Shown: piece after piece, positions 1 through 64,000 of the stretch
Layout of the letters: each line of letters opens with the position of its first letter
How positions within the stretch are numbered: position 1 is the first letter of the stretch
From: Melampsora larici-populina 98AG31
Taxonomy: Eukaryota; Basidiomycota; Pucciniomycetes; Pucciniales; Melampsoraceae
Reading direction: 5' to 3'
Length of the DNA stretch: 64,000 nt
Assembly (NCBI RefSeq): GCF_000204055.1
Contig: NW_006768769.1
Span: 2,015,488-2,079,487 of the forward strand
Position numbers and translations under genes: made by a program
Notes under the pieces: model-generated
Databases searched by the model: none
The model's input: the letters and a program-made list of their open reading frames with translations, nothing else
Told to the model about the DNA's origin: nothing

Positions 1-540
1 TGAATTGAGAAAAAGTTGACCAGTTGAGATGTTGAGAAACAATGTTGATGGATGAGCGCCTGCAACGCCAGAAAAAGTTGTTTTGAATCGCCCCAGTGGA
101 GTCACCAGATGTTGAACTCCTACGCAGTGTAGCGTAGGCTGAGCCGGATAAGGTAAGAATCGCCGTCAAGCAGAACGGATGAAACTATGCTGCTGTGGAG
201 CTGCCTTCGACCCAAAAAAAACTTAAGAAAAAATATGTAGGACAAATTTTCCACAACTCTGCCGTTACAAGTTTCCCTGTAAACCGAATTTATCCCGTAC
301 TAGGATATTCACACTTTCTAACCCTAATTATCCCTCCCACAATTTAGCCACGCGTACAATTTATTAAAAAAATAAAATAAAATAAACTTGAAATTCACAA
401 CTTGATCTGGATTTGAACCCAGGTTCAGTCCTTTGTCCCCAGCCCTGACTTGGCCCTGATCCTAGTTCTGACTCTTATAAAAAATAAAATCATAATCACA
501 ACCCTTCATCCACAACTTCAACACAAACTAAACCACTGAT
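1..540. other. No gene recognised
   Basis: AT-rich sequence with stops in all frames and no recognisable protein similarity. I see no repeat structure in it. Confidence 0.5.
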
Positions 541-696
541 CTTTAAGGGCACGTTCACTTAAGCAATTTCTGGTGAGAAATCACATTTGGCAAAATTTAA
601 AGTGTTTATTTGGTGGTGCATGTTTCATTTTGGCATTAAAAAATTTACAGAATGTGATTTCTGGTCAGAAGTTTCTTAAGTGAACGCACCCTAAAG
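541..696. mobile_element. Foldback MITE, about 156 bp
   Basis: The two ends are imperfect inverted repeats of about 45 nt. The left end starts CTTTAAGGGCACGTTCACTT and the reverse complement of the right end starts CTTTAGGGTGCGTTCACTT; both continue through a shared AGAAATCACATT. There is no coding capacity. Superfamily is unclear because the target duplication merges with the ends. Confidence 0.75.
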
Positions 697-1988
697 TAAG
701 TCCTGTTTTCTTTTCCTTCTCTTTCTAACGCTTTTGTTCTAATTAATAACTAACTAAACAAAACTTTTTTTTAATCCTAGGACTCTTGAATCTTCACTTA
801 TAGATCACTTGACTCAATCTCAAGAAAGACAATAACACGCTTTAATCAACACACAACTCAGACACACAAAACACTCTGGATTGATTTGACACAATCCTAC
901 ACAATGATTCCACACACTCCCCCTTCTCTTCAACAACAACAAGACCTCCTTACATACCCTTTGCCAGCTCCAACCCCAACCAATTATTTTTCATTTTGCT
1001 CTGACCAATTCTTTTTAACTCCTTCCCTGGTATCTCCTTCCTTCTCCACTACCCTTATTCATTTTGGTTTGATCTTTTCCTTCCATTGTTTGTTTTAAAT
1101 ACCAGGTAAGTTCTTCTCTCTTATCTCCTTCCTTCTCCACATGATACTTACTTATAGTGCTTATTGCTGAAAATAAGGAAATCTAGAAGGGGGTTGTGCC
1201 CAAGGATTGGAATTTCAAAAGCAAGAAAAAACCATCAATCGTTCCCAAAAGATATAGACACATAGTCCTCAATCCCCTGATTCCAAAACCACTTTTGGAA
1301 TCCAAAAAAGGTCAGTTTTGGCGGAGGAGATAGGTTTTGGAGTTCCAATTTGATTTCCTTATTTTCAGGGATAAGCACTATATTCTGTTCTTTTTTTGGT
1401 CCGATTTCGATTTTTGAGCTTGATCCTGATTCCATTCAAGTCTTAGGCTCTGACCAACTTAAATCTAGTAACGTGAGTCTTTCTATTATCTTATCTCCTG
1501 CCTTTTCTTTTACCTAATACTAACTATCATTTCTTGTATCTTTTAATTCTTTATCTCTTGGCTTTTAGAACCTTCTATCAATTAACTTCTTTCTTTTCTA
1601 TTTTGTTCTTTTGATTTGTATCTCTGATAGGTAAGTTTCTAATCATTCTCTCCGCCCAAGTTCTCTCTTTTTCCTCCACTCGACCAATCTTTCTTTGCCT
1701 CTGTTTTGATTTCCTTCTTTTTAACTCATCTTTGTATTTTGTTTTTGTTTTTCTCTTTTATTTTTTTTACCTAATCCACCTTGAATTATTTGTGCTTATT
1801 GATGTATGCCACTTATCTTTATAAATTTTGAATGAAATAAATAAAAAAACTGAATTACAATTAACTGAAAAACTCCTCTGATCTGATTCAGAACAAGATC
1901 ATAAGTTGATTGCGAGCGCTTGTGAGTAAAAAATGAGCTCTTTGAGCAAAATCATATGTATAAAAAGGATGAGATTTGAGAGTTTTTT
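697..1988. other. Noncoding T/C-rich stretch
   Basis: Rich in CTTTT/TTCCT runs, with several GTAAGT-like strings but no exon I can match to a protein family. It may be the 5' flank or leader of the hAT transposase that follows. Confidence 0.4.
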
Positions 1989-3082
1989 TTTACTTTCCAC
2001 AGCGGGCTGTCCCCGTCGTCAACAGGCCATCACGGCTGGAGCCAAACTTCCACCAATGGTTTTGGAACTCCAAATTCAGCGTCGCCAGCAAGATCATCAA
2101 GGAGGACTCAAAACCTTTATTACCCCAGCACCTACCTTACAAAACCAAACACTCAATCAGTGCCTCACTGTTTGGCAGGTTCCTCATGCTCTCCCTTTGA
2201 AAAGAATTGATGATCCCTTGCTCAAATCGATCTTGTACTGGTTACAACCTGATGCACGGGTGTTTGGTCAAAAGTGGGTGGCCAATGAGGCAAAATGGTT
2301 GTATCTATCACTTGGTAGCTTGGTGATCAATCAGGAGCTCAATGTATGTGCATTTCGATTTCATTTAATAGATTAAATTAATTATAAGTTGAATATGCAT
2401 TCATAGGAGCTGACTCATTCACATCTGTTTCTTGCAGGACCTGACTAGCAAGTTTTGCCTCATACAAGATGTATGGACCGTCAAAGGCAATCTGCATGCC
2501 TTCATTGGCACTTTGGTCCCTTTTATCACCAACGACTGGAAGTACGTAGTGCGGCACTTGAGCTTCAAGCTTGTTGTGTGGCATCACAAGGGTGTGATGC
2601 TTGCTGAGCCAATGGTGACAATCCTGAAGAAGAACAATCTTTATCAAAAGATAAGTGTTCTTTGAATTTATTTTATTTTTTGTTTAATCTCTCTCTTTTC
2701 TTTTCTCTTTTAATTCCATTCTGTTTTCTTTACGTATTTCACTTACTGACATGATACTGAATCCCACATGCTTGCAAATGTGTCTGATTCAGGAAGTAAC
2801 AACATCAATTTATTCCAAGAAATGCACTGACAGCTATACGACAAAGGCTTGCAATCAGGTCATGAAATGACTTGGAAACCCAAGACAATGTCTGTCCAGT
2901 GTTTCTGCCATAAGATGGGCCTCACTGTCAAAGGCGGGCTCGATGCTCTGGGAAAAAAACCCCATTGTATTTGACATAGTGGTTTAGGTAGGTTCCCTTC
3001 AGTCGCAGTTATGGCTGTAATCAAAGAAGGCGATGAGCCTCACCAACGCAAGGATCCAGCTGGGCCTTATGTCACTGTGAAA

Positions 3083-3245
3083 ATAATGTATTTTTCCAAG
3101 GTGAAAAATGATTGACATTAATGCACAAAATGATTAATAATGCAGAATTAATGCAGAAAAATGCAGAATTAATGCAGAATTAATGCATTTTTAATCATTT
3201 TGTGAAATAAATGTAATCATTTTTCACCTTGGAAAAATACATTAT
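3083..3245. mobile_element. MITE with about 35-nt perfect-type inverted repeats
   Basis: Both ends read ATAATGTATTTTTCCAAGGT then GAAAAATGATT when taken inward. The middle has direct repeats of GCAGAATTAAT. About 163 bp, inserted within the decayed hAT transposase gene, probably in or beside an intron. Confidence 0.85.
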
Positions 3246-3333
3246 ATTTGCAGTTTGTGGATAGAAAGGATGATGATGACAACGTAGATAGCAATCACAG
3301 TGGTGAATCAATTGATACAGTTTCAAATGCTGA

Positions 3334-4096
3334 CACTACACCAAATTAAAAATTTACCGCTGAGTTTAGAACATTGAGCAGACATAGAAAATTATAGAGA
3401 AGCTGGGAGGGGTCAGGAAAATATGAAAAATATTGGTTGGGCCCTTTGGTGCATTCCAATCATCTGGCATATTTTTTCAAATTTTTACAACCACAATGCA
3501 AATAATGTCAGAAACCCAATTTTGGTCCAAAACTGGCAGGTAGAGAGACAGTGACCTTGCAACACCAACAAAATCATCAATTTTGCTCCAACACATGTAG
3601 TGTCTTGACATTCTGAATGCCACATTCTGGCTCTACAGTTTGGGTGCACAAAAAAGCTGTGTGTCTCCAAGAATGGGTGAGATATATCAAGAGATGTACA
3701 CAGCAGGAACCATATATACGCAGAGAAGTCATTACTACAATGGCTTCAGCACATTAATAAACCTTGTAGAGCCATCATGCGGCTTACATAAATTGCAAGT
3801 GTTCAGATGATTGAGCAAAAATACTCATATTTTTGTGCTTGGAGGTTTTTTTCCCAAATATTGCTAGTTTTGGACCAAATTTGAGTTTCTGACATAATAT
3901 CCCCTGTGAGCATTTTGTTTTGGGGAGACTTCAAAAATCATGGCAAAAATATGCAAAAATATGCAAATTGAGGGGACAGCACCCATGAATTGAATCATTA
4001 TTTTTTCAAATTTTTCTGACCTCCCCTGTATTGGTGATATTTTTCTACAGTTTTAATTTTCTAAACTCAGCGGTAAATTAGTGATCTGGTGTAGTG
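3334..4096. mobile_element. CACTA-type nonautonomous element, long inverted repeats
   Basis: The element begins CACTACACCA and ends TGGTGTAGTG, and is flanked by a 3-bp duplication TGA (3331-3333 and 4097-4099). CACTA termini with 3-bp duplications are the hallmark of CACTA (CMC/EnSpm) transposons. The inverted repeats are unusually long, about 220 nt per arm: TTTACCGCTGAGTTTAGAA and GTCAGAAAC..TTTGGTCCAAAACT occur in both arms. No transposase is encoded. Removing it and one TGA joins the acidic linker of the host hAT gene in frame. Confidence 0.82.
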
Positions 4097-4650
4097 TGAA
4101 GATCAAGATCTAGAGGACATTGAGGAAGAAGAGGAGCCCAAAAATTATTGTAATTGCAAGGAAGCGTATTGTCTAGGTGATACATACATGAAGCAATTGA
4201 CTCAAGATGTAAGTCTCATTCAACACTTTCCTCTTCATCTTCTGTTTCATGTTTTCATTTTTTTGTTTCATTTTGTTTTGATTCTAGATGGACATAGTCA
4301 ACAAGAAGCTCGCACAGTCCAGTGCTCACTGTGCTGATTTCAATCAACACCGTGATCAAGCTAATGTTCAACTTAAATCAGATGGATCACGCCAACTCAA
4401 GGTGCTCTTGTCTGGCCATGGAATCCGCTGTGGTATTTGCGCCGAACGTTGGGAGCAAATGTGGGAAGCTGGAGAGGTGTGTTCCAATTTTTTTCCAAGC
4501 CTCTGTTTGGTATAACTAACATGATAATTTGAATCTGTCCAGCTGATAGATAACGTTATGAAAGAAGAATTAACCAAAGTACTCTTGAGGAGGAGTCGTT
4601 CAAGATCAAGATCAAAAAAAAGATGGAAAGAAAGAAGAATATTTTGAGGA

Positions 4651-5646
4651 GAAAGTCTTTTAAGTAGCAGACTGGCAAGCTATGAGGGATATTCTGATCC
4701 CTCAGGCTCCGCTCTCTATTGGAGGGAAATAGTGGTGCCAAATACCGCTGCGCACGCCCTCCGCAGCGGGCACTGCCAGCATAGATGCCTCGGGTTGAGA
4801 AATCCGAGGCATCATTGGAGGCAAATCCTTGGACAGACCTTGTCCAAGGTTTTTGCCCTGAGAAGTACCTCAGATCAAAACCTCGGGAAGCTTCTGTCCA
4901 AGGTTTTGCATCCAAGGATACCTCGGATTACAAAAGCCAAGGTAAATATGTTGGTGGTGGGGAAAAATGTGTGCAGCGGTTGCGGTATTGCCTCAAATGT
5001 CTTCTTATGGCATTCTTTTGGATGTTTCTCCTCATCTTTGCATCAAGTTGTGTTTTAGATCCTAGCTTTCAAAATCAAATAAGCTTAATTCAATTGTGTC
5101 ACTTGGTCCATCTGAATCTCATCCCATTGGTTCAATCATACTTCAATCATAGCGTAATCACATCTGCCCTGTCCCCCACATCAGCCACAAGGGCCTCACG
5201 GCCCAATTTCATCATCTACTACCATCTAGCCATCTCTAAGCCCTTACTTCAAACCCTTACACGCTCACCCCTGCCTTGCCGCCAGGGTGGTCCGCTTTGT
5301 TAGCCATCCAACTTCCATCGAAGTTGGAGTTGGTTTTGCCACTTCCCTAGAAACAAAGTACCTTGCTCAGCCCTTGATAACCCATAACCAGATGCAACAA
5401 AAACTGCGCCGTAGCAAGACTATAAATGCCACTGTTGTTTCACCTTGATACTTCTTCCAAACAGTTCACCCACCCCCACACAGCTCACCACACATCACCA
5501 CACCCACAATCCCAACAACTTTGTGTCATATTCTAGCAAACTAGTAGATCTTTCAATGACAGAACAAACAATCATCACCCAATTTAATCCATCCTTCTAC
5601 TCAACTCTCATCCCCATGTGCATCTCACATACCAACACAACCCAGC
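4651..5646. other. Spacer with short inverted and direct repeats
   Basis: Between 4790 and 4930 there are several copies, in both orientations, of a CTTGGACAG/CTGTCCAAGG motif and of CCTCGG. Another small palindrome lies at about 5308-5335 (CCAACTTC..GAAGTTGG). The A/C-rich stretch 5440-5640 just before gene F1 may be its promoter and leader. No gene is recognised. Confidence 0.45.
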
Positions 5647-6847
5647 ATGTCCAAGTCGGGCGCCAAAACTATGCTGAATGCTCCAGTGAAAAAGTCCCAT
5701 TCTTTCATGGTCTCAAGTGTGTTCAAAGTCTCTGAGACGGTAAGCAAACTCACCTGTCCTTGACCACCTATCACCACCTCAAGGCTGACAAGTATTACTG
5801 CTCCCAGCTTGCTCCTGCTGACAATAGGAACTACACATACCAAGGAGGTACCTTTGCTATTACCTGCAGCGGATGGGACCCCGACAACAAGCGTGAATAT
5901 GATGGTGATCTTGGTGTGTATTGTAGCGCAATGGAACTACCAATGGATATTTATTGCTACGCAATCAAAGCAAAGATGTTCCCGCAACCTGACACTGCCG
6001 ACTACAAGTTATACTTTGAATCCAACCACAGGATCTCGGTTGGAACCTCAGACACATTTGCCGGCAAATTACATAACACTTCTGCATCTGTAATCTGAGC
6101 GGTAACTTCACGCCACAAACTTCCAGAACCTGACACATATGATATCACCCTAGCCTTGGTTATGAGTCATACAGACTACAAGCCCAAAGTGGGTTCAGGC
6201 CTAAGTCTGCTGTTTTGAAGACTCTCCTGCGCAACTCAACTTACCACCGCTCCTAGCTTTGTGACAACGTTGATTTTGCAGTCAAATATCACATAAGCCC
6301 AACCATCAAGATGAAACGTTCCCAAGCAATCATCCAAGATGGAAAAGAGGCGCTTGTGCATGGTTTCATTGTTGATTGGGACAACAACACGCACAGATGG
6401 ATTGTTGAAGTAAGCTGTCCCTTGTCCTGCTTCTGGCCAATTGCTAGTGCCCTACTAACACTAAAGATCCAGGTATAATGGCCATCAATGTTGCCACAGG
6501 ACACAAACAAGCAACTAAGAAGCACCAAGCTGCGGGTACCAAAGTTACACCTACCGGGAGGGTTCGCCCAGCTAATACATATTTTGGCTGTTGTATGACC
6601 AGAAGTAAAACTGACTGGTCTGATCAGGCATGTTCCAAACTCCAGTCCAACTCCAAATGTGCATCTGACTACCTCCGCGAGTGCGATTGCTAAAGGGAAG
6701 AAGCGGGCCCCTCCTCCAGAAGAGGAAGGTTATTTTGACAATGACAGAAATGTTGTTATGAGTCCCCCTCAAGACCCAGTTCCTGGTCCAAGTGGCTCTA
6801 AGCAAGCACCCGCTGGCCGTCAAGCCAAGCGATCTAAAAAGGTGTGA
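5647..6847 (+). pseudogene. Two-module Helitron accessory protein, copy F1 (decayed)
   Basis: Function unknown; placed in a family by internal comparison with seven other loci in the window. Exon 1 is 5647-5739 (31 codons, ends SVFKVSET). Exon 2 is 5784-6188 (first module; contains YFESNHRISVGTSDTFAGKL and ends SHTDYKPK), with an in-frame TGA at 6096-6098. Exon 3 is 6257-6409, exactly 153 nt (second module; YHISPT, HGFIVDW, HRWIVE). A 3' piece at about 6500-6577 (VTPTGRVRPA) is out of frame with exon 3. The last exon, 6628-6847, gives a basic tail (SGSKQAPAGRQAKRSKKV). Introns are phase 0. It lies about 380 bp upstream of a Helitron Rep-helicase on the same strand, as F8 does in the second Helitron. 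An RPA-like DNA-binding role is a guess from context. Confidence 0.7.
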
Positions 6848-7228
6848 TGTGATGTCGCCTCACTTTGGCGGATTCAGCTCAACTACACTTCCCATTGAAC
6901 CTTCCCAGTCTAGTTCCATGTTGTTTCATGTTCCTATTGGATTTATCATATTTGTTGTCCAGCTGTCCTGACTAGCCATGTTATTGTCACAATCAGATTA
7001 AATTCATAATGAAATGCATAACAATTGTAGCAACTGTCCCTAGATCCAATAGTTTTCCAATTGGCTCTCAGAAGCTTTGTTCCACATCCCAAGCAGTTGT
7101 TACACTGGCAGCTTACCACTCTGTCCCTTCAACCCGGTTAAAACATTTATCATTCTGAGCCTCAACCCTTCAATTCACTCAATACACCATAAGCGAGTAG
7201 GACTTTCCTAACTCCCCTCTCCCACAAT
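6848..7228. other. Spacer between accessory gene and Rep-helicase
   Basis: AT-rich, without a recognisable exon. It probably holds the 3' end of F1 and the promoter of the Rep-helicase gene. Confidence 0.4.
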
Positions 7229-10200
7229 ATGAGCAGCAACTCAGGGACAGCACTCTCTGTTGACTCCAAAGATGAAGAAGATGACATCGTTACTGGATGT
7301 GGCCTTGCCTGCGTAACTATGGAGGAGACTACCAAAGCTAGAATCATGTCACAGTTCCCTCCTCAAATACCCTACAACGTCAGCGCCTGCGACACCCCTT
7401 GTTCCACATGCAAGGCACTTCATTGGAAGCTTGAAAAACACAGCAGACAATGGGGGCACCAACGGCAAGCTATTCAACGTGCTGTCAGCAAGGTGTGGTG
7501 GGACTCCCAAGTGACCACCTAGAAAATGGTCTCACACCTGGTTTCCTACAACGCCTTTTCATGGATCAAGACAGTCGTAAGTCGCATGCAAGCTTGAGCA
7601 GACGCAAAACTGGCACACGTCAATAGTCTTGAAAAACTTCAGGCAAAACGTATGTACCTTCAACAACGCGGTGTCATTCACTTTGACTGCCGCAAAGCAA
7701 GACAAAACTGTTGCTGGGGATGGTGGTACCTGGAGTTATTGTATCAAAGGCTCTTTAACACACCTCATTGGCTCTGTGCTGCCACTAGATGTTCATCCAA
7801 AGAAGTTTGTGCAAATGATTATCTTTGGAAACCAAGCAGAAGAGAACTAGCCCTACAAAAGCCTGCTAACTTGCCCATGAAAATCCAGACCCTCACAACC
7901 ATTCAGGCATTCCTTTACCATAACAACCCATTCTCCAATCTCTACAAGGCAGCAGAAGCTATCCTTGAACCATTACAACTACCTTGCGAGTAGTCAAGTT
8001 GCGGCAAATCTTCCCGGAGACGGCATAGTCGGCGCCAAAGATAGGGATAGTATCCTTCATTGCAAGTCTGGCGAGCTCCAGTGTATCTTGGAGCTAAACA
8101 CAAACTATTTCAGGTTGGGGTACCTGCTGTTCTTTGCTTACGGCTTGCATGGGTGGGATGAGCACTACCAGTGATTTAGCGAGAAACGTAAGTGATGCAA
8201 CAGACAAGTGATTGATTAAGGCTAATACATGTTGCTAGGTCCCCTGGGCAAGGTCACGGCACTTGAGTGGCACACATACACACTATTTGAGAGTAAGAAC
8301 ATGTTCTCACCAATGCTACAAGGTGGGAGGTTGTTTCAGGAGTACTTGGTGGACATTTATGGGTGCATTGAAAATGCTTGACTGAAGTACATTTTGAAAA
8401 ATCCGACAAAGCTTTGTGCCGAGCTATACAATGGCGCAATGGAGGCACTAAACAATCAAGCCCTGACCATTGGCAGCAGCATCATCTTTCCTGCAACATT
8501 TATTGGGGGCCTATGACATATGCACCAGTTATATCAGGACACGATGGCTCTTGTGAAGGCATTTGGACAGCCAAGCCTATTTATTATGATGACTGCCAAT
8601 TTGTCATGGCCAGAAGTCCTAGCAGCTCTCCTCCCAGGCCAAGCACCAGAAGACCGACCTGATTTGCTTGCACGTGTTTACCACATGAAAGTAAGGGAGC
8701 TACATCATGATGTCATGAAGCGTGGGCGGTTGGGAATGTGTGTTTCCAACGTACACACAGTTGAATTCCAAAAGTGTGGCTCCCCACACACTCATAATAT
8801 TGTGATTCTTGATTAAGCCTCAACACCAAAAACACTGGAAGACATTGAGGTGCTAGTCCAAGCTACAATGCCAAGCCACGCAACCAAGCTGATCCTATAT
8901 TACCTTGTCATGGAGTACATGGTTCATGGTCCCCAGGCCGCGCCTGTTGGAATGGTGCCAAATGCAAGTATGGTTACCCACAGCCTTACCAGCCAGTTAC
9001 TCACATGACCAAAGGAGTGTATCCAAAACACAAGAGGCCTGATGATGGTTCTACATTCATAAAGAATGGCAACTTTTATTCTAACAGGGACATCGTTCCT
9101 TGCAACCTGTTCCTGCTCTTGAAATTTGTTGTCACATAAATGTTGAGATCACAATAAGCACGAAGGCCATTAAGTACTTGTACAAGTATATCACAAAGGG
9201 ACATGATTGTCAAGATATGGGTCTCGAAACGGACAATGAACCCACAGATTATGTTGACGCTTGGTTTCTAGGTGCTGCCAAGGGTAAGTCATGGTACTTT
9301 GCAGTTGATGATTGGCTCCACTGACATTTGTGTGTATCAGCTGCTTGGAGGCTGTTAAAATACGCCCTATCTGGCCGGCACCCTGCGGTAACTAGGTTGA
9401 CGCTCCACAACAAGAACAACCAAATGGTTTACTTTCAGAACAGAGCTGGGCTCAGGGCTCCCCTTGACTCTGGCCAAGCCACTAGGACAACACTCTCCAA
9501 ATACATGCAGCTGTGTGCTGAAAATGTGCGGATCAACAGGACGTTCCTCTCAGTACGCTTGCTCCCCTACACAGATATGACCAAGTATTTTTGGTGGAAC
9601 AGATCCAACAAGGAGCGGTCAAGACGGGTCAAGGACTCAGCAACTGTTGCAAGACCCTACTTTGCAAAACCAGGTCACAGCGACAGATACTACCTGTGCC
9701 TGTTGTTGTCTTCAATACATGGAGTAACATCTTTTTAGCATCTGAAGACAGTTGGAGGGGTGGCCCACAAGTCCTACCGTGCCGCAGCGGACGCAAAAGG
9801 GCTCCTACTCAGCAACAATCACTAAAATGTGCGCTTGGAGGAAGCGGCCGTTTGCAAAACAGGCGGAATATTACGGGACATGTTTGCACTGATCCCGGTT
9901 CATAGTCCACTGGCAAATCCCCAGAATCTATGGGATAAGCATCTAGACAACCTGATTGACCACTGCCAATGCAGGCTTGACCTGACTTGCCCTCACACCC
10001 TTCTGACGGATCTTCAACTGGAGCATTACGGACTTTCCTTGCTGGAAAGCATGCTTCTCAACATGGGCTCTTGGCTTGGAGCTGTGGAGCTTTGTTCCAT
10101 TGACTGGACTGTGTTGGAGCCTTTGGGACTTAGTCCACTGGACGCAGAAGTGGACGGTGTGGGTGTTGAAGATAGTGTCTTATTCCTTCAAGCCACAGTC

Positions 10201-11150
10201 CCAAAGCTGACTCAGGAGCAAATGGAGGTGTATGAAGCGGTAGTGACATATCTTGAGGCTGGGTCTGGCAGATTACTGTTTGTTGACGGCCCTGGAGGCT
10301 GTGGCAAGACCTACCTACTGAATACCTGCCTACATCACTGCAATGCAAACAATGTAGGATTTGTTTTGGTGGCCTCTTCCGGTATTGCACCATTGCTACT
10401 GTTGGAGGGAGCAACAGGACATTTGACCTTATTGATTCCACTAGACGCCACCGAAGACTCAACTTGCAGCTTCTCACCAACGACAGTGAAGGGATGGCAT
10501 CTCATCATGACATGTTTAATTGTCTGGGACAAGATTGCCATCAAGTGTGTTGGCCAGTTGCTGCACGACCTGAGAAATACAGACTTACCATTTGGCGGGA
10601 TGGTAGTCCTCTTTGCTGGAGACTTCAGGCAGATCCTGCCGGTTATACCACACAGAAGTGTCATGGATTCAGTCAGGGTGTGTCTCAAATACTCCTACCT
10701 CTTTAATCTCACGGACAAATACAAACTTACGGTCAATATGCGCCTCAGGCAAGAGAACACTGACAACCACAACACTAAAGACACCTGGAGTTTGCCAAAT
10801 GGCTTCTTGCGCTGGGATTGGAATCACTTCAGACTCAAACCAAAGCAAAAGTTGAATTGGAACATGTCAGATGTACCAATGTCAGATCACATGACAGATT
10901 ACAAAGTGCACCAATCAGGGACTTCTATTGCACAGCAAATGGGGTGATCAGACGTGAAGCGTGGGAATGTCTCTCAGTGTACTATGGTGCACGTGCAATA
11001 ATTACGCCACTGAACCAAATGGTGAACCACCTGAACCATTCAACAGTTGAGTCAATTGAAGGGATTGTCAAAACGTACAAGTCCATTGATCACGTCCACA
11101 AGGAGAATGAGCACCTCTGGCTACCAGACCTTTGGAATAGTATCACATAG
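7229..11150 (+). pseudogene. Helitron Rep-helicase, decayed and 3' truncated
   Basis: Helitron transposases join a HUH-type Rep nuclease to a PIF1-like helicase. Pieces follow the order of the better preserved copy at 56.4-61.6 kb: N-terminal CxxC region (7229-7519, PCSTCKALHW), N domain (7630-8170; HGWDEHYQ), Rep core (8380-8815, with TFIGG, TANLSWPEV, HUH-like PHTH in FQKCGSPHTH), Y2 region KYLYKYITKGHD (9160-9210), linker (9330-9740), helicase (9829-10947: Walker A GPGGCGKTYLLNT, LFAGDFRQ). The Walker B position reads VWDKIA where the other copy has VWDEIS, so the catalytic Glu is lost. Many stops and frame changes are present (for example TGA after DEHYQ, and after the HUH strand). The protein match ends at about 11135, before the last helicase motifs. 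Confidence 0.88.
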
Positions 11151-11369
11151 GAAATGAGTCATTCCTAGGGGATCCTATCCCTACTTCCCTTATAAGACTT
11201 GCAGATCCAAAAGACTCATCTGTTTGAGTCTTCTTTCACAGCTTTCCAGACCAAAGTCCATCACAGACCTGTCTGATGCTCAGACTTGTCTGTCTACACC
11301 AAACCTGACTCGTCTGTAGTCCCACATCCATTGAAAGTCCATCGCAGACCAAATTTATGATCATTTGTA

Positions 11370-11631
11370 GAAATCAAATTGTCCTCCCCAATTTGCGGAA
11401 CTGAATTTCAGCATCTGTTACAGGTGTATATCTGATGAATATGGTGTTTTTTGTTAGTACATTCAACAATATGCCCTCTAAAAATACACAAAAATACTCA
11501 GCTTGAAGCTCTCAACACCAGGAACAATATCCATATTTTTTTGTATTTTTTGCCCTCCTCCTGACTGCCCAATATTTTTGTATATCAATATTTGTGTTTT
11601 CTGCCCAGAAAACATTATATTCTTTGTAGTG
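11370..11631. mobile_element. Right-end fragment of a CACTA-type element
   Basis: Matches the right arm of the complete element at 59517-60332: TTTCAGCATCTGTTACAGG, GTTAGTACATTCAACAATAT, GAAGCTCTCAACACCAGG, TTTTCTGCCCAGAAAACATT and terminal TTTGTAGTG. It is followed by TGA, as a 3-bp duplication would be. No left end is visible; the left limit is approximate. It lies just beyond the truncated helicase. Confidence 0.7.
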
Positions 11632-11892
11632 TGAGTTTGGGCGGCAAATATAACAGGGAAGTTACACTTAGTACCAACATATTTGGCCATGTTTTGATGC
11701 AAGGTAAACTCCAGACACCATCCATCAGAACCTTTACCTTTTCAAGTTTGAGGATGAGTTCCAGCAGCAAGGAAGTAATAAGAGAAGTCTATACAAGTTG
11801 ATTCACTCTGAATCTGCCAGTTTGTTTCCAGTCAAAATCTGTGCAGAATCACATACATAATGTGAAAAGGAATTCAACGTACCTGGGAGTAG

Positions 11893-12101
11893 AATAAGGG
11901 TACACAAACATTACAACCCATTTGAAAAACCCATTTAAGAAAAAATATAAAAACCCATTCAAAAAAATATTTTTTTGAACAGAAAATTCCAGAGGGACCC
12001 AATTTATTTTTCTGTTCAAAAAAATAATTTTTTAAATGGGTTTTTCTATTTTTTCTCAAATGGGTTTTTCAAATGGGTTGTAATGTTTCTGTATCCTTAA
12101 T
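11893..12101. mobile_element. Foldback MITE, about 209 bp
   Basis: The whole element is nearly self-complementary. Left arm TAAGGGTACACAAACATTAC then AACCCATTTGAAAAACCCAT; the right arm read backward gives TAAGGATACAGAAACATTAC and the same continuation. No coding capacity. Confidence 0.8.
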
Positions 12102-12124
12102 CTTTTTGCATGCTTACGTGAAAG

Positions 12125-13710
12125 TCAATTGTGGTCTGCAAGTGATTGACCTTGTGGAATCCCCTGTGATATTGAGGCATAAACCCTAGTAACTTTTGGA
12201 GTAGACACAGTTTCATCGTAAAGTGTTTGTAGCTCATCATGCTCATCAGGTGACATATTGAGTGGCTTTAACATTTTGGGTGGAGGAAGGCCAGATAAAG
12301 TGTAGACAATGGAAGGGCTGAAAACCAATTGTTCAATATCTGGCAGGCTGGTACACTTGTCGCCAACTATCTTGTTACACTGTGCTGGACTGTCTCCTTG
12401 ACTTGCTCGAGGCACTGATATGATAATGAAATATAAGTAAGCAAATCTACATACAAACATCATTTTTGAAGTCAAAGTAGGACTCACTATATTCTTTTTC
12501 CACAAAATTTGAGTAGCTCATCCATAGTTGATAGCCGTCAGCACCTACACCACGAGACAATCCATGGTCCCCACTAACAAAAAGTGAGGGTCAGATGAGC
12601 ACTCAAGATACCACTAATATTGACACAAATCACTTACATTGATTTGTCAAGTGTGAACGAACTTACATTTCCCATCAATTCAAGCATCTCCTTGTGATGA
12701 TGGTACAGTTCCTTGAGTGCCTCAGCTTCCTTTTGGATGTGCGCAGGTACAGCTGTGGCAAGCTTCTTACCAGCTTGTTTTTGGTCTTGCTCAAGTTTTG
12801 CAATTCTTGCAGTAGGCCACTTGATCACGAGTGACTTGTAGTTTGATAGCATAGGGAGTTCAAGATTGATACCAGCAGGCAAGCACACATCAATCAATGC
12901 TGGAAAGGTGGAAGTCAGGTTGGTGGTGGATGAGGTGACATGTTGAGATTGCTTAAGTTGAGTCTGGCGTTGAGGACACTTTTTGACTGGTGGTTGATGT
13001 TGTTTGGAAGTTTTTGCCCCATCGTCGTTGTGGTCATCTGATTGGTCCAATTCAGCTGGCTGTGGTAAGAAAATGTCACTGTGATCACTGTCACTTTCAG
13101 TATCACCGACATCTTGAGTTGGCCTCTGGGTATTGACTTGACGAGTACGTCTACGGAAAGAAGAAGTCAATTTTGTGTTTTGAGGATGCAAGATAGCCAG
13201 GTCAAAGACATCATTTCGTTCATTGTCACTTTCAATATCATCAACATCTTGAGGTGTCCTTTTGTTATTGACTCAAAGAGTACATTTACGAAAAGAAGAA
13301 GTGGATGTTAAATCTTGAGGCTGCAAGATTGGGTTGGTTTCAGTGGATTTACGCTGATGTACAATATGTTGGTTGGTTTGGGTGGCCTGGACTGCAGAAA
13401 GACCAGAATTGGATTGGGTTTAGACATCTGATGTGTTTTGACCAGTCAAGGAGGTTTTGGTGGTGTGATTGGCTCTAGTAGTGCTGGTTTTGGTGGTGAG
13501 ATTGGCTCTAGTAGTGCTGGTGTCTGTGTTGGAATTGGTTTGGACACGGCCGGAACAATTGACTCTTGTGTTGGCCTCAGGAGGAGATATGTTTTGTGTT
13601 TGTTGAGTGTTGGTCATTATCGGCCCAGATTGGAAAAATGAAGGAAATTTAAGTTGTGATGTTGCGATGTGGTTTACTAATGAAATGAGTTTGCAATGGA
13701 TGTCTGGCAA
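12125..13710 (-). pseudogene. Multi-copy-type rust hypothetical protein, broken
   Basis: I do not know its function; the pattern reminds me of a repeated family of rust hypothetical proteins with an HMG-box-like patch. The coding line runs from about 13613 (MTNTQQTQ..) to 12654, then after an intron ending TTTTTGTTAG through YQLWMSYSNFVEKEYSESYF (about 12555-12470), then after a second intron through PRASQGDSPAQ, SLPDIEQLVFSP, LSGLPPPKMLKPLNMSPDE to the stop at 12125. A lysine- and glutamate-rich helix (about 12800-12690) may form a coiled coil. In-frame stops occur near 13422 (TAA) and 13275 (TGA). About 44 codons are duplicated in tandem (SSFRKCTL..NNKRTPQDVDDIESD and SSFRRRTRQVNTQRPTQDVG). 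The family assignment is tentative. Confidence 0.5.
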
Positions 13711-14039
13711 GTTTAAGAAATTCAGGCTGACCTGCCCCTTCCAACTTGACTACATATGTACATACTTAAATGTACATACATATTTATGGCCATATGTAAT
13801 AATTTGGCCCTGGTTCAGAACCAGGGATGTACTAAAATTGGATACCTTATTTTTGTGACTTGATTTGCATTGATTTCCTCGAGGAAGTTCTCAATAAAAA
13901 TATTGTGCATAGAACTTGTGAATACTCACTAAATATATATTGATATCTAATATATATTCCATGGCCACTATGTGGGCAGGCTACTAGACGTGGTCCATGT
14001 ACACTGGGAGTAAGTTTGTTACTATTTGAATGTACTTGT
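13711..14039. other. AT-rich spacer
   Basis: Contains alternating TATATA/CATATG stretches (13750-13810, 13930-13965). No gene is recognised. Confidence 0.4.
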
Positions 14040-14660
14040 GACTTATGTTGCTTCAATAAAAATTCATCAACTTTATGTCAGTTCCAATACTTGAACTTTA
14101 ATGTAATTTGTGAAGTGTGTGGCTTTTCTATCTATCACACTGAGTGGTTAAAGCAAGGGCGTACAGACCAGTCATGACATGATGAGTGGTCATGTAGTAC
14201 TGTTTGATTCTTATTTGGCAACACATGCCACAATTAAAACTTTTTCAGTTTTGATGTTATCCCAAAAGTTGGACTTGGAAAATATTATTGAAGTGTTTGG
14301 CTTTCATATTCATCACAGTTTTCAGTATATTCACGGGCGTACAGACCACTCATGACACGATGAGTGGTCATGTAGTACTATTTGATACTTATTTGGGAAC
14401 GCATGCCACAATTAAAACTTTTTTGGTTTGGAAGTTAACCCAAAAGTTAAACTTGGAAAATATTTTTGAAGTGCGTGGCTTTCATATTTATGACAGTTTT
14501 CAGTATATTCAAGGTTTTACAGACCACTTATGGCATGTTTAGTGGGCCTGTGGACCCCAATTTGACATGTTTGTGTAAACACATACCACAATTAAAAGTT
14601 TTGCAGTTTTGCTTGAAATCCAAAAGTTGAACTTGACAAACATTTTTGGATATTTTGTAA
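14040..14660. repeat. Tandem array of about 179-bp units, 3+ copies
   Basis: The landmark CGTACAGACCA recurs at about 14160, 14338 and, diverged, 14517. Within each unit the order is GAGTGGTCATGTAGTACT, CATGCCACAATTAAAACTTTT, AACTTGGAAAATATT and GTGGCTTTCATAT. A partial diverged unit precedes at 14080-14155. The copies differ by point changes and small indels. No coding capacity. Confidence 0.85.
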
Positions 14661-15654
14661 TTTATATTTACCTTACTAGGTAGTCAACACACCATCACTT
14701 GGGCCACTTATCAGCTTATTGGTGCAATTTGGGGCTTATCTTTGGGAAGACACTCCATAAGGAAAAGTTTTTTGTTTTTTGCAATAAACCAAAAAAGTGC
14801 CTTTTCAATTTCACTGAAACCTATGAAGAAAATAAGAATCTCAACTTTCTTTTTGGGTCACCTCACCCAAATTTCCACTACTTCATACCATATCGGGCAT
14901 ATATAAATGATAAGAATGATACAGTGTTCATTTTTCAGAACTTAAGAAAATGAAATTACCTCACAAGTTCCAAAGACTTTGTATTCTTGCGCATATTGGG
15001 GGGTACTTCATAGACATCTGGGATATTTGATGGTCATTTTGCAGAACAAACAAGTGTTGGATGCTTTGTACAGGTAGGAACAAATGATACAAATCAGCAA
15101 ATTTTTCAGGATGACTTACATAAGTCATCAGTCTTTTACTTCTACACACTTTCATTGTGAAGAAAGTATATCAAAGACATATATTATAGGTGAACCCAAT
15201 TGATCTTTGTCAATACTTTCATCATCATCAACAAAGAACAGGAAAAGGGTTACTTGACATTGTCAAAGCAAGTGATTTTCTCCATGACTGAAGACAAGAG
15301 ATATTTCTTTCAAGGTAATTCATTCCAGGTCAGGATCAAGATCATTTCAATCAAATAAACTTAATTCACTTTCATGACTTGTGATCTGATAGTAAGAGCA
15401 CCATTACAGCAGTCCGAGGAAAATTGTTTCCTTGACACCCCTTCTTGCCACTGCAAACACTCTTCATGTTTGATAAGTGGTTTGATATTTCCATCTACAA
15501 TTAATCTTCTTTTTGGTCAGATTCATCATCCAGACATGAGACACAAGGTGTTAAACCATCATGTCCACATACTTGAGGTCTGAGAACAATAATGTGAATG
15601 ACTATTTGTCGTACTCAAGGACCCTTGAGTACATCTTACTTTGAGCTATATACA
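14661..15654. other. No gene recognised
   Basis: AT-rich sequence. Short open stretches (for example 14699-14953) match nothing I know and have no splice context. It ends at the start of the 1.95-kb duplication. Confidence 0.4.
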
Positions 15655-17602
15655 CAGGGGCCAAAATCAATGCTCACAACTATGTGAGCGTTGTAGACTT
15701 TCCTGAAAACTCTAAAAAAGATTCATTTTGTTTCAGAATCATTCAATTCATGAGTTTGGTAGTGTTCAGGCAATCAGGCTGTTTTGCTCAGATTTTTCTT
15801 GGTGTTGCTGGACAATGCTCATTTTCTTCTTGGATGAGCATTCTTTGGGCTCAGTCTCCAAGATGAATATTCAGGATTCGCTCATGAGGCATACTCAGAA
15901 CAGCTCAGAACCTCTCCAAGATGGAAACAAACTCTTTTTTTTCACCACCCTTCCCAATACATGTCAGCACTACACCACAAATTTACCCTGCTTTTGTTGA
16001 AATTTGGTTTGCGGGGTAACAAAGAATCACGACCGGAACCCGGCTCAAATTCCGCGGGTTTTTTAGCATAGACCGGTTTTTTGACAGGTTGAGTTTGATA
16101 TCTTCATTGTCCAAGTCTTGATTCTTTACCTTAGTCTTCAAATCTAACTTCAATCTTGCCTTCTTCTTCTTCTCCAATTAACTCTCGCCATCTTCCTTCT
16201 TCAATCTCTCCTTCTAAATATTTAATTACTTGCGTTCCTCCTGAATCTTTACCTTCTGATCATCCTTGTACATTTTTAGCTTGTACTGGTTATGGTCCTG
16301 CTCAAGCTTTTTGTTAAATGCCCTCTTTCTTTACTTTTGACTCGTCTAGATTTACACCTCGATCTCAACACTCACATTCTCCAATTCATCACAACTGCTC
16401 AAGACCAACGGATTGGTGAAGTTCCTAACCTCAACGACCAATGACCTATTCAGTTTCTGACGTTAGTTCCCAAACCTTCTCTTCAGCCAATCAACAATGA
16501 CATAAAAAGGATGATCTTTCCCTTTTCTTCTCTGTATATATATATTAGATCGCACTTGGTTTTGCAAGAGTTTGGAGACAAGCAGATGCAGAAGATCAAA
16601 TCTTAGGAAGATTAGCAACGCAAATTGCCAATAAATTAATGGGAAAATATAAAGCATTCTTTGATCCTAGAAGTATGAATTTTTAATCGATTCATAAGAA
16701 CTATAACAATCACTTTATGAATAAGCTGATGAGTAATAATTGTTTTTTTTCCTTTGGAAGTTGATATAGGTGATTATGTTGTCGTTGCAAATGCTAGATT
16801 AATTAAAGTCACAAGAAAAAAAGAAGCCCAAAAGATTCATTATTCTCATAGTCAATATCCAGGAGCATTAAAAGAAACACCATATTCAAAACTATTAGAA
16901 CAAAATCCACCCATGGTTTGTTTCTTCTTTTTTCCCATTTCCCAATCAATTTTTAACTAAACCTTTGATAAATTTTTTGTTTTGTTTTTTGTTTTAAAGA
17001 TTTTAAGAAAAGCAGTTTCAGGAATGTTACCAAAAAATAAAACAAGAGATAGAAGATTTGAAAGATCATCAATTCATGCTGATGAATCTCATCAATATCA
17101 ATCCAATCTATTCAAAGATTATACTAAACCTAATTTCAATACTACAACAACATCATCATCTCATTCTTGAATCGATCAGAACTTGCAATTATACTCTTTT
17201 CAATAATTCCTAGATCCATTACATGTTGAGTGGTTACTCAAAGAACAATGATCGTTTGGTTTTCTAGGATCATCCTTGTACAGAGCTTTCATAAAATATC
17301 AAATTTTTAACTTGGTTTTGATTACTTTGATCACTGAAATATTTAAATCTAAACCAAATTCGACTCTGATGTAAAAATATAACCTCAATGACCAATATGA
17401 AAGAGAGTTTATAATTTGGTTCCTATGTTTGTTCCTATAGAAAAAATCAATACTTGTTATAAATACGCTTCTAAAGTGAATAATTGAAAAGAACAACAGT
17501 GTGATTGAAATATTCACAGAACCAGTTGAACTTGTAGATGCAGTCAACTTGCATCCTTTGAACAAAAAAAATCATACAGAAGAATTTTAAAGTCTTCTGA
17601 TC
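15655..17602 (+). repeat. Segmental duplication, copy 1 (about 1.95 kb)
   Basis: Nearly identical to 21359-23306 (offset 5704), with a few substitutions (for example near 15687, 15812, 16461 and 16490). Both copies start at the same CAGGGGCCAAAATC end and stop after TCTTCTGATCCCT, beyond which the flanks are unrelated. The copied segment carries the 3' exons of a mitochondrial uL13 gene. The start contains the hairpin GCTCACAACTATGTGAGC. Confidence 0.93.
16549..17170 (+). CDS. Mitochondrial large-subunit ribosomal protein uL13m, copy 1, 5' exon missing or unresolved
   Basis: uL13m is a structural protein of the mitochondrial 54S ribosomal subunit, imported from the cytosol. Three exons are clear: 16549-16672 ([23 protein letters not shown]), 16761-16915 ([31 protein letters not shown]) and 17000-17170 ([17 protein letters not shown], tail rich in Thr/Ser, TGA stop). 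The borders are TATTAG|ATC, GAA|GTATGA, GGAAG|TTG, ATG|GTTTGT and TTAAAG|ATT. Joined, the exons keep frame for 149 codons, close to the usual length of about 160. The first exon with the start codon is not recognised; it may lie upstream or have been lost when the segment was copied. The coding sequence is the same in both copies. Confidence 0.85.
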
Positions 17603-17724
17603 CCTATGAACTCGGAAATGCTGCTCGTCAGATGCATTGGCTGTTCGTGGATGTGCTGATCGTCCTCTAGGGCGATGACGGGAAGTGTGTGAGGAATGCT
17701 TTCTGAATTCTTCTCTAAATCCAT
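17603..17724 (-). CDS. Possible 5' exon of a truncated gene
   Basis: An ATG at 17724 opens a stretch beginning MDLEKNSESIPHTLPVIAL that runs up to the break point of the 1.95-kb duplication. The codon pattern looks protein-like but I recognise no family. If real, the rest of the gene was lost or displaced at the duplication border. Confidence 0.25.
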
Positions 17725-18041
17725 GATGAAAGATTGACGATCGCAGAATAAGATTGATAAGATGTGAGTTGTAAAGAGAAGGGCAAGTGAGTCGAGTGGA
17801 AAAAATGGAACGATGTGAGGATTGATACAGGGGTAAAACAATTCTTGGTGCGATATATATTCAAAGCAAGAAAGATGGCAAGAAAGGAACAAAACGACAA
17901 TATCATTCTCGTCTGACTCAAAAGAATGTGTATTGGTTCCATAGATTCCAATCGCATTCTCAAGCAACAGGCTCGTAAACACCCGCATTCTCTGTTTAGA
18001 ATCTCATTTCCCTCCAGTACTAAAAAAGGCGGGCTGGGCAA

Positions 18042-18622
18042 TCAAGCTCCAGCTCATAGTCCTCAATTGCAAGACTGCTACGCCAAGGTCCTCATTACAT
18101 AAGCATGCCCTTTTTTGCATGGTCTTGTGTAAGTTAAGTGACGCATTGTCGTTGATCATTTACCTACCAACACAATAATCATTCACCTCACTTCATCTCA
18201 GCAGATGCCACGCTGGGAAAAGTCTCCAAGATTAGAACATCCTCCGAGCCATTTACATGGTGTTTTCAGACGTCCTATTATTAATAAAAAACAAATGAAA
18301 AAAACTTCAAAAATGGATATTAGATTGAAAAAAGGGAATAAGCGTTGTGCCTTATTTTACAAGGTCATAAATACCAATTTTAAGACCGTTCAGGCGACCG
18401 CGATCCAACCACCTTAAAAAACACGATCGGGGCTCTGCGTCAGGACGTCCGCACTTCTCGAGTTGAATTGCGCTATTGATTCCAACTAAGAGCAGCGAGT
18501 GGCTCCTGATTGATCTAAGAAGACCACCACTGCTCTTAAAGAAGTCGTTTTGTCTCTCGTTGCATCTTCTATCCTCATTCATTCATCGCATCATCTCTAT
18601 ACCCTCTACCAATAAAATCGTA
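18042..18622. other. Unassigned stretch with a small open frame
   Basis: An open frame at 18205-18417 (+) starts MPRWEKSPRLEHPPSHLHGV and has a basic patch KKQMKKTSKMDIRLKKGNK. I do not recognise it. It could be the first exon of a small basic protein, or chance. Confidence 0.3.
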
Positions 18623-19848
18623 ATGTTATCATCTTTTCTTGCTGGCGTCGCTACCTATAGTCGAATTGTACAAAGTGTTTTCATGACACTTTTTGATCAT
18701 GGCTACGCAGAGTTCTTATGCACATTCTTTCTTGTCACCATAAGTTGAATTCCTTTTGCTTGTACGTTCATATCTTGTTTTCTCTGTTCTTAATTTTTTA
18801 AACTCATGCTTCTTCCCCAGTACTAAGTTCAACGGACATCAAAGGATTTCAACATGAATCAATTCTTATTGCTGCTGCCACTGGGTAAGCTCATTCAATA
18901 CGCTATTATCAACTGGGACTGATTATTATCATAAAGTCATTAGACTAGCAGTTTATTTCACACAATATCTTGCTAGGTTCCTTGGTACTGAGGTATATCT
19001 AGACTTTGGGACTACGCTGCTAGCCATTGTAAGTCATCTCCAGCATTGATACTGTTTTGAAATCAGCTAATCACAGTAATTTTGCAGTTTTCAGGGCGTA
19101 TACCAAAATGCCGTATCATTATTCATTTTATATCTCAATTAGTTGGGGCATTCACCGCCATTCAACTCTTGTATCTTTACTGTAGATGGAGGAATCCTTT
19201 AATATTCAGTTCCCAATCCCAAAAGGAAGAGGACTTCACATCATTTGCCCAAGGTCCTGCGGGGATAGGTGCCACCCTGCTGGATGAATCCTCATCAATA
19301 TATATGCAAGATCCCTGATTTTTTTTGAGTCATCCCAAAAAGCTGACCTTATTCCATTAGTGTCGTGGGAATTGAAGCAGCTGTAGGCTTCATTATAGGA
19401 GCATTACAATCAGCAACTTCAAACCATGAAAATGGATTGCGTGCTTCCATCACTTTCAATATAACTTTGTAAGTCACCTTCAGTAAGTATCTTATTTATT
19501 CTCGTCTCCTTCTGATCAGCTGTTTTAAATCTTTTGTAGTGAAATGGGATCTGTCTTGCTTTTCAACTACCGCAGCCTGGTATTCAATCCTGTCCTGGAG
19601 GTGGGTGGCCAAATGGCGACAAGAATAGTATGGGGTGATATGGTTTTTCATAACCCTTGGAGAAATACTTTGATGATATCATCATCATTTCCAACACAAC
19701 TGGTATGTTGGTCACTCTTTTTTGTTTTTCTCCGTATTTTGCTGACGAGAACCCCCAGCTGGGAGGCTTTTTGACCAATATTTACCTGCAGAGACAAAGA
19801 GTTTTACGCTTGTCTGAGGAGCTGGACAACGTGAATTCTGTGGCTTAA
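18623..19848 (+). pseudogene. Aquaporin-like (MIP family) gene with lost pore motifs
   Basis: MIP proteins are six-helix membrane channels for water or glycerol. Exon pieces: 18623-about 18744 (FDHGYAEFLCTFFLVTI, like the first MIP helix AEFLGTFFLV), about 18822-18883, 18977-19029 (FLGTEVYLDFGTTLLAI), 19088-about 19318 (SGRIPKCR, ISQLVGAFTAIQLLY, like the helix after the first NPA box), 19360-19468 (VVGIEAAVGFIIGALQ) and 19540-about 19700 (FNPVLEVGGQMATRIVWGD), with a shifted frame giving QLGGFLTNIYLQRQ at the end. Both pore boxes are changed: the first NPA aligns with DFG and the second reads NPV. A stop after YMQDP (19316) and the late frame change also argue for a pseudogene. The assignment rests on motif order only. 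Confidence 0.55.
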
Positions 19849-19897
19849 TGGTTTCACTCTTTTCTTGTTACAATTGTATTACTTCTTTATCTTACAA

Positions 19898-21250
19898 TTA
19901 CGATTGTTTTCTGTTACAATGAAGTTGACACGAGTTCTTTTCTATATGTGGAACTAAAAGTCGTTTTGAGACAAGAATGAAGAGATGCCTCACTGAAAGC
20001 CCATATGATCTTTGCCACCTAATAGCTGCACACCAACCGCCGCTAGCTTCGTACAGCTGACCACTAGTTTCTTCATTCGTTTCACTGGTCAGATAGCCGA
20101 CCAGCGGTGCGACAAAGTCGGGCTTAAACGCTTGAACTCGCTCTTCAGGCCACACGGTAGCCGTCATCGCAGTTCCGGCGTTTGGAGCAATAGTATTGCA
20201 GAATATGTTATACTTCTTGCCTTCGATTGCCAGAGTCTTAGTTAAGCCCAGAATGCCTGCCTTTGCCGTACTATAGTTAGCCTATTGTGTATCGGACATC
20301 CAATTGGGAACCAGAAATGATCATCAGGTGGACTCATCTTTATCACCTAAGTAGACTTGTTTTACATACCTGACCAAAGTTTCGATACAGACCTACAGCG
20401 CTAGTAGTGTTGAGTATCCTACCAAACTTTTGTTTCATGAAGATCGGCCACGCAGCATGACAAACGCTATAAGTTCACCTAAGATGAACCTTCTGAATAA
20501 TATCCCATTCAGCGTCGGTCATCGAGATGAAGCTCTTGTCACTCAGTATACCAGTGTTGTTAACGCTAACATGTAGGCTTCCGAAGTTGTCCAAAGCAGC
20601 CTTCACGACCTTCTGTTCATCCTCGACGGATGAAGTATTGGCAACTGCCTTAGCACCGAGATGTTTGATTTCATCCACCACTTTACTCGCGGCTTCCAAG
20701 TTCATATCGTTCACCACGACGTTTGCACCAAGCTTGCCATACATCAAAGCATAGGCTGTTTCTAGCTATCCTCAGTTATTGGAAGCGGAATGGATATGAG
20801 AAAAATGGTAATGCATTTGTTTAATATCAAGAATTACTCACCCCGTTGCCAGCGCCAGTGACTATCACAGTCTTTCCACGGTAAGTCAGCGGCTTTGACG
20901 ACTGTGGATTGGTAGAAAGTTGCTTTCCTTGCTCCAAATAGTCTAAAAAATGGGTGTCTGTGATGTCTTCCGGATGCTCGGCCTGATCAAAATTGTTGAT
21001 CTCGTCAAACCGAGCCATAATCTATAATAGAACCATGATACAAATAATATCATCAGGCATGTGCTCAACAATCGGTGATCATAGTCCGATGCTGAGAAGG
21101 AGACATACTGCGGACGGAGTAAAAGTGTCATCCGCTTCAAAGACTGCGCCTTGAGTTCTTTCCCAACGTAGCTTTCCGTACCATCCAGCTCCAGCTTCAA
21201 AAACTTGACCGCTCTCTTTGTCTGGTCAGAGGCTCAGAATGCAACAAGGG
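19898..21250 (-). pseudogene. FOX2-like peroxisomal multifunctional enzyme, second SDR domain fragment
   Basis: Fungal FOX2 carries two 3-hydroxyacyl-CoA dehydrogenase (SDR) domains and an enoyl-CoA hydratase 2 domain for peroxisomal beta-oxidation. On the - strand: linker VFEAGAGWYGKLRWERTQG..FTPSA (21220-21125), FDEINNFDQAEHP (about 21010), cofactor loop KTVIVTGAGNG (20880-20850), GKLGANVVVNDMN (20740-20700), VNNTGILSDKSF, then [21 protein letters not shown] with the catalytic Ser, and YSTAK with the catalytic Tyr and Lys (about 20270), ending near [20 protein letters not shown] (about 20000). An in-frame TGA interrupts [13 protein letters not shown] (about 20475). The first SDR domain and the hydratase are absent, so this is a captured or decayed fragment. 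Confidence 0.82.
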
Positions 21251-21358
21251 GAACAATAGACTCTAGAATTCTTAGATGCTGAAGACTCTCAACTAGTTAA
21301 GGAAGCCAAGCAATATAGATCAGAGCCTGATGAATATACCTTTGACGAGCGGGATTCA

Positions 21359-23306
21359 CAGGGGCCAAAATCGATGCTCACAACTATGTGAGCGTTGTAG
21401 ACTTTCCTGAAAACTCCAAAAAAGATTCATTTTGTTTCAGAATCATTCAATTCATGAGTTTGGTAGTGTTCAGGCAATCAGGCTGTTTTGCTCAGATTTT
21501 TCTTGGTGTTGCTGGAGAATGCTCATTTTCTTCTTGGATGAGAATTCTTTGGGCTCAGTCTCCAAGATGAATATTCAGGATTCGCTCATGAGGCATACTC
21601 AGAACAGCTCAGAACCTCTCCAAGATGGAAACAAACTCTTTTTTTTCACCACCCTTCCCAATACATGTCAGCACTACACCACAAATTTACCCTGCTTTTG
21701 TTGAAATTTGGTTTGCGGGGTAACAAAGAATCACGACCGGAACCCGGCTCAAATTCCGCGGGTTTTTTAGCATAGACCGGTTTTTTGACAGGTTGAGTTT
21801 GATATCTTCATTGTCCAAGTCTTGATTCTTTACCTTAGTCTTCAAATCTAACTTCAATCTTGCCTTCTTCTTCTTCTCCAATTAACTCTCGCCATCTTCC
21901 TTCTTCAATCTCTCCTTCTAAATATTTAATTACTTGCGTTCCTCCTGAATCTTTACCTTCTGATCATCCTTGTACATTTTTAGCTTGTACTGGTTATGGT
22001 CCTGCTCAAGCTTTTTGTTAAATGCCCTCTTTCTTTACTTTTGACTCGTCTAGATTTACACCTCGATCTCAACACTCACATTCTCCAATTCATCACAACT
22101 GCTCAAGACCAACGGATTGGTGAAGTTCCTAACCTCAACGACCAATGACCTATTCAGTTTCTAACGTTAGTTCCCAAACCTTCTCTTCAGCCGATCAACA
22201 ATGACATAAAAAGGATGATCTTTCCCTTTTCTTCTCTGTATATATATATTAGATCGCACTTGGTTTTGCAAGAGTTTGGAGACAAGCAGATGCAGAAGAT
22301 CAAATCTTAGGAAGATTAGCAACGCAAATTGCCAATAAATTAATGGGAAAATATAAAGCATTCTTTGATCCTAGAAGTATGAATTTTTAATCGATTCATA
22401 AGAACTATAACAATCACTTTATGAATAAGCTGATGAGTAATAATTGTTTTTTTTCCTTTGGAAGTTGATATAGGTGATTATGTTGTCGTTGCAAATGCTA
22501 GATTAATTAAAGTCACAAGAAAAAAAGAAGCCCAAAAGATTCATTATTCTCATAGTCAATATCCAGGAGCATTAAAAGAAACACCATATTCAAAACTATT
22601 AGAACAAAATCCACCCATGGTTTGTTTCTTCTTTTTTCCCATTTCCCAATCAATTTTTAACTAAACCTTTGATAAATTTTTTGTTTTGTTTTTTGTTTTA
22701 AAGATTTTAAGAAAAGCAGTTTCAGGAATGTTACCAAAAAATAAAACAAGAGATAGAAGATTTGAAAGATCATCAATTCATGCTGATGAATCTCATCAAT
22801 ATCAATCCAATCTATTCAAAGATTATACTAAACCTAATTTCAATACTACAACAACATCATCATCTCATTCTTGAATCGATCAGAACTTGCAATTATACTC
22901 TTTTCAATAATTCCTAGATCCATTACATGTTGAGTGGTTACTCAAAGAACAATGATCGTTTGGTTTTCTAGGATCATCCTTGTACAGAGCTTTCATAAAA
23001 TATCAAATTTTTAACTTGGTTTTGATTACTTTGATCACTGAAATATTTAAATCTAAACCAAATTTGACTCTGATGTAAAAATATAACCTCAATGACCAAT
23101 ATGAAAGAGAGTTTATAATTTGGTTCCTATGTTCGTTCCTATAGAAAAAATCAATACTTGTTATAAATACGCTTCTAAAGTGAATAATTGAAAAGAACAA
23201 CAGTGTGATTGAAATATTCACAGAACCAGTTGAACTTGTAGATCCAGTCAATTTTCATCCTTTGAACAAAAAAAATCATACAGAAGAATTTTAAAGTCTT
23301 CTGATC
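21359..23306 (+). repeat. Segmental duplication, copy 2 (about 1.95 kb)
   Basis: Partner of 15655-17602. After the shared TCTTCTGATCCCT this copy continues into TTGGGCCCACCT and then the FOL1-like fragment, whereas copy 1 continues into unrelated sequence. The near identity implies a recent event. Confidence 0.93.
22253..22874 (+). CDS. Mitochondrial ribosomal protein uL13m, copy 2, 5' exon missing or unresolved
   Basis: Same three exons as copy 1: 22253-22376, 22465-22619, 22704-22874, with identical predicted protein. The same absence of a recognisable start exon applies. One copy may be a pseudogene or both may be; intact frames after duplication show only that the event is young or that the copies are constrained. 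Confidence 0.85.
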
Positions 23307-23541
23307 CCTTGGGCCCACCTACTTGTCTCACTAATTCCAAAAGACAAGAGGAAATTGACATCCAAAAATTGAAGGTTTCAACCTGAACATGAGGTATCCA
23401 ACAATCATAGAATCTTTACCATCAAACAAACAGTAAAATAACACCTTTATACAAATTCAATTTGCACCAAAAACTTTGATCTTATCTTTGCAAGAATTAC
23501 AAGTTTTCACTACAAAAAAACATTATTGTAGTGACCAAATT

Positions 23542-25000
23542 CTATACAAGAGAAGAAGAAAAAAAATAATTGATCAGACTAGTCATTGTTTTTGAATCAC
23601 TACGCATGTGCGTTAGGACAATAAGTACTCCTAGTTTAGCTACTGTTGTTAACATATTTGGATCTGCTTGACCACCTGATACATCATTTACTATTGTTGC
23701 CCCAGCAGCAGCTCTAGCAACATCTGACTTGAAAGTATCAATACTAATATGACATTTTACATCATGAGTTTCTCTTAGAGCTTGAATCACCGGAACAGTT
23801 CTACAAATTTCTTCTTTAGTTGTGACTTCATCTGCACCAGGTCTAGTAGACATTCCACCAATATCAATTATATCTGTACCATTCTTGATTTGATTTAGAG
23901 ATTTTTGAATCGCATCAGATGGTTAAAAAGATGAACCACTATCTGAGAATGAATCAGGTGTACAATTTAAGATAGACATTAGATGTGTCCATTTTGAAAG
24001 CTCGAGAGTAGGACATTTTGATGAATTTCCGGAATGGGATTTGGGTTACTGTTGATGGTTCTGATTTTGTAAGACGTGATAGAAGAGAACCAATAGTGAC
24101 ACAATGTTGTGGATGTAGTACATGAGCTGCAATACTACAAAGTGCAAAGAAAAACAATTTGAGCCTGGAATAGACTAGACTTGAGAAAGAATCAAACCTT
24201 ACTTGTTTAATGGTTCTGAAACAAATTGTCGACTTGACATCCCAATATGGGGTATCTTTAAATGATCTTTGTTGGTGAGTTGTGAATCAAACATTAAAAT
24301 ATCAATATCGATAGGTTGTGGTCCGTTACTTTGACTTTTATCAAGATCTCTTCCATAGCTCTTTTTGATAGATTTCAGCACATTAAGAAGATCAAAAGGG
24401 TCTAACGGTGTTGAAATCTATAAGAAGGAAAGAAAACTTTGTTGTCAGACTACTGAATGGAAGAGGATTTTTTGGATAGGTAATCATCTACCTTACAAGC
24501 GGTGTTGAGGAATTGAGATTGATTCACAACATACATTGGTTCACTTTCATACATAAAACGTGTATCCAATAATTTAGCATTTGCACCTCCTAATTCTATT
24601 GGTTGACAAAGTTGATCTAAAGCTGAAGAAATATTTTCAAGTCGATTTCCCATATTTGAGCCTAAGCCAATATAAACTACATGATCTAATTCATCAAGTT
24701 GATGTGAAGGCGATGATGAACGAGAACTGATTTGAAGATTTGAAGCTGAGCCATAGTTGGCTCCTGTGATGTTCCTTCCTGCAGTCAATTTTTCAGTTGA
24801 TGAGCGTGTATGTTTCCCCAAATGCGATCACTGAAGGCTTTTCTATCCGGACGGTTACTTTTTTGATCGTTTGTGTGTTAGTTTGGTCTACTGATGTAGA
24901 GGTAGGCTGTCAAAGTGAGAGCAAGGTATCTGCCAATGAAGTCGCCAAAGCTTTGACTGTAAAAAATGAAGATTTCTTGACATTTGTGATAATCAAATAG
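23542..25000 (-). pseudogene. FOL1-like folate synthesis gene fragment (DHNA aldolase - HPPK - DHPS)
   Basis: Fungal FOL1 is a trifunctional enzyme of folate synthesis. On the - strand: end of the aldolase domain (VKALATSLADTLLSL, then RIEKPSVIAFGE, 24965-24800), HPPK exons (24755-24490: VVYIGLGSNMGNRLENI, YESEPMYV, QSQFLNTACK; and 24400-24200: PQPIDIDILMF, LKIPHIGMSSRQFV), then DHPS (23990-23542: MSILNCTPDSFSDSG, IDIGGMSTRPGADE, ISIDTFKSDVARAA, IVNDVSGG, LIVLTHMRSDSKTM). Stops interrupt it: TGA after LLSL and after YTLIN, TAA after GSSF. The DHPS domain ends early. It lies inside the inverted-repeat-bounded region with the uL13m copy, suggesting capture. Confidence 0.85.
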
Positions 25001-26005
25001 ACAATTTAATTAAAGTCAACAGTGAAGCCATGATTTGTTTTGTAATTTGATTAATTTTAATGTTGAATTTTGTTTGATTTCTGAAGCATTAGTAGTAGAA
25101 GAAAAGTTCAAAGAAGAGAATCAAAATGAGATCCAAAAGATTAATAAATTGATCAAGATTAAAGAGATCAATAAACTGATGAGTTCAAAATAAGTTGAAG
25201 TTTGTAGATTAGTTAAATCAAGTTCTAATGATTGATAATTGAAGGTTGATTGAGTCTCTTGTGATTACTGGTGCATCCAAGAAATATGACAATGGTGTGA
25301 TGCACAAGAAAGGAGTGTGTAAAACTTGCAAGGATATCACGGGTTTGTAAGGTCTGCAAAAGGGATGTGAAAGTGATTGCTGTCAGCTGACAGTCAGCAC
25401 TGTCGGGGATGACCCAGTTGCCCTTGTTCCCAAAACAGGTTGGGTTGGTGTTGTAAAACCCAACACGGGGCTAGCTTGACAATAGCCCAGCCAGCCACAG
25501 GTGTCCCCCCAATCAGCAGGTGTCAAGGGATGCCGCTGAGGATGAGCTGAGGGGCTTAGATGAAGTGAGCAGATGGGCCAGCCCGCCCTCAAGCTTCTTT
25601 GCTAAGGAATTTTGCCTGAGGGAGGCCTGACTCATCTCCTCAGTTTCTGTTGATCACATAATGAGCTGACAAGCAGAAACAAATGGGAACAAATCAGGAA
25701 GATTTCAACGCTCACATAGTTGTGAGCATCAATTTTTGCCCCTGTGATATGCAGAGGATAGACAAGACAATAGCCTATCCCCAAATGCGTAATAAAGTTG
25801 ATATCCTATGCCCAAATTAGTAATGGATTTGAGACTCCATTTGTTCCACAGTCTTTAGAAAACGCTGGCCATGATCCAATGATTACCTCACCAGGACATC
25901 TGATATATCCCCATTCCCATCTTCCTATCGCCCATCATCCAATTACCTGGTGATTTGTCTTTACAATAATCCATTTCAGTTTTTTTTATTAATTTATCAT
26001 CAGAA
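25001..26005. other. Noncoding region with several palindromes
   Basis: Includes the right inverted repeat (25706-25744), GCTGTCAGCTGACAGTCAGC near 25379, and GGTTGGGTT..AACCCAACA near 25438-25475. No gene is recognised. Confidence 0.45.
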
Positions 26006-26386
26006 ATGGATCAGAAGGGTTGTGTTATCAAATGTCCTCTAGGTACCAAGGCAAAGAAATCAAGGACCAACGCACAACCTGTTGGCTTGTCTTCTCAGGA
26101 TCTTACCAATTTCTCTGTGATAGAATCTCAATCAGCACTTTCAAATGCTGAAGATTTGAATAACGCTCTGATGGACAACAGGAATGTGAACCATGAACCT
26201 GCCAACCCAAATGCACTTACTCACAGCAAAGATTTAACGTCTGATGCGGAGCTTGGTCAGGATTATCTTGGTGACCATCACGATGATCCATTTCACAACT
26301 CTGATCAATCTCAATTGCTTCCTTTGTCTCCAACCAACACCAATGAACCTGGAACACCCCGAGTCAATATGTCTTTTGGGGAGTAA
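26006..26386 (+). CDS. Hypothetical protein, 126 aa
   Basis: Open frame beginning MDQKGCVIKCPLGTKAKKS, hydrophilic, rich in Asn, Asp and Pro (for example DYLGDHHDDPFHN), without membrane segments. I recognise no family. It may be an N-terminal exon: downstream 26390-26519 another frame reads AEELITNLNNYLNTSGGRKY. It could be part of a decayed transposon. Confidence 0.3.
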   Translation: MDQKGCVIKCPLGTKAKKSRTNAQPVGLSSQDLTNFSVIESQSALSNAEDLNNALMDNRNVNHEPANPNALTHSKDLTSDAELGQDYLGDHHDDPFHNSDQSQLLPLSPTNTNEPGTPRVNMSFGE

Positions 26387-26519
26387 AGCAGAGGAGCTTA
26401 TTACAAATCTAAACAACTACTTGAACACATCCGGTGGAAGAAAGTACTTGGGCAGATGTTTGTTGCTTAAGTTGCCCAGCCGGCTCAGACCGCTCAATGG
26501 GGAATCTTCAAAATTGGGA

Positions 26520-27288
26520 TAAAAACTTTAATTCATGTTGTGCTTGTGGTTTTGGAGACATTGTTATGCAATCGGTAGACTTGGTTGATCTTCTTTGTGC
26601 GTAAGATTACTATTATCTTACTCAAGCCCATACCAGAACTAAACCAGAAATTCTTGTCTTCTAGCTTGTCAAAAGAAAGACATAATTGTTTGCAAATGCA
26701 CCTGTGATCAAGTGAGGTTGATTTGAATGGGCTAGATAGGAGGATCTCCAGTCCACCCACAAACAGCCTTCTCTATTTGCCTAGTTCAATTCCATGAGGA
26801 AGCAGTGTACATTCAGAATGCAGGGGTTTTCTTTGGCACTAGATGAGTTTCTCAATCCATATAACCCTCTGATTCTTGTCCCTGGGACTACTCAAGTAAG
26901 TCTCTTTCAAATTTTCTCTTTGTACATGATGTTTTCTCTGTTTGATATTTATACATATGTTGATTGAATTGTAGCCGTGTCTGTGGCGGACACCACTTTC
27001 CGCTGTGGTTGGCGCATTTTGAAACATGCAATCATTGCCTATCTTAACAAAGGAACGACTTAAGGGAAAGTTCCATGAACGAGTTTTGACAAACCCCGGT
27101 ATAAACCCATACCTCGGGGTCTGAGATTCCACTCGCGCGAGAGTAGGAAAGTTTTAGAGTTACTAACTCAAACTTCCACTCTCAATTACTAAGCGCATCT
27201 CAGTCAAACTCAGTTATTGCAACAACATTCTCTCAGGGCAGGAGTTTATTTTAAATTATAGACGATCCAACTCTAGACGGGTAGAGGT
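26520..27288. other. No gene recognised; likely 5' end region of retroelement E1
   Basis: The last 200 bases before the ATG at 27289 may be the leader or terminal repeat of the tyrosine-recombinase retroelement. I could not find its matching repeat at the other end by eye. Confidence 0.35.
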
Positions 27289-29470
27289 ATGGCATCATTT
27301 TCAAGCGAACTGAAGAAAACACAAGATAGAATCAAGGCAGCAGGACTGAAAGCGGCGAGGTGCAACACGGGTGAAAGCTCAGGCAGCGCAACTGGGATAA
27401 CAACAAGAAGCCAATCTAGAGGAAGAGAACAGCAAAACAAAGAAGTACATATGGAAGAGGAACAAGAAGAAGAGAAAGGAAACCAGAGAAAACAAGAGGA
27501 AAATCAGGAGGAGGAACAGGTACAAGCGGAGGGAGGAGTTGGCGAACAAGGAGGTGAAAGTGGAGGAGAAAACGAAGCAGAAGGTAAGCTCATGTCCACA
27601 ACTCGTTTAGTTTCACACTAGTTCTAGAGGAAAGAGAGGGTCAGCGGAGAACGCAATGGAGAGAAGACGCAGCGTTGTTGTCAGCATATGACGTACCAAT
27701 AACATATAAATGGTACACCTCAGATGTAGAGGGTGACAAGTCTCATCTTCACCCTATCTTCTTAACCTCGTCCCGCGATTACATATCCGCTCCCATCTTC
27801 GTTCTATCTCCTTAACACCATCGAGGCAATTCCCCTAAACCCAGAAGAGGCAAGAGCCGGAGTGTAACCCAGAGGGGGAAGAGAGGGGTGAAATAGAGGC
27901 TGGGTGGAATGGGGGAAACCCAACCAGCAAAGAGACAGAGGAGAATGTGGGGTAACGAGACGTACAGAGTTGAGAGAGGGGTGAAACACGCTGGAGGAGG
28001 AGAGGGGTTCGGAGAGAGAAGACCTGAGAGAGAGTCGAAGAGAGTCGAATAGACACTGACGATGGCGGACGAAATGTTTGCAGATCAAAGAGAGGAAACA
28101 CCGAGACAGAAATGGTGGAAGCAGATTCAAGATGCGTTGAACTCAAACCAAGTCGGTGTGGCGAACGAAATGCTGCAAGGTTAAATGTTAATGTACGGCG
28201 AGGACCCTGAGCCTGATGACCAGTGGGTAGCTCCAAAGAGAGGACGGTCACCAAGCAGGAGGCGAGAGGGAAGGCCAAGGACAGAATCCCTGATCATGGG
28301 AGGAGACGACGATGAGGTGGACAAGCTGGATGAGAGGAGAGGAGAGAAGTACGGAGAAGAGACAAGCTTAGAGACAAAGAAAGAGCGGTCTGGAGCGAAG
28401 AGATCAAAAGTTCAAAGAATTGAAGTAGAGGAAGATTCAGAGGAAGAAGACGTGGATGGAAAGGAGGAGAGCGGAAAAGAAGGCGAAGGTAAGCCCAGAA
28501 AATGGAGTAACGGTGGTGAAAGAGGATTAAATTCTGACGTCGTGATGTTAGCAGATGAGGAAGGGGGGATTACCTACAGGATCGGACAGCCCATCAGTAG
28601 TTCGAACCTGATGCCCCTAACACCGTACTTCGAGAATCGGATGAAAAGCTTGAAAGCATACGTCCAGTTGACGATTTTTGAGCCGGGTTGGATTGAGAAG
28701 GACCAGAGAGCAGCTGGGAAGAAGAAGGTGAAAACTCTAAAGGAGTTACAAGAAGATGATATGTCAGCGACACACTCAGGTCTGACTCCGAACGACGAAC
28801 TCTTCATGACATACGGTTTTTGGGTGGACGCAATGGACCTATTCATACGCTATCTTGAGGAAGAGTATAACAGACCAAAAGCTGCAGCGATGTTTAGAAG
28901 GCATAGAGAGAACGTGGTGAAAGTGAAGCGGATCACAAAATGTTGGATGGTCGCTTTAAGGTACGACATGAAAGTGAGACTGGTGGTGATGAAAGTGATG
29001 AAGGACGCGAAAGGAAATCGTGTAATGGATGACGCAGGCTTCTGGCATGAAGATCTACTGAGAGAGGCGAAAGAGGAAGCGGAGTCAAAAGGCGAGAGAA
29101 GTTACGCGGACAACCCATACGTCCAGGGCGGCGATAGAGAGAGCTACGACCCAAACACGGGGAGACTGAAAGTCGGGACGTGGGGAACGTACAGTTCGGG
29201 GAACTTCGTACATCAAAGAGGTGAGTGTCAAGTTAGTAGAGCAAGAGGAATGAGCGACGAGGGAGCTGACAGTCGATGAGACCACAGGGATAAGTAGAGG
29301 CCGCGGAAGAGGAATAGGCGGAAGCAACAGAGGTACCGTAGGGAGAGGCAATCCCGGGAGAGGTGGATCGCAAAGAGGGTGGTTCCAAGGGAGAGGACCA
29401 GGGTGGTGGGCGAAGAACCGCGGAGGAGGAACGGGTAGCGGTGTAGTGGAGTCGGGGAGTAAAGAGTAAG
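27289..29470 (+). pseudogene. E1 gag-like protein, spliced, with RGG tail
   Basis: Exon 1 is 27289-27583: a basic start (SSELKKTQDRIKAAGLKAAR) then a Glu/Gln-rich acidic run, donor GTAAGC. After an unresolved middle part, a conserved piece KWWKQIQDALNSN (about 28110) meets a TAA at 28182-28184, then the main frame 28185-29279 continues (acidic, then YVQLTIFEPGWIEKDQRA, FMTYGFWVDAMDLFIRYL, ITKCWMVALRYDMKVR). E2 gag has matching LTVFDKEWLVKDQKA and DFGWMVALRY. A donor at about 29220 and an acceptor at about 29291 add an RGG-rich RNA-binding tail (GRGNPGRGGSQRGW) ending at 29470. It probably packages element RNA. Confidence 0.6.
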
Positions 29471-29609
29471 TTCTGAGGAGAGAAACAAAAATATGTGAAC
29501 CTTTGCGGTGTAGAAAGATGCGAGAAAGAAATGAAATAACATACGATTTGTCCCATCTGCCCAAAAACAGACCCACAATTTGCCCAAACAGACCCACAGT
29601 GAGGAGAGT

Positions 29610-30636
29610 TGTCAGCCCTGAGTACTAAACCAGAGTACCAATGGGCGACGTATTATAATAAAAACCTTAAAAATAGCAATCACAACTCAAGGCTCAGTTT
29701 CAAGAGTCAAGTTACATATGATTTAGCATATGTAACATGTGCAGAACTTACACCAAAGGGTGTGAAGATACATAACTTTGATACAAACCAAAGCTACATA
29801 TATTTCACAGCCGTAACACATATGTAACAAGTGAAATATACTTATAATCCAATAGTAACTGTCTTACTGTAATTAACCTAACCATAGAACCACAATTTGT
29901 GCGCACTTGTAGTCCAAAGATTTCCAAGGTTCAGACTATATAAACCCTGGAAATCCAACCAAATTGAGAAGAGGAAAATCATCACATTATTATTCAACAA
30001 CTACACAACTTTGCTTTTATTCATCTTCCTAGAACCTTTAAACTTTGCTTTTCAATAACCAAACTTTAAAGGCCTGATTCTACGAACCTTGAAACTCAAA
30101 CCTTGTGTCTTGTTGCTTATTCTGTGTGCTCATTCAACTTTGTTTCTGATTAGACTCCATAATCAGTATTTCTGGTAATATCCATTTGGTGGAATTACTT
30201 GTAAGGAAGTAGTCCTTGAGTATTGCTCATATCAGATTTGGGATTCATCTGATATAAGAAACTCTAAATCTACGGGGAAATCTCTATTAGTCAGAGTGTA
30301 AAGTTCCTGGTGTTATAATAGACCTTAACACTACCTTCTTTGACCTTTCTTAGAATAGAAGAGGATCAAATTAGGATTGAGAACTGTGTGTCAGTTGCTC
30401 TTCTTTTTAATTATTGTAAAGACAATAATTAACCCAAAATCCCTGGGCTAAAGCCTTTGTTTAAAGGTCAACTAACTGCAGTCTTTACTTGTTTATTGCA
30501 AGTAAATCTCTTACGCCCACGTCTATACCCTTTCACACTTGTAGATCTTGATCTACACAACCTTAGTAGAAGTTATTAGACTTTCTACAACCTTTATATT
30601 GACTCTACTAGCCTAACAGACGCTAGTAGGCTCACA
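29610..30636 (+). mobile_element. Solo LTR, 1027 bp, inserted in E1
   Basis: Starts TGTCAGCCCTGAG and ends TAGGCTCACA, with the 5-bp duplication AGAGT on both sides (29605-29609 and 30637-30641). A 1028-bp copy in reverse orientation is at 49660-50687. The internal region is absent, so this is the product of LTR-LTR recombination. A short open stretch at 29609-29827 is part of the LTR, not a gene. Confidence 0.93.
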
Positions 30637-30640
30637 AGAG

Positions 30641-31164
30641 TGACATCAGAGAAAGGTAGAGAGAGAGAGTTGACAGTAGACCGAGCGAAGGAAGGTGAAG
30701 CTGGTGAGAAGATGGCGGAACAGGGTGTGGTATCCTTAAGTGAAGCGATACCGAGCCGGACAACAGACTGGGAAGAAGTAAAAGAAGGCCAGGATCGTGC
30801 AGAGGATGACCTAGAGGAGGAGAAATCACGGACGTCAGAAGAGGAAGGACCCGAAGAGGCGTTCGAGTTGGCGTACGTCAAAGGAAGCAGAGAAGAGATG
30901 GAGTCTTCAGGAGTGCGAGAAAGAGAAGAAACGCACCCTTACCCGGAGCGACGGGAATGGCCTGAAGGGGTACAGTGCGAGATGAACATCGACGAATGGG
31001 AGAAAGAGTTAAAGGACTTAAATCTAATGGATGATCACGGTTACGTAATAGACGGGTTCAGAGAGGGATTCTCCCAAGGGATCCCTGGGCACAAGCTACA
31101 AGGAAGGAAGTGGTACTCGCCAGATAATCACAAGTCGTCCAAGGAAGCAGAAAACAAAATTTAG
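30641..31164 (+). pseudogene. E1 N-terminal part of RT polyprotein
   Basis: Highly charged region (TSEKGRERELTVDRAKEG) followed by a conserved piece, EMNIDEWEKELKDLN..IDGFREGFSQGI..WYSPDNHKS, matched by E2 (EMDIGRWRKELQTYG, GFQYGFDQGI, FYCPDNHKS). It stops at the TAG 31162-31164. The RT frame starts 20 bases later and, one base over, reads REKLKKELLAGRM directly in line with E2, so a single-base insertion in the TTT run near 31160 is the likely break. Confidence 0.65.
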
Positions 31165-31183
31165 AGAAAAACTAAAGAAAGAA

Positions 31184-32641
31184 TTGCTAGCAGGAAGAAT
31201 GAAGGGGCCGTTTACTGAGGAAGAGGTGTTTAAGAAGATATGCTTCTTCCGGACCAGCCCAATGGGCATGGTGGTAAACGGAGACGGGTCGACGAGGATA
31301 ATAAATGATCTGTCATACCCGAAACGGAGGAAAGACATTGTGTCAGTAAATTCACTGGTGGACAAGGCAGAGTTTGAAACTAGTTGGGACGATTTTAAGA
31401 AGGTAGCGAGATTCTTTGAAGAACTTACAGAGGAGGTAGAGCTGGGGATTTTTGATTGGGAGAAAGCCTACCAGCAAATCCCAACCAGACCACAGGAGTG
31501 GAGATACTTGATGGTCAGGACACCGGAAGGCTGGATCCTTTTGGACTTGAGGGTAACCTTCGGCGGAGTAGCGGGATGCGGGAGCTTCGGTGGACCGGCG
31601 GACGCGTGGAGAGCAATCACAAAATTGAAATTCGGATTCCTGGAGGTCTTTAGATGGGTTGACGACAATTTGTTCGTAAGATGGAAAGCAGATGAGAGAA
31701 AGGTATCGATGGAGGAAGTAGTGGAAGCCAGTGCGAAGTTAGGTGTGAAAACGAATGAGGGGAAGTACTGCGAGTTTAAGGAGGAGCAAAAATACATTGG
31801 CTTCGTGTGGAACGGGAGAGAACGGTCAGTGAGACTTCCTGAAGAGAAGAAGAGAGATAGGATAAGGCAGGTAGAGGAAGCACTGAACAAGACGAAACCT
31901 CATACCTTTAAGGAGATAGAGAAGTTGACAGGCAGGTTGGTACACGTAACATATATGCTACCCCAGATGAGATGTTTCTGCGCGAGTTTACACCACCTGA
32001 AGGCGTCATGGAAGAACGAACTAGCGATCCGATACCTACCGAAGGCGGTAAGAACGGATCTGGAAGAATGGAGAGAAGTGCTGAAGAGTTTCAAGAACCA
32101 TAAGTTGATACCGAAGAAAGGTGTTGACAACATCGGATGGGTCGGAGACGCGTCGACCGGATACGGGATTGGGGTGATAGTAGGAAAATTTTGGACACAG
32201 CTGAAGTTCAAGCCGGGTTGGAGGAATAGCAACAAGGAAGGCGTGAAGAGAGGGATCGCATGGGCAGAGACAGTAGCAGTGAGGATAGGCCTGGAGATGG
32301 TGGCAATGTTGAAGAAGACGAAAGGGAAACGATACTTGGCAGTGACAGATAATACAGGAACGGAAGCAGTGATACGAAATAAGAAATCGAGAGATAGATC
32401 GGTGAATGAAGAGTGGAAGAAACTGCAAAAGAGGCTAACATATCTAGGGTGTGAACTAGAGGAGAGACGTGTCGCATCCGGAGACAATAACGCGGACGAG
32501 TTATCCAGAGGGTTGAGAGGAAATAAGAGCATCTTCTTTTACCTAAAACCAGAGCTACCAAGAGATCTGGTCGAATTCCTGGAATACGAAGCAAGAAACA
32601 ATAGAGAACTCACGAATGGGGAAGGAACATGTCAGTTTTGA
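31184..32641 (+). CDS. E1 reverse transcriptase - RNase H
   Basis: Copies element RNA into DNA. The RT starts with FFRTSPMGMVVNGDGSTRI and shows FDWEKAYQQIP (first catalytic Asp), the strand RVTFGGVAGCGSFGG, and the catalytic box RWVDDNLFV at about residues 155-163, keeping two Asp. The RNase H follows: GWVGDASTGYGIGVIVG, IAWAETVAVRIGLEM, LAVTDNTGTEAVI, and the end box DNNADELSRG. These are the D-E-D plus NxxADxLSRG features of DIRS-type RNase H. It overlaps the recombinase frame by 26 bases. The frame is open throughout, but the upstream frameshift and LTR insertion mean the element is probably dead. Confidence 0.88.
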   Translation: MLAGRMKGPFTEEEVFKKICFFRTSPMGMVVNGDGSTRIINDLSYPKRRKDIVSVNSLVDKAEFETSWDDFKKVARFFEELTEEVELGIFDWEKAYQQIPTRPQEWRYLMVRTPEGWILLDLRVTFGGVAGCGSFGGPADAWRAITKLKFGFLEVFRWVDDNLFVRWKADERKVSMEEVVEASAKLGVKTNEGKYCEFKEEQKYIGFVWNGRERSVRLPEEKKRDRIRQVEEALNKTKPHTFKEIEKLTGRLVHVTYMLPQMRCFCASLHHLKASWKNELAIRYLPKAVRTDLEEWREVLKSFKNHKLIPKKGVDNIGWVGDASTGYGIGVIVGKFWTQLKFKPGWRNSNKEGVKRGIAWAETVAVRIGLEMVAMLKKTKGKRYLAVTDNTGTEAVIRNKKSRDRSVNEEWKKLQKRLTYLGCELEERRVASGDNNADELSRGLRGNKSIFFYLKPELPRDLVEFLEYEARNNRELTNGEGTCQF

Positions 32642-33771
32642 GAAAGCGGTGAAGGTAGAGGGGAAGGAAGGCAAAACGGAGAAAGTGACGGGACATCTGA
32701 TAAGCGGAGCGTGGACGGAGAAAACGCTGAAGGGTTACGGAAGTGCAGTGCAAACGTTTAGAGCCTATATAGAGAGCACGGGAAGAGAATTCAAATATGA
32801 GGAACCGATGACAGAAAAGGATGTGTATGGGTTTATCGTATGGGCTGGACCGTCGGAGGTGGAGAAAAGAGCAGGCCCGGGGAGAGAATTAAAACCAAAA
32901 ACAATAGAGAAGTATCTGGCAGGCCTGAAAGCATGGCACATGACTAAACATCACGAGGAAGTAAAGTTAGATAAGCAAATGATTGATTGGTTGATAAAGT
33001 CGACGGGAAGAGCGGAGGAGAAGAGGAAACTTACGAGTGGAGATCAGAGAGCAACCGAGAAGAAGCCCATAAAGGTACAAGACCTATTCGATATGGTATC
33101 AGGTTTAAACGAGAAGTCGGAGTACCACGATTTAGCGGTGGTGGTAGCTCTGGTGGCCTTTTGGGGGATGGCGAGGTTAGGCAAAATGTTGAGGGAGACG
33201 GCGGAGGAAGGCGCAATAAAAGTAGAGGATCTGTCCTTCAAGAGAGGGAAGAAGGGGAGGATCGCGGTGCTGAGGTTGTGGAGAGCGAAGACGGCGAGGC
33301 CAGGAGAGGCGCAATTCATTAGGTGAGTAAGCAGACGAGAGGAAAGAATGAGGCGGTAGATGACTAACGAGGACACACAATGGATTATATGAGCAGAGAT
33401 CGGTGCTGGACCCAGTGGGAGCATTGGAGAGACTGTTGAAATACGAACACCCTGAGAAGATCGGAGGAGACGTCTTGTTTTCAAACCTGGTAGACGGCGA
33501 GAGGAAGCCGTTAACAAAGACTCGGTTCCTGAAGATGATGGAGACGGTATGGGGTACATGCGGAGTGAAGAACAGTGAGTGGTCTGGACACTCATTTAGA
33601 GTAGGCGGGGCGTCCTTGAGGTTTAATATGGGATGGACAGTTGAAAGAATAAAGGAAGAGGGGCGATGGAAGTCGGACGCGATAAAGGTGTACTTGAAGG
33701 AGTTTACGGAAGAAGAAAAGGAAGATACGAAAGAGTTCCTGTGGTTGATAGATAGGAGGAACATGAAATGA
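32616..33771 (+). CDS. E1 tyrosine recombinase, one intron
   Basis: Integrates the element by a tyrosine nucleophile rather than DDE chemistry. Exons 32616-33322 and 33399-33771, with the intron (GTGAGT..GCAGAG) chosen because it restores FIRSVLDPVGALERLL in line with E2 SILDPVKALERIL. The N domain includes GAWTEKTLKGYGSAVQTF (SAM-like core-binding). Catalytic residues visible: Arg in FWGMARLGKM, His and Arg in SGHSFRVGG, Trp in GRWKS and Tyr in KVYLKEF. The joined length is about 359 aa. E2 is uninterrupted at this place, with a few extra codons. Confidence 0.85.
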
Positions 33772-34686
33772 GGAAAGGGAAGGACGGGCGAATAGAGGGA
33801 AAGGAGGTATCCTATGCATGAGAGAGAGTCCTGGGGAGATCTAGGAAGTGAATCTGTTGGGAATAAAAATGCAAAGTTTATGAGTAAGCAAAGAGAACCG
33901 GCATTGGCGAGCTGTACGAGATGAGTACTGAACAGGCGGGGAGTTTTTAAGTTCAGCCGGGATGTGCAGAGGCACGTGCGAGCTGAGGGTGACTCAACAA
34001 GTTGAGGCTCTCACGAGCCTCGCCTAGGGGGAGGTGTGAGTAACCCTAAGAAGAGATCGACAACTCATCAAGGGCTCAGCAAATGACGTCAAACGGGATT
34101 AAACCGTGACGCATCAAAGAGCCGAGCCCCCGCCCGGGCTCCCCCAAACAACCTCAACCTCAGCCATGATTATAGGCCAAGGTTGAGAGAATAAAGTAGA
34201 TTCACAAGAATCTGAACCAGGTAAATCGAGATTTACAAATATGCGTAATAACACCAAAGTTACGAATTGTGAAAAAAACAATAAGTTCATATAAACTTAG
34301 ACAAGGTTCTTACAGGTATGTAAGAAACTCAGAGAATGGACAGCCCCCAGCTACTGGGCTCTGGCCGGCCAGAGATTACCACAGCTTCATCAAAGATTCA
34401 TGAAAGATTCAGAATGATTTCAAAATTACTTCAACATCATATCACATGGGACCATTTTCCTGTCCGACCACCAAAATTCTGATGTCATCATGTGATGTCA
34501 TAAATCTGTACACACCTGCTCCTGTATTCACAGATCAAGAATATGCAGTCTATTAAACTTTATCATGTAAATCAACTGAGTTATTGAGGTTTGAAAAAAA
34601 AATCACGGATAAAAATACTTTTTTGTACTATACAAAAGACTGGGCTCTTGGATGTCTCAAATATTTATCAATATACATATAAAAAA
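33772..34686. other. Probable 3' region of E1, then unassigned sequence
   Basis: GC-rich stretch to about 34150 with small inverted repeats (GAGGCTCTCACGAGCCTC near 34003; GAGCCCCCGCCCGGGCTC near 34124) that could belong to the retroelement terminus. From 34170 on it is AT-rich with nothing recognised. Confidence 0.4.
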
Positions 34687-35644
34687 TGTGAGCTGCCAGG
34701 CTCTTTTAGGCTAGTAGGCCACTAAAGAATAAGGTTTGCTTAATAAACTAAGTTTATTAAGCGTGTGGAAGCCTTATTTAAAGTTATAAACAAGGTTATT
34801 AAAGAAGTAGTATGATCAAATCAGCACTGACTTCAGCTAATTGACCTTTAAACAAAGGATTTTGGATTCTTATCCGGGAATTAATGCAAGACAAGAGTCT
34901 TCTAGCAGGAAGAAAAGTAGAAACTACAGTCTAGTTTTGTGCTCAAGCCAACAACACTCTACACTAGAGTTTGTAAATCAAGGGAAATATCACCTAGTCA
35001 TATTTAAAGTTTTTTGAACTCTGAACACAGAGGAACACCCGTGAATTCAGAGTTTTTCAAGTTATTGCATTCCCTTAATAACTTGAGCAGTACTGCAAGG
35101 ATCACCTCCTAAAACTATTGGGGAAGTCTTCAAAAGACTTTCAACAATTAACAATGGTTTGAATCAAATAGAGAATTATACAATGTCTAAGAAAAGAGGA
35201 CAGGGACTCTATTTATCTGATTTGATGAAGTTATTGATAATCTAGTTAAAAGTAATGATGATGATGATGGATTTTCCTGGAGGGTCAGAGGGCTCTTTAT
35301 ATACTCACAACCCTGAAAATCCTCTATGTACAACTTGTGGTATGATTACATACTCATTTGACCTATGTAATCATGAATTTTAATCATTTTTTTATTATCT
35401 GATTACGCACATGTGTAACTCTTGTGTTACTCATGTGATGCACACTTGTGAAAGGCATTCTTACTTAGTGCAACCTTTTGGTTACATTTACATGTATGTA
35501 CATATGTAATTTCATATGTAACTACATGTAATTACATATGTACTTGGCTCTTGAAACTGAGCCATGAGTTGTAGTTATTCTTTTTGTTACTTTATAGTTA
35601 TTTAGGCAGCCCTTTGGTACTAGTAATAGGGCTCGGGCCTGACA
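34687..35644 (-). mobile_element. Diverged LTR (958 bp) of the solo-LTR family, with purine tract next to it
   Basis: In the - direction it starts TGTCAGGCCCGAGC and ends with TCACA. It shares with the solo LTRs the blocks CTCTTGAAACTGAGCC and TTGACCTTTAAACAAAGG. The 5-base flanks differ (AAAAA, TTCCC), so it is not a simple solo LTR. Just upstream in the - direction is GGTGGTGGGGAA, a polypurine-tract-like sequence, so it looks like a 3' LTR whose internal part lies at higher coordinates. Confidence 0.65.
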
Positions 35645-38054
35645 TTCCCCACCACCAAAGGAGGTCATACCATTTTCATGGAGTGTGATCTCTCTTTGCT
35701 GCTTTAAGAGCATCCACGCTTGTTTGTGGTTGTTAACTTGGTCCCATGCGGTAACAAACTCTACATTAAGTAAAAAATTACTTAACTCGACCAAATTCCA
35801 CACTTGTTTGTGTTATCAGTGCTGTAACTTTTATAATTTGACAGATAGTGCATGTGCTCCATACTGGTCATGCAGTAAGGCAACATTTTGACTTTTCAAG
35901 TACTAATCACCTGCCTTCATTCAAGTTTTCATATGATACTGTCCTCTTCTTTGCATTGGAGGACTGAAGATACAATCACATTCACATCTACATAGATCCA
36001 GTACGTGTTCATCTACTTGATCAACAGATTTTGATTTAAAACAACAAAGTCAACATGACTCTGTTCAGCTACTCAATCAATAAATTCAAGTTAAAAACAC
36101 CAAGGCTTTACTATGTTGATAAAGCTTTAAATGAGGCTGAGAGTGTGAGAAAATTCAGCTCAAATTTGGCACAAGTTTATTCCACTCTTATGGGCACAGG
36201 TGGTCTTGTCAATTGAAGTACAACCCTTGCCTGAACAAAGGCTGGGGTCTCTATGATGGCGAGGGACTTGAGTGTGACTGGTCTTTCTTGTCACCACTGG
36301 TGATACCAAATCAACACTCGACTAGGCAACATTGACTCAACCCCTTGCATCTCCAAATCAAGCAATGAAACAAGATTTTGTGTGCAAATGCAGGTGAGTT
36401 ATTTACCAATCAAACTCTTGCACCTTGAATTGACAAGTTGGTACTGTTCATTCCCATGTTTGAAATTAGTCGGCTCCCTTCGAAAAAAAAATTGAATGAT
36501 GCACACACATCTTTCAACACAGCAAAGTCAAAGTTGGAGAATTTATTGACATCAAATGCTTGCTATACAAGCGATTATTTTGCTGCTCATTGGGCCTGTC
36601 AAGGAAAAATTGCAGTTGTCTCCATCCTGCTTTGCAATTGATTTCCATCTGAGCAGCTCTGATATGCATTGCTCCACCACCTTAGCATAATAAGTATCAA
36701 TGAACAGCCCTGCACGTTCAGCCAATCCTCTAAACTTCAGGGCACATAGCACTATTCATGAGAGGCCCACAACTGAGTCTCTTTTTCTGAGACCCAGACG
36801 TTTCACAATCTGAATTGGCTTGTCAGAAAGACAACTAGTATGTCACTCATCAGCAATCTGCTTTTCCGTCCAACCAATCCGCTTGGTTCTATGTCTCCTA
36901 GTGGTAATGCAAGACCGGCCAATAAGGTACAACAACAACTTCCCGACTTCTTTCATCTTCTCAGCTCGTTTACTCACCAGTTTTGGGATCCATGTTGATG
37001 ATCTTGTTCAATTGACTGGTGCAAAAGCTAGTCTTTGGTTTTGATCAAACTCGACTTTGGAATCCTCTTCAGTCATCTCAAGACCAAGCTTTTGATGTCT
37101 TATATCAGTTGATTGCTGGATTTAGTTCCAATGATGATGCTAGTCTCATTCATCTCAAAGCCAAAGTGGCAGTAGTATCATCCAGCTTGACATACTCTTC
37201 AAGGTCGGACAGATCAATTAGATACGACAGAGAAGCGTAAATTGGACAATCCCAACTCGACTCTCCTTGGTCAAGCCAATTGGTTTGATGCTTTGGGTTA
37301 TGAGGAATATGTATCAATTATCAAACTGAACTTGTTCAAACTTGGCTTAACAAGATGACCTGCTTTGATGATTCCTTTTTCCTTTTCCAATTTTAGGGCT
37401 TGATCTTACTTATGTCGAGAAGAAGTGCACTTCATTCCCCTAGAGTTTTTTCAATTCTTAATGAATTTAAAAATTCTATTGATGTTCAATGGAGGGTTTG
37501 GTTTCGAGATGAAACATCAGAATCCATACTCTTAGCTCACTTATGGTAACATGTTTCTTAATATAATGTTAGTGATTAGTTTTCACTACTCTGATGAGTG
37601 ATTTATCAATCACCATCCTTGCCCTTACCTTGCCACGTAGGTGAGGTAAGTGCTGTTTTGGGAAAGCGCGCGGAGCGTGCCACGGCCTTGGTTTCCTTAA
37701 ACCAAGATCGTGGTTCCCCTAAACCAACACTTTGGTTTTCCTGACCAAGAGTGTGGTTGAGGTAGCTTTGGTCTTATGGCTTCCCGTTTTCGTTTCATCT
37801 GTAGGAGGGATTGTTTGTTCTCCCTGTTTCCGAGAAAGGGATGGCCAGGCATGCCGTTCTTGGCCTGACGGACAACCCCTCCTACGGTAGGGCTGGCCAG
37901 ACACTTGGTCATCGCAGATCGAAAGAAACGGACTTCTGACATTTACTCTCAACTTCGTCCTTTCGGGCGTCTTCGAGAGGTATCCAAACCTTGTTTATCT
38001 CCGCTTTACAAGCCGAACCCTGTTCAATGTGGCTCACTAGTTGGATCTACAAAC
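35645..38054. other. Decayed sequence, no recognisable pol genes
   Basis: If 34687-35644 is a 3' LTR, this should hold the internal region, yet I see no gag, protease, integrase or reverse transcriptase. A stretch at 37412-37549 (+) starting MSRRSALHSPRVFSILNEFK is protein-like but unassigned. At 37680-37760 short repeats of TTGGTTT/AAACCAA occur. The part from about 37640 probably belongs to the 3' end of E2. Confidence 0.4.
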
Positions 38055-39146
38055 TCATAATCTTATTGCATCTAAAAATGACTTTGTCCTTTGTATCTCG
38101 TCTTGTGAGAAAACCTTTGTGTATCGTTGAAACGAGGATGATTTCCACCTTCCCACTCTTTTAATTGTCTCATCTGACGTTCCGAGGTTTGATCTTAACA
38201 AGGCTCCTCCTACCCTAAAGGAGTGACCCGACCACTTATCCAAAGACGACTTCCCCCATACCTTTTCCACGCTGTTTATGAATATTCGTTTTGTCAACAG
38301 ACCGTGTTTGGTTTGGAAAATTGGCAAATCTCGTTCTTTCATCGGATTCGCCTTTAGGATCCTTTCTAGAGCTTTCACCGGGTCAAGTATTGATGGCTGG
38401 GATTGTAAGTGGATTATTTGTATCTCATTCGGAGCTGCCGTTTTTGCTTTCCTCAGCTTTAACCTTGCCCATTTTCCCTTTTTGGATTCACCGAATTCTA
38501 CGTGGTGTCTTAACAAAGCTCCGTCCGATTTTCCCCCCCTGAAGATTTCTCCTAATCGTATCATCCCCCAGAAGGCGATTAAACCAATGTCTGCTACCAA
38601 GGTTTGTATGTCTGACTTTCTGTGAGACTCGATTAGCAGCTGATATAACTCCTGAACCCTCACTGGCTTCTTAATCGACTCGAAAACAACGCCTTCCTCC
38701 TCTCGTTTCGTTGCCCTGATTAACATCTTGACTATATCCGAATCGACTTCAATCTTGTTCAGGTGCTTTACGATGTGCCATGCGTTGATACCGTCAAGGT
38801 ATTTGTCGATCGTTTTCGCTGTTATAGGTTTCTTCGGAGGGTTTGGTACGTCGATCTTAGTTCTTCCTGCCCAAGTGATGAAGTTGTATATCTGCTTGTT
38901 ACTGATCGGGATGTTTCCATTAAACTCTTTCCCAGTTGATTCTACGTAAGCGATGTATTTTGACAACCCAGAGGAATAGCCCGCCAGAGTTGATTTGGCC
39001 CAACTCCCTACTGCTAGGTGTGCTCCTGGTCGAGTTGACCTTTTCGCTACTTTTCCAAAATGGCCTGGAATGTCATACGGTTTTGAAAAGGTGACTGGTC
39101 GTTCTCTTCTCTTTTGGCGAGGCATTTTTGGAGTGGTGTCTGACAT
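38055..39146 (-). CDS. E2 tyrosine recombinase, 363 aa
   Basis: Complete uninterrupted frame. Core-binding domain with GSWAKSTLAGYSSGLSKYI (about residues 48-66). Catalytic domain with Arg in FWGMIRLGEIF (about 195), SGHSFRVGGA with His at about 308 and Arg at about 311, Trp in GRWKS (about 334) and nucleophile Tyr in FQRYTKVF (about 342). It starts 291 bases after the RT stop, unlike E1 where the two frames overlap. Its good preservation contrasts with the damaged RT box. Confidence 0.88.
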   Translation of the reverse strand: MSDTTPKMPRQKRRERPVTFSKPYDIPGHFGKVAKRSTRPGAHLAVGSWAKSTLAGYSSGLSKYIAYVESTGKEFNGNIPISNKQIYNFITWAGRTKIDVPNPPKKPITAKTIDKYLDGINAWHIVKHLNKIEVDSDIVKMLIRATKREEEGVVFESIKKPVRVQELYQLLIESHRKSDIQTLVADIGLIAFWGMIRLGEIFRGGKSDGALLRHHVEFGESKKGKWARLKLRKAKTAAPNEIQIIHLQSQPSILDPVKALERILKANPMKERDLPIFQTKHGLLTKRIFINSVEKVWGKSSLDKWSGHSFRVGGALLRSNLGTSDETIKRVGRWKSSSFQRYTKVFSQDEIQRTKSFLDAIRL

Positions 39147-39436
39147 TTTTTTTTGAGAACTTCGAAGCGGATTGCTTGTTCAATTCTGGGAGTCTCAAAG
39201 TCTACCTCTCTTCTGCTGGACCGTGCTTCCAACCCACCTTCCGACGGAATTTTTTTTTCCGATTCTCGACGCGCTCTACTGTACTTTTGGGATTCTTTTG
39301 ACTGCACTCGACGTAGTCCCGTCCTTGTAATGGACAATATAGGGAGTTTATGGGACCTCTCATGCACTCTTCCGCACACAGCTAGTTTGCTCAACCAAAT
39401 CGTGACAATTGTCACATTTCTTTCCAAAACTTATTA

Positions 39437-40828
39437 TCACATTTGTTCCAAAAATTTATTCAGGTCCGCAGGTAAGTCAATCCTCAACTTATTTTCCTGC
39501 CTCTTCCGTGAGATCTTTCCTCTAGAAAGAGCGTCAGCTGCGTTATCTGCTGACACTACTCTCTTTGCGGAAATTGCGTATTGTTTCCTTAGGAGCCGTT
39601 CTTGAATGTTCTTCCATTCGGCGTTAACTAAAGGATCTCTGGACTTCCCATTCACAATCGCGTTTTCTGCTACGGTGTTGTCGGTGAGTACCAAATAGTT
39701 CACTCCTTCAACGTTTTCCAAACTTTCTATCATTATGAGTCCTATTCTGATTGCTGCTGTTTCTGCCCATGCAATTCCTCGCCTATCGCCATTCTTTTCT
39801 GGACTTTTCCACCCGGCTCGCAGCTTGAACTGAGCCCACCTCTTCCCTATGATCACCCCTATACCATACAAAGTGGATGCGTCCCCGACCCAACCCACAT
39901 TTCGTACTTCCGGCTTTGGGATTACTCTTAAGGGGTCAGCCGTTTCTAACGTTTCTAACCAGATTTTCAAATCTTCTCGAACTTCTTGAGGTAAAGGTCT
40001 TAACGCATACTTATTTCCCCAGGTCTTCATCATCCGGTAAGTAGCTGAAGTGTAGACTCTCATTTGGGGGAATACAAAGGTAATGTGATTTAGTCTGCCT
40101 ACCAAGACTTCGGTGTTCTTGAATGACTGTTTTTCTTGCCGTGCGTATTCTTCTATTTGATTCATTCTTAATTTGATTTTTTCCTCCGGTAATCTGACCG
40201 TTTTGTTTTCCCCGTTCCAAATAAAACCCAGGTATTTTTGTTCAGATTCGAACTCCCTCCATTTCTTTTCATTCGTTTCGACCCCCATCTCTTGACTTGC
40301 CTCTGCAATCTGTCTCATCGTTGTCGGGTTGGATCCGTCGGCCGGTTTTACAAATAAGGTGTTGTCCACCCACCTGAAACCTTGCAGGAGGTTAAATTTG
40401 AGCATCATTATTTCTTTCCAGGATTCCGCAGCCTCGCCGAACGTTCCACAGCCTGCGATGCCTCCGAACTGAACCCTTGTGTCTACGTACACTAAATTGT
40501 TAAAACCGAGGATCATCAAGAAGCACCACTGGTCCATTGCTACCGGTATCTGTCGGTAAGCTTTTGCCCAGTCAAAGACCCCCAATACAATCTTCCCTTC
40601 GTGAGTTGTAATGAACCAAGCTACCTTGCTAAAGTCGTCCCAGGTGGTTTCGAAGTCATCTTTGTCTACTCTAAAGTTGACTGATTCTATTTCGGGGTCA
40701 TTTTTTGGGAATGACAGGTTGCTGATCGGTCTGAAAGACCCGTCGCCGTTAATGACGGCTCCGAGAGGATTCGTTCTGAAGAAACCCATTTTGTTGTAAG
40801 CTTCCTCCTTGGTCCAAGGACCGAACAT
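39437..40828 (-). CDS. E2 reverse transcriptase - RNase H, catalytic Asp lost
   Basis: 463-aa open frame starting MFGPWTKEEAYNKMGFFRTN, in line with E1. FDWAKAYRQIP keeps the first catalytic Asp, and VQFGGIAGCGTFGE is present, but the catalytic box reads RWVDNTLFV where E1 has RWVDDNLFV: the second Asp is Asn, expected to kill polymerase activity. RNase H looks complete (GWVGDASTLYGIGV, IAWAETAAIRIGL, VLTDNTVAENAI, DNAADALSRG). The conserved N-terminal piece lies upstream behind a TGA. Confidence 0.85.
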   Translation of the reverse strand: MFGPWTKEEAYNKMGFFRTNPLGAVINGDGSFRPISNLSFPKNDPEIESVNFRVDKDDFETTWDDFSKVAWFITTHEGKIVLGVFDWAKAYRQIPVAMDQWCFLMILGFNNLVYVDTRVQFGGIAGCGTFGEAAESWKEIMMLKFNLLQGFRWVDNTLFVKPADGSNPTTMRQIAEASQEMGVETNEKKWREFESEQKYLGFIWNGENKTVRLPEEKIKLRMNQIEEYARQEKQSFKNTEVLVGRLNHITFVFPQMRVYTSATYRMMKTWGNKYALRPLPQEVREDLKIWLETLETADPLRVIPKPEVRNVGWVGDASTLYGIGVIIGKRWAQFKLRAGWKSPEKNGDRRGIAWAETAAIRIGLIMIESLENVEGVNYLVLTDNTVAENAIVNGKSRDPLVNAEWKNIQERLLRKQYAISAKRVVSADNAADALSRGKISRKRQENKLRIDLPADLNKFLEQM

Positions 40829-41266
40829 CCTTCCTCTCCGTATTTCAGCATTGATATTTTTTTCTATTTTCTCCTTTGCCTGATAGGCTGACTTATGATT
40901 ATCTGGGCAATAAAACTTTAAGCCTCTTACTTTTGCGTTCTTTATGCCTTGGTCAAAGCCATACTGGAAACCTCAAATGATTTTCTGGTATTTCCTTTCA
41001 AGACCGTAAGTTTGAAGTTCCTTACGCCACCTACCAATGTCCATCTCACAAGTAGGTTTGGTTGGCCACCTTCTGCCCTTATTAAACCATTCCGAATCTG
41101 ACCAAAATTCTGGTATTGGTGTCATCAGCGGTTGGTGAATGTATGCCCTTGATGCGGACGGAGTGTCTTTCACTATCTGGTACGGGTCTGCCTCACTTTC
41201 ATCTATTTGTTCCTGGGTCACGGGCAAATAGGGTCTAGTCAAGGGCAAGGGGGAACTTAGGCACAT
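40829..41266 (-). pseudogene. E2 N-terminal part of RT polyprotein, broken by TGA
   Basis: Reads EADPYQIVKDTPSASRAYIH, then EMDIGRWRKELQTYG, a TGA at 40973-40975, and continues GFQYGFDQGI, FYCPDNHKSAYQAKEKIEK into the RT frame without a frame change. The stop aligns with Asp in E1 IDGF. Confidence 0.65.
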
Positions 41267-41383
41267 TGGGAACAGTTTTCAAGCATGTTAGTACAGCTTC
41301 TTCCATTCTCATTTATTTTTTGGAATTTGTCATGAGATTTCATTTCAAATAATTCCACACCAGACGTTCCAGACTCTAGTAGC

Positions 41384-43589
41384 TTACGCTTTCTTCCCTT
41401 TGACAGGGTTTCCGTGCTTGTCCCTCCTGTCCGGGCTCCTGCCTCTGTCTCTGTGACCTGCATATCTTTCTGAGTACCTGTCACTTGCGTAACGATCATC
41501 TTTCCTCCAATCGTTCCGTCTTCTCCCATTGTCGTTTTGGCCTTTGTAGTTGCCACCACCCCTTCCACCTTTCCCATTACCTTTGTATGAGCTCGTGGAC
41601 GCGTGGCGGTTCTCGGTTACGTTGTTTGATAAGGAGGTTGCAGAAGGTAAGTTGAACTTTGACTTGTTTGTCAAAGGGCATATGTTCGACTTTGGTTTCC
41701 CCGGAGCATAAGGATTTGTTTTGTAATGGCGCTCGTTGTAACTTTCAGCGGTTGTTTTTGCTTTGATTAACAGGGTCTCTTGAAGCTCGGCGTAATTACC
41801 AATAGATTTGTCGATTGTTTCGTGCATTACCCCTTGCCTTACCAGTCGGCAGTAGCGCAGGGCAACCATCCAACCGAAGTCCTTACGTAGTTTCTTCACC
41901 ACTGCTATGTGGCCTTCGAAGCGTTCTGCGACAGGTTTCCATCCGCATGTGATTAGGTGAGAACAGAACAGTTCCATACAATCGCTCCAAACTTCGAAAT
42001 CGATCGTAAGTTCTTCTACAGGCGCCTCTCCCCCATAGATTCGGGCCTCTCCTGACTCCTTCTTATCCGACTTTGTGGTTCTAGTTGACCATGCTTTTTG
42101 GTCTTTCACGAGCCACTCTTTGTCAAACACCGTGAGTTGGATATAGGAAGATAGTCCTTTCAGAATGATCGTTAGGCCTGGTGACAGCGGGGCTAAGGAT
42201 TCCGTCATTTGAGCGTTACCCCCCTTTAGGATTCTGCCGTTGTGAATGACGTCGCCATTAAGCATCTCTAAGGTTCCTTTTTTCGAAGACATGATTGCTA
42301 ACACCTTGTCTGACTCCTCTTTTGATGCAGCACCTTCGAACCAGGTCGCCTTATCTTCACCAACCTCGGTTGTCGAGTTTTGAGCAAGCCCAGAGGGTGC
42401 CTGATTCATGGTTCTGTCCTTGGTAACCTGATGATGGACCTCCGGCATTGGTTGTGGTATTGGTTGTTTGGGTACCACCTGCTTTACGAACGTTATTGAC
42501 GGGATGCTAGATCGTGAGGTCTTGGTGCCTTCTTCGTCCAAGACGTAAGGATTGTCCTTCTTTTCTGCGACGCTGATTTTGTCCAAGACTTTTAACAGGG
42601 TGTTTGCTTCTCCGTCGTCTCCACAATCATACGCATCTTGGATTAGCTTTCCTAGCGTTTTCCGTCTGGACTCTGTTAACGTCACACAGTGAACCGAACA
42701 ATCAACCGTCCAAAGAGTTAGTGTTGTCTCTTGTTGATCCTCTGGTCTACGACAAATGGAATCGGTATTATTATTATGGACGTGAACACCTATTGTAAGG
42801 CGGGTCATGGCTGGATCACTATTTGAAGCCGTGTCAGGCTGTTTTTTGGGACACCAATTGTAAGCCGGGCCTGGCTGGACCTTATTATGAGCCTGGTCAG
42901 GCGTGCGTCCATTTCCCGATGTTTTCCCGACTTCGTCACTATATTCAGCAGACTTTGGAAGAACAACAAAGGGTAATTCACTCTTTTTTCGCTCTTGTGC
43001 GTCTTTTTACCTGATATGTTGGCATAGACTGCACGAGAGCTGACTTGATCCTCCTTATAGATGAATATGAGATCATGTAAACTATGGATTCAGACAAGAT
43101 TGATGATGAAGCAAGAAGGGTTGGAGTGTATGGTATGGAAGGGGCGGACGTGTGTGACAGGATTGGGAGCAGGAGTAGATGAAGGTAAAGGTGTAACTGG
43201 GTATATGAAGAGAATCTCATTTCTGAATTTGCTAACTCACCATCTTGGTTTATTTCCTCTTCACTACCTTCCTCCTCTTCCATCCTTCCCTCACTGCTTT
43301 GCTCTCCTATACCCCCCCATTCCTCCTCTTCTTCTTTCTCTTCTCCTTCTGGTTCATTCCTGTTTTCTCGATCTCTTCTTCTCATATTCCTGGCGTCTCT
43401 AGTTCTTTTCAACCCTCTAGGACGACGAAAACCATTGGTAGGAGTCCTGCTCGCCAGCCTTCCATTAGCTCCTCTCTTTGGTGTTAAGAGGCGGTCCCCT
43501 GGCCTTATGCCTGTTGCCGCTGCATTTGCTCTTGTTAATCTTTGATTTAAGTTGTTTTCTGTTTGTTCGATTTGATTCATGAATGACAT
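41384..43589 (-). CDS. E2 gag-like protein, at least two exons
   Basis: A first exon 43589-43241 (SFMNQIEQTENNLNQRLTRA, then an Arg-rich and a Glu-rich run, donor GTGAGT) is the counterpart of E1 exon 1. The main part lies in 42808-41384; the conserved portion begins near ESRRKTLGKLIQDAYD (about 42670), where TTAACAG is a plausible acceptor. Conserved blocks: YIQLTVFDKEWLVKDQKA, LTIDFEVWSDCMELFCSHL, DFGWMVALRYCRLV. The end is a basic, Gly/Arg-rich RNA-binding tail (GKGGRGGGNYKGQ, RDRGRSPDRRD). No zinc knuckle is seen. Confidence 0.65.
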
Positions 43590-46500
43590 TCTTTCAGTTC
43601 CTTTCTTTTGATTTGAGAATTCTTCTTTTTTAGAACTTGTTGTCTTTGATTTGTCTACTTTGTCAATTGTAATTTAAATAATAAACAATCAGGCGAGAGA
43701 GAGTGTGAGCGTGAAAGAGATGGATAAAAGACCGTCTCAAGAGCGAAAAAGCAAGAGTAGAGGATTTCCTTTAGTGGAGGAAATTCGAGTGTACTTTGAG
43801 TCCACGTCTCATACTTTGCTTGTGACATGTGTAATCCATACCTGTCACCTCTTTTGTTCACGGCGTGTGGACACATTCACCAAAACGTGCCTTATTTGGT
43901 GCTTTCCAAGGTAAGCTAGAAAAAACATCCTTTGATAAACAAAAACAACTTTTTTGTTTCTTTGAAAAATGATCCAAAAAAAGAAGAACCAACCAACATC
44001 TCATTTATTTTGATTTTCAACAAACATAGCTGCATATGCAGCCTTTTCAATATCTTTAGACATGAAGAATGGGATTAGAAATATTGATGGAACATCTCTC
44101 ATCAGCGCTAGGAAAGCTAGTTCAATGCATGTGATGCCACCTCTTTTCTTAAATCCGTCTTCTAGTGTGTAATTGTAGGTGCAAAATGATACTGAAGTTG
44201 AAAATAGACAATCAGGTCAAATTTCTCAAAATGTTGTTGAAACCAGTCTGATCTTATCATCTCATCATCCTGAATTCCCATCTAATCATTCTATGGATCA
44301 ACTCCCACCGTGATCCTCCACCTGATCTTGAAACGTCTACATTTCTCTGATCTCCTAATCTTGTACAAGGTGAATTATTCACACTGTTATCTAACATATG
44401 TCTTCAATAATCTTTGAAACAATATTTGCCTCCTGTTACACATAAAATAAAAGGTAATGGCAACATGGCCACTTGAGGTGTGGCGGCTCCAAAGATGACC
44501 AATATAAGAAAATAGATGTTGCCTATGTTTTGAAATTGTTCAAAGAGATTCTATTAAAAATGAATTTAAAGATCAGTTTGACGGAAAAAGATGGTTTAGA
44601 TTTATAGTCAAGACGCAAGGAAATCATGTACCTTTGGTGAGAATGAGATGATTGTATATATTCAGTAGCTAATGGATCACCATTTCTATCAATCTGACCA
44701 GTAGATAAACCCAAGTTAACATAGATCAGTCTTATTTAATTCAAAAAAACAACAACTGCTCTTGGAGTTTGACTTATCAGATTTTGTTTTTTATTTTTTA
44801 AGACCAGTTGTAGGAGAATTGTCTAATTATTTTGAATCTTGGGTATGTTCATCTTTGCCTTAGTTATAGGAGGTAATGGAGGTAATTCAGTTTTTGAATA
44901 AGATTTTCTCATATGATTTGAATTAGCAGTTGGAGGTGTAAATTGTCTTCAAAGTCATTCACATATTCCTAATGGATCTTCACTTGATGATTGACCCAAG
45001 CTTTTTTTAGCTTTCCTTTTACAATAATCTTCCGAGATTGCTTTATGAATCTGTAGAGTATCCTTGAGTCGATTTGGGAAAAGTTTAAATTGATTTGGAA
45101 TCTGCAAGTTTAGCTGAAGGTGAAGGAGGCGATCAGCATTCTAGTACCTTTGAAGCCATACCAAGGGATGCGGTGATTTTCTCAAAATCATTGAAAAAGA
45201 GGAAAACTATGAGATAGTCAGACCTCAATGAGTGGGTTATTTTGAATCAAAGTTATAAATTTCTTTGACAAACCAAGTTTATGTATCCGTTGAGCACTTC
45301 AAAATCACCCATTACGTGTCATCCATTTCATCATTGTCATTGTCTCATCTTCACTCCTTGATCCAAATACATGAGGTATTTTGAGGGTAGTGTTTGCTGC
45401 GGGTACAGGTGGTAGACTTCAAATTCAATTTGAAAGTGTTGGAACATGTTGGTTTGAAGGGTTATTTGGATCTGGATCACTTGAATCAGATTGATTATCT
45501 AGGTTTAGTTGAGTGACTATGTACTGGTTGTGTAATAGGAATAATTGAAGCTCAGGCTTGAGAATTATTGGGATGACTGTTCAAGACGTACAGGATTGAG
45601 ACTATAAAGGGTTGATTGAAGGATGAGTGGGACAAAATGTCCTGCATGTGGTACTACATTATGGTTATGAAGAGTTACATATGTTGACATTTCCCCGCGT
45701 GGAACACCAAAGTTAAAATAGGCTTCTTAAAAGTTTCCTGAGCAGAATTGCTATTGAATGAGGAGTTCAGCTGGAGCTGAGAGCTCAAACATGGCCCAGC
45801 TCACTGATGAGATGTGCAACTAAGGACTGGCTAGGGATTGGACACACAAAAGCAGGTGGGATTGGAGACTTTTTGGGCACAATTGCAAGGCTTTCAACCC
45901 CCCTTGACGTTGAGGGGGGATCTGGCGGTCCTTGTGCTATATAACTACACCCACAGTGCTCAATTGTCATGTTTAAAACACACTCAGATTCAAAACAGAA
46001 GTGAGGCAGAACAAGAGCAAGTTCTCAATCTACCTACTTCAATTGTAGCATTTGAAGAGGACATTGCTGCCGTGGTTGCAGAATGAGGTGACAAGGAGTT
46101 TTGGACTTTAAAAGCAGCCTTGGGTGAGTTTCTCATATTACGTTGCTTTTGTACAAAGACATCATCTTACCAAGTTGCTTCTGCAGACAATACGGCCGGG
46201 GCACTCATCTAAGTCCGCATGGCAAAACAAAAGCTATACAAAGCTAAAGTGGGAATTCTGGAGGCACAAAAGCAATGAGAAAAGTACGGTCAAGGTATGT
46301 ATAATCTGGCTCATGCTCTCAAAATCGGAAATTCTATAGTCTTATTAAATCAATATAATTGGATTATTGTATTTCATGATGGGCAGGAACTTGCGCACAA
46401 CAAAGTTTGAAGCAATTAATGAGAAATAAACACAACCTATTCAAACAAAAGTTTGAATCATTCAAATGACAAGTGCCAAAACACAATTCTATTCAACCCC

Positions 46501-47303
46501 TGAGTCACAATATACTATGTCCAACCTATGACAAGGCCAAGTCAATGCGGATTGAGGGCCCACTTTGGGATATGGGTTCACTCTTGCATCCTACAGAGGC
46601 TTGGGGAGTGGACCCAGGAACCAAGGAGGTATCCAAGCCTTTTTAACACACAAAAGCTCCACCAAGGAGCTTTGTCAGATCAGCGGCAAAATTCGACAAA
46701 AGATGATATTTGCATTGAAAACAGATGAGAGATTTGATCGTCTTTGGGGATTGTCTGTTAAAGGTATGTATCATAACTTTTAAACAAAGGAAGGGTTCAA
46801 AAACAAAACCGGTCAAAATCGACCGAAGTCTCCGCACACCAGCCAAATGAGTATCAGACCTGAGGAAGAAACCTGTCCCATCTTCACATCCATCTTCACA
46901 TTTGCACATCCCAACTACAAGCTCAAACATTAGCAAAAACCAATCTCCATGCCGCCTTTTTCAAACCAAATCAATATTTTAGACGCCCTACGGCCTTGTC
47001 TCCAGGGTGATTCCGCAAATCCTTGTCAATTGGCATGGCACCACGTAGCGCAATCCATGTCTATACATCACCCCATGCAAACCTTGTCAGGTGACGTCGA
47101 TCTTGACAGCATGATGCTGGAGCCACACAATTTTACGCAAACGTACTGATGCCTCTATCAGTCATCACCGGACACATCCAAATCACAAATGCTGCGCCCC
47201 CTCTTTCAGCTTCACTTGCCTTCGCTCAATAGTGTCATAGTAAAATACGTCCCATGCAACACATTTTCAATGTATTGATTATCATAATCAATGATTCTTG
47301 TGA
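43590..47303. other. Eroded region, scattered exon-like pieces
   Basis: No assigned gene. On the - strand 44714-44523 (GQIDRNGDPLATEYIQSSHS) and about 45060-44880 (ISEDYCKRKAKKSLGQSSSE) look like decayed exons of a cellular protein, with stops between. On the + strand 45960-46083 (QNRSEAEQEQVLNLPTSIVA) and 46949-47149 (PPFSNQINILDALRPCLQGD) are open but unassigned. Confidence 0.35.
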
Positions 47304-47378
47304 AGTTCACGAGTATCACCTACAAAGTTAACAGGCCGACGCTTGGATTAACTTTGGTGGTGATACTCGTAGTAACAG
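47304..47378. repeat. Inverted repeat able to form a 22-bp stem
   Basis: CGAGTATCACCTACAAAGTTAA is followed after 16 bases by TTAACTTTGGTGGTGATACTCG. It lies about 410 bp upstream of accessory gene F2. Role unknown. Confidence 0.7.
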
Positions 47379-47785
47379 GATGTGCTAGGAAATATTTTAC
47401 ATGAATCGACATGTCAAACTCGCCTCAACTCTGCCCGCCTTCATAACTTGCAACTCATCAATCATTTCCTCTGAACTCGGTCAGTATTCACAAGACATGT
47501 ATCACACCGCTATTATATCCGTGTTGCTTTATTTCATGCAAGAGGTCCACTGTTCTTCTTGAATCAACTACAGAATATAAAAGGGTGTGACCTCAGTGGT
47601 TTTGGGACAACAAAAATCATCAAGCATCACCATCTGGTCAACTTTGACAACACTGGTTTCTTTTTTGTCACCTGGTTTGTCCGCCATGCCCAAGTTCCCC
47701 TTTCATGCCTAGCTATGCTGACTCTCCACTTTGTTTGGTTAATACAATCCTCTATCTCAGAATTTAAACATAATATACCACCATC

Positions 47786-49038
47786 ATGTCTGATCTAAAT
47801 CCAGCCACCTATCGCGGAATGTACCTGTCTGGTAATTTTGAAATTGAAGAAAAGGTAGATCCTGTTTACGACATTTCCCCAGTACATTACCAACATTTTT
47901 ATGCCCTTCCGCAGGTATTGCCGGACAATGGTTGGCGATCGGAATACAGAACCTACACAATCTGTATTGGGTGTTGTGGCGCCGACCGTCAAAAGCCGTT
48001 GCTCTATGAAATAGTTGCCAAAGGTTCTAGCGGGGCCAAGTTCAAGTTGCTCCAAAACCATGTTTACTTCTTGCAAGGAGCCCTCTTCCCATCTAATTTG
48101 CCTGATACAAAGGCTGATCGGTTCATTTTTGAATGAAGCGATGTAGTTATGTTAGGCCCAAGTGAGAATTTTGAGGGTGATTTAGTTGATTTGGTAGGAG
48201 TGACTGGGTTGGGTATTGTAATCGCTATTGATTCAATTATCGAGGAATGTTGTCAGTACATGAAGAAAACACCAGATCAAGAGCCAGTTGCCACCACGGT
48301 TTTCACGGTCCCGCACGCTGATTATCATCCCATTGTAAGTTTTAATATGCTCATTGTTTACAGTGACTGGCTGGTACTCACTATTCAGTATTTCAGATGA
48401 AGACTGCTTGTACCAGCACTGTTGAATACAGAATTTGCCCAACTCCGAATCTTGTAAAGATTGCCGGCATTGTCAGGATTGGTCGTGAATGTCAATTTCA
48501 CGGATTTATCAAGGACTTCAACCAAGAAACCTCGTGTTACGTTGTTATTGTAAGCTGTTCCTGCCTGGCTCTCTCCCATATATTGTGACTTGTAGATTGA
48601 ACCAACAGGCCAACAAAGTCCACATGACCACCGGTTTTCAAGACATACCTTCCCAAAATGATACCGGGAACAATGATGGTGTTAATGTGCTCAAGAAACC
48701 AAAGAAGTAAGTGTAACGATAGCTCAATCATATACCTTGGCAAGCGCATCTGATATTGTCATGCCAGATTCAAGCCTAGGTCCACAACTTCAAGTATTCA
48801 GCCACCAATGACTCCTCAAGAAGGTATCAGCAGTGTTACATTTGGTTACACTGATAAATCATCTTTATTGTTGTCATCAAGCACAGGACACTCGGCCTCC
48901 ACATCCAAAACTTTGGTGGAAGAATTGTCGACCACAAACACTGACATTCCAGAACAAGTGCCCAAGAAACAAGCCCGTTATCAACCCAAGCGCAAGATTA
49001 CAAACCCCACCTACAAAGATACTTATGTCAAATCTTGA
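47786..49038 (+). pseudogene. Two-module accessory protein, copy F2 (one in-frame TGA)
   Basis: Same architecture as F1. Exon 1 47786-47854 (23 codons, ends LSGNFEIEEK), exon 2 47915-48334 (first module; YFLQGALFPSNLPDTKADRF, ends VPHADYHPI), exon 3 48397-48549, exactly 153 nt (VEYRICPTPNLVK, FHGFIKDF, CYVVI). Downstream, 48596-48706 and 48768-49038 give a basic Ser/Thr-rich tail (VPKKQARYQPKRKITN), though joining 48596 in frame meets a stop at 48661, so exon 4 is uncertain. A TGA at 48134-48136 breaks exon 2. Introns are 60-62 nt and phase 0 where determined. No Rep-helicase is adjacent. Confidence 0.7.
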
Positions 49039-49659
49039 TTGTATTTTTTCTTAATAATTGTTGGTCATAGGTATTGCACGCGGTTTGTCTCACGCTGACA
49101 ATAGTTATCCATTGCCTCTATCCATGAACTTTGTATAACTGCGGCTTTGAAAGTCCTATAACATATTGTCTCTTGGTATGATAGATGGCTCCCAATCTTT
49201 GTTACACTCCACCATTGATGCGCGCATTGCTGTTGTTTCATGAAGCCAAATTTATATATTCCCTCTATTATCATACAAGTTACTAATTGTTTGTCGGCCC
49301 TATGGCATGCTTTTCACTATTGTACGAGGTACTGGGTGGCCAGCCACCCTCTGGGATTGACCGGCCAGCCTCTGTACAGTACTGAACTGCAGTGAGTCAT
49401 TTGTAATGAGTCGCAGTGCGAGCAGTAACTGTGCATTCCACAGGAATAATGTATGTACCAGGCGGTAGCAGTGTTCAAACCTGAACCTGAGATAGAGGTC
49501 ATGTGGCTCTCAGCATTGACCAGGAGTACGGGGATGCAAATTGTTACACATATGATGTTGTGAACTACGGCAATGCAAGGTGTTACATATGAGATGTACA
49601 GGCGTGACGTTTTGTGAGTCGTGACAGATAAGTGTCACAAGAGTCAGATGCACCATGTA
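49039..49659. other. No gene recognised
   Basis: Contains a GGCCAGCCACC/GGCCAGCC repeat near 49336-49372 and several TTACACATAT/TTACATATG strings. No coding signal. Confidence 0.4.
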
Positions 49660-50687
49660 TGTGAGCCTACTAGCGTCTGTTAGGCTAGTAGAGTCAATGA
49701 AAATGTTGTAGAAGGTCTAATAACTTCTACTAAAGTTGTGTAGATCAAGATCTACAAGTATGAACGGGTAGAGACGTGGGCGTAAGAGCTTTACTTGAAA
49801 TAGACAAGTAAAGACTACAGTTAGTTGACCTTTAAACAAAGGCTTTAGCCCAGTGATTTTGGGTTAATTATTGTCTTTACAATAATTAAAAATAAGAGCA
49901 ACTGACGCGCAGTTCTCAATCCTAATTTGATCCTCTTCTTATTCAAAGAAAGGTCAAAGAAGGTGGTGTTAAAGTCTATTATAACACCGGGAACTTTACA
50001 CTCTGACTAATAGAGATTTCCCCGTAGATTTAGAGTTTCTTATATCAGATGAATCCCAAGTCTGATATCAGCAGTACCCAAGGACTACTTCCTTACAAGT
50101 AATTCCACCAAATGGATATTACAAGAACTACTGATTATGGGGTCTAATCAGAAACAAAGTTGAATGAGCACACAGAATAAGCAACAAGACACAAGGTTTG
50201 AGTTTCAAGGTTCGTAGAATCAGGCCTTTAAAGTTTGGTAATTGATAAGCAAAGTTTAAAGGTTCTAGGAAGATGAATAAAAGCAAAGTTGTGTGGTTGT
50301 TGAATAATAATGTGATGATGTGATTCCTCTCAATTTGGTTGGATTTCCAGGGTTTATATAGTCTGAACCTTGGAAATCTTTGGACTACAAGTGCGCACAA
50401 ATTGTGGTTCTATGGTTAGGTTTATTACAGTAAGACAGTTACTATTGGATTATAAGTATATTTCACTTGTTACATATGTGTTACGGCTGTGAAATATATG
50501 TAGCTTTGGTTTGCATCAAAGTTATGTATGTTCACACCATTTGATGTAAGTTCTGCACATGTTACATATGCTAAATCATATGTAACTTGACTCTTGAAAC
50601 TGAGCCTTGAGTTGTAATTGCTATTTTGAAGGTTTTTATTATAATACGTCGCCCATTGGTACTCTGGTTTAGTACTCAGGGCTGACA
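49660..50687 (-). mobile_element. Solo LTR, 1028 bp, reverse orientation
   Basis: On the + strand it reads TGTGAGCCTACTAG..GGGCTGACA and is flanked by the 5-bp duplication ATGTA (49655-49659 and 50688-50692). It is a close copy of the solo LTR inside E1 (29610-30636). It sits between accessory genes F2 and F3. Confidence 0.93.
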
Positions 50688-50715
50688 ATGTATATGGAGT
50701 GTACAAATTCAGAGC

Positions 50716-51632
50716 TTAGCTAGAGATAGGTGCCTCAGACCCGAAAGGCGAGATGTTCTTCACAACGACCTTTACGACCCATCTGCCGTTACTTCCATTC
50801 ATGCTCAACACAGTACCCCTCAGCAAAAGAAGTTGACCTGCAACTACTGAACCAGGTGTCCCGTCGAGACCTACAGCCTTTTCGTATATATAGTCAACTT
50901 CAAATTCTGAATACGTAAGATTCTGTATTGGCTCATCAACACTAAGAACGTCATGGGTTGGAAGACTGAAGCACCTACTTGCATATCCCATTCTCTATGC
51001 ATTACGGCAGCTACTCTCCATTTCTGTCCAGAGATGGCCAGACTGACCAGCGAGTCACTAAGAACCATTCCTCTGCCTAGCACGTTTAGGCCTGGGCTTG
51101 GACCCATTGATGTATCTGCCCAGTAAGCACCTACAGCTTCCTCGTGTTCAATTACCAGGCGCATTGATGGTTGGGACTGACCACGCACAACTACTCCATG
51201 TAAGTGGAGTTGTCCTGTAGGGTATTCGGCACCTGCAGTAACTTCTTGGACCAAGGTGACATTGACTGGGCCGTCGATCTGGTTCAGGACCACCGAGGCG
51301 TCATAGGTATTGCGCAGCCTCCCATTATGTCTCTGCGGAGTAATAGAAGATAAGTCAGCCGTTGTTCCGAGTAGGTCAAGGGCAGAGCCAGTACTAACAC
51401 AGTCTTGCACCATCAATGGACCGGCCCATTTCAGTGTGAGTTTAGTGTACGGACCTATACCTGCCAGGCGCATCCTCGTCGTGGCCTGCATTTCAGTACC
51501 TAGCGTTGTGAGTGGTTGGAGATTGAGATGTATTGTTTTATCTATAGCGTTGAAGCAAATTGAGTCGTGGGTCAATGTTTTTGAAGCGGCGTAGACGAAT
51601 ATGCGTTGCTCAGGGCAGATGATTAGGGACAC
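50716..51632 (-). CDS. Two-module accessory protein, copy F3
   Basis: Exon 2-type frame from about 51632 to 50979 (first module with LVQEVTAGAEYPTGQLHLHG, ending WRVAAVMHREWDMQ), a 56-nt phase-0 intron (GTAGGT..ATACAG), then 50922-50770, again exactly 153 nt (TYSEFEVDYIYEK, GQLLLLRGTVLSMN, GRWVVK). The frame then reads on to a stop at 50716. The first-module part is longer than in other copies. The start is unresolved: upstream, an LQKE-VSLI junction resembles the exon 1/exon 2 border EK|VSLA of F4 but with no intron, and no in-frame ATG precedes it. Confidence 0.62.
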
Positions 51633-51857
51633 CTCTTTTTGAAGCCGAAGGATATACGAACTGGGCCTGACTTCAGGCCTGATGCAACCATGTACACAGT
51701 AAGAACCCCAATCAGTAAACGTGTCCCCTGTCTGTCCCAGTCACGCCTGGCTTGCTAACTCTGGCACTAAGCATAAGAAGGCCATCCCAACCAAATGCAT
51801 CACAGTCGTCTCTTGGAGTTGCCACATTGCTCATCATCATATTATCTTCGCCACGAC

Positions 51858-52613
51858 ATGGAGCCGCCTTACTTACCAATTGGTTTTCAATCTGGACTGG
51901 TCCTTGGAGAAAAGGTCAGACTGAGCTCATTTTACTATGTCCCAACATGCGTTAACATGTATTGGCGTTAGGTCTCACTGGCTAGCACGTATCGGTTCTC
52001 TTTGGGCCACTTCAGTAGCGAGGTGTTTACCACATCCAATGGACTCGGAATGACTCCAATCACTGTCATAGAAACGTCGCCTGGGCAGCTGGAAGGCAAC
52101 TCGTGCTACTATGTGTACGGCCGTATCCTAGCAAGACGTTATCCAATGGGACCAGGATTCCATGCCGACAGGACTATTCCCATGACGTCCCGACCAGGCT
52201 CGCAGTTCCAAGCTGCCTCACAGGACTATGTACTTGTGACGAGCATTGGGAGAGTTCTCGAGTGCTACTTTTCGGATCAGAGGATGCGATGGGTTGTGAA
52301 AGTTTTGCATTGAGATTGGGACTCAGTTGTAAGTGACTTCAGTATCCTAGAATTCTCAAATGCTGACGTACTCCTCAGTCCCATAATGTATTGTCTTTGA
52401 ACGCGGAATACATATTGCGACAGGAGAGAATGGGAGAACTTGGCGTTGGGACTTTCGAGGTCGGTAGCATCCTCAGTTTCGATGGTCACCTCATTGGCTA
52501 TGCGGCCGGCAGTGACAAATGGACAATCAATGTAAGTAGCTAACTTCTAGGCATTTTTCACTGGGCTGACTTGAATTGCCCAGTTGACCGAAGCGCAACC
52601 GATCCAACCGTGA
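51858..52613 (+). pseudogene. Two-module accessory protein, copy F4 (one in-frame TGA)
   Basis: Exon 1 51858-51914 (MEPPYLPIGFQSGLVLGEK), intron to GCGTTAG, exon 2 51972-52328 (VSLASTYRFS, CYYVYGRILARRYP, ends MRWVVKVLH-DWDSV), exon 3 52379-52531, exactly 153 nt (LSLNAEYILRQERMGELG, ILSFDGHLIGYAAGSDKW), exon 4 52584-52613 (LTEAQPIQP, stop). All introns are phase 0. The only defect is the TGA at 52311-52313 in LH-DWD, where F3 has HREWD; a CGA codon would fit. Divergent from F3 with about 230 bp between them. Confidence 0.68.
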
Positions 52614-52863
52614 ACCGGGCTAGAAGAGATGTCAAATCGGACATGCAGAGTGTACTGTATCATTTTTTGGTCCTTTGCGGTCACTGCCGGTTGTCCTATC
52701 TGTTTTGGCCCGACCTCAGGCTGACCTGACAAATCTGTTTTGTATCGTACCGTTATTGATGGGTTCAGGCTATAGCCGGTCCAGACCACTGATACTAAGA
52801 AAATGATATGATACGCTACTTGTCTACTTGCAAGTCTGCTAGAGCTCGAGCGCCAGTCCCGCT

Positions 52864-53513
52864 ATGAGTCAGATCTCTTCTTCTGAGCGTATAAATGACG
52901 GAGTACTGTGTGGTAGGTCGCGGTCTACCTCTAACGGTACCAGCACTTTCTCAATCGATTATCACTTCACTCGCAGAATTACGGTTGAGATAACTACCAA
53001 ATCTTTATTACTGTTCAGACCCAGCTAGTGAGTATTGTTGCTTTACCAAAGCTGTTTCACACATGACTTGCGATGAAACTGTAGCTAATGATGTCACAGT
53101 CTTAATTAGACGCACGACAGGTCATGTCAAGCACCACAATGGAATACATTGAGTTTCAGTCGCGTGGCCGCCCTCACTTAAACCTTGTACGACATATTTC
53201 ACTGGGGACTGAACAAACAGGTCCGTCACATTGTGCACATCGTAAGTAGAATCTGTCATAATGTGGTTTTGCATCTGGACGTGTGCTAAATATTGGTGTT
53301 GCACTTCTGATCCTTTGTAATTGGCAGCGGATCATGTGGAAGTCTCAGTTGAGCACTTTGTTAGGGGTGGGGCTGCTGCTGTAGACGGTTCAGAGATCAA
53401 CACTTCTCAACCTGTGTCATAATCAGTACGGTATCTGGGCAATTCGAATGAGTTGTCCCAGTTCTGTACTGTGTGGCATACTCGATTTCAAGGATCAATC
53501 TACCTGGTTAATT
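52864..53513 (+). pseudogene. Probable eroded accessory-family copy F5
   Basis: A piece DHVEVSVEHFVRGGAAAVDG at about 53330-53390 and, in another frame, VLCGILDFKDQSTWLI followed by GTAATA at 53514 together resemble the 153-nt second-module exon of the other copies. An ATG at 52872 opens MSQISSSERINDGVLC, a possible first exon. Frames are broken. Called only because of position within the cluster and the module-end pattern. Confidence 0.35.
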
Positions 53514-53679
53514 GTAATACGGGCCAGTGTGCCACCCGCACCCAGAACTACCATTATGAGATGAAGTGTAGAGACAACTCTTTGGTACGGCTGACTTGAA
53601 TTCAGTACTGCGTGGCCTTCTTATAAAGCGCCGGCACGCTTCTGCTTTATTCTAGCGCCGTGTTGTAACAACGGGGCGT

Positions 53680-54450
53680 CTACACTGTAATGATGCTAGA
53701 AACCTGAGTGAAATTATAATGTCAAGTCAGAGTCTGGATGCGCTGAAGCCAATCCGGAACTTACAATGACCACCCACTGATGTACATCTTGAGCATACTG
53801 CATGAGCGTTCCCTTGCATTCAACAGTTAAACTTTCCGGACTGTCACGATTGGCCAGACCTGAGATTAACCCAGTATTGTCAACGTATTTCACATGGAAG
53901 TCTACGAAACGCCCGAACTTTACGGAGCTGTCAGTCTATGACATAAGTCAGGCAGCAGTTTGTAATCTTCACGTACCCCTCGACCCACGCATTGTGGGTA
54001 ACCGTCAGGATCCACCAGCCCCTTAAATTGGGCTCTTTGTGTAGCGGTTGACAGAAGTGAATTCTGCCACGACCGACAACATGAACTTGATCCACTGTGA
54101 TACCCAACGCACGCAAAGCTAAAGGCTCAGCCATGCCCAGGACCTCCGTATTGACCATTGTAGCGCCACTCGGACCCAGGGACACAACCAGTCCGGAGAA
54201 AGTCACAACGGAACCTTTGTCCAGGGCCTCGGGTGATCTCGTGATTAAGCAAAAGGGAGAGTAGCGACTTTGAATGAATGGGTGGACGGCGGACACATCG
54301 TATTGTACGCCCGGGCCACCACCAAAGACAGTGACGGATGTCTGCATAACAAATCAGACACATATTCACTGGAAAAATTGTTATGCTTACTGGGTTATGT
54401 ACTCGTACAGTGGCATTCCACTCCAAGGGCATAGATTCCTGATTGTCCAT
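53680..54450 (-). CDS. Two-module accessory protein, copy F6, intact (about 207 aa)
   Basis: Exon 1 54450-54391 (MDNQESMPLEWNATVRVHNP), intron GTAAGC..ATGCAG, exon 2 54341-53973 (SVTVFGGGPGVQYDVSA, SPEALDKGSVVTFSGLVVSL, ends WWILTVTHNAWVEGY), intron, exon 3 53935-53765 (VDFHVKYVDNTG, LTVECKGTLMQYAQD, HQWVVI), intron GTAAGT..CTCAG, exon 4 53703-53680 (VSSIITV, stop). All junctions are phase 0 and there is no stop. Exon 3 is 171 nt with this acceptor; the AAG 18 bases further on would give exactly 153 nt as in the other copies. No signal peptide or membrane segment. Function unknown; two compact beta-rich modules are suggested by the alternating hydrophobic pattern. Confidence 0.68.
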
Positions 54451-54699
54451 TTGCTCTGAGCGTAAGCTATGTATTGATAGGTAATTGATGTGTGAAATAG
54501 TGAAGCCTACTTGGTACGTCAACCGGCTTGAAGCGGCTCTGGTATTCAATTCAAGCAGAAATTGACACAATTCATGTCTCTTCAAGAAGAACCTGACCGG
54601 GTGCCATGCGTTAAAATGTGATTGTTCACGATTTGCTAAGCTCAATTGGGCAATTACTGAATGGTAAAATCTTGGTCATTGGTCATCCTCGGTAATGTG

Positions 54700-55120
54700 T
54701 GTCCTTCAGAGGGACACAGACGGACCGTTACGATGAGCTGAATTGTATGCATTGACGGCCTTGACGTGTCTGCGCATGACTAAATCTAAGTGCAGGGCTC
54801 CATTGTGAATGTGAGGGATGTTGGGTTGGTTGAGTAAGTCATGCCTTTGCGGTCGCCAAGCGTACTGTAGTGTATGGACAGGGCACATTCACATGCACGC
54901 GTTGAATGGTTCTCATAGGGATTGATGAAGAATACGGCGATTTTGTATGCGCCTGAATGTGATGGAGTGAATTGCAAAAGACTACACGGGAGACGCTTCA
55001 TTTGAGTCGCAATGCACAGAAGATTAGAAAATTCTTTATGTCAGGAAAGTCAAATAGAGGCTGGAACCGTGTATATTAGAAGTGGCTTCTATTTGACTTG
55101 TCAGAGCCCTGGACGTTGAC
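54700..55120. other. Intergenic, small hairpin at 55045-55100
   Basis: AAGTCAAATAGAGGC and its inverse GCTTCTATTTGACTT lie about 30 bp apart just before gene F7. Open stretches on the - strand (54888-54706 and 55001-54786) overlap in different frames and match nothing. Confidence 0.4.
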
Positions 55121-55131
55121 CATTTCGAAAG

Positions 55132-55977
55132 ATGTCTCTTGTACCCAACTCAATCCCTACGAATGTGTCAGATAATGCTCGCTTGCCCATAAACTGGAGC
55201 GGTGTATTCAAGTTAAACACCGAGGTACGTTCAAGGTACTTGTATATGACATCGTGCTGATAGCTATTGGAATTAGTGTTTGCGACTGTCCAGCGGTGGA
55301 GGTATTCGAGAGTGTTTCCAAAGTACGGTTGTGCTTCTAGTCGGTCGCCGTCCCCATTTACGTTTCTTCGTATCTACCAATCCGAACGTGCCTACCTTGG
55401 AGGCAAATCAATCCTACAGACTTGTTGGTGAAATGCTAGGAAGAAGTAACCGTCACGATACAGTCCTCTCACCCCTGGCTGGTGGGGTAATCCGACTTGA
55501 AGAGTATGAGGCTCAACTACCACAGCCTCTACCAGTCATCACGGTGGCAAGCCGTGGCCACATCATGCGGTGCGTTAGGCGCAGGGTTGTTGGTCAGGAC
55601 TACGAGCGTTGGGTCATTACCGCGATGCATAACGGGTGGGACGACAGTGTAAGCAATTCCGCCTGTAGTCCACCAAACCGATGCTGAACCCTTTTCAGTT
55701 GGGTAGCGTGGCACATTTTCTTGTTTTGTATGAGGCTTCCCTAAAACTGTTCAACTCCATCGGCGTCAATAATCTCAGTACGGGCAACATCGTGAATTTC
55801 AGCGGAGTGGTGATCAATTACTCACCAGTTGGTAGGGCATGGGTTGTAGAGGTAAGCAGTAATCTGCTTACAATCGGGATTGATGCTGACTAATAACAGC
55901 TTAGAGCGGTAGATCATATTGTTACGGCCCGACCAGATGTGTCTGCTTGGAAGCGGAGAGCATCTGCTAGCACTTGA
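55132..55977 (+). CDS. Two-module accessory protein, copy F7, intact (about 231 aa)
   Basis: Exon 1 55132-55224 (SLVPNSIPTNVSDN, ends SGVFKLNTE, comparable to F1 SVFKVSET), exon 2 55277-55648 (HLRFFVSTNPNVPTLEANQ, SYRLVGEMLGRSN, ends YERWVITAMHNGWDDS), exon 3 55699-55851, exactly 153 nt (HFLVLYEASLK, LSTGNIVNFSGVVINY, AWVVE), exon 4 55900-55977 (short basic tail WKRRASAST). Introns are 52, 50 and 48 nt, all phase 0, with GT..AG borders. No in-frame stop. It lies nearest the 3' side of the - strand Helitron helicase and points toward it. Function unknown; family relation from shared exon structure and module-end pattern. Confidence 0.72.
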
Positions 55978-56386
55978 GATGATTGCCCGAGTCAGGGTCT
56001 CATCATCAAGTTTGGGTTGGACTATCTGTACAGAGGGTAAATGATAAAGGAAAGCTGGTAGTGGCCTCAGTTTGGAATAAGTTTCATTAGATCTAACGGG
56101 ACAGTACAGTTAATTACAATTAGTTACAATGTTCATGTAGTTGTGCCAAAGTTTCATAGATTTGAAGGGAGTTTGCGTTGCGGTGTGGTACAGATGGTTA
56201 CACCTTCAATGAAAATTCCGGAAACAGGCCGGCCTTGACGGCTCTCAATGCAAGAAATATATAGTGAGATAATGTGCTGCAAAAAACTGCGACGCCCAAC
56301 CCTGTGTGAGATGTGAAATGAAGAAATGAGGTAAGCTGGAGCAGGGCACGGCAAGTATCGGTACATATGGTGCTTACGCTGAAACA
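55978..56386. other. 3' flank of the second Helitron gene
   Basis: Should contain the Helitron 3' end on the - strand if the element is short, but I could not identify a CTRR end with a preceding hairpin. The convergent end of F7 is at the left edge. Confidence 0.35.
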
Positions 56387-59300
56387 CTAAACAATGGCTT
56401 CCTTGGACACCACATTAAGAGTGGTTGAATGGTTTGAACTAGCCAAAGAAACAATTGTCTCCTCCGCAGACGTACACCTAGACAGCCCGACATATAGTTG
56501 CCCATGAGCAAAAACTGGCGTTGGAAGCACCAAACATACTTTGTTGACTGTTTGACCCTGGGCTTTGTTTATAGTCATTGCGTAAGCCAGAGCCACAGGG
56601 AATTGAAGGCGGTAAAAAGAGATCGGAACATGTTGATCACCTGGGTGTTGCAACTTAATGCGAGGTAGAAAGACGTCCGAGCCGCGCTTGGGGCCAGTAA
56701 TGATCAGGCATTGCAAAGCATTGTCAGTAGTACCTAGTATTAACATGCGGGTTCCATTGCACAGGCCGCGTTTTAGATGCAAATTGCGCAGTAGGACTAC
56801 CACCAATCCAGCTTTGAGCTTGAGGTCATGTTGTGGGAAGCTGGCCATGTTGAAAGTGTTAAGAATGTCCACGCTCACTTGTTCAGCCCAGTCTTTGGTA
56901 AGAGCATCGACTGATTTATACTGTTTAACCAACCCGTTTTGAGCTGCCAGGACATGTTGATTGATCTTGCTGACGGTCTTGTTCAGAGGTGTTATAATGA
57001 CGCGTTCTGCGTAAAATCGAGCGAGAGCAGCCCATGCTTGGTTGGAGAATAGAGAGGCGGAACCCGCGTAGAAATTATTGACTACTTTCTTGTCAAATGA
57101 AGCGTTCTCGTTGAAATGTGTTACTTCAACATACCGCAGTTTGAGTTCTGCGACTGGAGCATCTTGAAGTGCTCCGTCACCAACCTGTAGCAACCAGTTA
57201 GCAAATCCCCGAGTGTTGGTATGAGTAGCTTGGTCCATGTCAGCGCGGCGCAGTCTCATATTGATTGTGAGTTTGAACTGTACTACGCTCTCCCACAAAT
57301 ACGAGTTCTTGATGCACGCTCTGACTGCGTCTTGTAACGACCCGGATTTTACCACTGGCGATATTTGTCGGAAATCGCCAGAAAAGAGCACCGTTACCCC
57401 ACCAAATGGTTCGTCTGAGTCGCGTAGGTCCCTCATTGATCGGTCTACACATTCTATTGAGTCCTTGTTCATCATAGAAATCTCGTCCCATACCAAGAAC
57501 TTAATGTGGCTGAGCAATTTGCCTGTGGCGTCCGATCTTGTAAAGTTGCATGTGGAACCGGGGTCAGCTTGGAGCGGTATTTTCAGGATTGAATGAGCTG
57601 TCCCGCCATGTAGCAGGAGTAACGCTGCAATGCCGGAAGACGCCACCGAGGCGAATGGGATATTATTGGTATTGCAATAATTGAGGCACGTATTAAGCAA
57701 GTAAGTTTTCCCGGACCCACCTGGTCCATCAACAAAGAGAAAACTTCCTACATTCGATTCAGTTGAGTATTGGATTAGATCAAAAATTTCGTGCTGTTCT
57801 GGAGTGAGGCTAGAGATCGATTGCAAGAGCAATTCCTGGGACATGGTTGGCTCTTCAATACTATCCTTGTCAGTGGTCCCGCCGCCAATTTCAAACAGTA
57901 ATTGGAGGTTGACGTCGAACAGGCCGACTTCCTCAAGAGTTTTACCCATGCCCATCACGGAACTTTCTAGAAGCGACAGTCCATAATTGTGCAGCTGAGA
58001 AATGGTTGGTCAAATGAGAGGCGCCACGAGCCCTAGTTGGTATTCACAGTCATCGCAGAGATCCAAAATGTGTTCTTCCCAAAGACGAACAGGGTTGGCA
58101 GGAGGGCTGTGGACCAGTATAAGAGCAAACATCTCCCAAAGCTGCTTGCCGGTTTTCCACGTGGCCGCCTCTGATAAACAAGCATCGAAATGGGTATCGG
58201 ATAGAAGCAACCCAAGACTATCCGCAGCACTTCGATAGGTTCTATGAAGCACCCCATTGACCGTCCTCAGGCTGAGGAATGAGGTGGGTCCTTTAACTGC
58301 TGTCAACAGAAGTCGTAGATAATAGCGTTCGCCGTGGCTAGGCATTGCGAAATGTAAGCGACTAACTGCAATGGTGTTGTTAACTCGTCTAAGCCTTTCC
58401 GGCTTGGACCACCAATAGTACGTGGGCATGTCGGCATATAGTAGTGAACGGACAGGAATCTTTGTTTTGGGTATTAAACCACCCTGACTGCATACGGCGA
58501 AAAATTCGGTAAGGGTAGAGCGCTGAGCTGAGCCTGAATCCATCTGGTGCCGGAGGGTATCTGTGTTGTGAAAGTAAACGGTGTGGGAATTTTCTAGATG
58601 CAACATGAGTCGAGTTATTGATGGGTAACGCCCGGAGAGAGAATATTTATACAGCCGCCATATTGCTACAATACAAAGTCAGCATCGTATAGAGTTCGTT
58701 TTCGCGGGTGGGAACTTACCTTCAGGGGAAGCCAGAGTCCTTCTGTCGACAAAGTCATTTGGTTCGTTTTCAACTTCTAAACTGACCGTGCTTCGGTCGT
58801 GTCCCTTACTGATGTATTTGTACAAGTATTTGATAGATTTCATCCCCAGTGTAACTTCAACGTTGATGTGACATTGGAATTTAAGAAGGAGAAAGGGGTT
58901 GTAAGGTACGACGTCGCGATTAGTGTATTTGTAGCCATTTTTCATGAAATATCAGCCATCGTCAGGTCTCTTATAACTTGGATATGCATCCTCGGTGATG
59001 GCCGTTTCGGAGTTGAATTCCTTAGGATAACCGTACTTGCATCTATGTCCATTCCAACAAGCCTTGCCTTCGGCACAAGGTCCATGGAGCATGAAATTTG
59101 TGACATGCGCGTAGAGATCTGGAGATGCTTCAGGATCAGGGAGAACAGCCCAAACTGCCAAGTCAACTGCAGCAGGGGTCTTCGGAGTTGAAGAGGCATC
59201 GTTGATCATGACGGTATGGTCATGAGGGTTTCCCCGCTTCTGGAATTCGACGGTGTGGACGTATGAGATGTTGCTGCCCAGTCTGGAACGTTCGAAGAGA

Positions 59301-61614
59301 TCTTCATGAAGCTCTTGAAGCTTGAGTTGAAACACACGGGCAACCAGGTCCGGCCTGTCGTCCGATGTTTGTCCAGGTAGCAACGCGGCGGTGATCTCAG
59401 GCCACTTGGGATTAGCTGTCATTGTAACGAAGAAACTTGGGGGGCCATAAACTTTGACCAAAGCCATAGCATTGTGATAAAGCTCATGCATAGCTCTGGG
59501 ACCGCCAATAAATGTACACTACAAGAAATATAATATTTTCTGGGCAGAAAATTAAATTATTGATACACAAAAATATTGAGAGGCCAGGAGAAGGGCAAAA
59601 AATAAATAAAAATATGCATCTTGTTCCCTGCGGTGAGAGCTTCACTCTCCATATTTTTCCGTATTTTTACAGTCCATATTGATAAGTGTACTAACAATAA
59701 ACCTTCACAATCATCCAATTACAACCTGTAACAAGCACTGAAATTTGGCTCATTAGTGTTTAGAGAAACTTTTGATTTCTGAAAATACTCATAAATTTTT
59801 CAATTCCGGTCCAAAACGCTCGATTTTGGGTGCATTGGTAAGCTGGAATTGTCCTCCACATAGTTCATAAGAGGACCACACAGCATGCTGGTCTTCTAAA
59901 AAAGATATCATCTTTTTTATACATTTGTACATCCAGATCCATAGAATGATTGTCATACTAGCTACATAGTTCTTGATCTTATGAAAGTTCGAGGTGAAGA
60001 GTTCAGCTTTCTAATGCACTTGAAATTGAGTGTTTTGAGGCAGATTTCACAAAGTTATAGGTGTTTTCAGAAATCAAAAGTTTCTTTAGACACTAATGAG
60101 CCAAATTTCAGTGCTTGTTACAGGTTGTAATTGGATGATTATGAAGGTTTATTGTTAGTACACTTATCAATACAGACTGTAAAAATATGGAAAAATATGG
60201 AGAGTGAAGCTCTCACCGCAGGGAACAAGATGCATATTTTTATTTATTTTTTGCCCTTCTCCTGGCCTATCAATATTTTTGTGTATCAATAATTTAATTT
60301 TCTGCCCAGAAAATATTATATTTTGTGTAGTGGTAGAAGGAAGAATGATTCGCTTTCCAACAGTAGCATTGTTGTTGTTGAGCGCTTCAGCAGCGCCGTT
60401 GTAAAGCGCTGCACGAATTTTCTTCTGATTGTTCTTATAATACTTCATGCGCGCATTTTCAACGCACACATACATGTCGACTATGTACTCCTGGAGAAGC
60501 CTACCACCTCGCAATATGGGGGAAAAAACTCCAGCTCGACTGAACAAAGTGAAAGCTGCCCACTCCAGATTAGATACTTTTCCGCTTTTGCCTGCAGGAG
60601 AAGGAATGTCAGAACCATACGATGTTTACGTTCAAGGGAGACTCACGCCGTTCATTCAAATGTCGGTAGTGTTCATCCCAACCATGGGACCCGAACATGA
60701 AAAATATTGGATAACGTAGCGAGAAATAATTTGTATTAAGATCGCAGATTCTCCTAAGTGGGCCATCTCGCCGTCTAAGGATAATATCACGATCTTCAGA
60801 TCCAATACTGCCATCACCTTGTATTACAGCTGCAACCTCACTGCATGTTGGGTAGTTGTAACGATTCGGGTCACGGCCGGATATTGGCATTGATTTGATT
60901 TTGATGGTTCTGACGATGGCACTGTCCAAGATTTCTTCGGCTGATTTGTACAACTTGGCGAATGGGTTGTGGCGGTAGAGGAAGTCTTGAAGAGTCTTGA
61001 TGATTGCAGGTTCCAATCCACCACCGGCACGCGAGTTGCGATCTGCAGCTTCTTCGTCGCCCTGATCGCCGTACATGAAAATTTGTGCAAACTTTCTAGG
61101 TATACCAGGAGTTGGGAGGAGTGAGCCGATACGGTGGGTAAGTCGTCCTTTAATCTTATATGTCCAAGAACCACCGTTACCCGCTACGCTCACGTCCTGC
61201 TTCGTACCAGTGGAAGCAAAGGAGAGAGCATTGTTGTATCGGCGTATATCTTGCCGGAATGCTTTGGAAACTGGGTAGCAAGGGTCAGCGAGATTGAAGA
61301 GAGAAATGAGAGAACGTGGACTAACCTCTGTCCTGATTAGACAACAGCTGCTTTAGAAACTCTGGTGTTAATTCATTCTCACGGTCGGTGCTGGGAAGTT
61401 TAACCGCCCCTTGCTGGCAACATGCAGCGTAGACAGCAGTGGCGGCAGTTTTGGTACCTGGTTGGCGTTCTAACTGCCAATGCAACGCCCCGCAGTAGGA
61501 GCAGGGGTCATCGCATGTGCCAATGTCGTACGGTATCTCTGCGGCGAAGCGGTGCTTAATAGAGACCTCAGTATTTTCGGAGGAGGTAGAGACAGCGGGA
61601 CCGTGGTTAACCAT
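56387..61614 (-). pseudogene. Helitron Rep-helicase, nearly complete, split by a CACTA-type element
   Basis: Pieces on the - strand: N-terminal region 61614-61330 (PCSYCGALHWQLER), after an intron the N domain 61270-60630 (GSWTYKIKGRLTHRIGSLLP, MFGSHGWDEHYRHLN), after an intron 60597-60333 (LEWAAFTLFSRAGVFSP, VGKRIILPST), then beyond the inserted element 59516-58952 (TFIGGPRAMHELYHN; HUH-like PHDH in FQKRGNPHDHTVMI), 58945-58735 (YLYKYISKGHD with the two Tyr), linker 58665-58010, and helicase 57958-56387 (GPGGSGKTYLLNT, VWDEIS, LFSGDFRQ, ALAYAMTINKAQGQT, YVGLSRC). In-frame TGA at 58952-58954 and 58010-58012; otherwise frames are open. Rep nicks and joins single strands in rolling-circle-type transposition. 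Confidence 0.92.
59517..60332. mobile_element. CACTA-type nonautonomous element with about 270-nt arms
   Basis: Starts CACTACAAGAAATATAATAT and ends TTTGTGTAGTG, with the 3-bp duplication GTA at 59514-59516 and 60333-60335. The two arms are near-perfect inverse copies over about 270 nt (TTTTCTGGGCAGAAAA, AGAGGCCAGGAGAAGGGCAA, GAGAGCTTCACTCTCCATAT all recur), leaving a centre of about 270 bp. Taking out the element and one GTA restores the Rep frame across ILPS-TFIGG. A fragment of the same family is at 11370-11631. Confidence 0.9.
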
Positions 61615-62756
61615 TGGACCAATTAGGTATTAAAGTGCAAAGTTCAAGGAAAGACTGATAGCAGTCCATACGGGCATGTCAGAAATGTGATCAGATGGAG
61701 AGGCTGGCAATTCAAGGAGGAAGGGATTAATAATAACGCACCTGTTCAAGGAGAACTGTTGACTACAACATGGAATGAGGGATTATAACGGTCAACGTTT
61801 ATTTCAGGATCAGTCAGATATGTACTTCAAACGAACCTTTCTGCAGCTCAGTTATTCGAAGTGGACCGAGGGATATTGTTGTAGTTAATGTAATGGAAGA
61901 GTAATTAGAGAGACCGGAGGCCAAGTAAAATTGGAATTCTGACGTAGGATAACCTGTTAAGAAACGACGACGTAATTGCTTGGTGATGATAAGTTCAAGA
62001 AATTGGCGGGGGGTGCCTTTTATGGATATCTGAGCGTCTACGCCATGTTGCTATGCCCGGCGAAAATTAATGCTGGACAAGATCAAAACAGTTTAACTAA
62101 TCGTTGTGCTGGAGAATTGATTGACCTGGAAATAAAAGATTCTTCCATCGTAACTGGCTGGGTCAGATATGCTGATGGACTCAGCAGAGATCACCGTTGG
62201 GCGACGCTGAAATGCGCGCTAGGTTGAGTTGGGCCAAATGGTAGCTGGCTTTCGCCAAAAGTTGGTTAAACTGGGCCGAATTGAAAGCTACACCCGACGT
62301 GGGCGATGTACTGGAGGAACGGAGACAGGCCCAGATTCGGTGGCGTATTACCACCTGATGTGGCATCAAGCGCGATTTTGCTGATAATGAGATGTTTTGC
62401 ATTGGATGAGTGTGGGTTTGCTGAATTGACAGGTTGCGTTGGAGAAGACTCCACGGCCATTACTTTGTAGAAGTATTATAAGGTTAACTGCGCAGGCCGG
62501 CAAATAAGGCGCTAGTGCGTTTGGTGTTGTGTGTATGAGGAAGAAAAGTTGTGCTCAAAAGGATGCGAGTTATATTGACACTATATAAGGTAACGGTCTC
62601 TATTTGACATAGTAAAAACAGGCGTAAATGAAAAGTACAAGTAAGTGTGGAGGAATGGATACACAGGGAGATTATGATACAAATGCTGACGCAAAGTGAA
62701 GCCGCAGAGGCTGTACAAGTTCGGAAAGTACCAATGTGAAAAAGCCCTTGTAGGTA
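61615..62756. other. Spacer between F8 and the Rep-helicase gene
   Basis: Includes an open stretch at 61976-62227 (+) with AGELIDLEIKDSSIVTGWVR and HRWATLK, which resembles the second module of the accessory family and could be a decayed copy. The rest shows no gene. Confidence 0.35.
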
Positions 62757-64000
62757 TCATTCCTCCACATCTTCGTCAGTGTCGGCCTCGATGAGTTCGC
62801 TAGGCTCTTCAGGACACTCAGATTCAACTTCGGTGGCCTTAGCTGGTGCCTTGCCTTTCTTAGACTTGGAAGCAGGAGTCTTCTTGGGGGCTGACTTCTT
62901 TGTTACGGGTGGAACAGGGGAAACGGGCCATTCTTCGTCGGAAATGTTTTCCTCGTCCTGTGCGGCGGTGCTAACTTGCGGTGGCAGGGCTGCAGAAGTC
63001 TTACCTTTACCTTTCGGAGGCAACCTTGACGCCTTTGCAGGAGTGACTGCGGGTTTGGGAACATGCCTAATGTTTTTGATTAGCCTGGATAGTATAATCA
63101 GAGGAATAAAGGCTCACTTGGCTGGACGAGCACGGCGTGCAGGTAAGGAGGGAGACTTGAGTGGAACCTCTTCGGAAGCGAGTTTTCGCTTGGCGGAAGG
63201 GGTCGAACTGGGACCGGCGACGGCATTAGTTGGGGTGTTAGGGCTAGGTATGTGCCTGAACGGGATTGTTAGCTCCTTCATGAGGCGTCGTAGCGAGCAG
63301 AAGTGCGACTTACTTTGCCGGGCGAACACGACCAGCAGGTGTAACAGAACCAGCGGGATCGATCTTCTTGCCGGAGGTTCCTTCGTTACCCGTGCATGGA
63401 CTGACGCCAGTGACCTGTGAGAGAATTGTCAGTTCCATGATGAGGAATTTTTTTTTGATGAACACGTACTTCGACTACCCAGCGGCTATGCTCGGTTTCC
63501 CAGTCGACAATGAACCCGTTGATGAGAGTCTCACGACCTAGTTGAACAATGTTCTGACTCTTCTCCATATTGCGAGTGGGTCGGATACGGTATTCGATTT
63601 CAAAGTACTGATTTTTACGGAGCTGGAGAAGAAGTGTCAGTTATATTGAGCTGCACTATGGTTCAGGACGTACACACCTGTGGTTGGTAGTCAACGTGTT
63701 TCATTACAAAACATAGGGTCGATTTGCTATCATCTTCGTCAGGGATATTCCAGCAACTGGATACCACCCCCAGACCCGAGATCGCGGTATTATTATGAAG
63801 GACGCCCGTAAATGTTTCGCTTGTACCAACAAAGATCTTGTGGTTGGCCTCGTAATACATGTTGAAGTCAGCAGACTCCTTTTGAGGCAAAAAACAGGCC
63901 TTCATGACGTAGCATTCTCCTTCGTGTTGAACTTCAATGGCAGAACAGTAGGCTGTGATTTACCGTCGTATTCTCTGTTGTTGTCGTCGTTCCATCCATT
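62757..64000 (-). pseudogene. Two-module accessory protein, copy F8, runs off the window
   Basis: Reads on the - strand from the right edge. Exon 2 part 64000-63678 (NGWNDDNNREYDG, then after an apparent one-base frame change YCSAIEVQHEGECYVMKACF, YYEANHKIFVGTSETFTG, ends KHVDYQPQ), exon 3 63622-63470, exactly 153 nt (FEIEYRIRPTRNMEKS, INGFIVDWETEHSRWVVE), then 63414-63315 (GTSGKKIDPAGSVTPAGRVR), 63255-63118 (STPSAKRKLASEEV) and 63066-62757, a Lys/Pro-rich tail (KKSAPKKTPASKSKKGK) ending in an acidic stretch. Clearly orthologous to F1 (shared TPxGRVRPA and HVP exon starts). It sits 5' of the Rep-helicase on the same strand. The frame change near 63950 is the only defect seen. Confidence 0.75.

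What the first reader, a model, noticed from the sequence alone, without database searches (positions are those of the whole stretch)
47786..64000. A gene family with an invariant 153-nt exon: eight copies in one window
F1, F2, F3, F4, F7 and F8 each contain a second-module exon of exactly 153 nt, flanked by phase-0 introns where both borders are clear (the donor after the F3 exon is non-standard); F6 gives 171 nt, or 153 nt if the acceptor 18 bases downstream is used. The exon encodes a shared pattern (hydrophobic-x-V/E-Y near the start, a G-x-hydrophobic turn in the middle, R/W-W-V-V-E/K/I at the end), and the preceding exon always ends near H-x-x-W/Y/D. Overall identity is low, so exon structure is better conserved than sequence. 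I know of no described family with this architecture; RPA-like OB folds encoded by some Helitrons are the nearest idea.
Basis: partly seen in the sequence, partly recalled or inferred. Interest (0 to 1): 0.9.

Follow-up and report, generated by a model that had tools for sequence, protein, structure and literature searches.

The report
Helitron carrying five SSB-like genes
The repeated gene family belongs to one rolling-circle transposon (a Helitron) in the poplar rust fungus: beside its Rep-helicase it carries five related genes for proteins that look like single-stranded-DNA-binding proteins, which would suit a transposon thought to move through single-stranded DNA.

The parts
49325..64000 (-). 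Helitron, as far as the window holds it: 3' end at 49325; its 5' end was not found in the window and the sequence after 64000 reads N. This copy is decayed
   Evidence: 3' terminus shared with two relatives and then diverging; gene order shared with the relatives; N stretch; broken frames
49325..49349 (-). 3' terminus: hairpin GGGTGGC-TG-GCCACCC, AGTAC, CTCG, followed by host T
   Evidence: 27 such ends in the genome with up to 2 mismatches, 0 in the reversed control
63470..63959 (-).
   Evidence: deposited protein MELLADRAFT_60363 = P0014, whose model skips the 153-nt exon
62760..63414 (-). Tail exons of gene A (63313-63414, 63117-63254, 62760-63065), rich in K, P and A, the last with an acidic end
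   Evidence: borders as in the deposited model except at the start of the last
56387..61629 (-). RepHel gene in several pieces: Rep (Helitron_like_N) and PIF1 helicase, interrupted by a foldback insert and an in-frame TGA at 58952-58954
   Evidence: Pfam PF14214 E 1.4e-35 in 58952-59518 and PF05970 E 7.7e-68 in 56387-58009; relatives; stop
59517..60332 (.). Foldback (inverted-repeat) insert inside RepHel; not part of the original element
   Evidence: pair I2; absent at this point in both relatives
55132..55974 (+). Gene B (F7): 55132-55224, 55277-55648, 153-nt exon 55699-55851, 55900-55974
   Evidence: deposited model MELLADRAFT_103265 = P0016, which has the same 153-nt exon
53765..54450 (-). 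Gene C: 54394-54450, 53976-54341, 153-nt exon 53765-53917
51858..52531 (+). Gene D (F3): 51858-51914, 51972-52310 with an in-frame TGA at 52311-52313, 153-nt exon 52379-52531
50770..51440 (-). Gene E (F2): first exon about 51402-51440, 50979-51308, 153-nt exon 50770-50922
   Evidence: the first exon is set by likeness to the C51 copy only
49660..50688 (.). Repeat of about 1 kb between gene E and the 3' end; inverted copy of 29609-30636, which lies beside a retroelement with recombinase-like frames (by eye)
   Evidence: pairs I1 (97%) and I3 (94%); frames
47786..49038 (+). F1: orphan A-type copy outside this Helitron; in-frame TGA at 48134-48136; pieces 48137-48334, 153-nt exon 48397-48549 and a low-complexity tail
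   Evidence: nearest Rep is 11.4 kb away on the other strand

Best explanation
The 153-nt-exon genes are accessory genes of a Helitron. Shown: in this genome a Helitron lineage of about 14 kb carries RepHel plus five related genes (A upstream on the RepHel strand; B, C, D, E between RepHel and the 3' end, in alternating orientation), and one such unit moved as one piece. Predicted: in the best model (gene A, second module) the domain is an OB barrel of the SSB/PriB kind, split by an intron between strands 2 and 3, so that the 153-nt exon codes for strand 3, helix and strands 4-5; its length stays fixed because the barrel tolerates few insertions there (inferred). Inferred mechanism: Rep nicks the element and the PIF1-type helicase peels off one strand; the OB proteins coat this strand, protect it and help Rep and helicase to reach the 3' hairpin. 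Five diverged paralogues suggest division of labour, for example different subunits of one complex or different steps. The window copy is decayed and would not do this itself.
Against: No ssDNA binding, expression or transposition was measured. In the window copy gene A is frame-broken, gene D and RepHel have in-frame stops, and RepHel holds an insert. Overall model confidence is low (mean pLDDT 55, pTM 0.49) and the first module is unresolved; an earlier model was worse (41.7). B-E were not folded. Leaving out each class in turn, the exon profile finds E, D and C (E 7e-5, 8e-4, 7e-3) but not B (0.1) or A (2.1; only 7 training sequences). No Pfam, NCBIfam, PHROGs or PDB sequence match supports OB/SSB. 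57 of 139 Rep loci have no A gene found within 10 kb upstream, so A is not needed by every Helitron here or was missed. 7 of 18 B-like loci near a Rep lie on another side or strand. The sites matching the joined C51 flanks carry T, not A, at the left border; no such site was found for C26.
Confidence: 0.8

Rival explanations
1. The genes are host genes captured by a Helitron and carried as passengers with no role in transposition.
For: Helitrons are known to capture gene pieces; in fungi captured genes can lengthen them to 14 kb (PMC6431247, passages). In the window two copies have stops and a third is frame-broken, and 57 of 139 Rep loci have no A found.
Against: The genes show purifying selection between elements, occur at fixed places beside RepHel in many diverged elements, and the two database searches that worked returned no named protein from outside Melampsora.
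Confidence: 0.1
2. The OB-fold proteins bind something other than ssDNA: they act as anti-silencing, RNA-binding or protein-binding factors that help the element evade the host.
For: OB folds bind many ligands; in the structure lists editosome OB proteins (RNA editing) and AspRS also appear. Other transposons of rust fungi carry TET/JBP genes proposed to counter methylation (PMC12730594, passages).
Against: The nearest folds shown are SSB and PriB, ssDNA-binding proteins of replication, and Helitrons are thought to move through single-stranded DNA (PMC4067079, passages).
Confidence: 0.15
3. They are true, very diverged RPA70 genes of the kind carried by plant and some animal Helitrons.
For: Same place in the biology: plant, fish and cnidarian Helitrons and Helentrons carry RPA-like ORFs (PMC4683698, PMC4067079, PMC6431247; passages). 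Two modules in tandem recall the paired DNA-binding domains of RPA70 (recalled).
Against: No RPA family matches at E up to 1, and the structural matches shown are led by SSB/PriB, though absence of RPA from that list proves nothing.
Confidence: 0.12
4. The shared 153-nt exon is a chance pattern picked out by eye.
For: Open AG|153|GT stretches are as common as those of other lengths.
Against: 0 of 5,000 in each of three controls; present in the deposited model of F7 and of several relatives and in 23 of 25 A-type loci read.
Confidence: 0.01

Closest known systems
Plant Helitrons with RPA-like genes (e.g. the Mothra group, PMC4683698, passages)
   Same: Helitron with a separate gene for an ssDNA-binding-type protein beside RepHel; several plant Helitrons carry one or more such genes (PMC5148889, section 6)
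   Different: Plant genes are homologous to RPA; these are found by no RPA model, their modelled member folds nearest SSB/PriB, they share a 153-nt exon and come as five diverged, alternately oriented genes in one element; host is a rust fungus
Helentrons with RPA ORFs (PMC4067079, passages)
   Same: Rolling-circle transposon with an accessory ssDNA-binding ORF
   Different: Helentron RPA matches RPA1 DBD-A/B models and the elements carry an endonuclease domain; here the ends are Helitron1-like, and no endonuclease was among the Pfam hits of the five RepHel pieces scanned
HELPO1/HELPO2 of Pleurotus and FoHelis of Fusarium (PMC4289320, passages; PMC5148889, passages and section 6)
   Same: Fungal Helitrons; HELPO2 ends in CTTG, like the C26 relative here
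   Different: The first reports no RPA domain in the RepHel ORF and the second no RPA-like genes; FoHeli3 has one extra ORF of unknown domain
TET/JBP-carrying Helitrons of rust fungi (PMC12730594, passages)
   Same: Rust-fungus Helitron1 elements with an accessory gene
   Different: Accessory gene is a dioxygenase, reported in Puccinia graminis
Bacterial and mitochondrial SSB, PriB
   Different: No detectable sequence similarity (5-15% identity in the structural alignments; no Pfam hit)

Membership tests
Helitron | RepHel: HUH Rep domain and PIF1-type helicase | tested here: met
   PF14214 E 1.4e-35, PF05970 E 7.7e-68 in the window element; this copy's frame has a stop and an insert
Helitron | 5' end TC | tested here: met
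   TCTATA at 8 of 8 group-1 relatives read, preceded by A in 7; the window element's own 5' end is not held
Helitron | 3' hairpin a few bases before a CT-type end (CTRR; CTTG in HELPO2) | tested here: met
   7-bp stem, AGTAC, then CTCG (window, C51) or CTTG (C26): CTYG, not the literal CTRR
Helitron | Insertion without target-site duplication, between A and T | tested here: met
   C51 element: gapless match of joined flanks at two unoccupied sites; flanked by A and T, but those sites have T instead of A; not shown for C26
RPA70 / plant Helitron RPA | Sequence match to RPA DNA-binding domain families | tested here: not met
   no RPA family among Pfam hits at E up to 1 for 6 deposited proteins and for window pieces of A, C, D and E, or up to 10 for 8 aligned A proteins and window pieces of F1, A, B and E
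SSB / PriB | OB fold with SSB-like topology | tested here: met
SSB / PriB | Sequence match to SSB families | tested here: not met
SSB / PriB | ssDNA binding | not testable with these tools
   needs purified protein

The most novel reading that the evidence does not exclude
A Helitron lineage that carries its own single-strand-binding machinery, built not from RPA but from an otherwise unknown SSB/PriB-like OB family, multiplied into five specialised paralogues (A-E) that may form a hetero-oligomeric complex on the transposon's displaced strand.
Probability: 0.4. Interest if true: 0.75.

Novelty: new variant of a known kind. Interest (0 to 1): 0.6.

Why it matters
How a Helitron handles the single strand it peels off is not settled, and in the papers seen here accessory ssDNA-binding genes appear only as RPA-like genes in plants and animals. 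A fungal lineage that carries five paralogues of a different OB family would suggest that such a function was acquired more than once and can be elaborated, and it gives compact proteins for direct tests of ssDNA coating and of contact with RepHel. It also explains about a hundred loci of the poplar rust genome, several deposited as 'uncharacterized protein', as transposon genes, which matters for gene counts and for lists of lineage-specific genes.

Tried and rejected
Pfam, NCBIfam, PHROGs and PDB sequence searches gave nothing convincing. The two database searches that worked returned 18 proteins, 17 named as Melampsora and one unnamed, P0009; sensitivity is limited to shared 5-residue words, so relatives elsewhere are not excluded. 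RPA chains do not appear among the 50 structural rows shown, which is no evidence against kinship. dN/dS over most A pairs was unusable: 2 of 190 pairs had dS between 0.05 and 1. No unoccupied target site was found for C26. Looking for eight copies: a profile gave six in range. In one search I entered 93 of the 149 rows, leaving out exon-2 and tail rows beside entered ones. Literature: the searches, judged by their listings and by passages of eight papers, showed no report of SSB or OB genes in rust Helitrons; Repbase reports and subscription papers were not searched.
Full report
What the window is. The window is G000:C5:2015488-2079487 of a 98.3-Mb genome. Database proteins from contigs of the same lengths are named Melampsora larici-populina 98AG31, the poplar leaf rust. 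The stated region holds a Helitron on the minus strand: Rep and PIF1 helicase between 56387 and 61629.

The observation. Six exons of exactly 153 nt, open in phase 0, lie in the region. Aligned without gaps they score 305 against -748 (sd 58) in shuffles; 0 of 5,000 shuffles, slid registers or random open exons reach it. Y11 and G36 are invariant, G29 and W48 are in five of six. Length alone is not enriched (27 such stretches against 14-35 at the other lengths from 120 to 156). A profile of the exon finds six copies in the region plus one at 5.7-6.5 kb, not eight. The exon can be read at 153 nt in 23 of 25 A-type loci, F8 among them (the script looked for 153 among several possible border pairs), and is present in the deposited model of F7 (P0016), while the deposited model of F8 (P0014) skips it.

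Linkage to Helitrons. A search of the genome with F8 gave 135 exon matches, 91 loci after merging; Pfam PF14214 gave 147 matches, 139 Rep loci. 74 of the 91 lie within 10 kb of a Rep; all 74 are on its strand and 73 are upstream of it; 2.8% of random points would lie within 10 kb of a Rep. Adding a second query gives 106 loci, 83 of them upstream on the same strand, serving 82 of 139 Rep loci. Searches with F7, C, E and D found 20, 10, 11 and 16 loci after merging. For B, C, D and E in turn, 18, 9, 16 and 10 lie within 22 kb of a Rep, and 11, 8, 14 and 9 on the side and strand seen in the window. Six cassettes hold A, RepHel, B, C, D and E complete in one order and orientation, the window among them; four more lack one detectable gene. 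Other Helitrons here have A alone, or A with one convergent downstream copy, and a few show other arrangements.

Ends and movement. The window element's 3' end at 49325 (minus strand) is a 7-bp hairpin, five bases, then CTCG before a host T; it is shared with C51 and C26 (where it reads CTTG) up to that point and then diverges. With up to two mismatches the genome holds 27 such ends and none of the reversed control; 13 lie within 25 kb of a Rep, all 13 downstream on its strand. In seven cassettes the end lies 295-496 bp beyond the last match to gene E; in the window it is 1,421 bp, with a 1-kb repeat between. The 5' end of relatives is TCTATA in eight of eight of one group, preceded by A in seven. 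The C51 element is 13,845 bp and the C26 element 14,580 bp, the latter with a foldback insert. The joined flanks of C51 match two unoccupied paralogous sites without any gap across the join: 94 of 108 and 92 of 115 bases. In C51 the six genes therefore moved as one unit. No unoccupied site was found for C26.

State of the window copy. It is decayed: gene A is frame-broken near 63960 compared with C51, gene D has a TGA at 52311-52313, RepHel has a TGA at 58952-58954 and a foldback insert at 59517-60332, and a 1-kb repeat lies before the 3' end.

Selection. Between L012 and L013, and L017 and L018, dN/dS is 0.14 and 0.21, the only 2 of 190 A pairs with dS between 0.05 and 1; window B exon 2 against C51 gives 0.19 at dS 1.5. 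In six further B-E stretches dS is saturated while pN is 0.23-0.45, and pN is 0.075 for a RepHel stretch. The proteins were kept while these elements diverged.

Reading. Helitrons are thought to move through single-stranded or circular intermediates, with the 3' hairpin as terminator (PMC4067079 and PMC4778049, passages). RPA-like accessory genes are reported for plants, fish, cnidarians and Helentrons (PMC4683698, PMC4067079, PMC6431247; passages), and were not found in Pleurotus or Fusarium Helitrons (PMC4289320, passages; PMC5148889, passages and section 6). A survey of rust transposons names Helitrons in two passages without accessory genes (PMC12210899). The best reading is that this rust lineage uses its own SSB-like OB family for that role, multiplied to five genes. 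The location, order, ends, unit movement (for C51) and selection are shown; the OB fold is predicted for A; the binding and the division of labour are inferred. I file the element as a Helitron and do not file the proteins as RPA or SSB family members.

Limits. No expression data; the database searches reach only close relatives; counts of loci are lower bounds; the window element's 5' end is not held.

Noticed in passing
window 5736-6475 (+) with 8268-8801 and 9826-10947 (+): A decayed second Helitron: A-type copy with stops, Rep and PIF1-like pieces in the usual order (the PIF1 piece by eye).
   Followed up: partly
window 28185-33326 (+) and 38055-43673 (-): Two retroelements with RT-like and recombinase-like frames (by eye); a 1-kb repeat beside the first (29609-30636) has an inverted copy inside the Helitron at 49660-50688.
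   Followed up: no
window 59517-60332 and 11446-11632; L056 188-1009: One foldback repeat family sits in RepHel of the window element and, at a different point, in RepHel of the C26 element: independent insertions.
   Followed up: partly
window 47786-49038 and C5:2088819-2094762 (L010): F1 is an A-type copy without its Rep; a plus-strand Helitron Rep lies about 24 kb downstream, and the window Helitron plus a retroelement fill most of the gap, so F1 may be its partner split by nested insertions. Untested.
   Followed up: no
window 63470-63622; P0014, P0010, P0004, P0005, P0008: Deposited gene models skip or shift the borders of the 153-nt exon in several copies; being phase 0 on both sides, it can be skipped without a frameshift.
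   Followed up: partly
L022, L025, L026, L032: Four A-type copies would use a GC donor after the 153-nt exon.
   Followed up: no
C112, C14, C26:52793, C84 Rep loci: Other Helitron lineages show one weakly D-like gene 3.7-4.8 kb downstream of Rep on the opposite strand, so a convergent OB gene may be older than the five-gene array.
   Followed up: no
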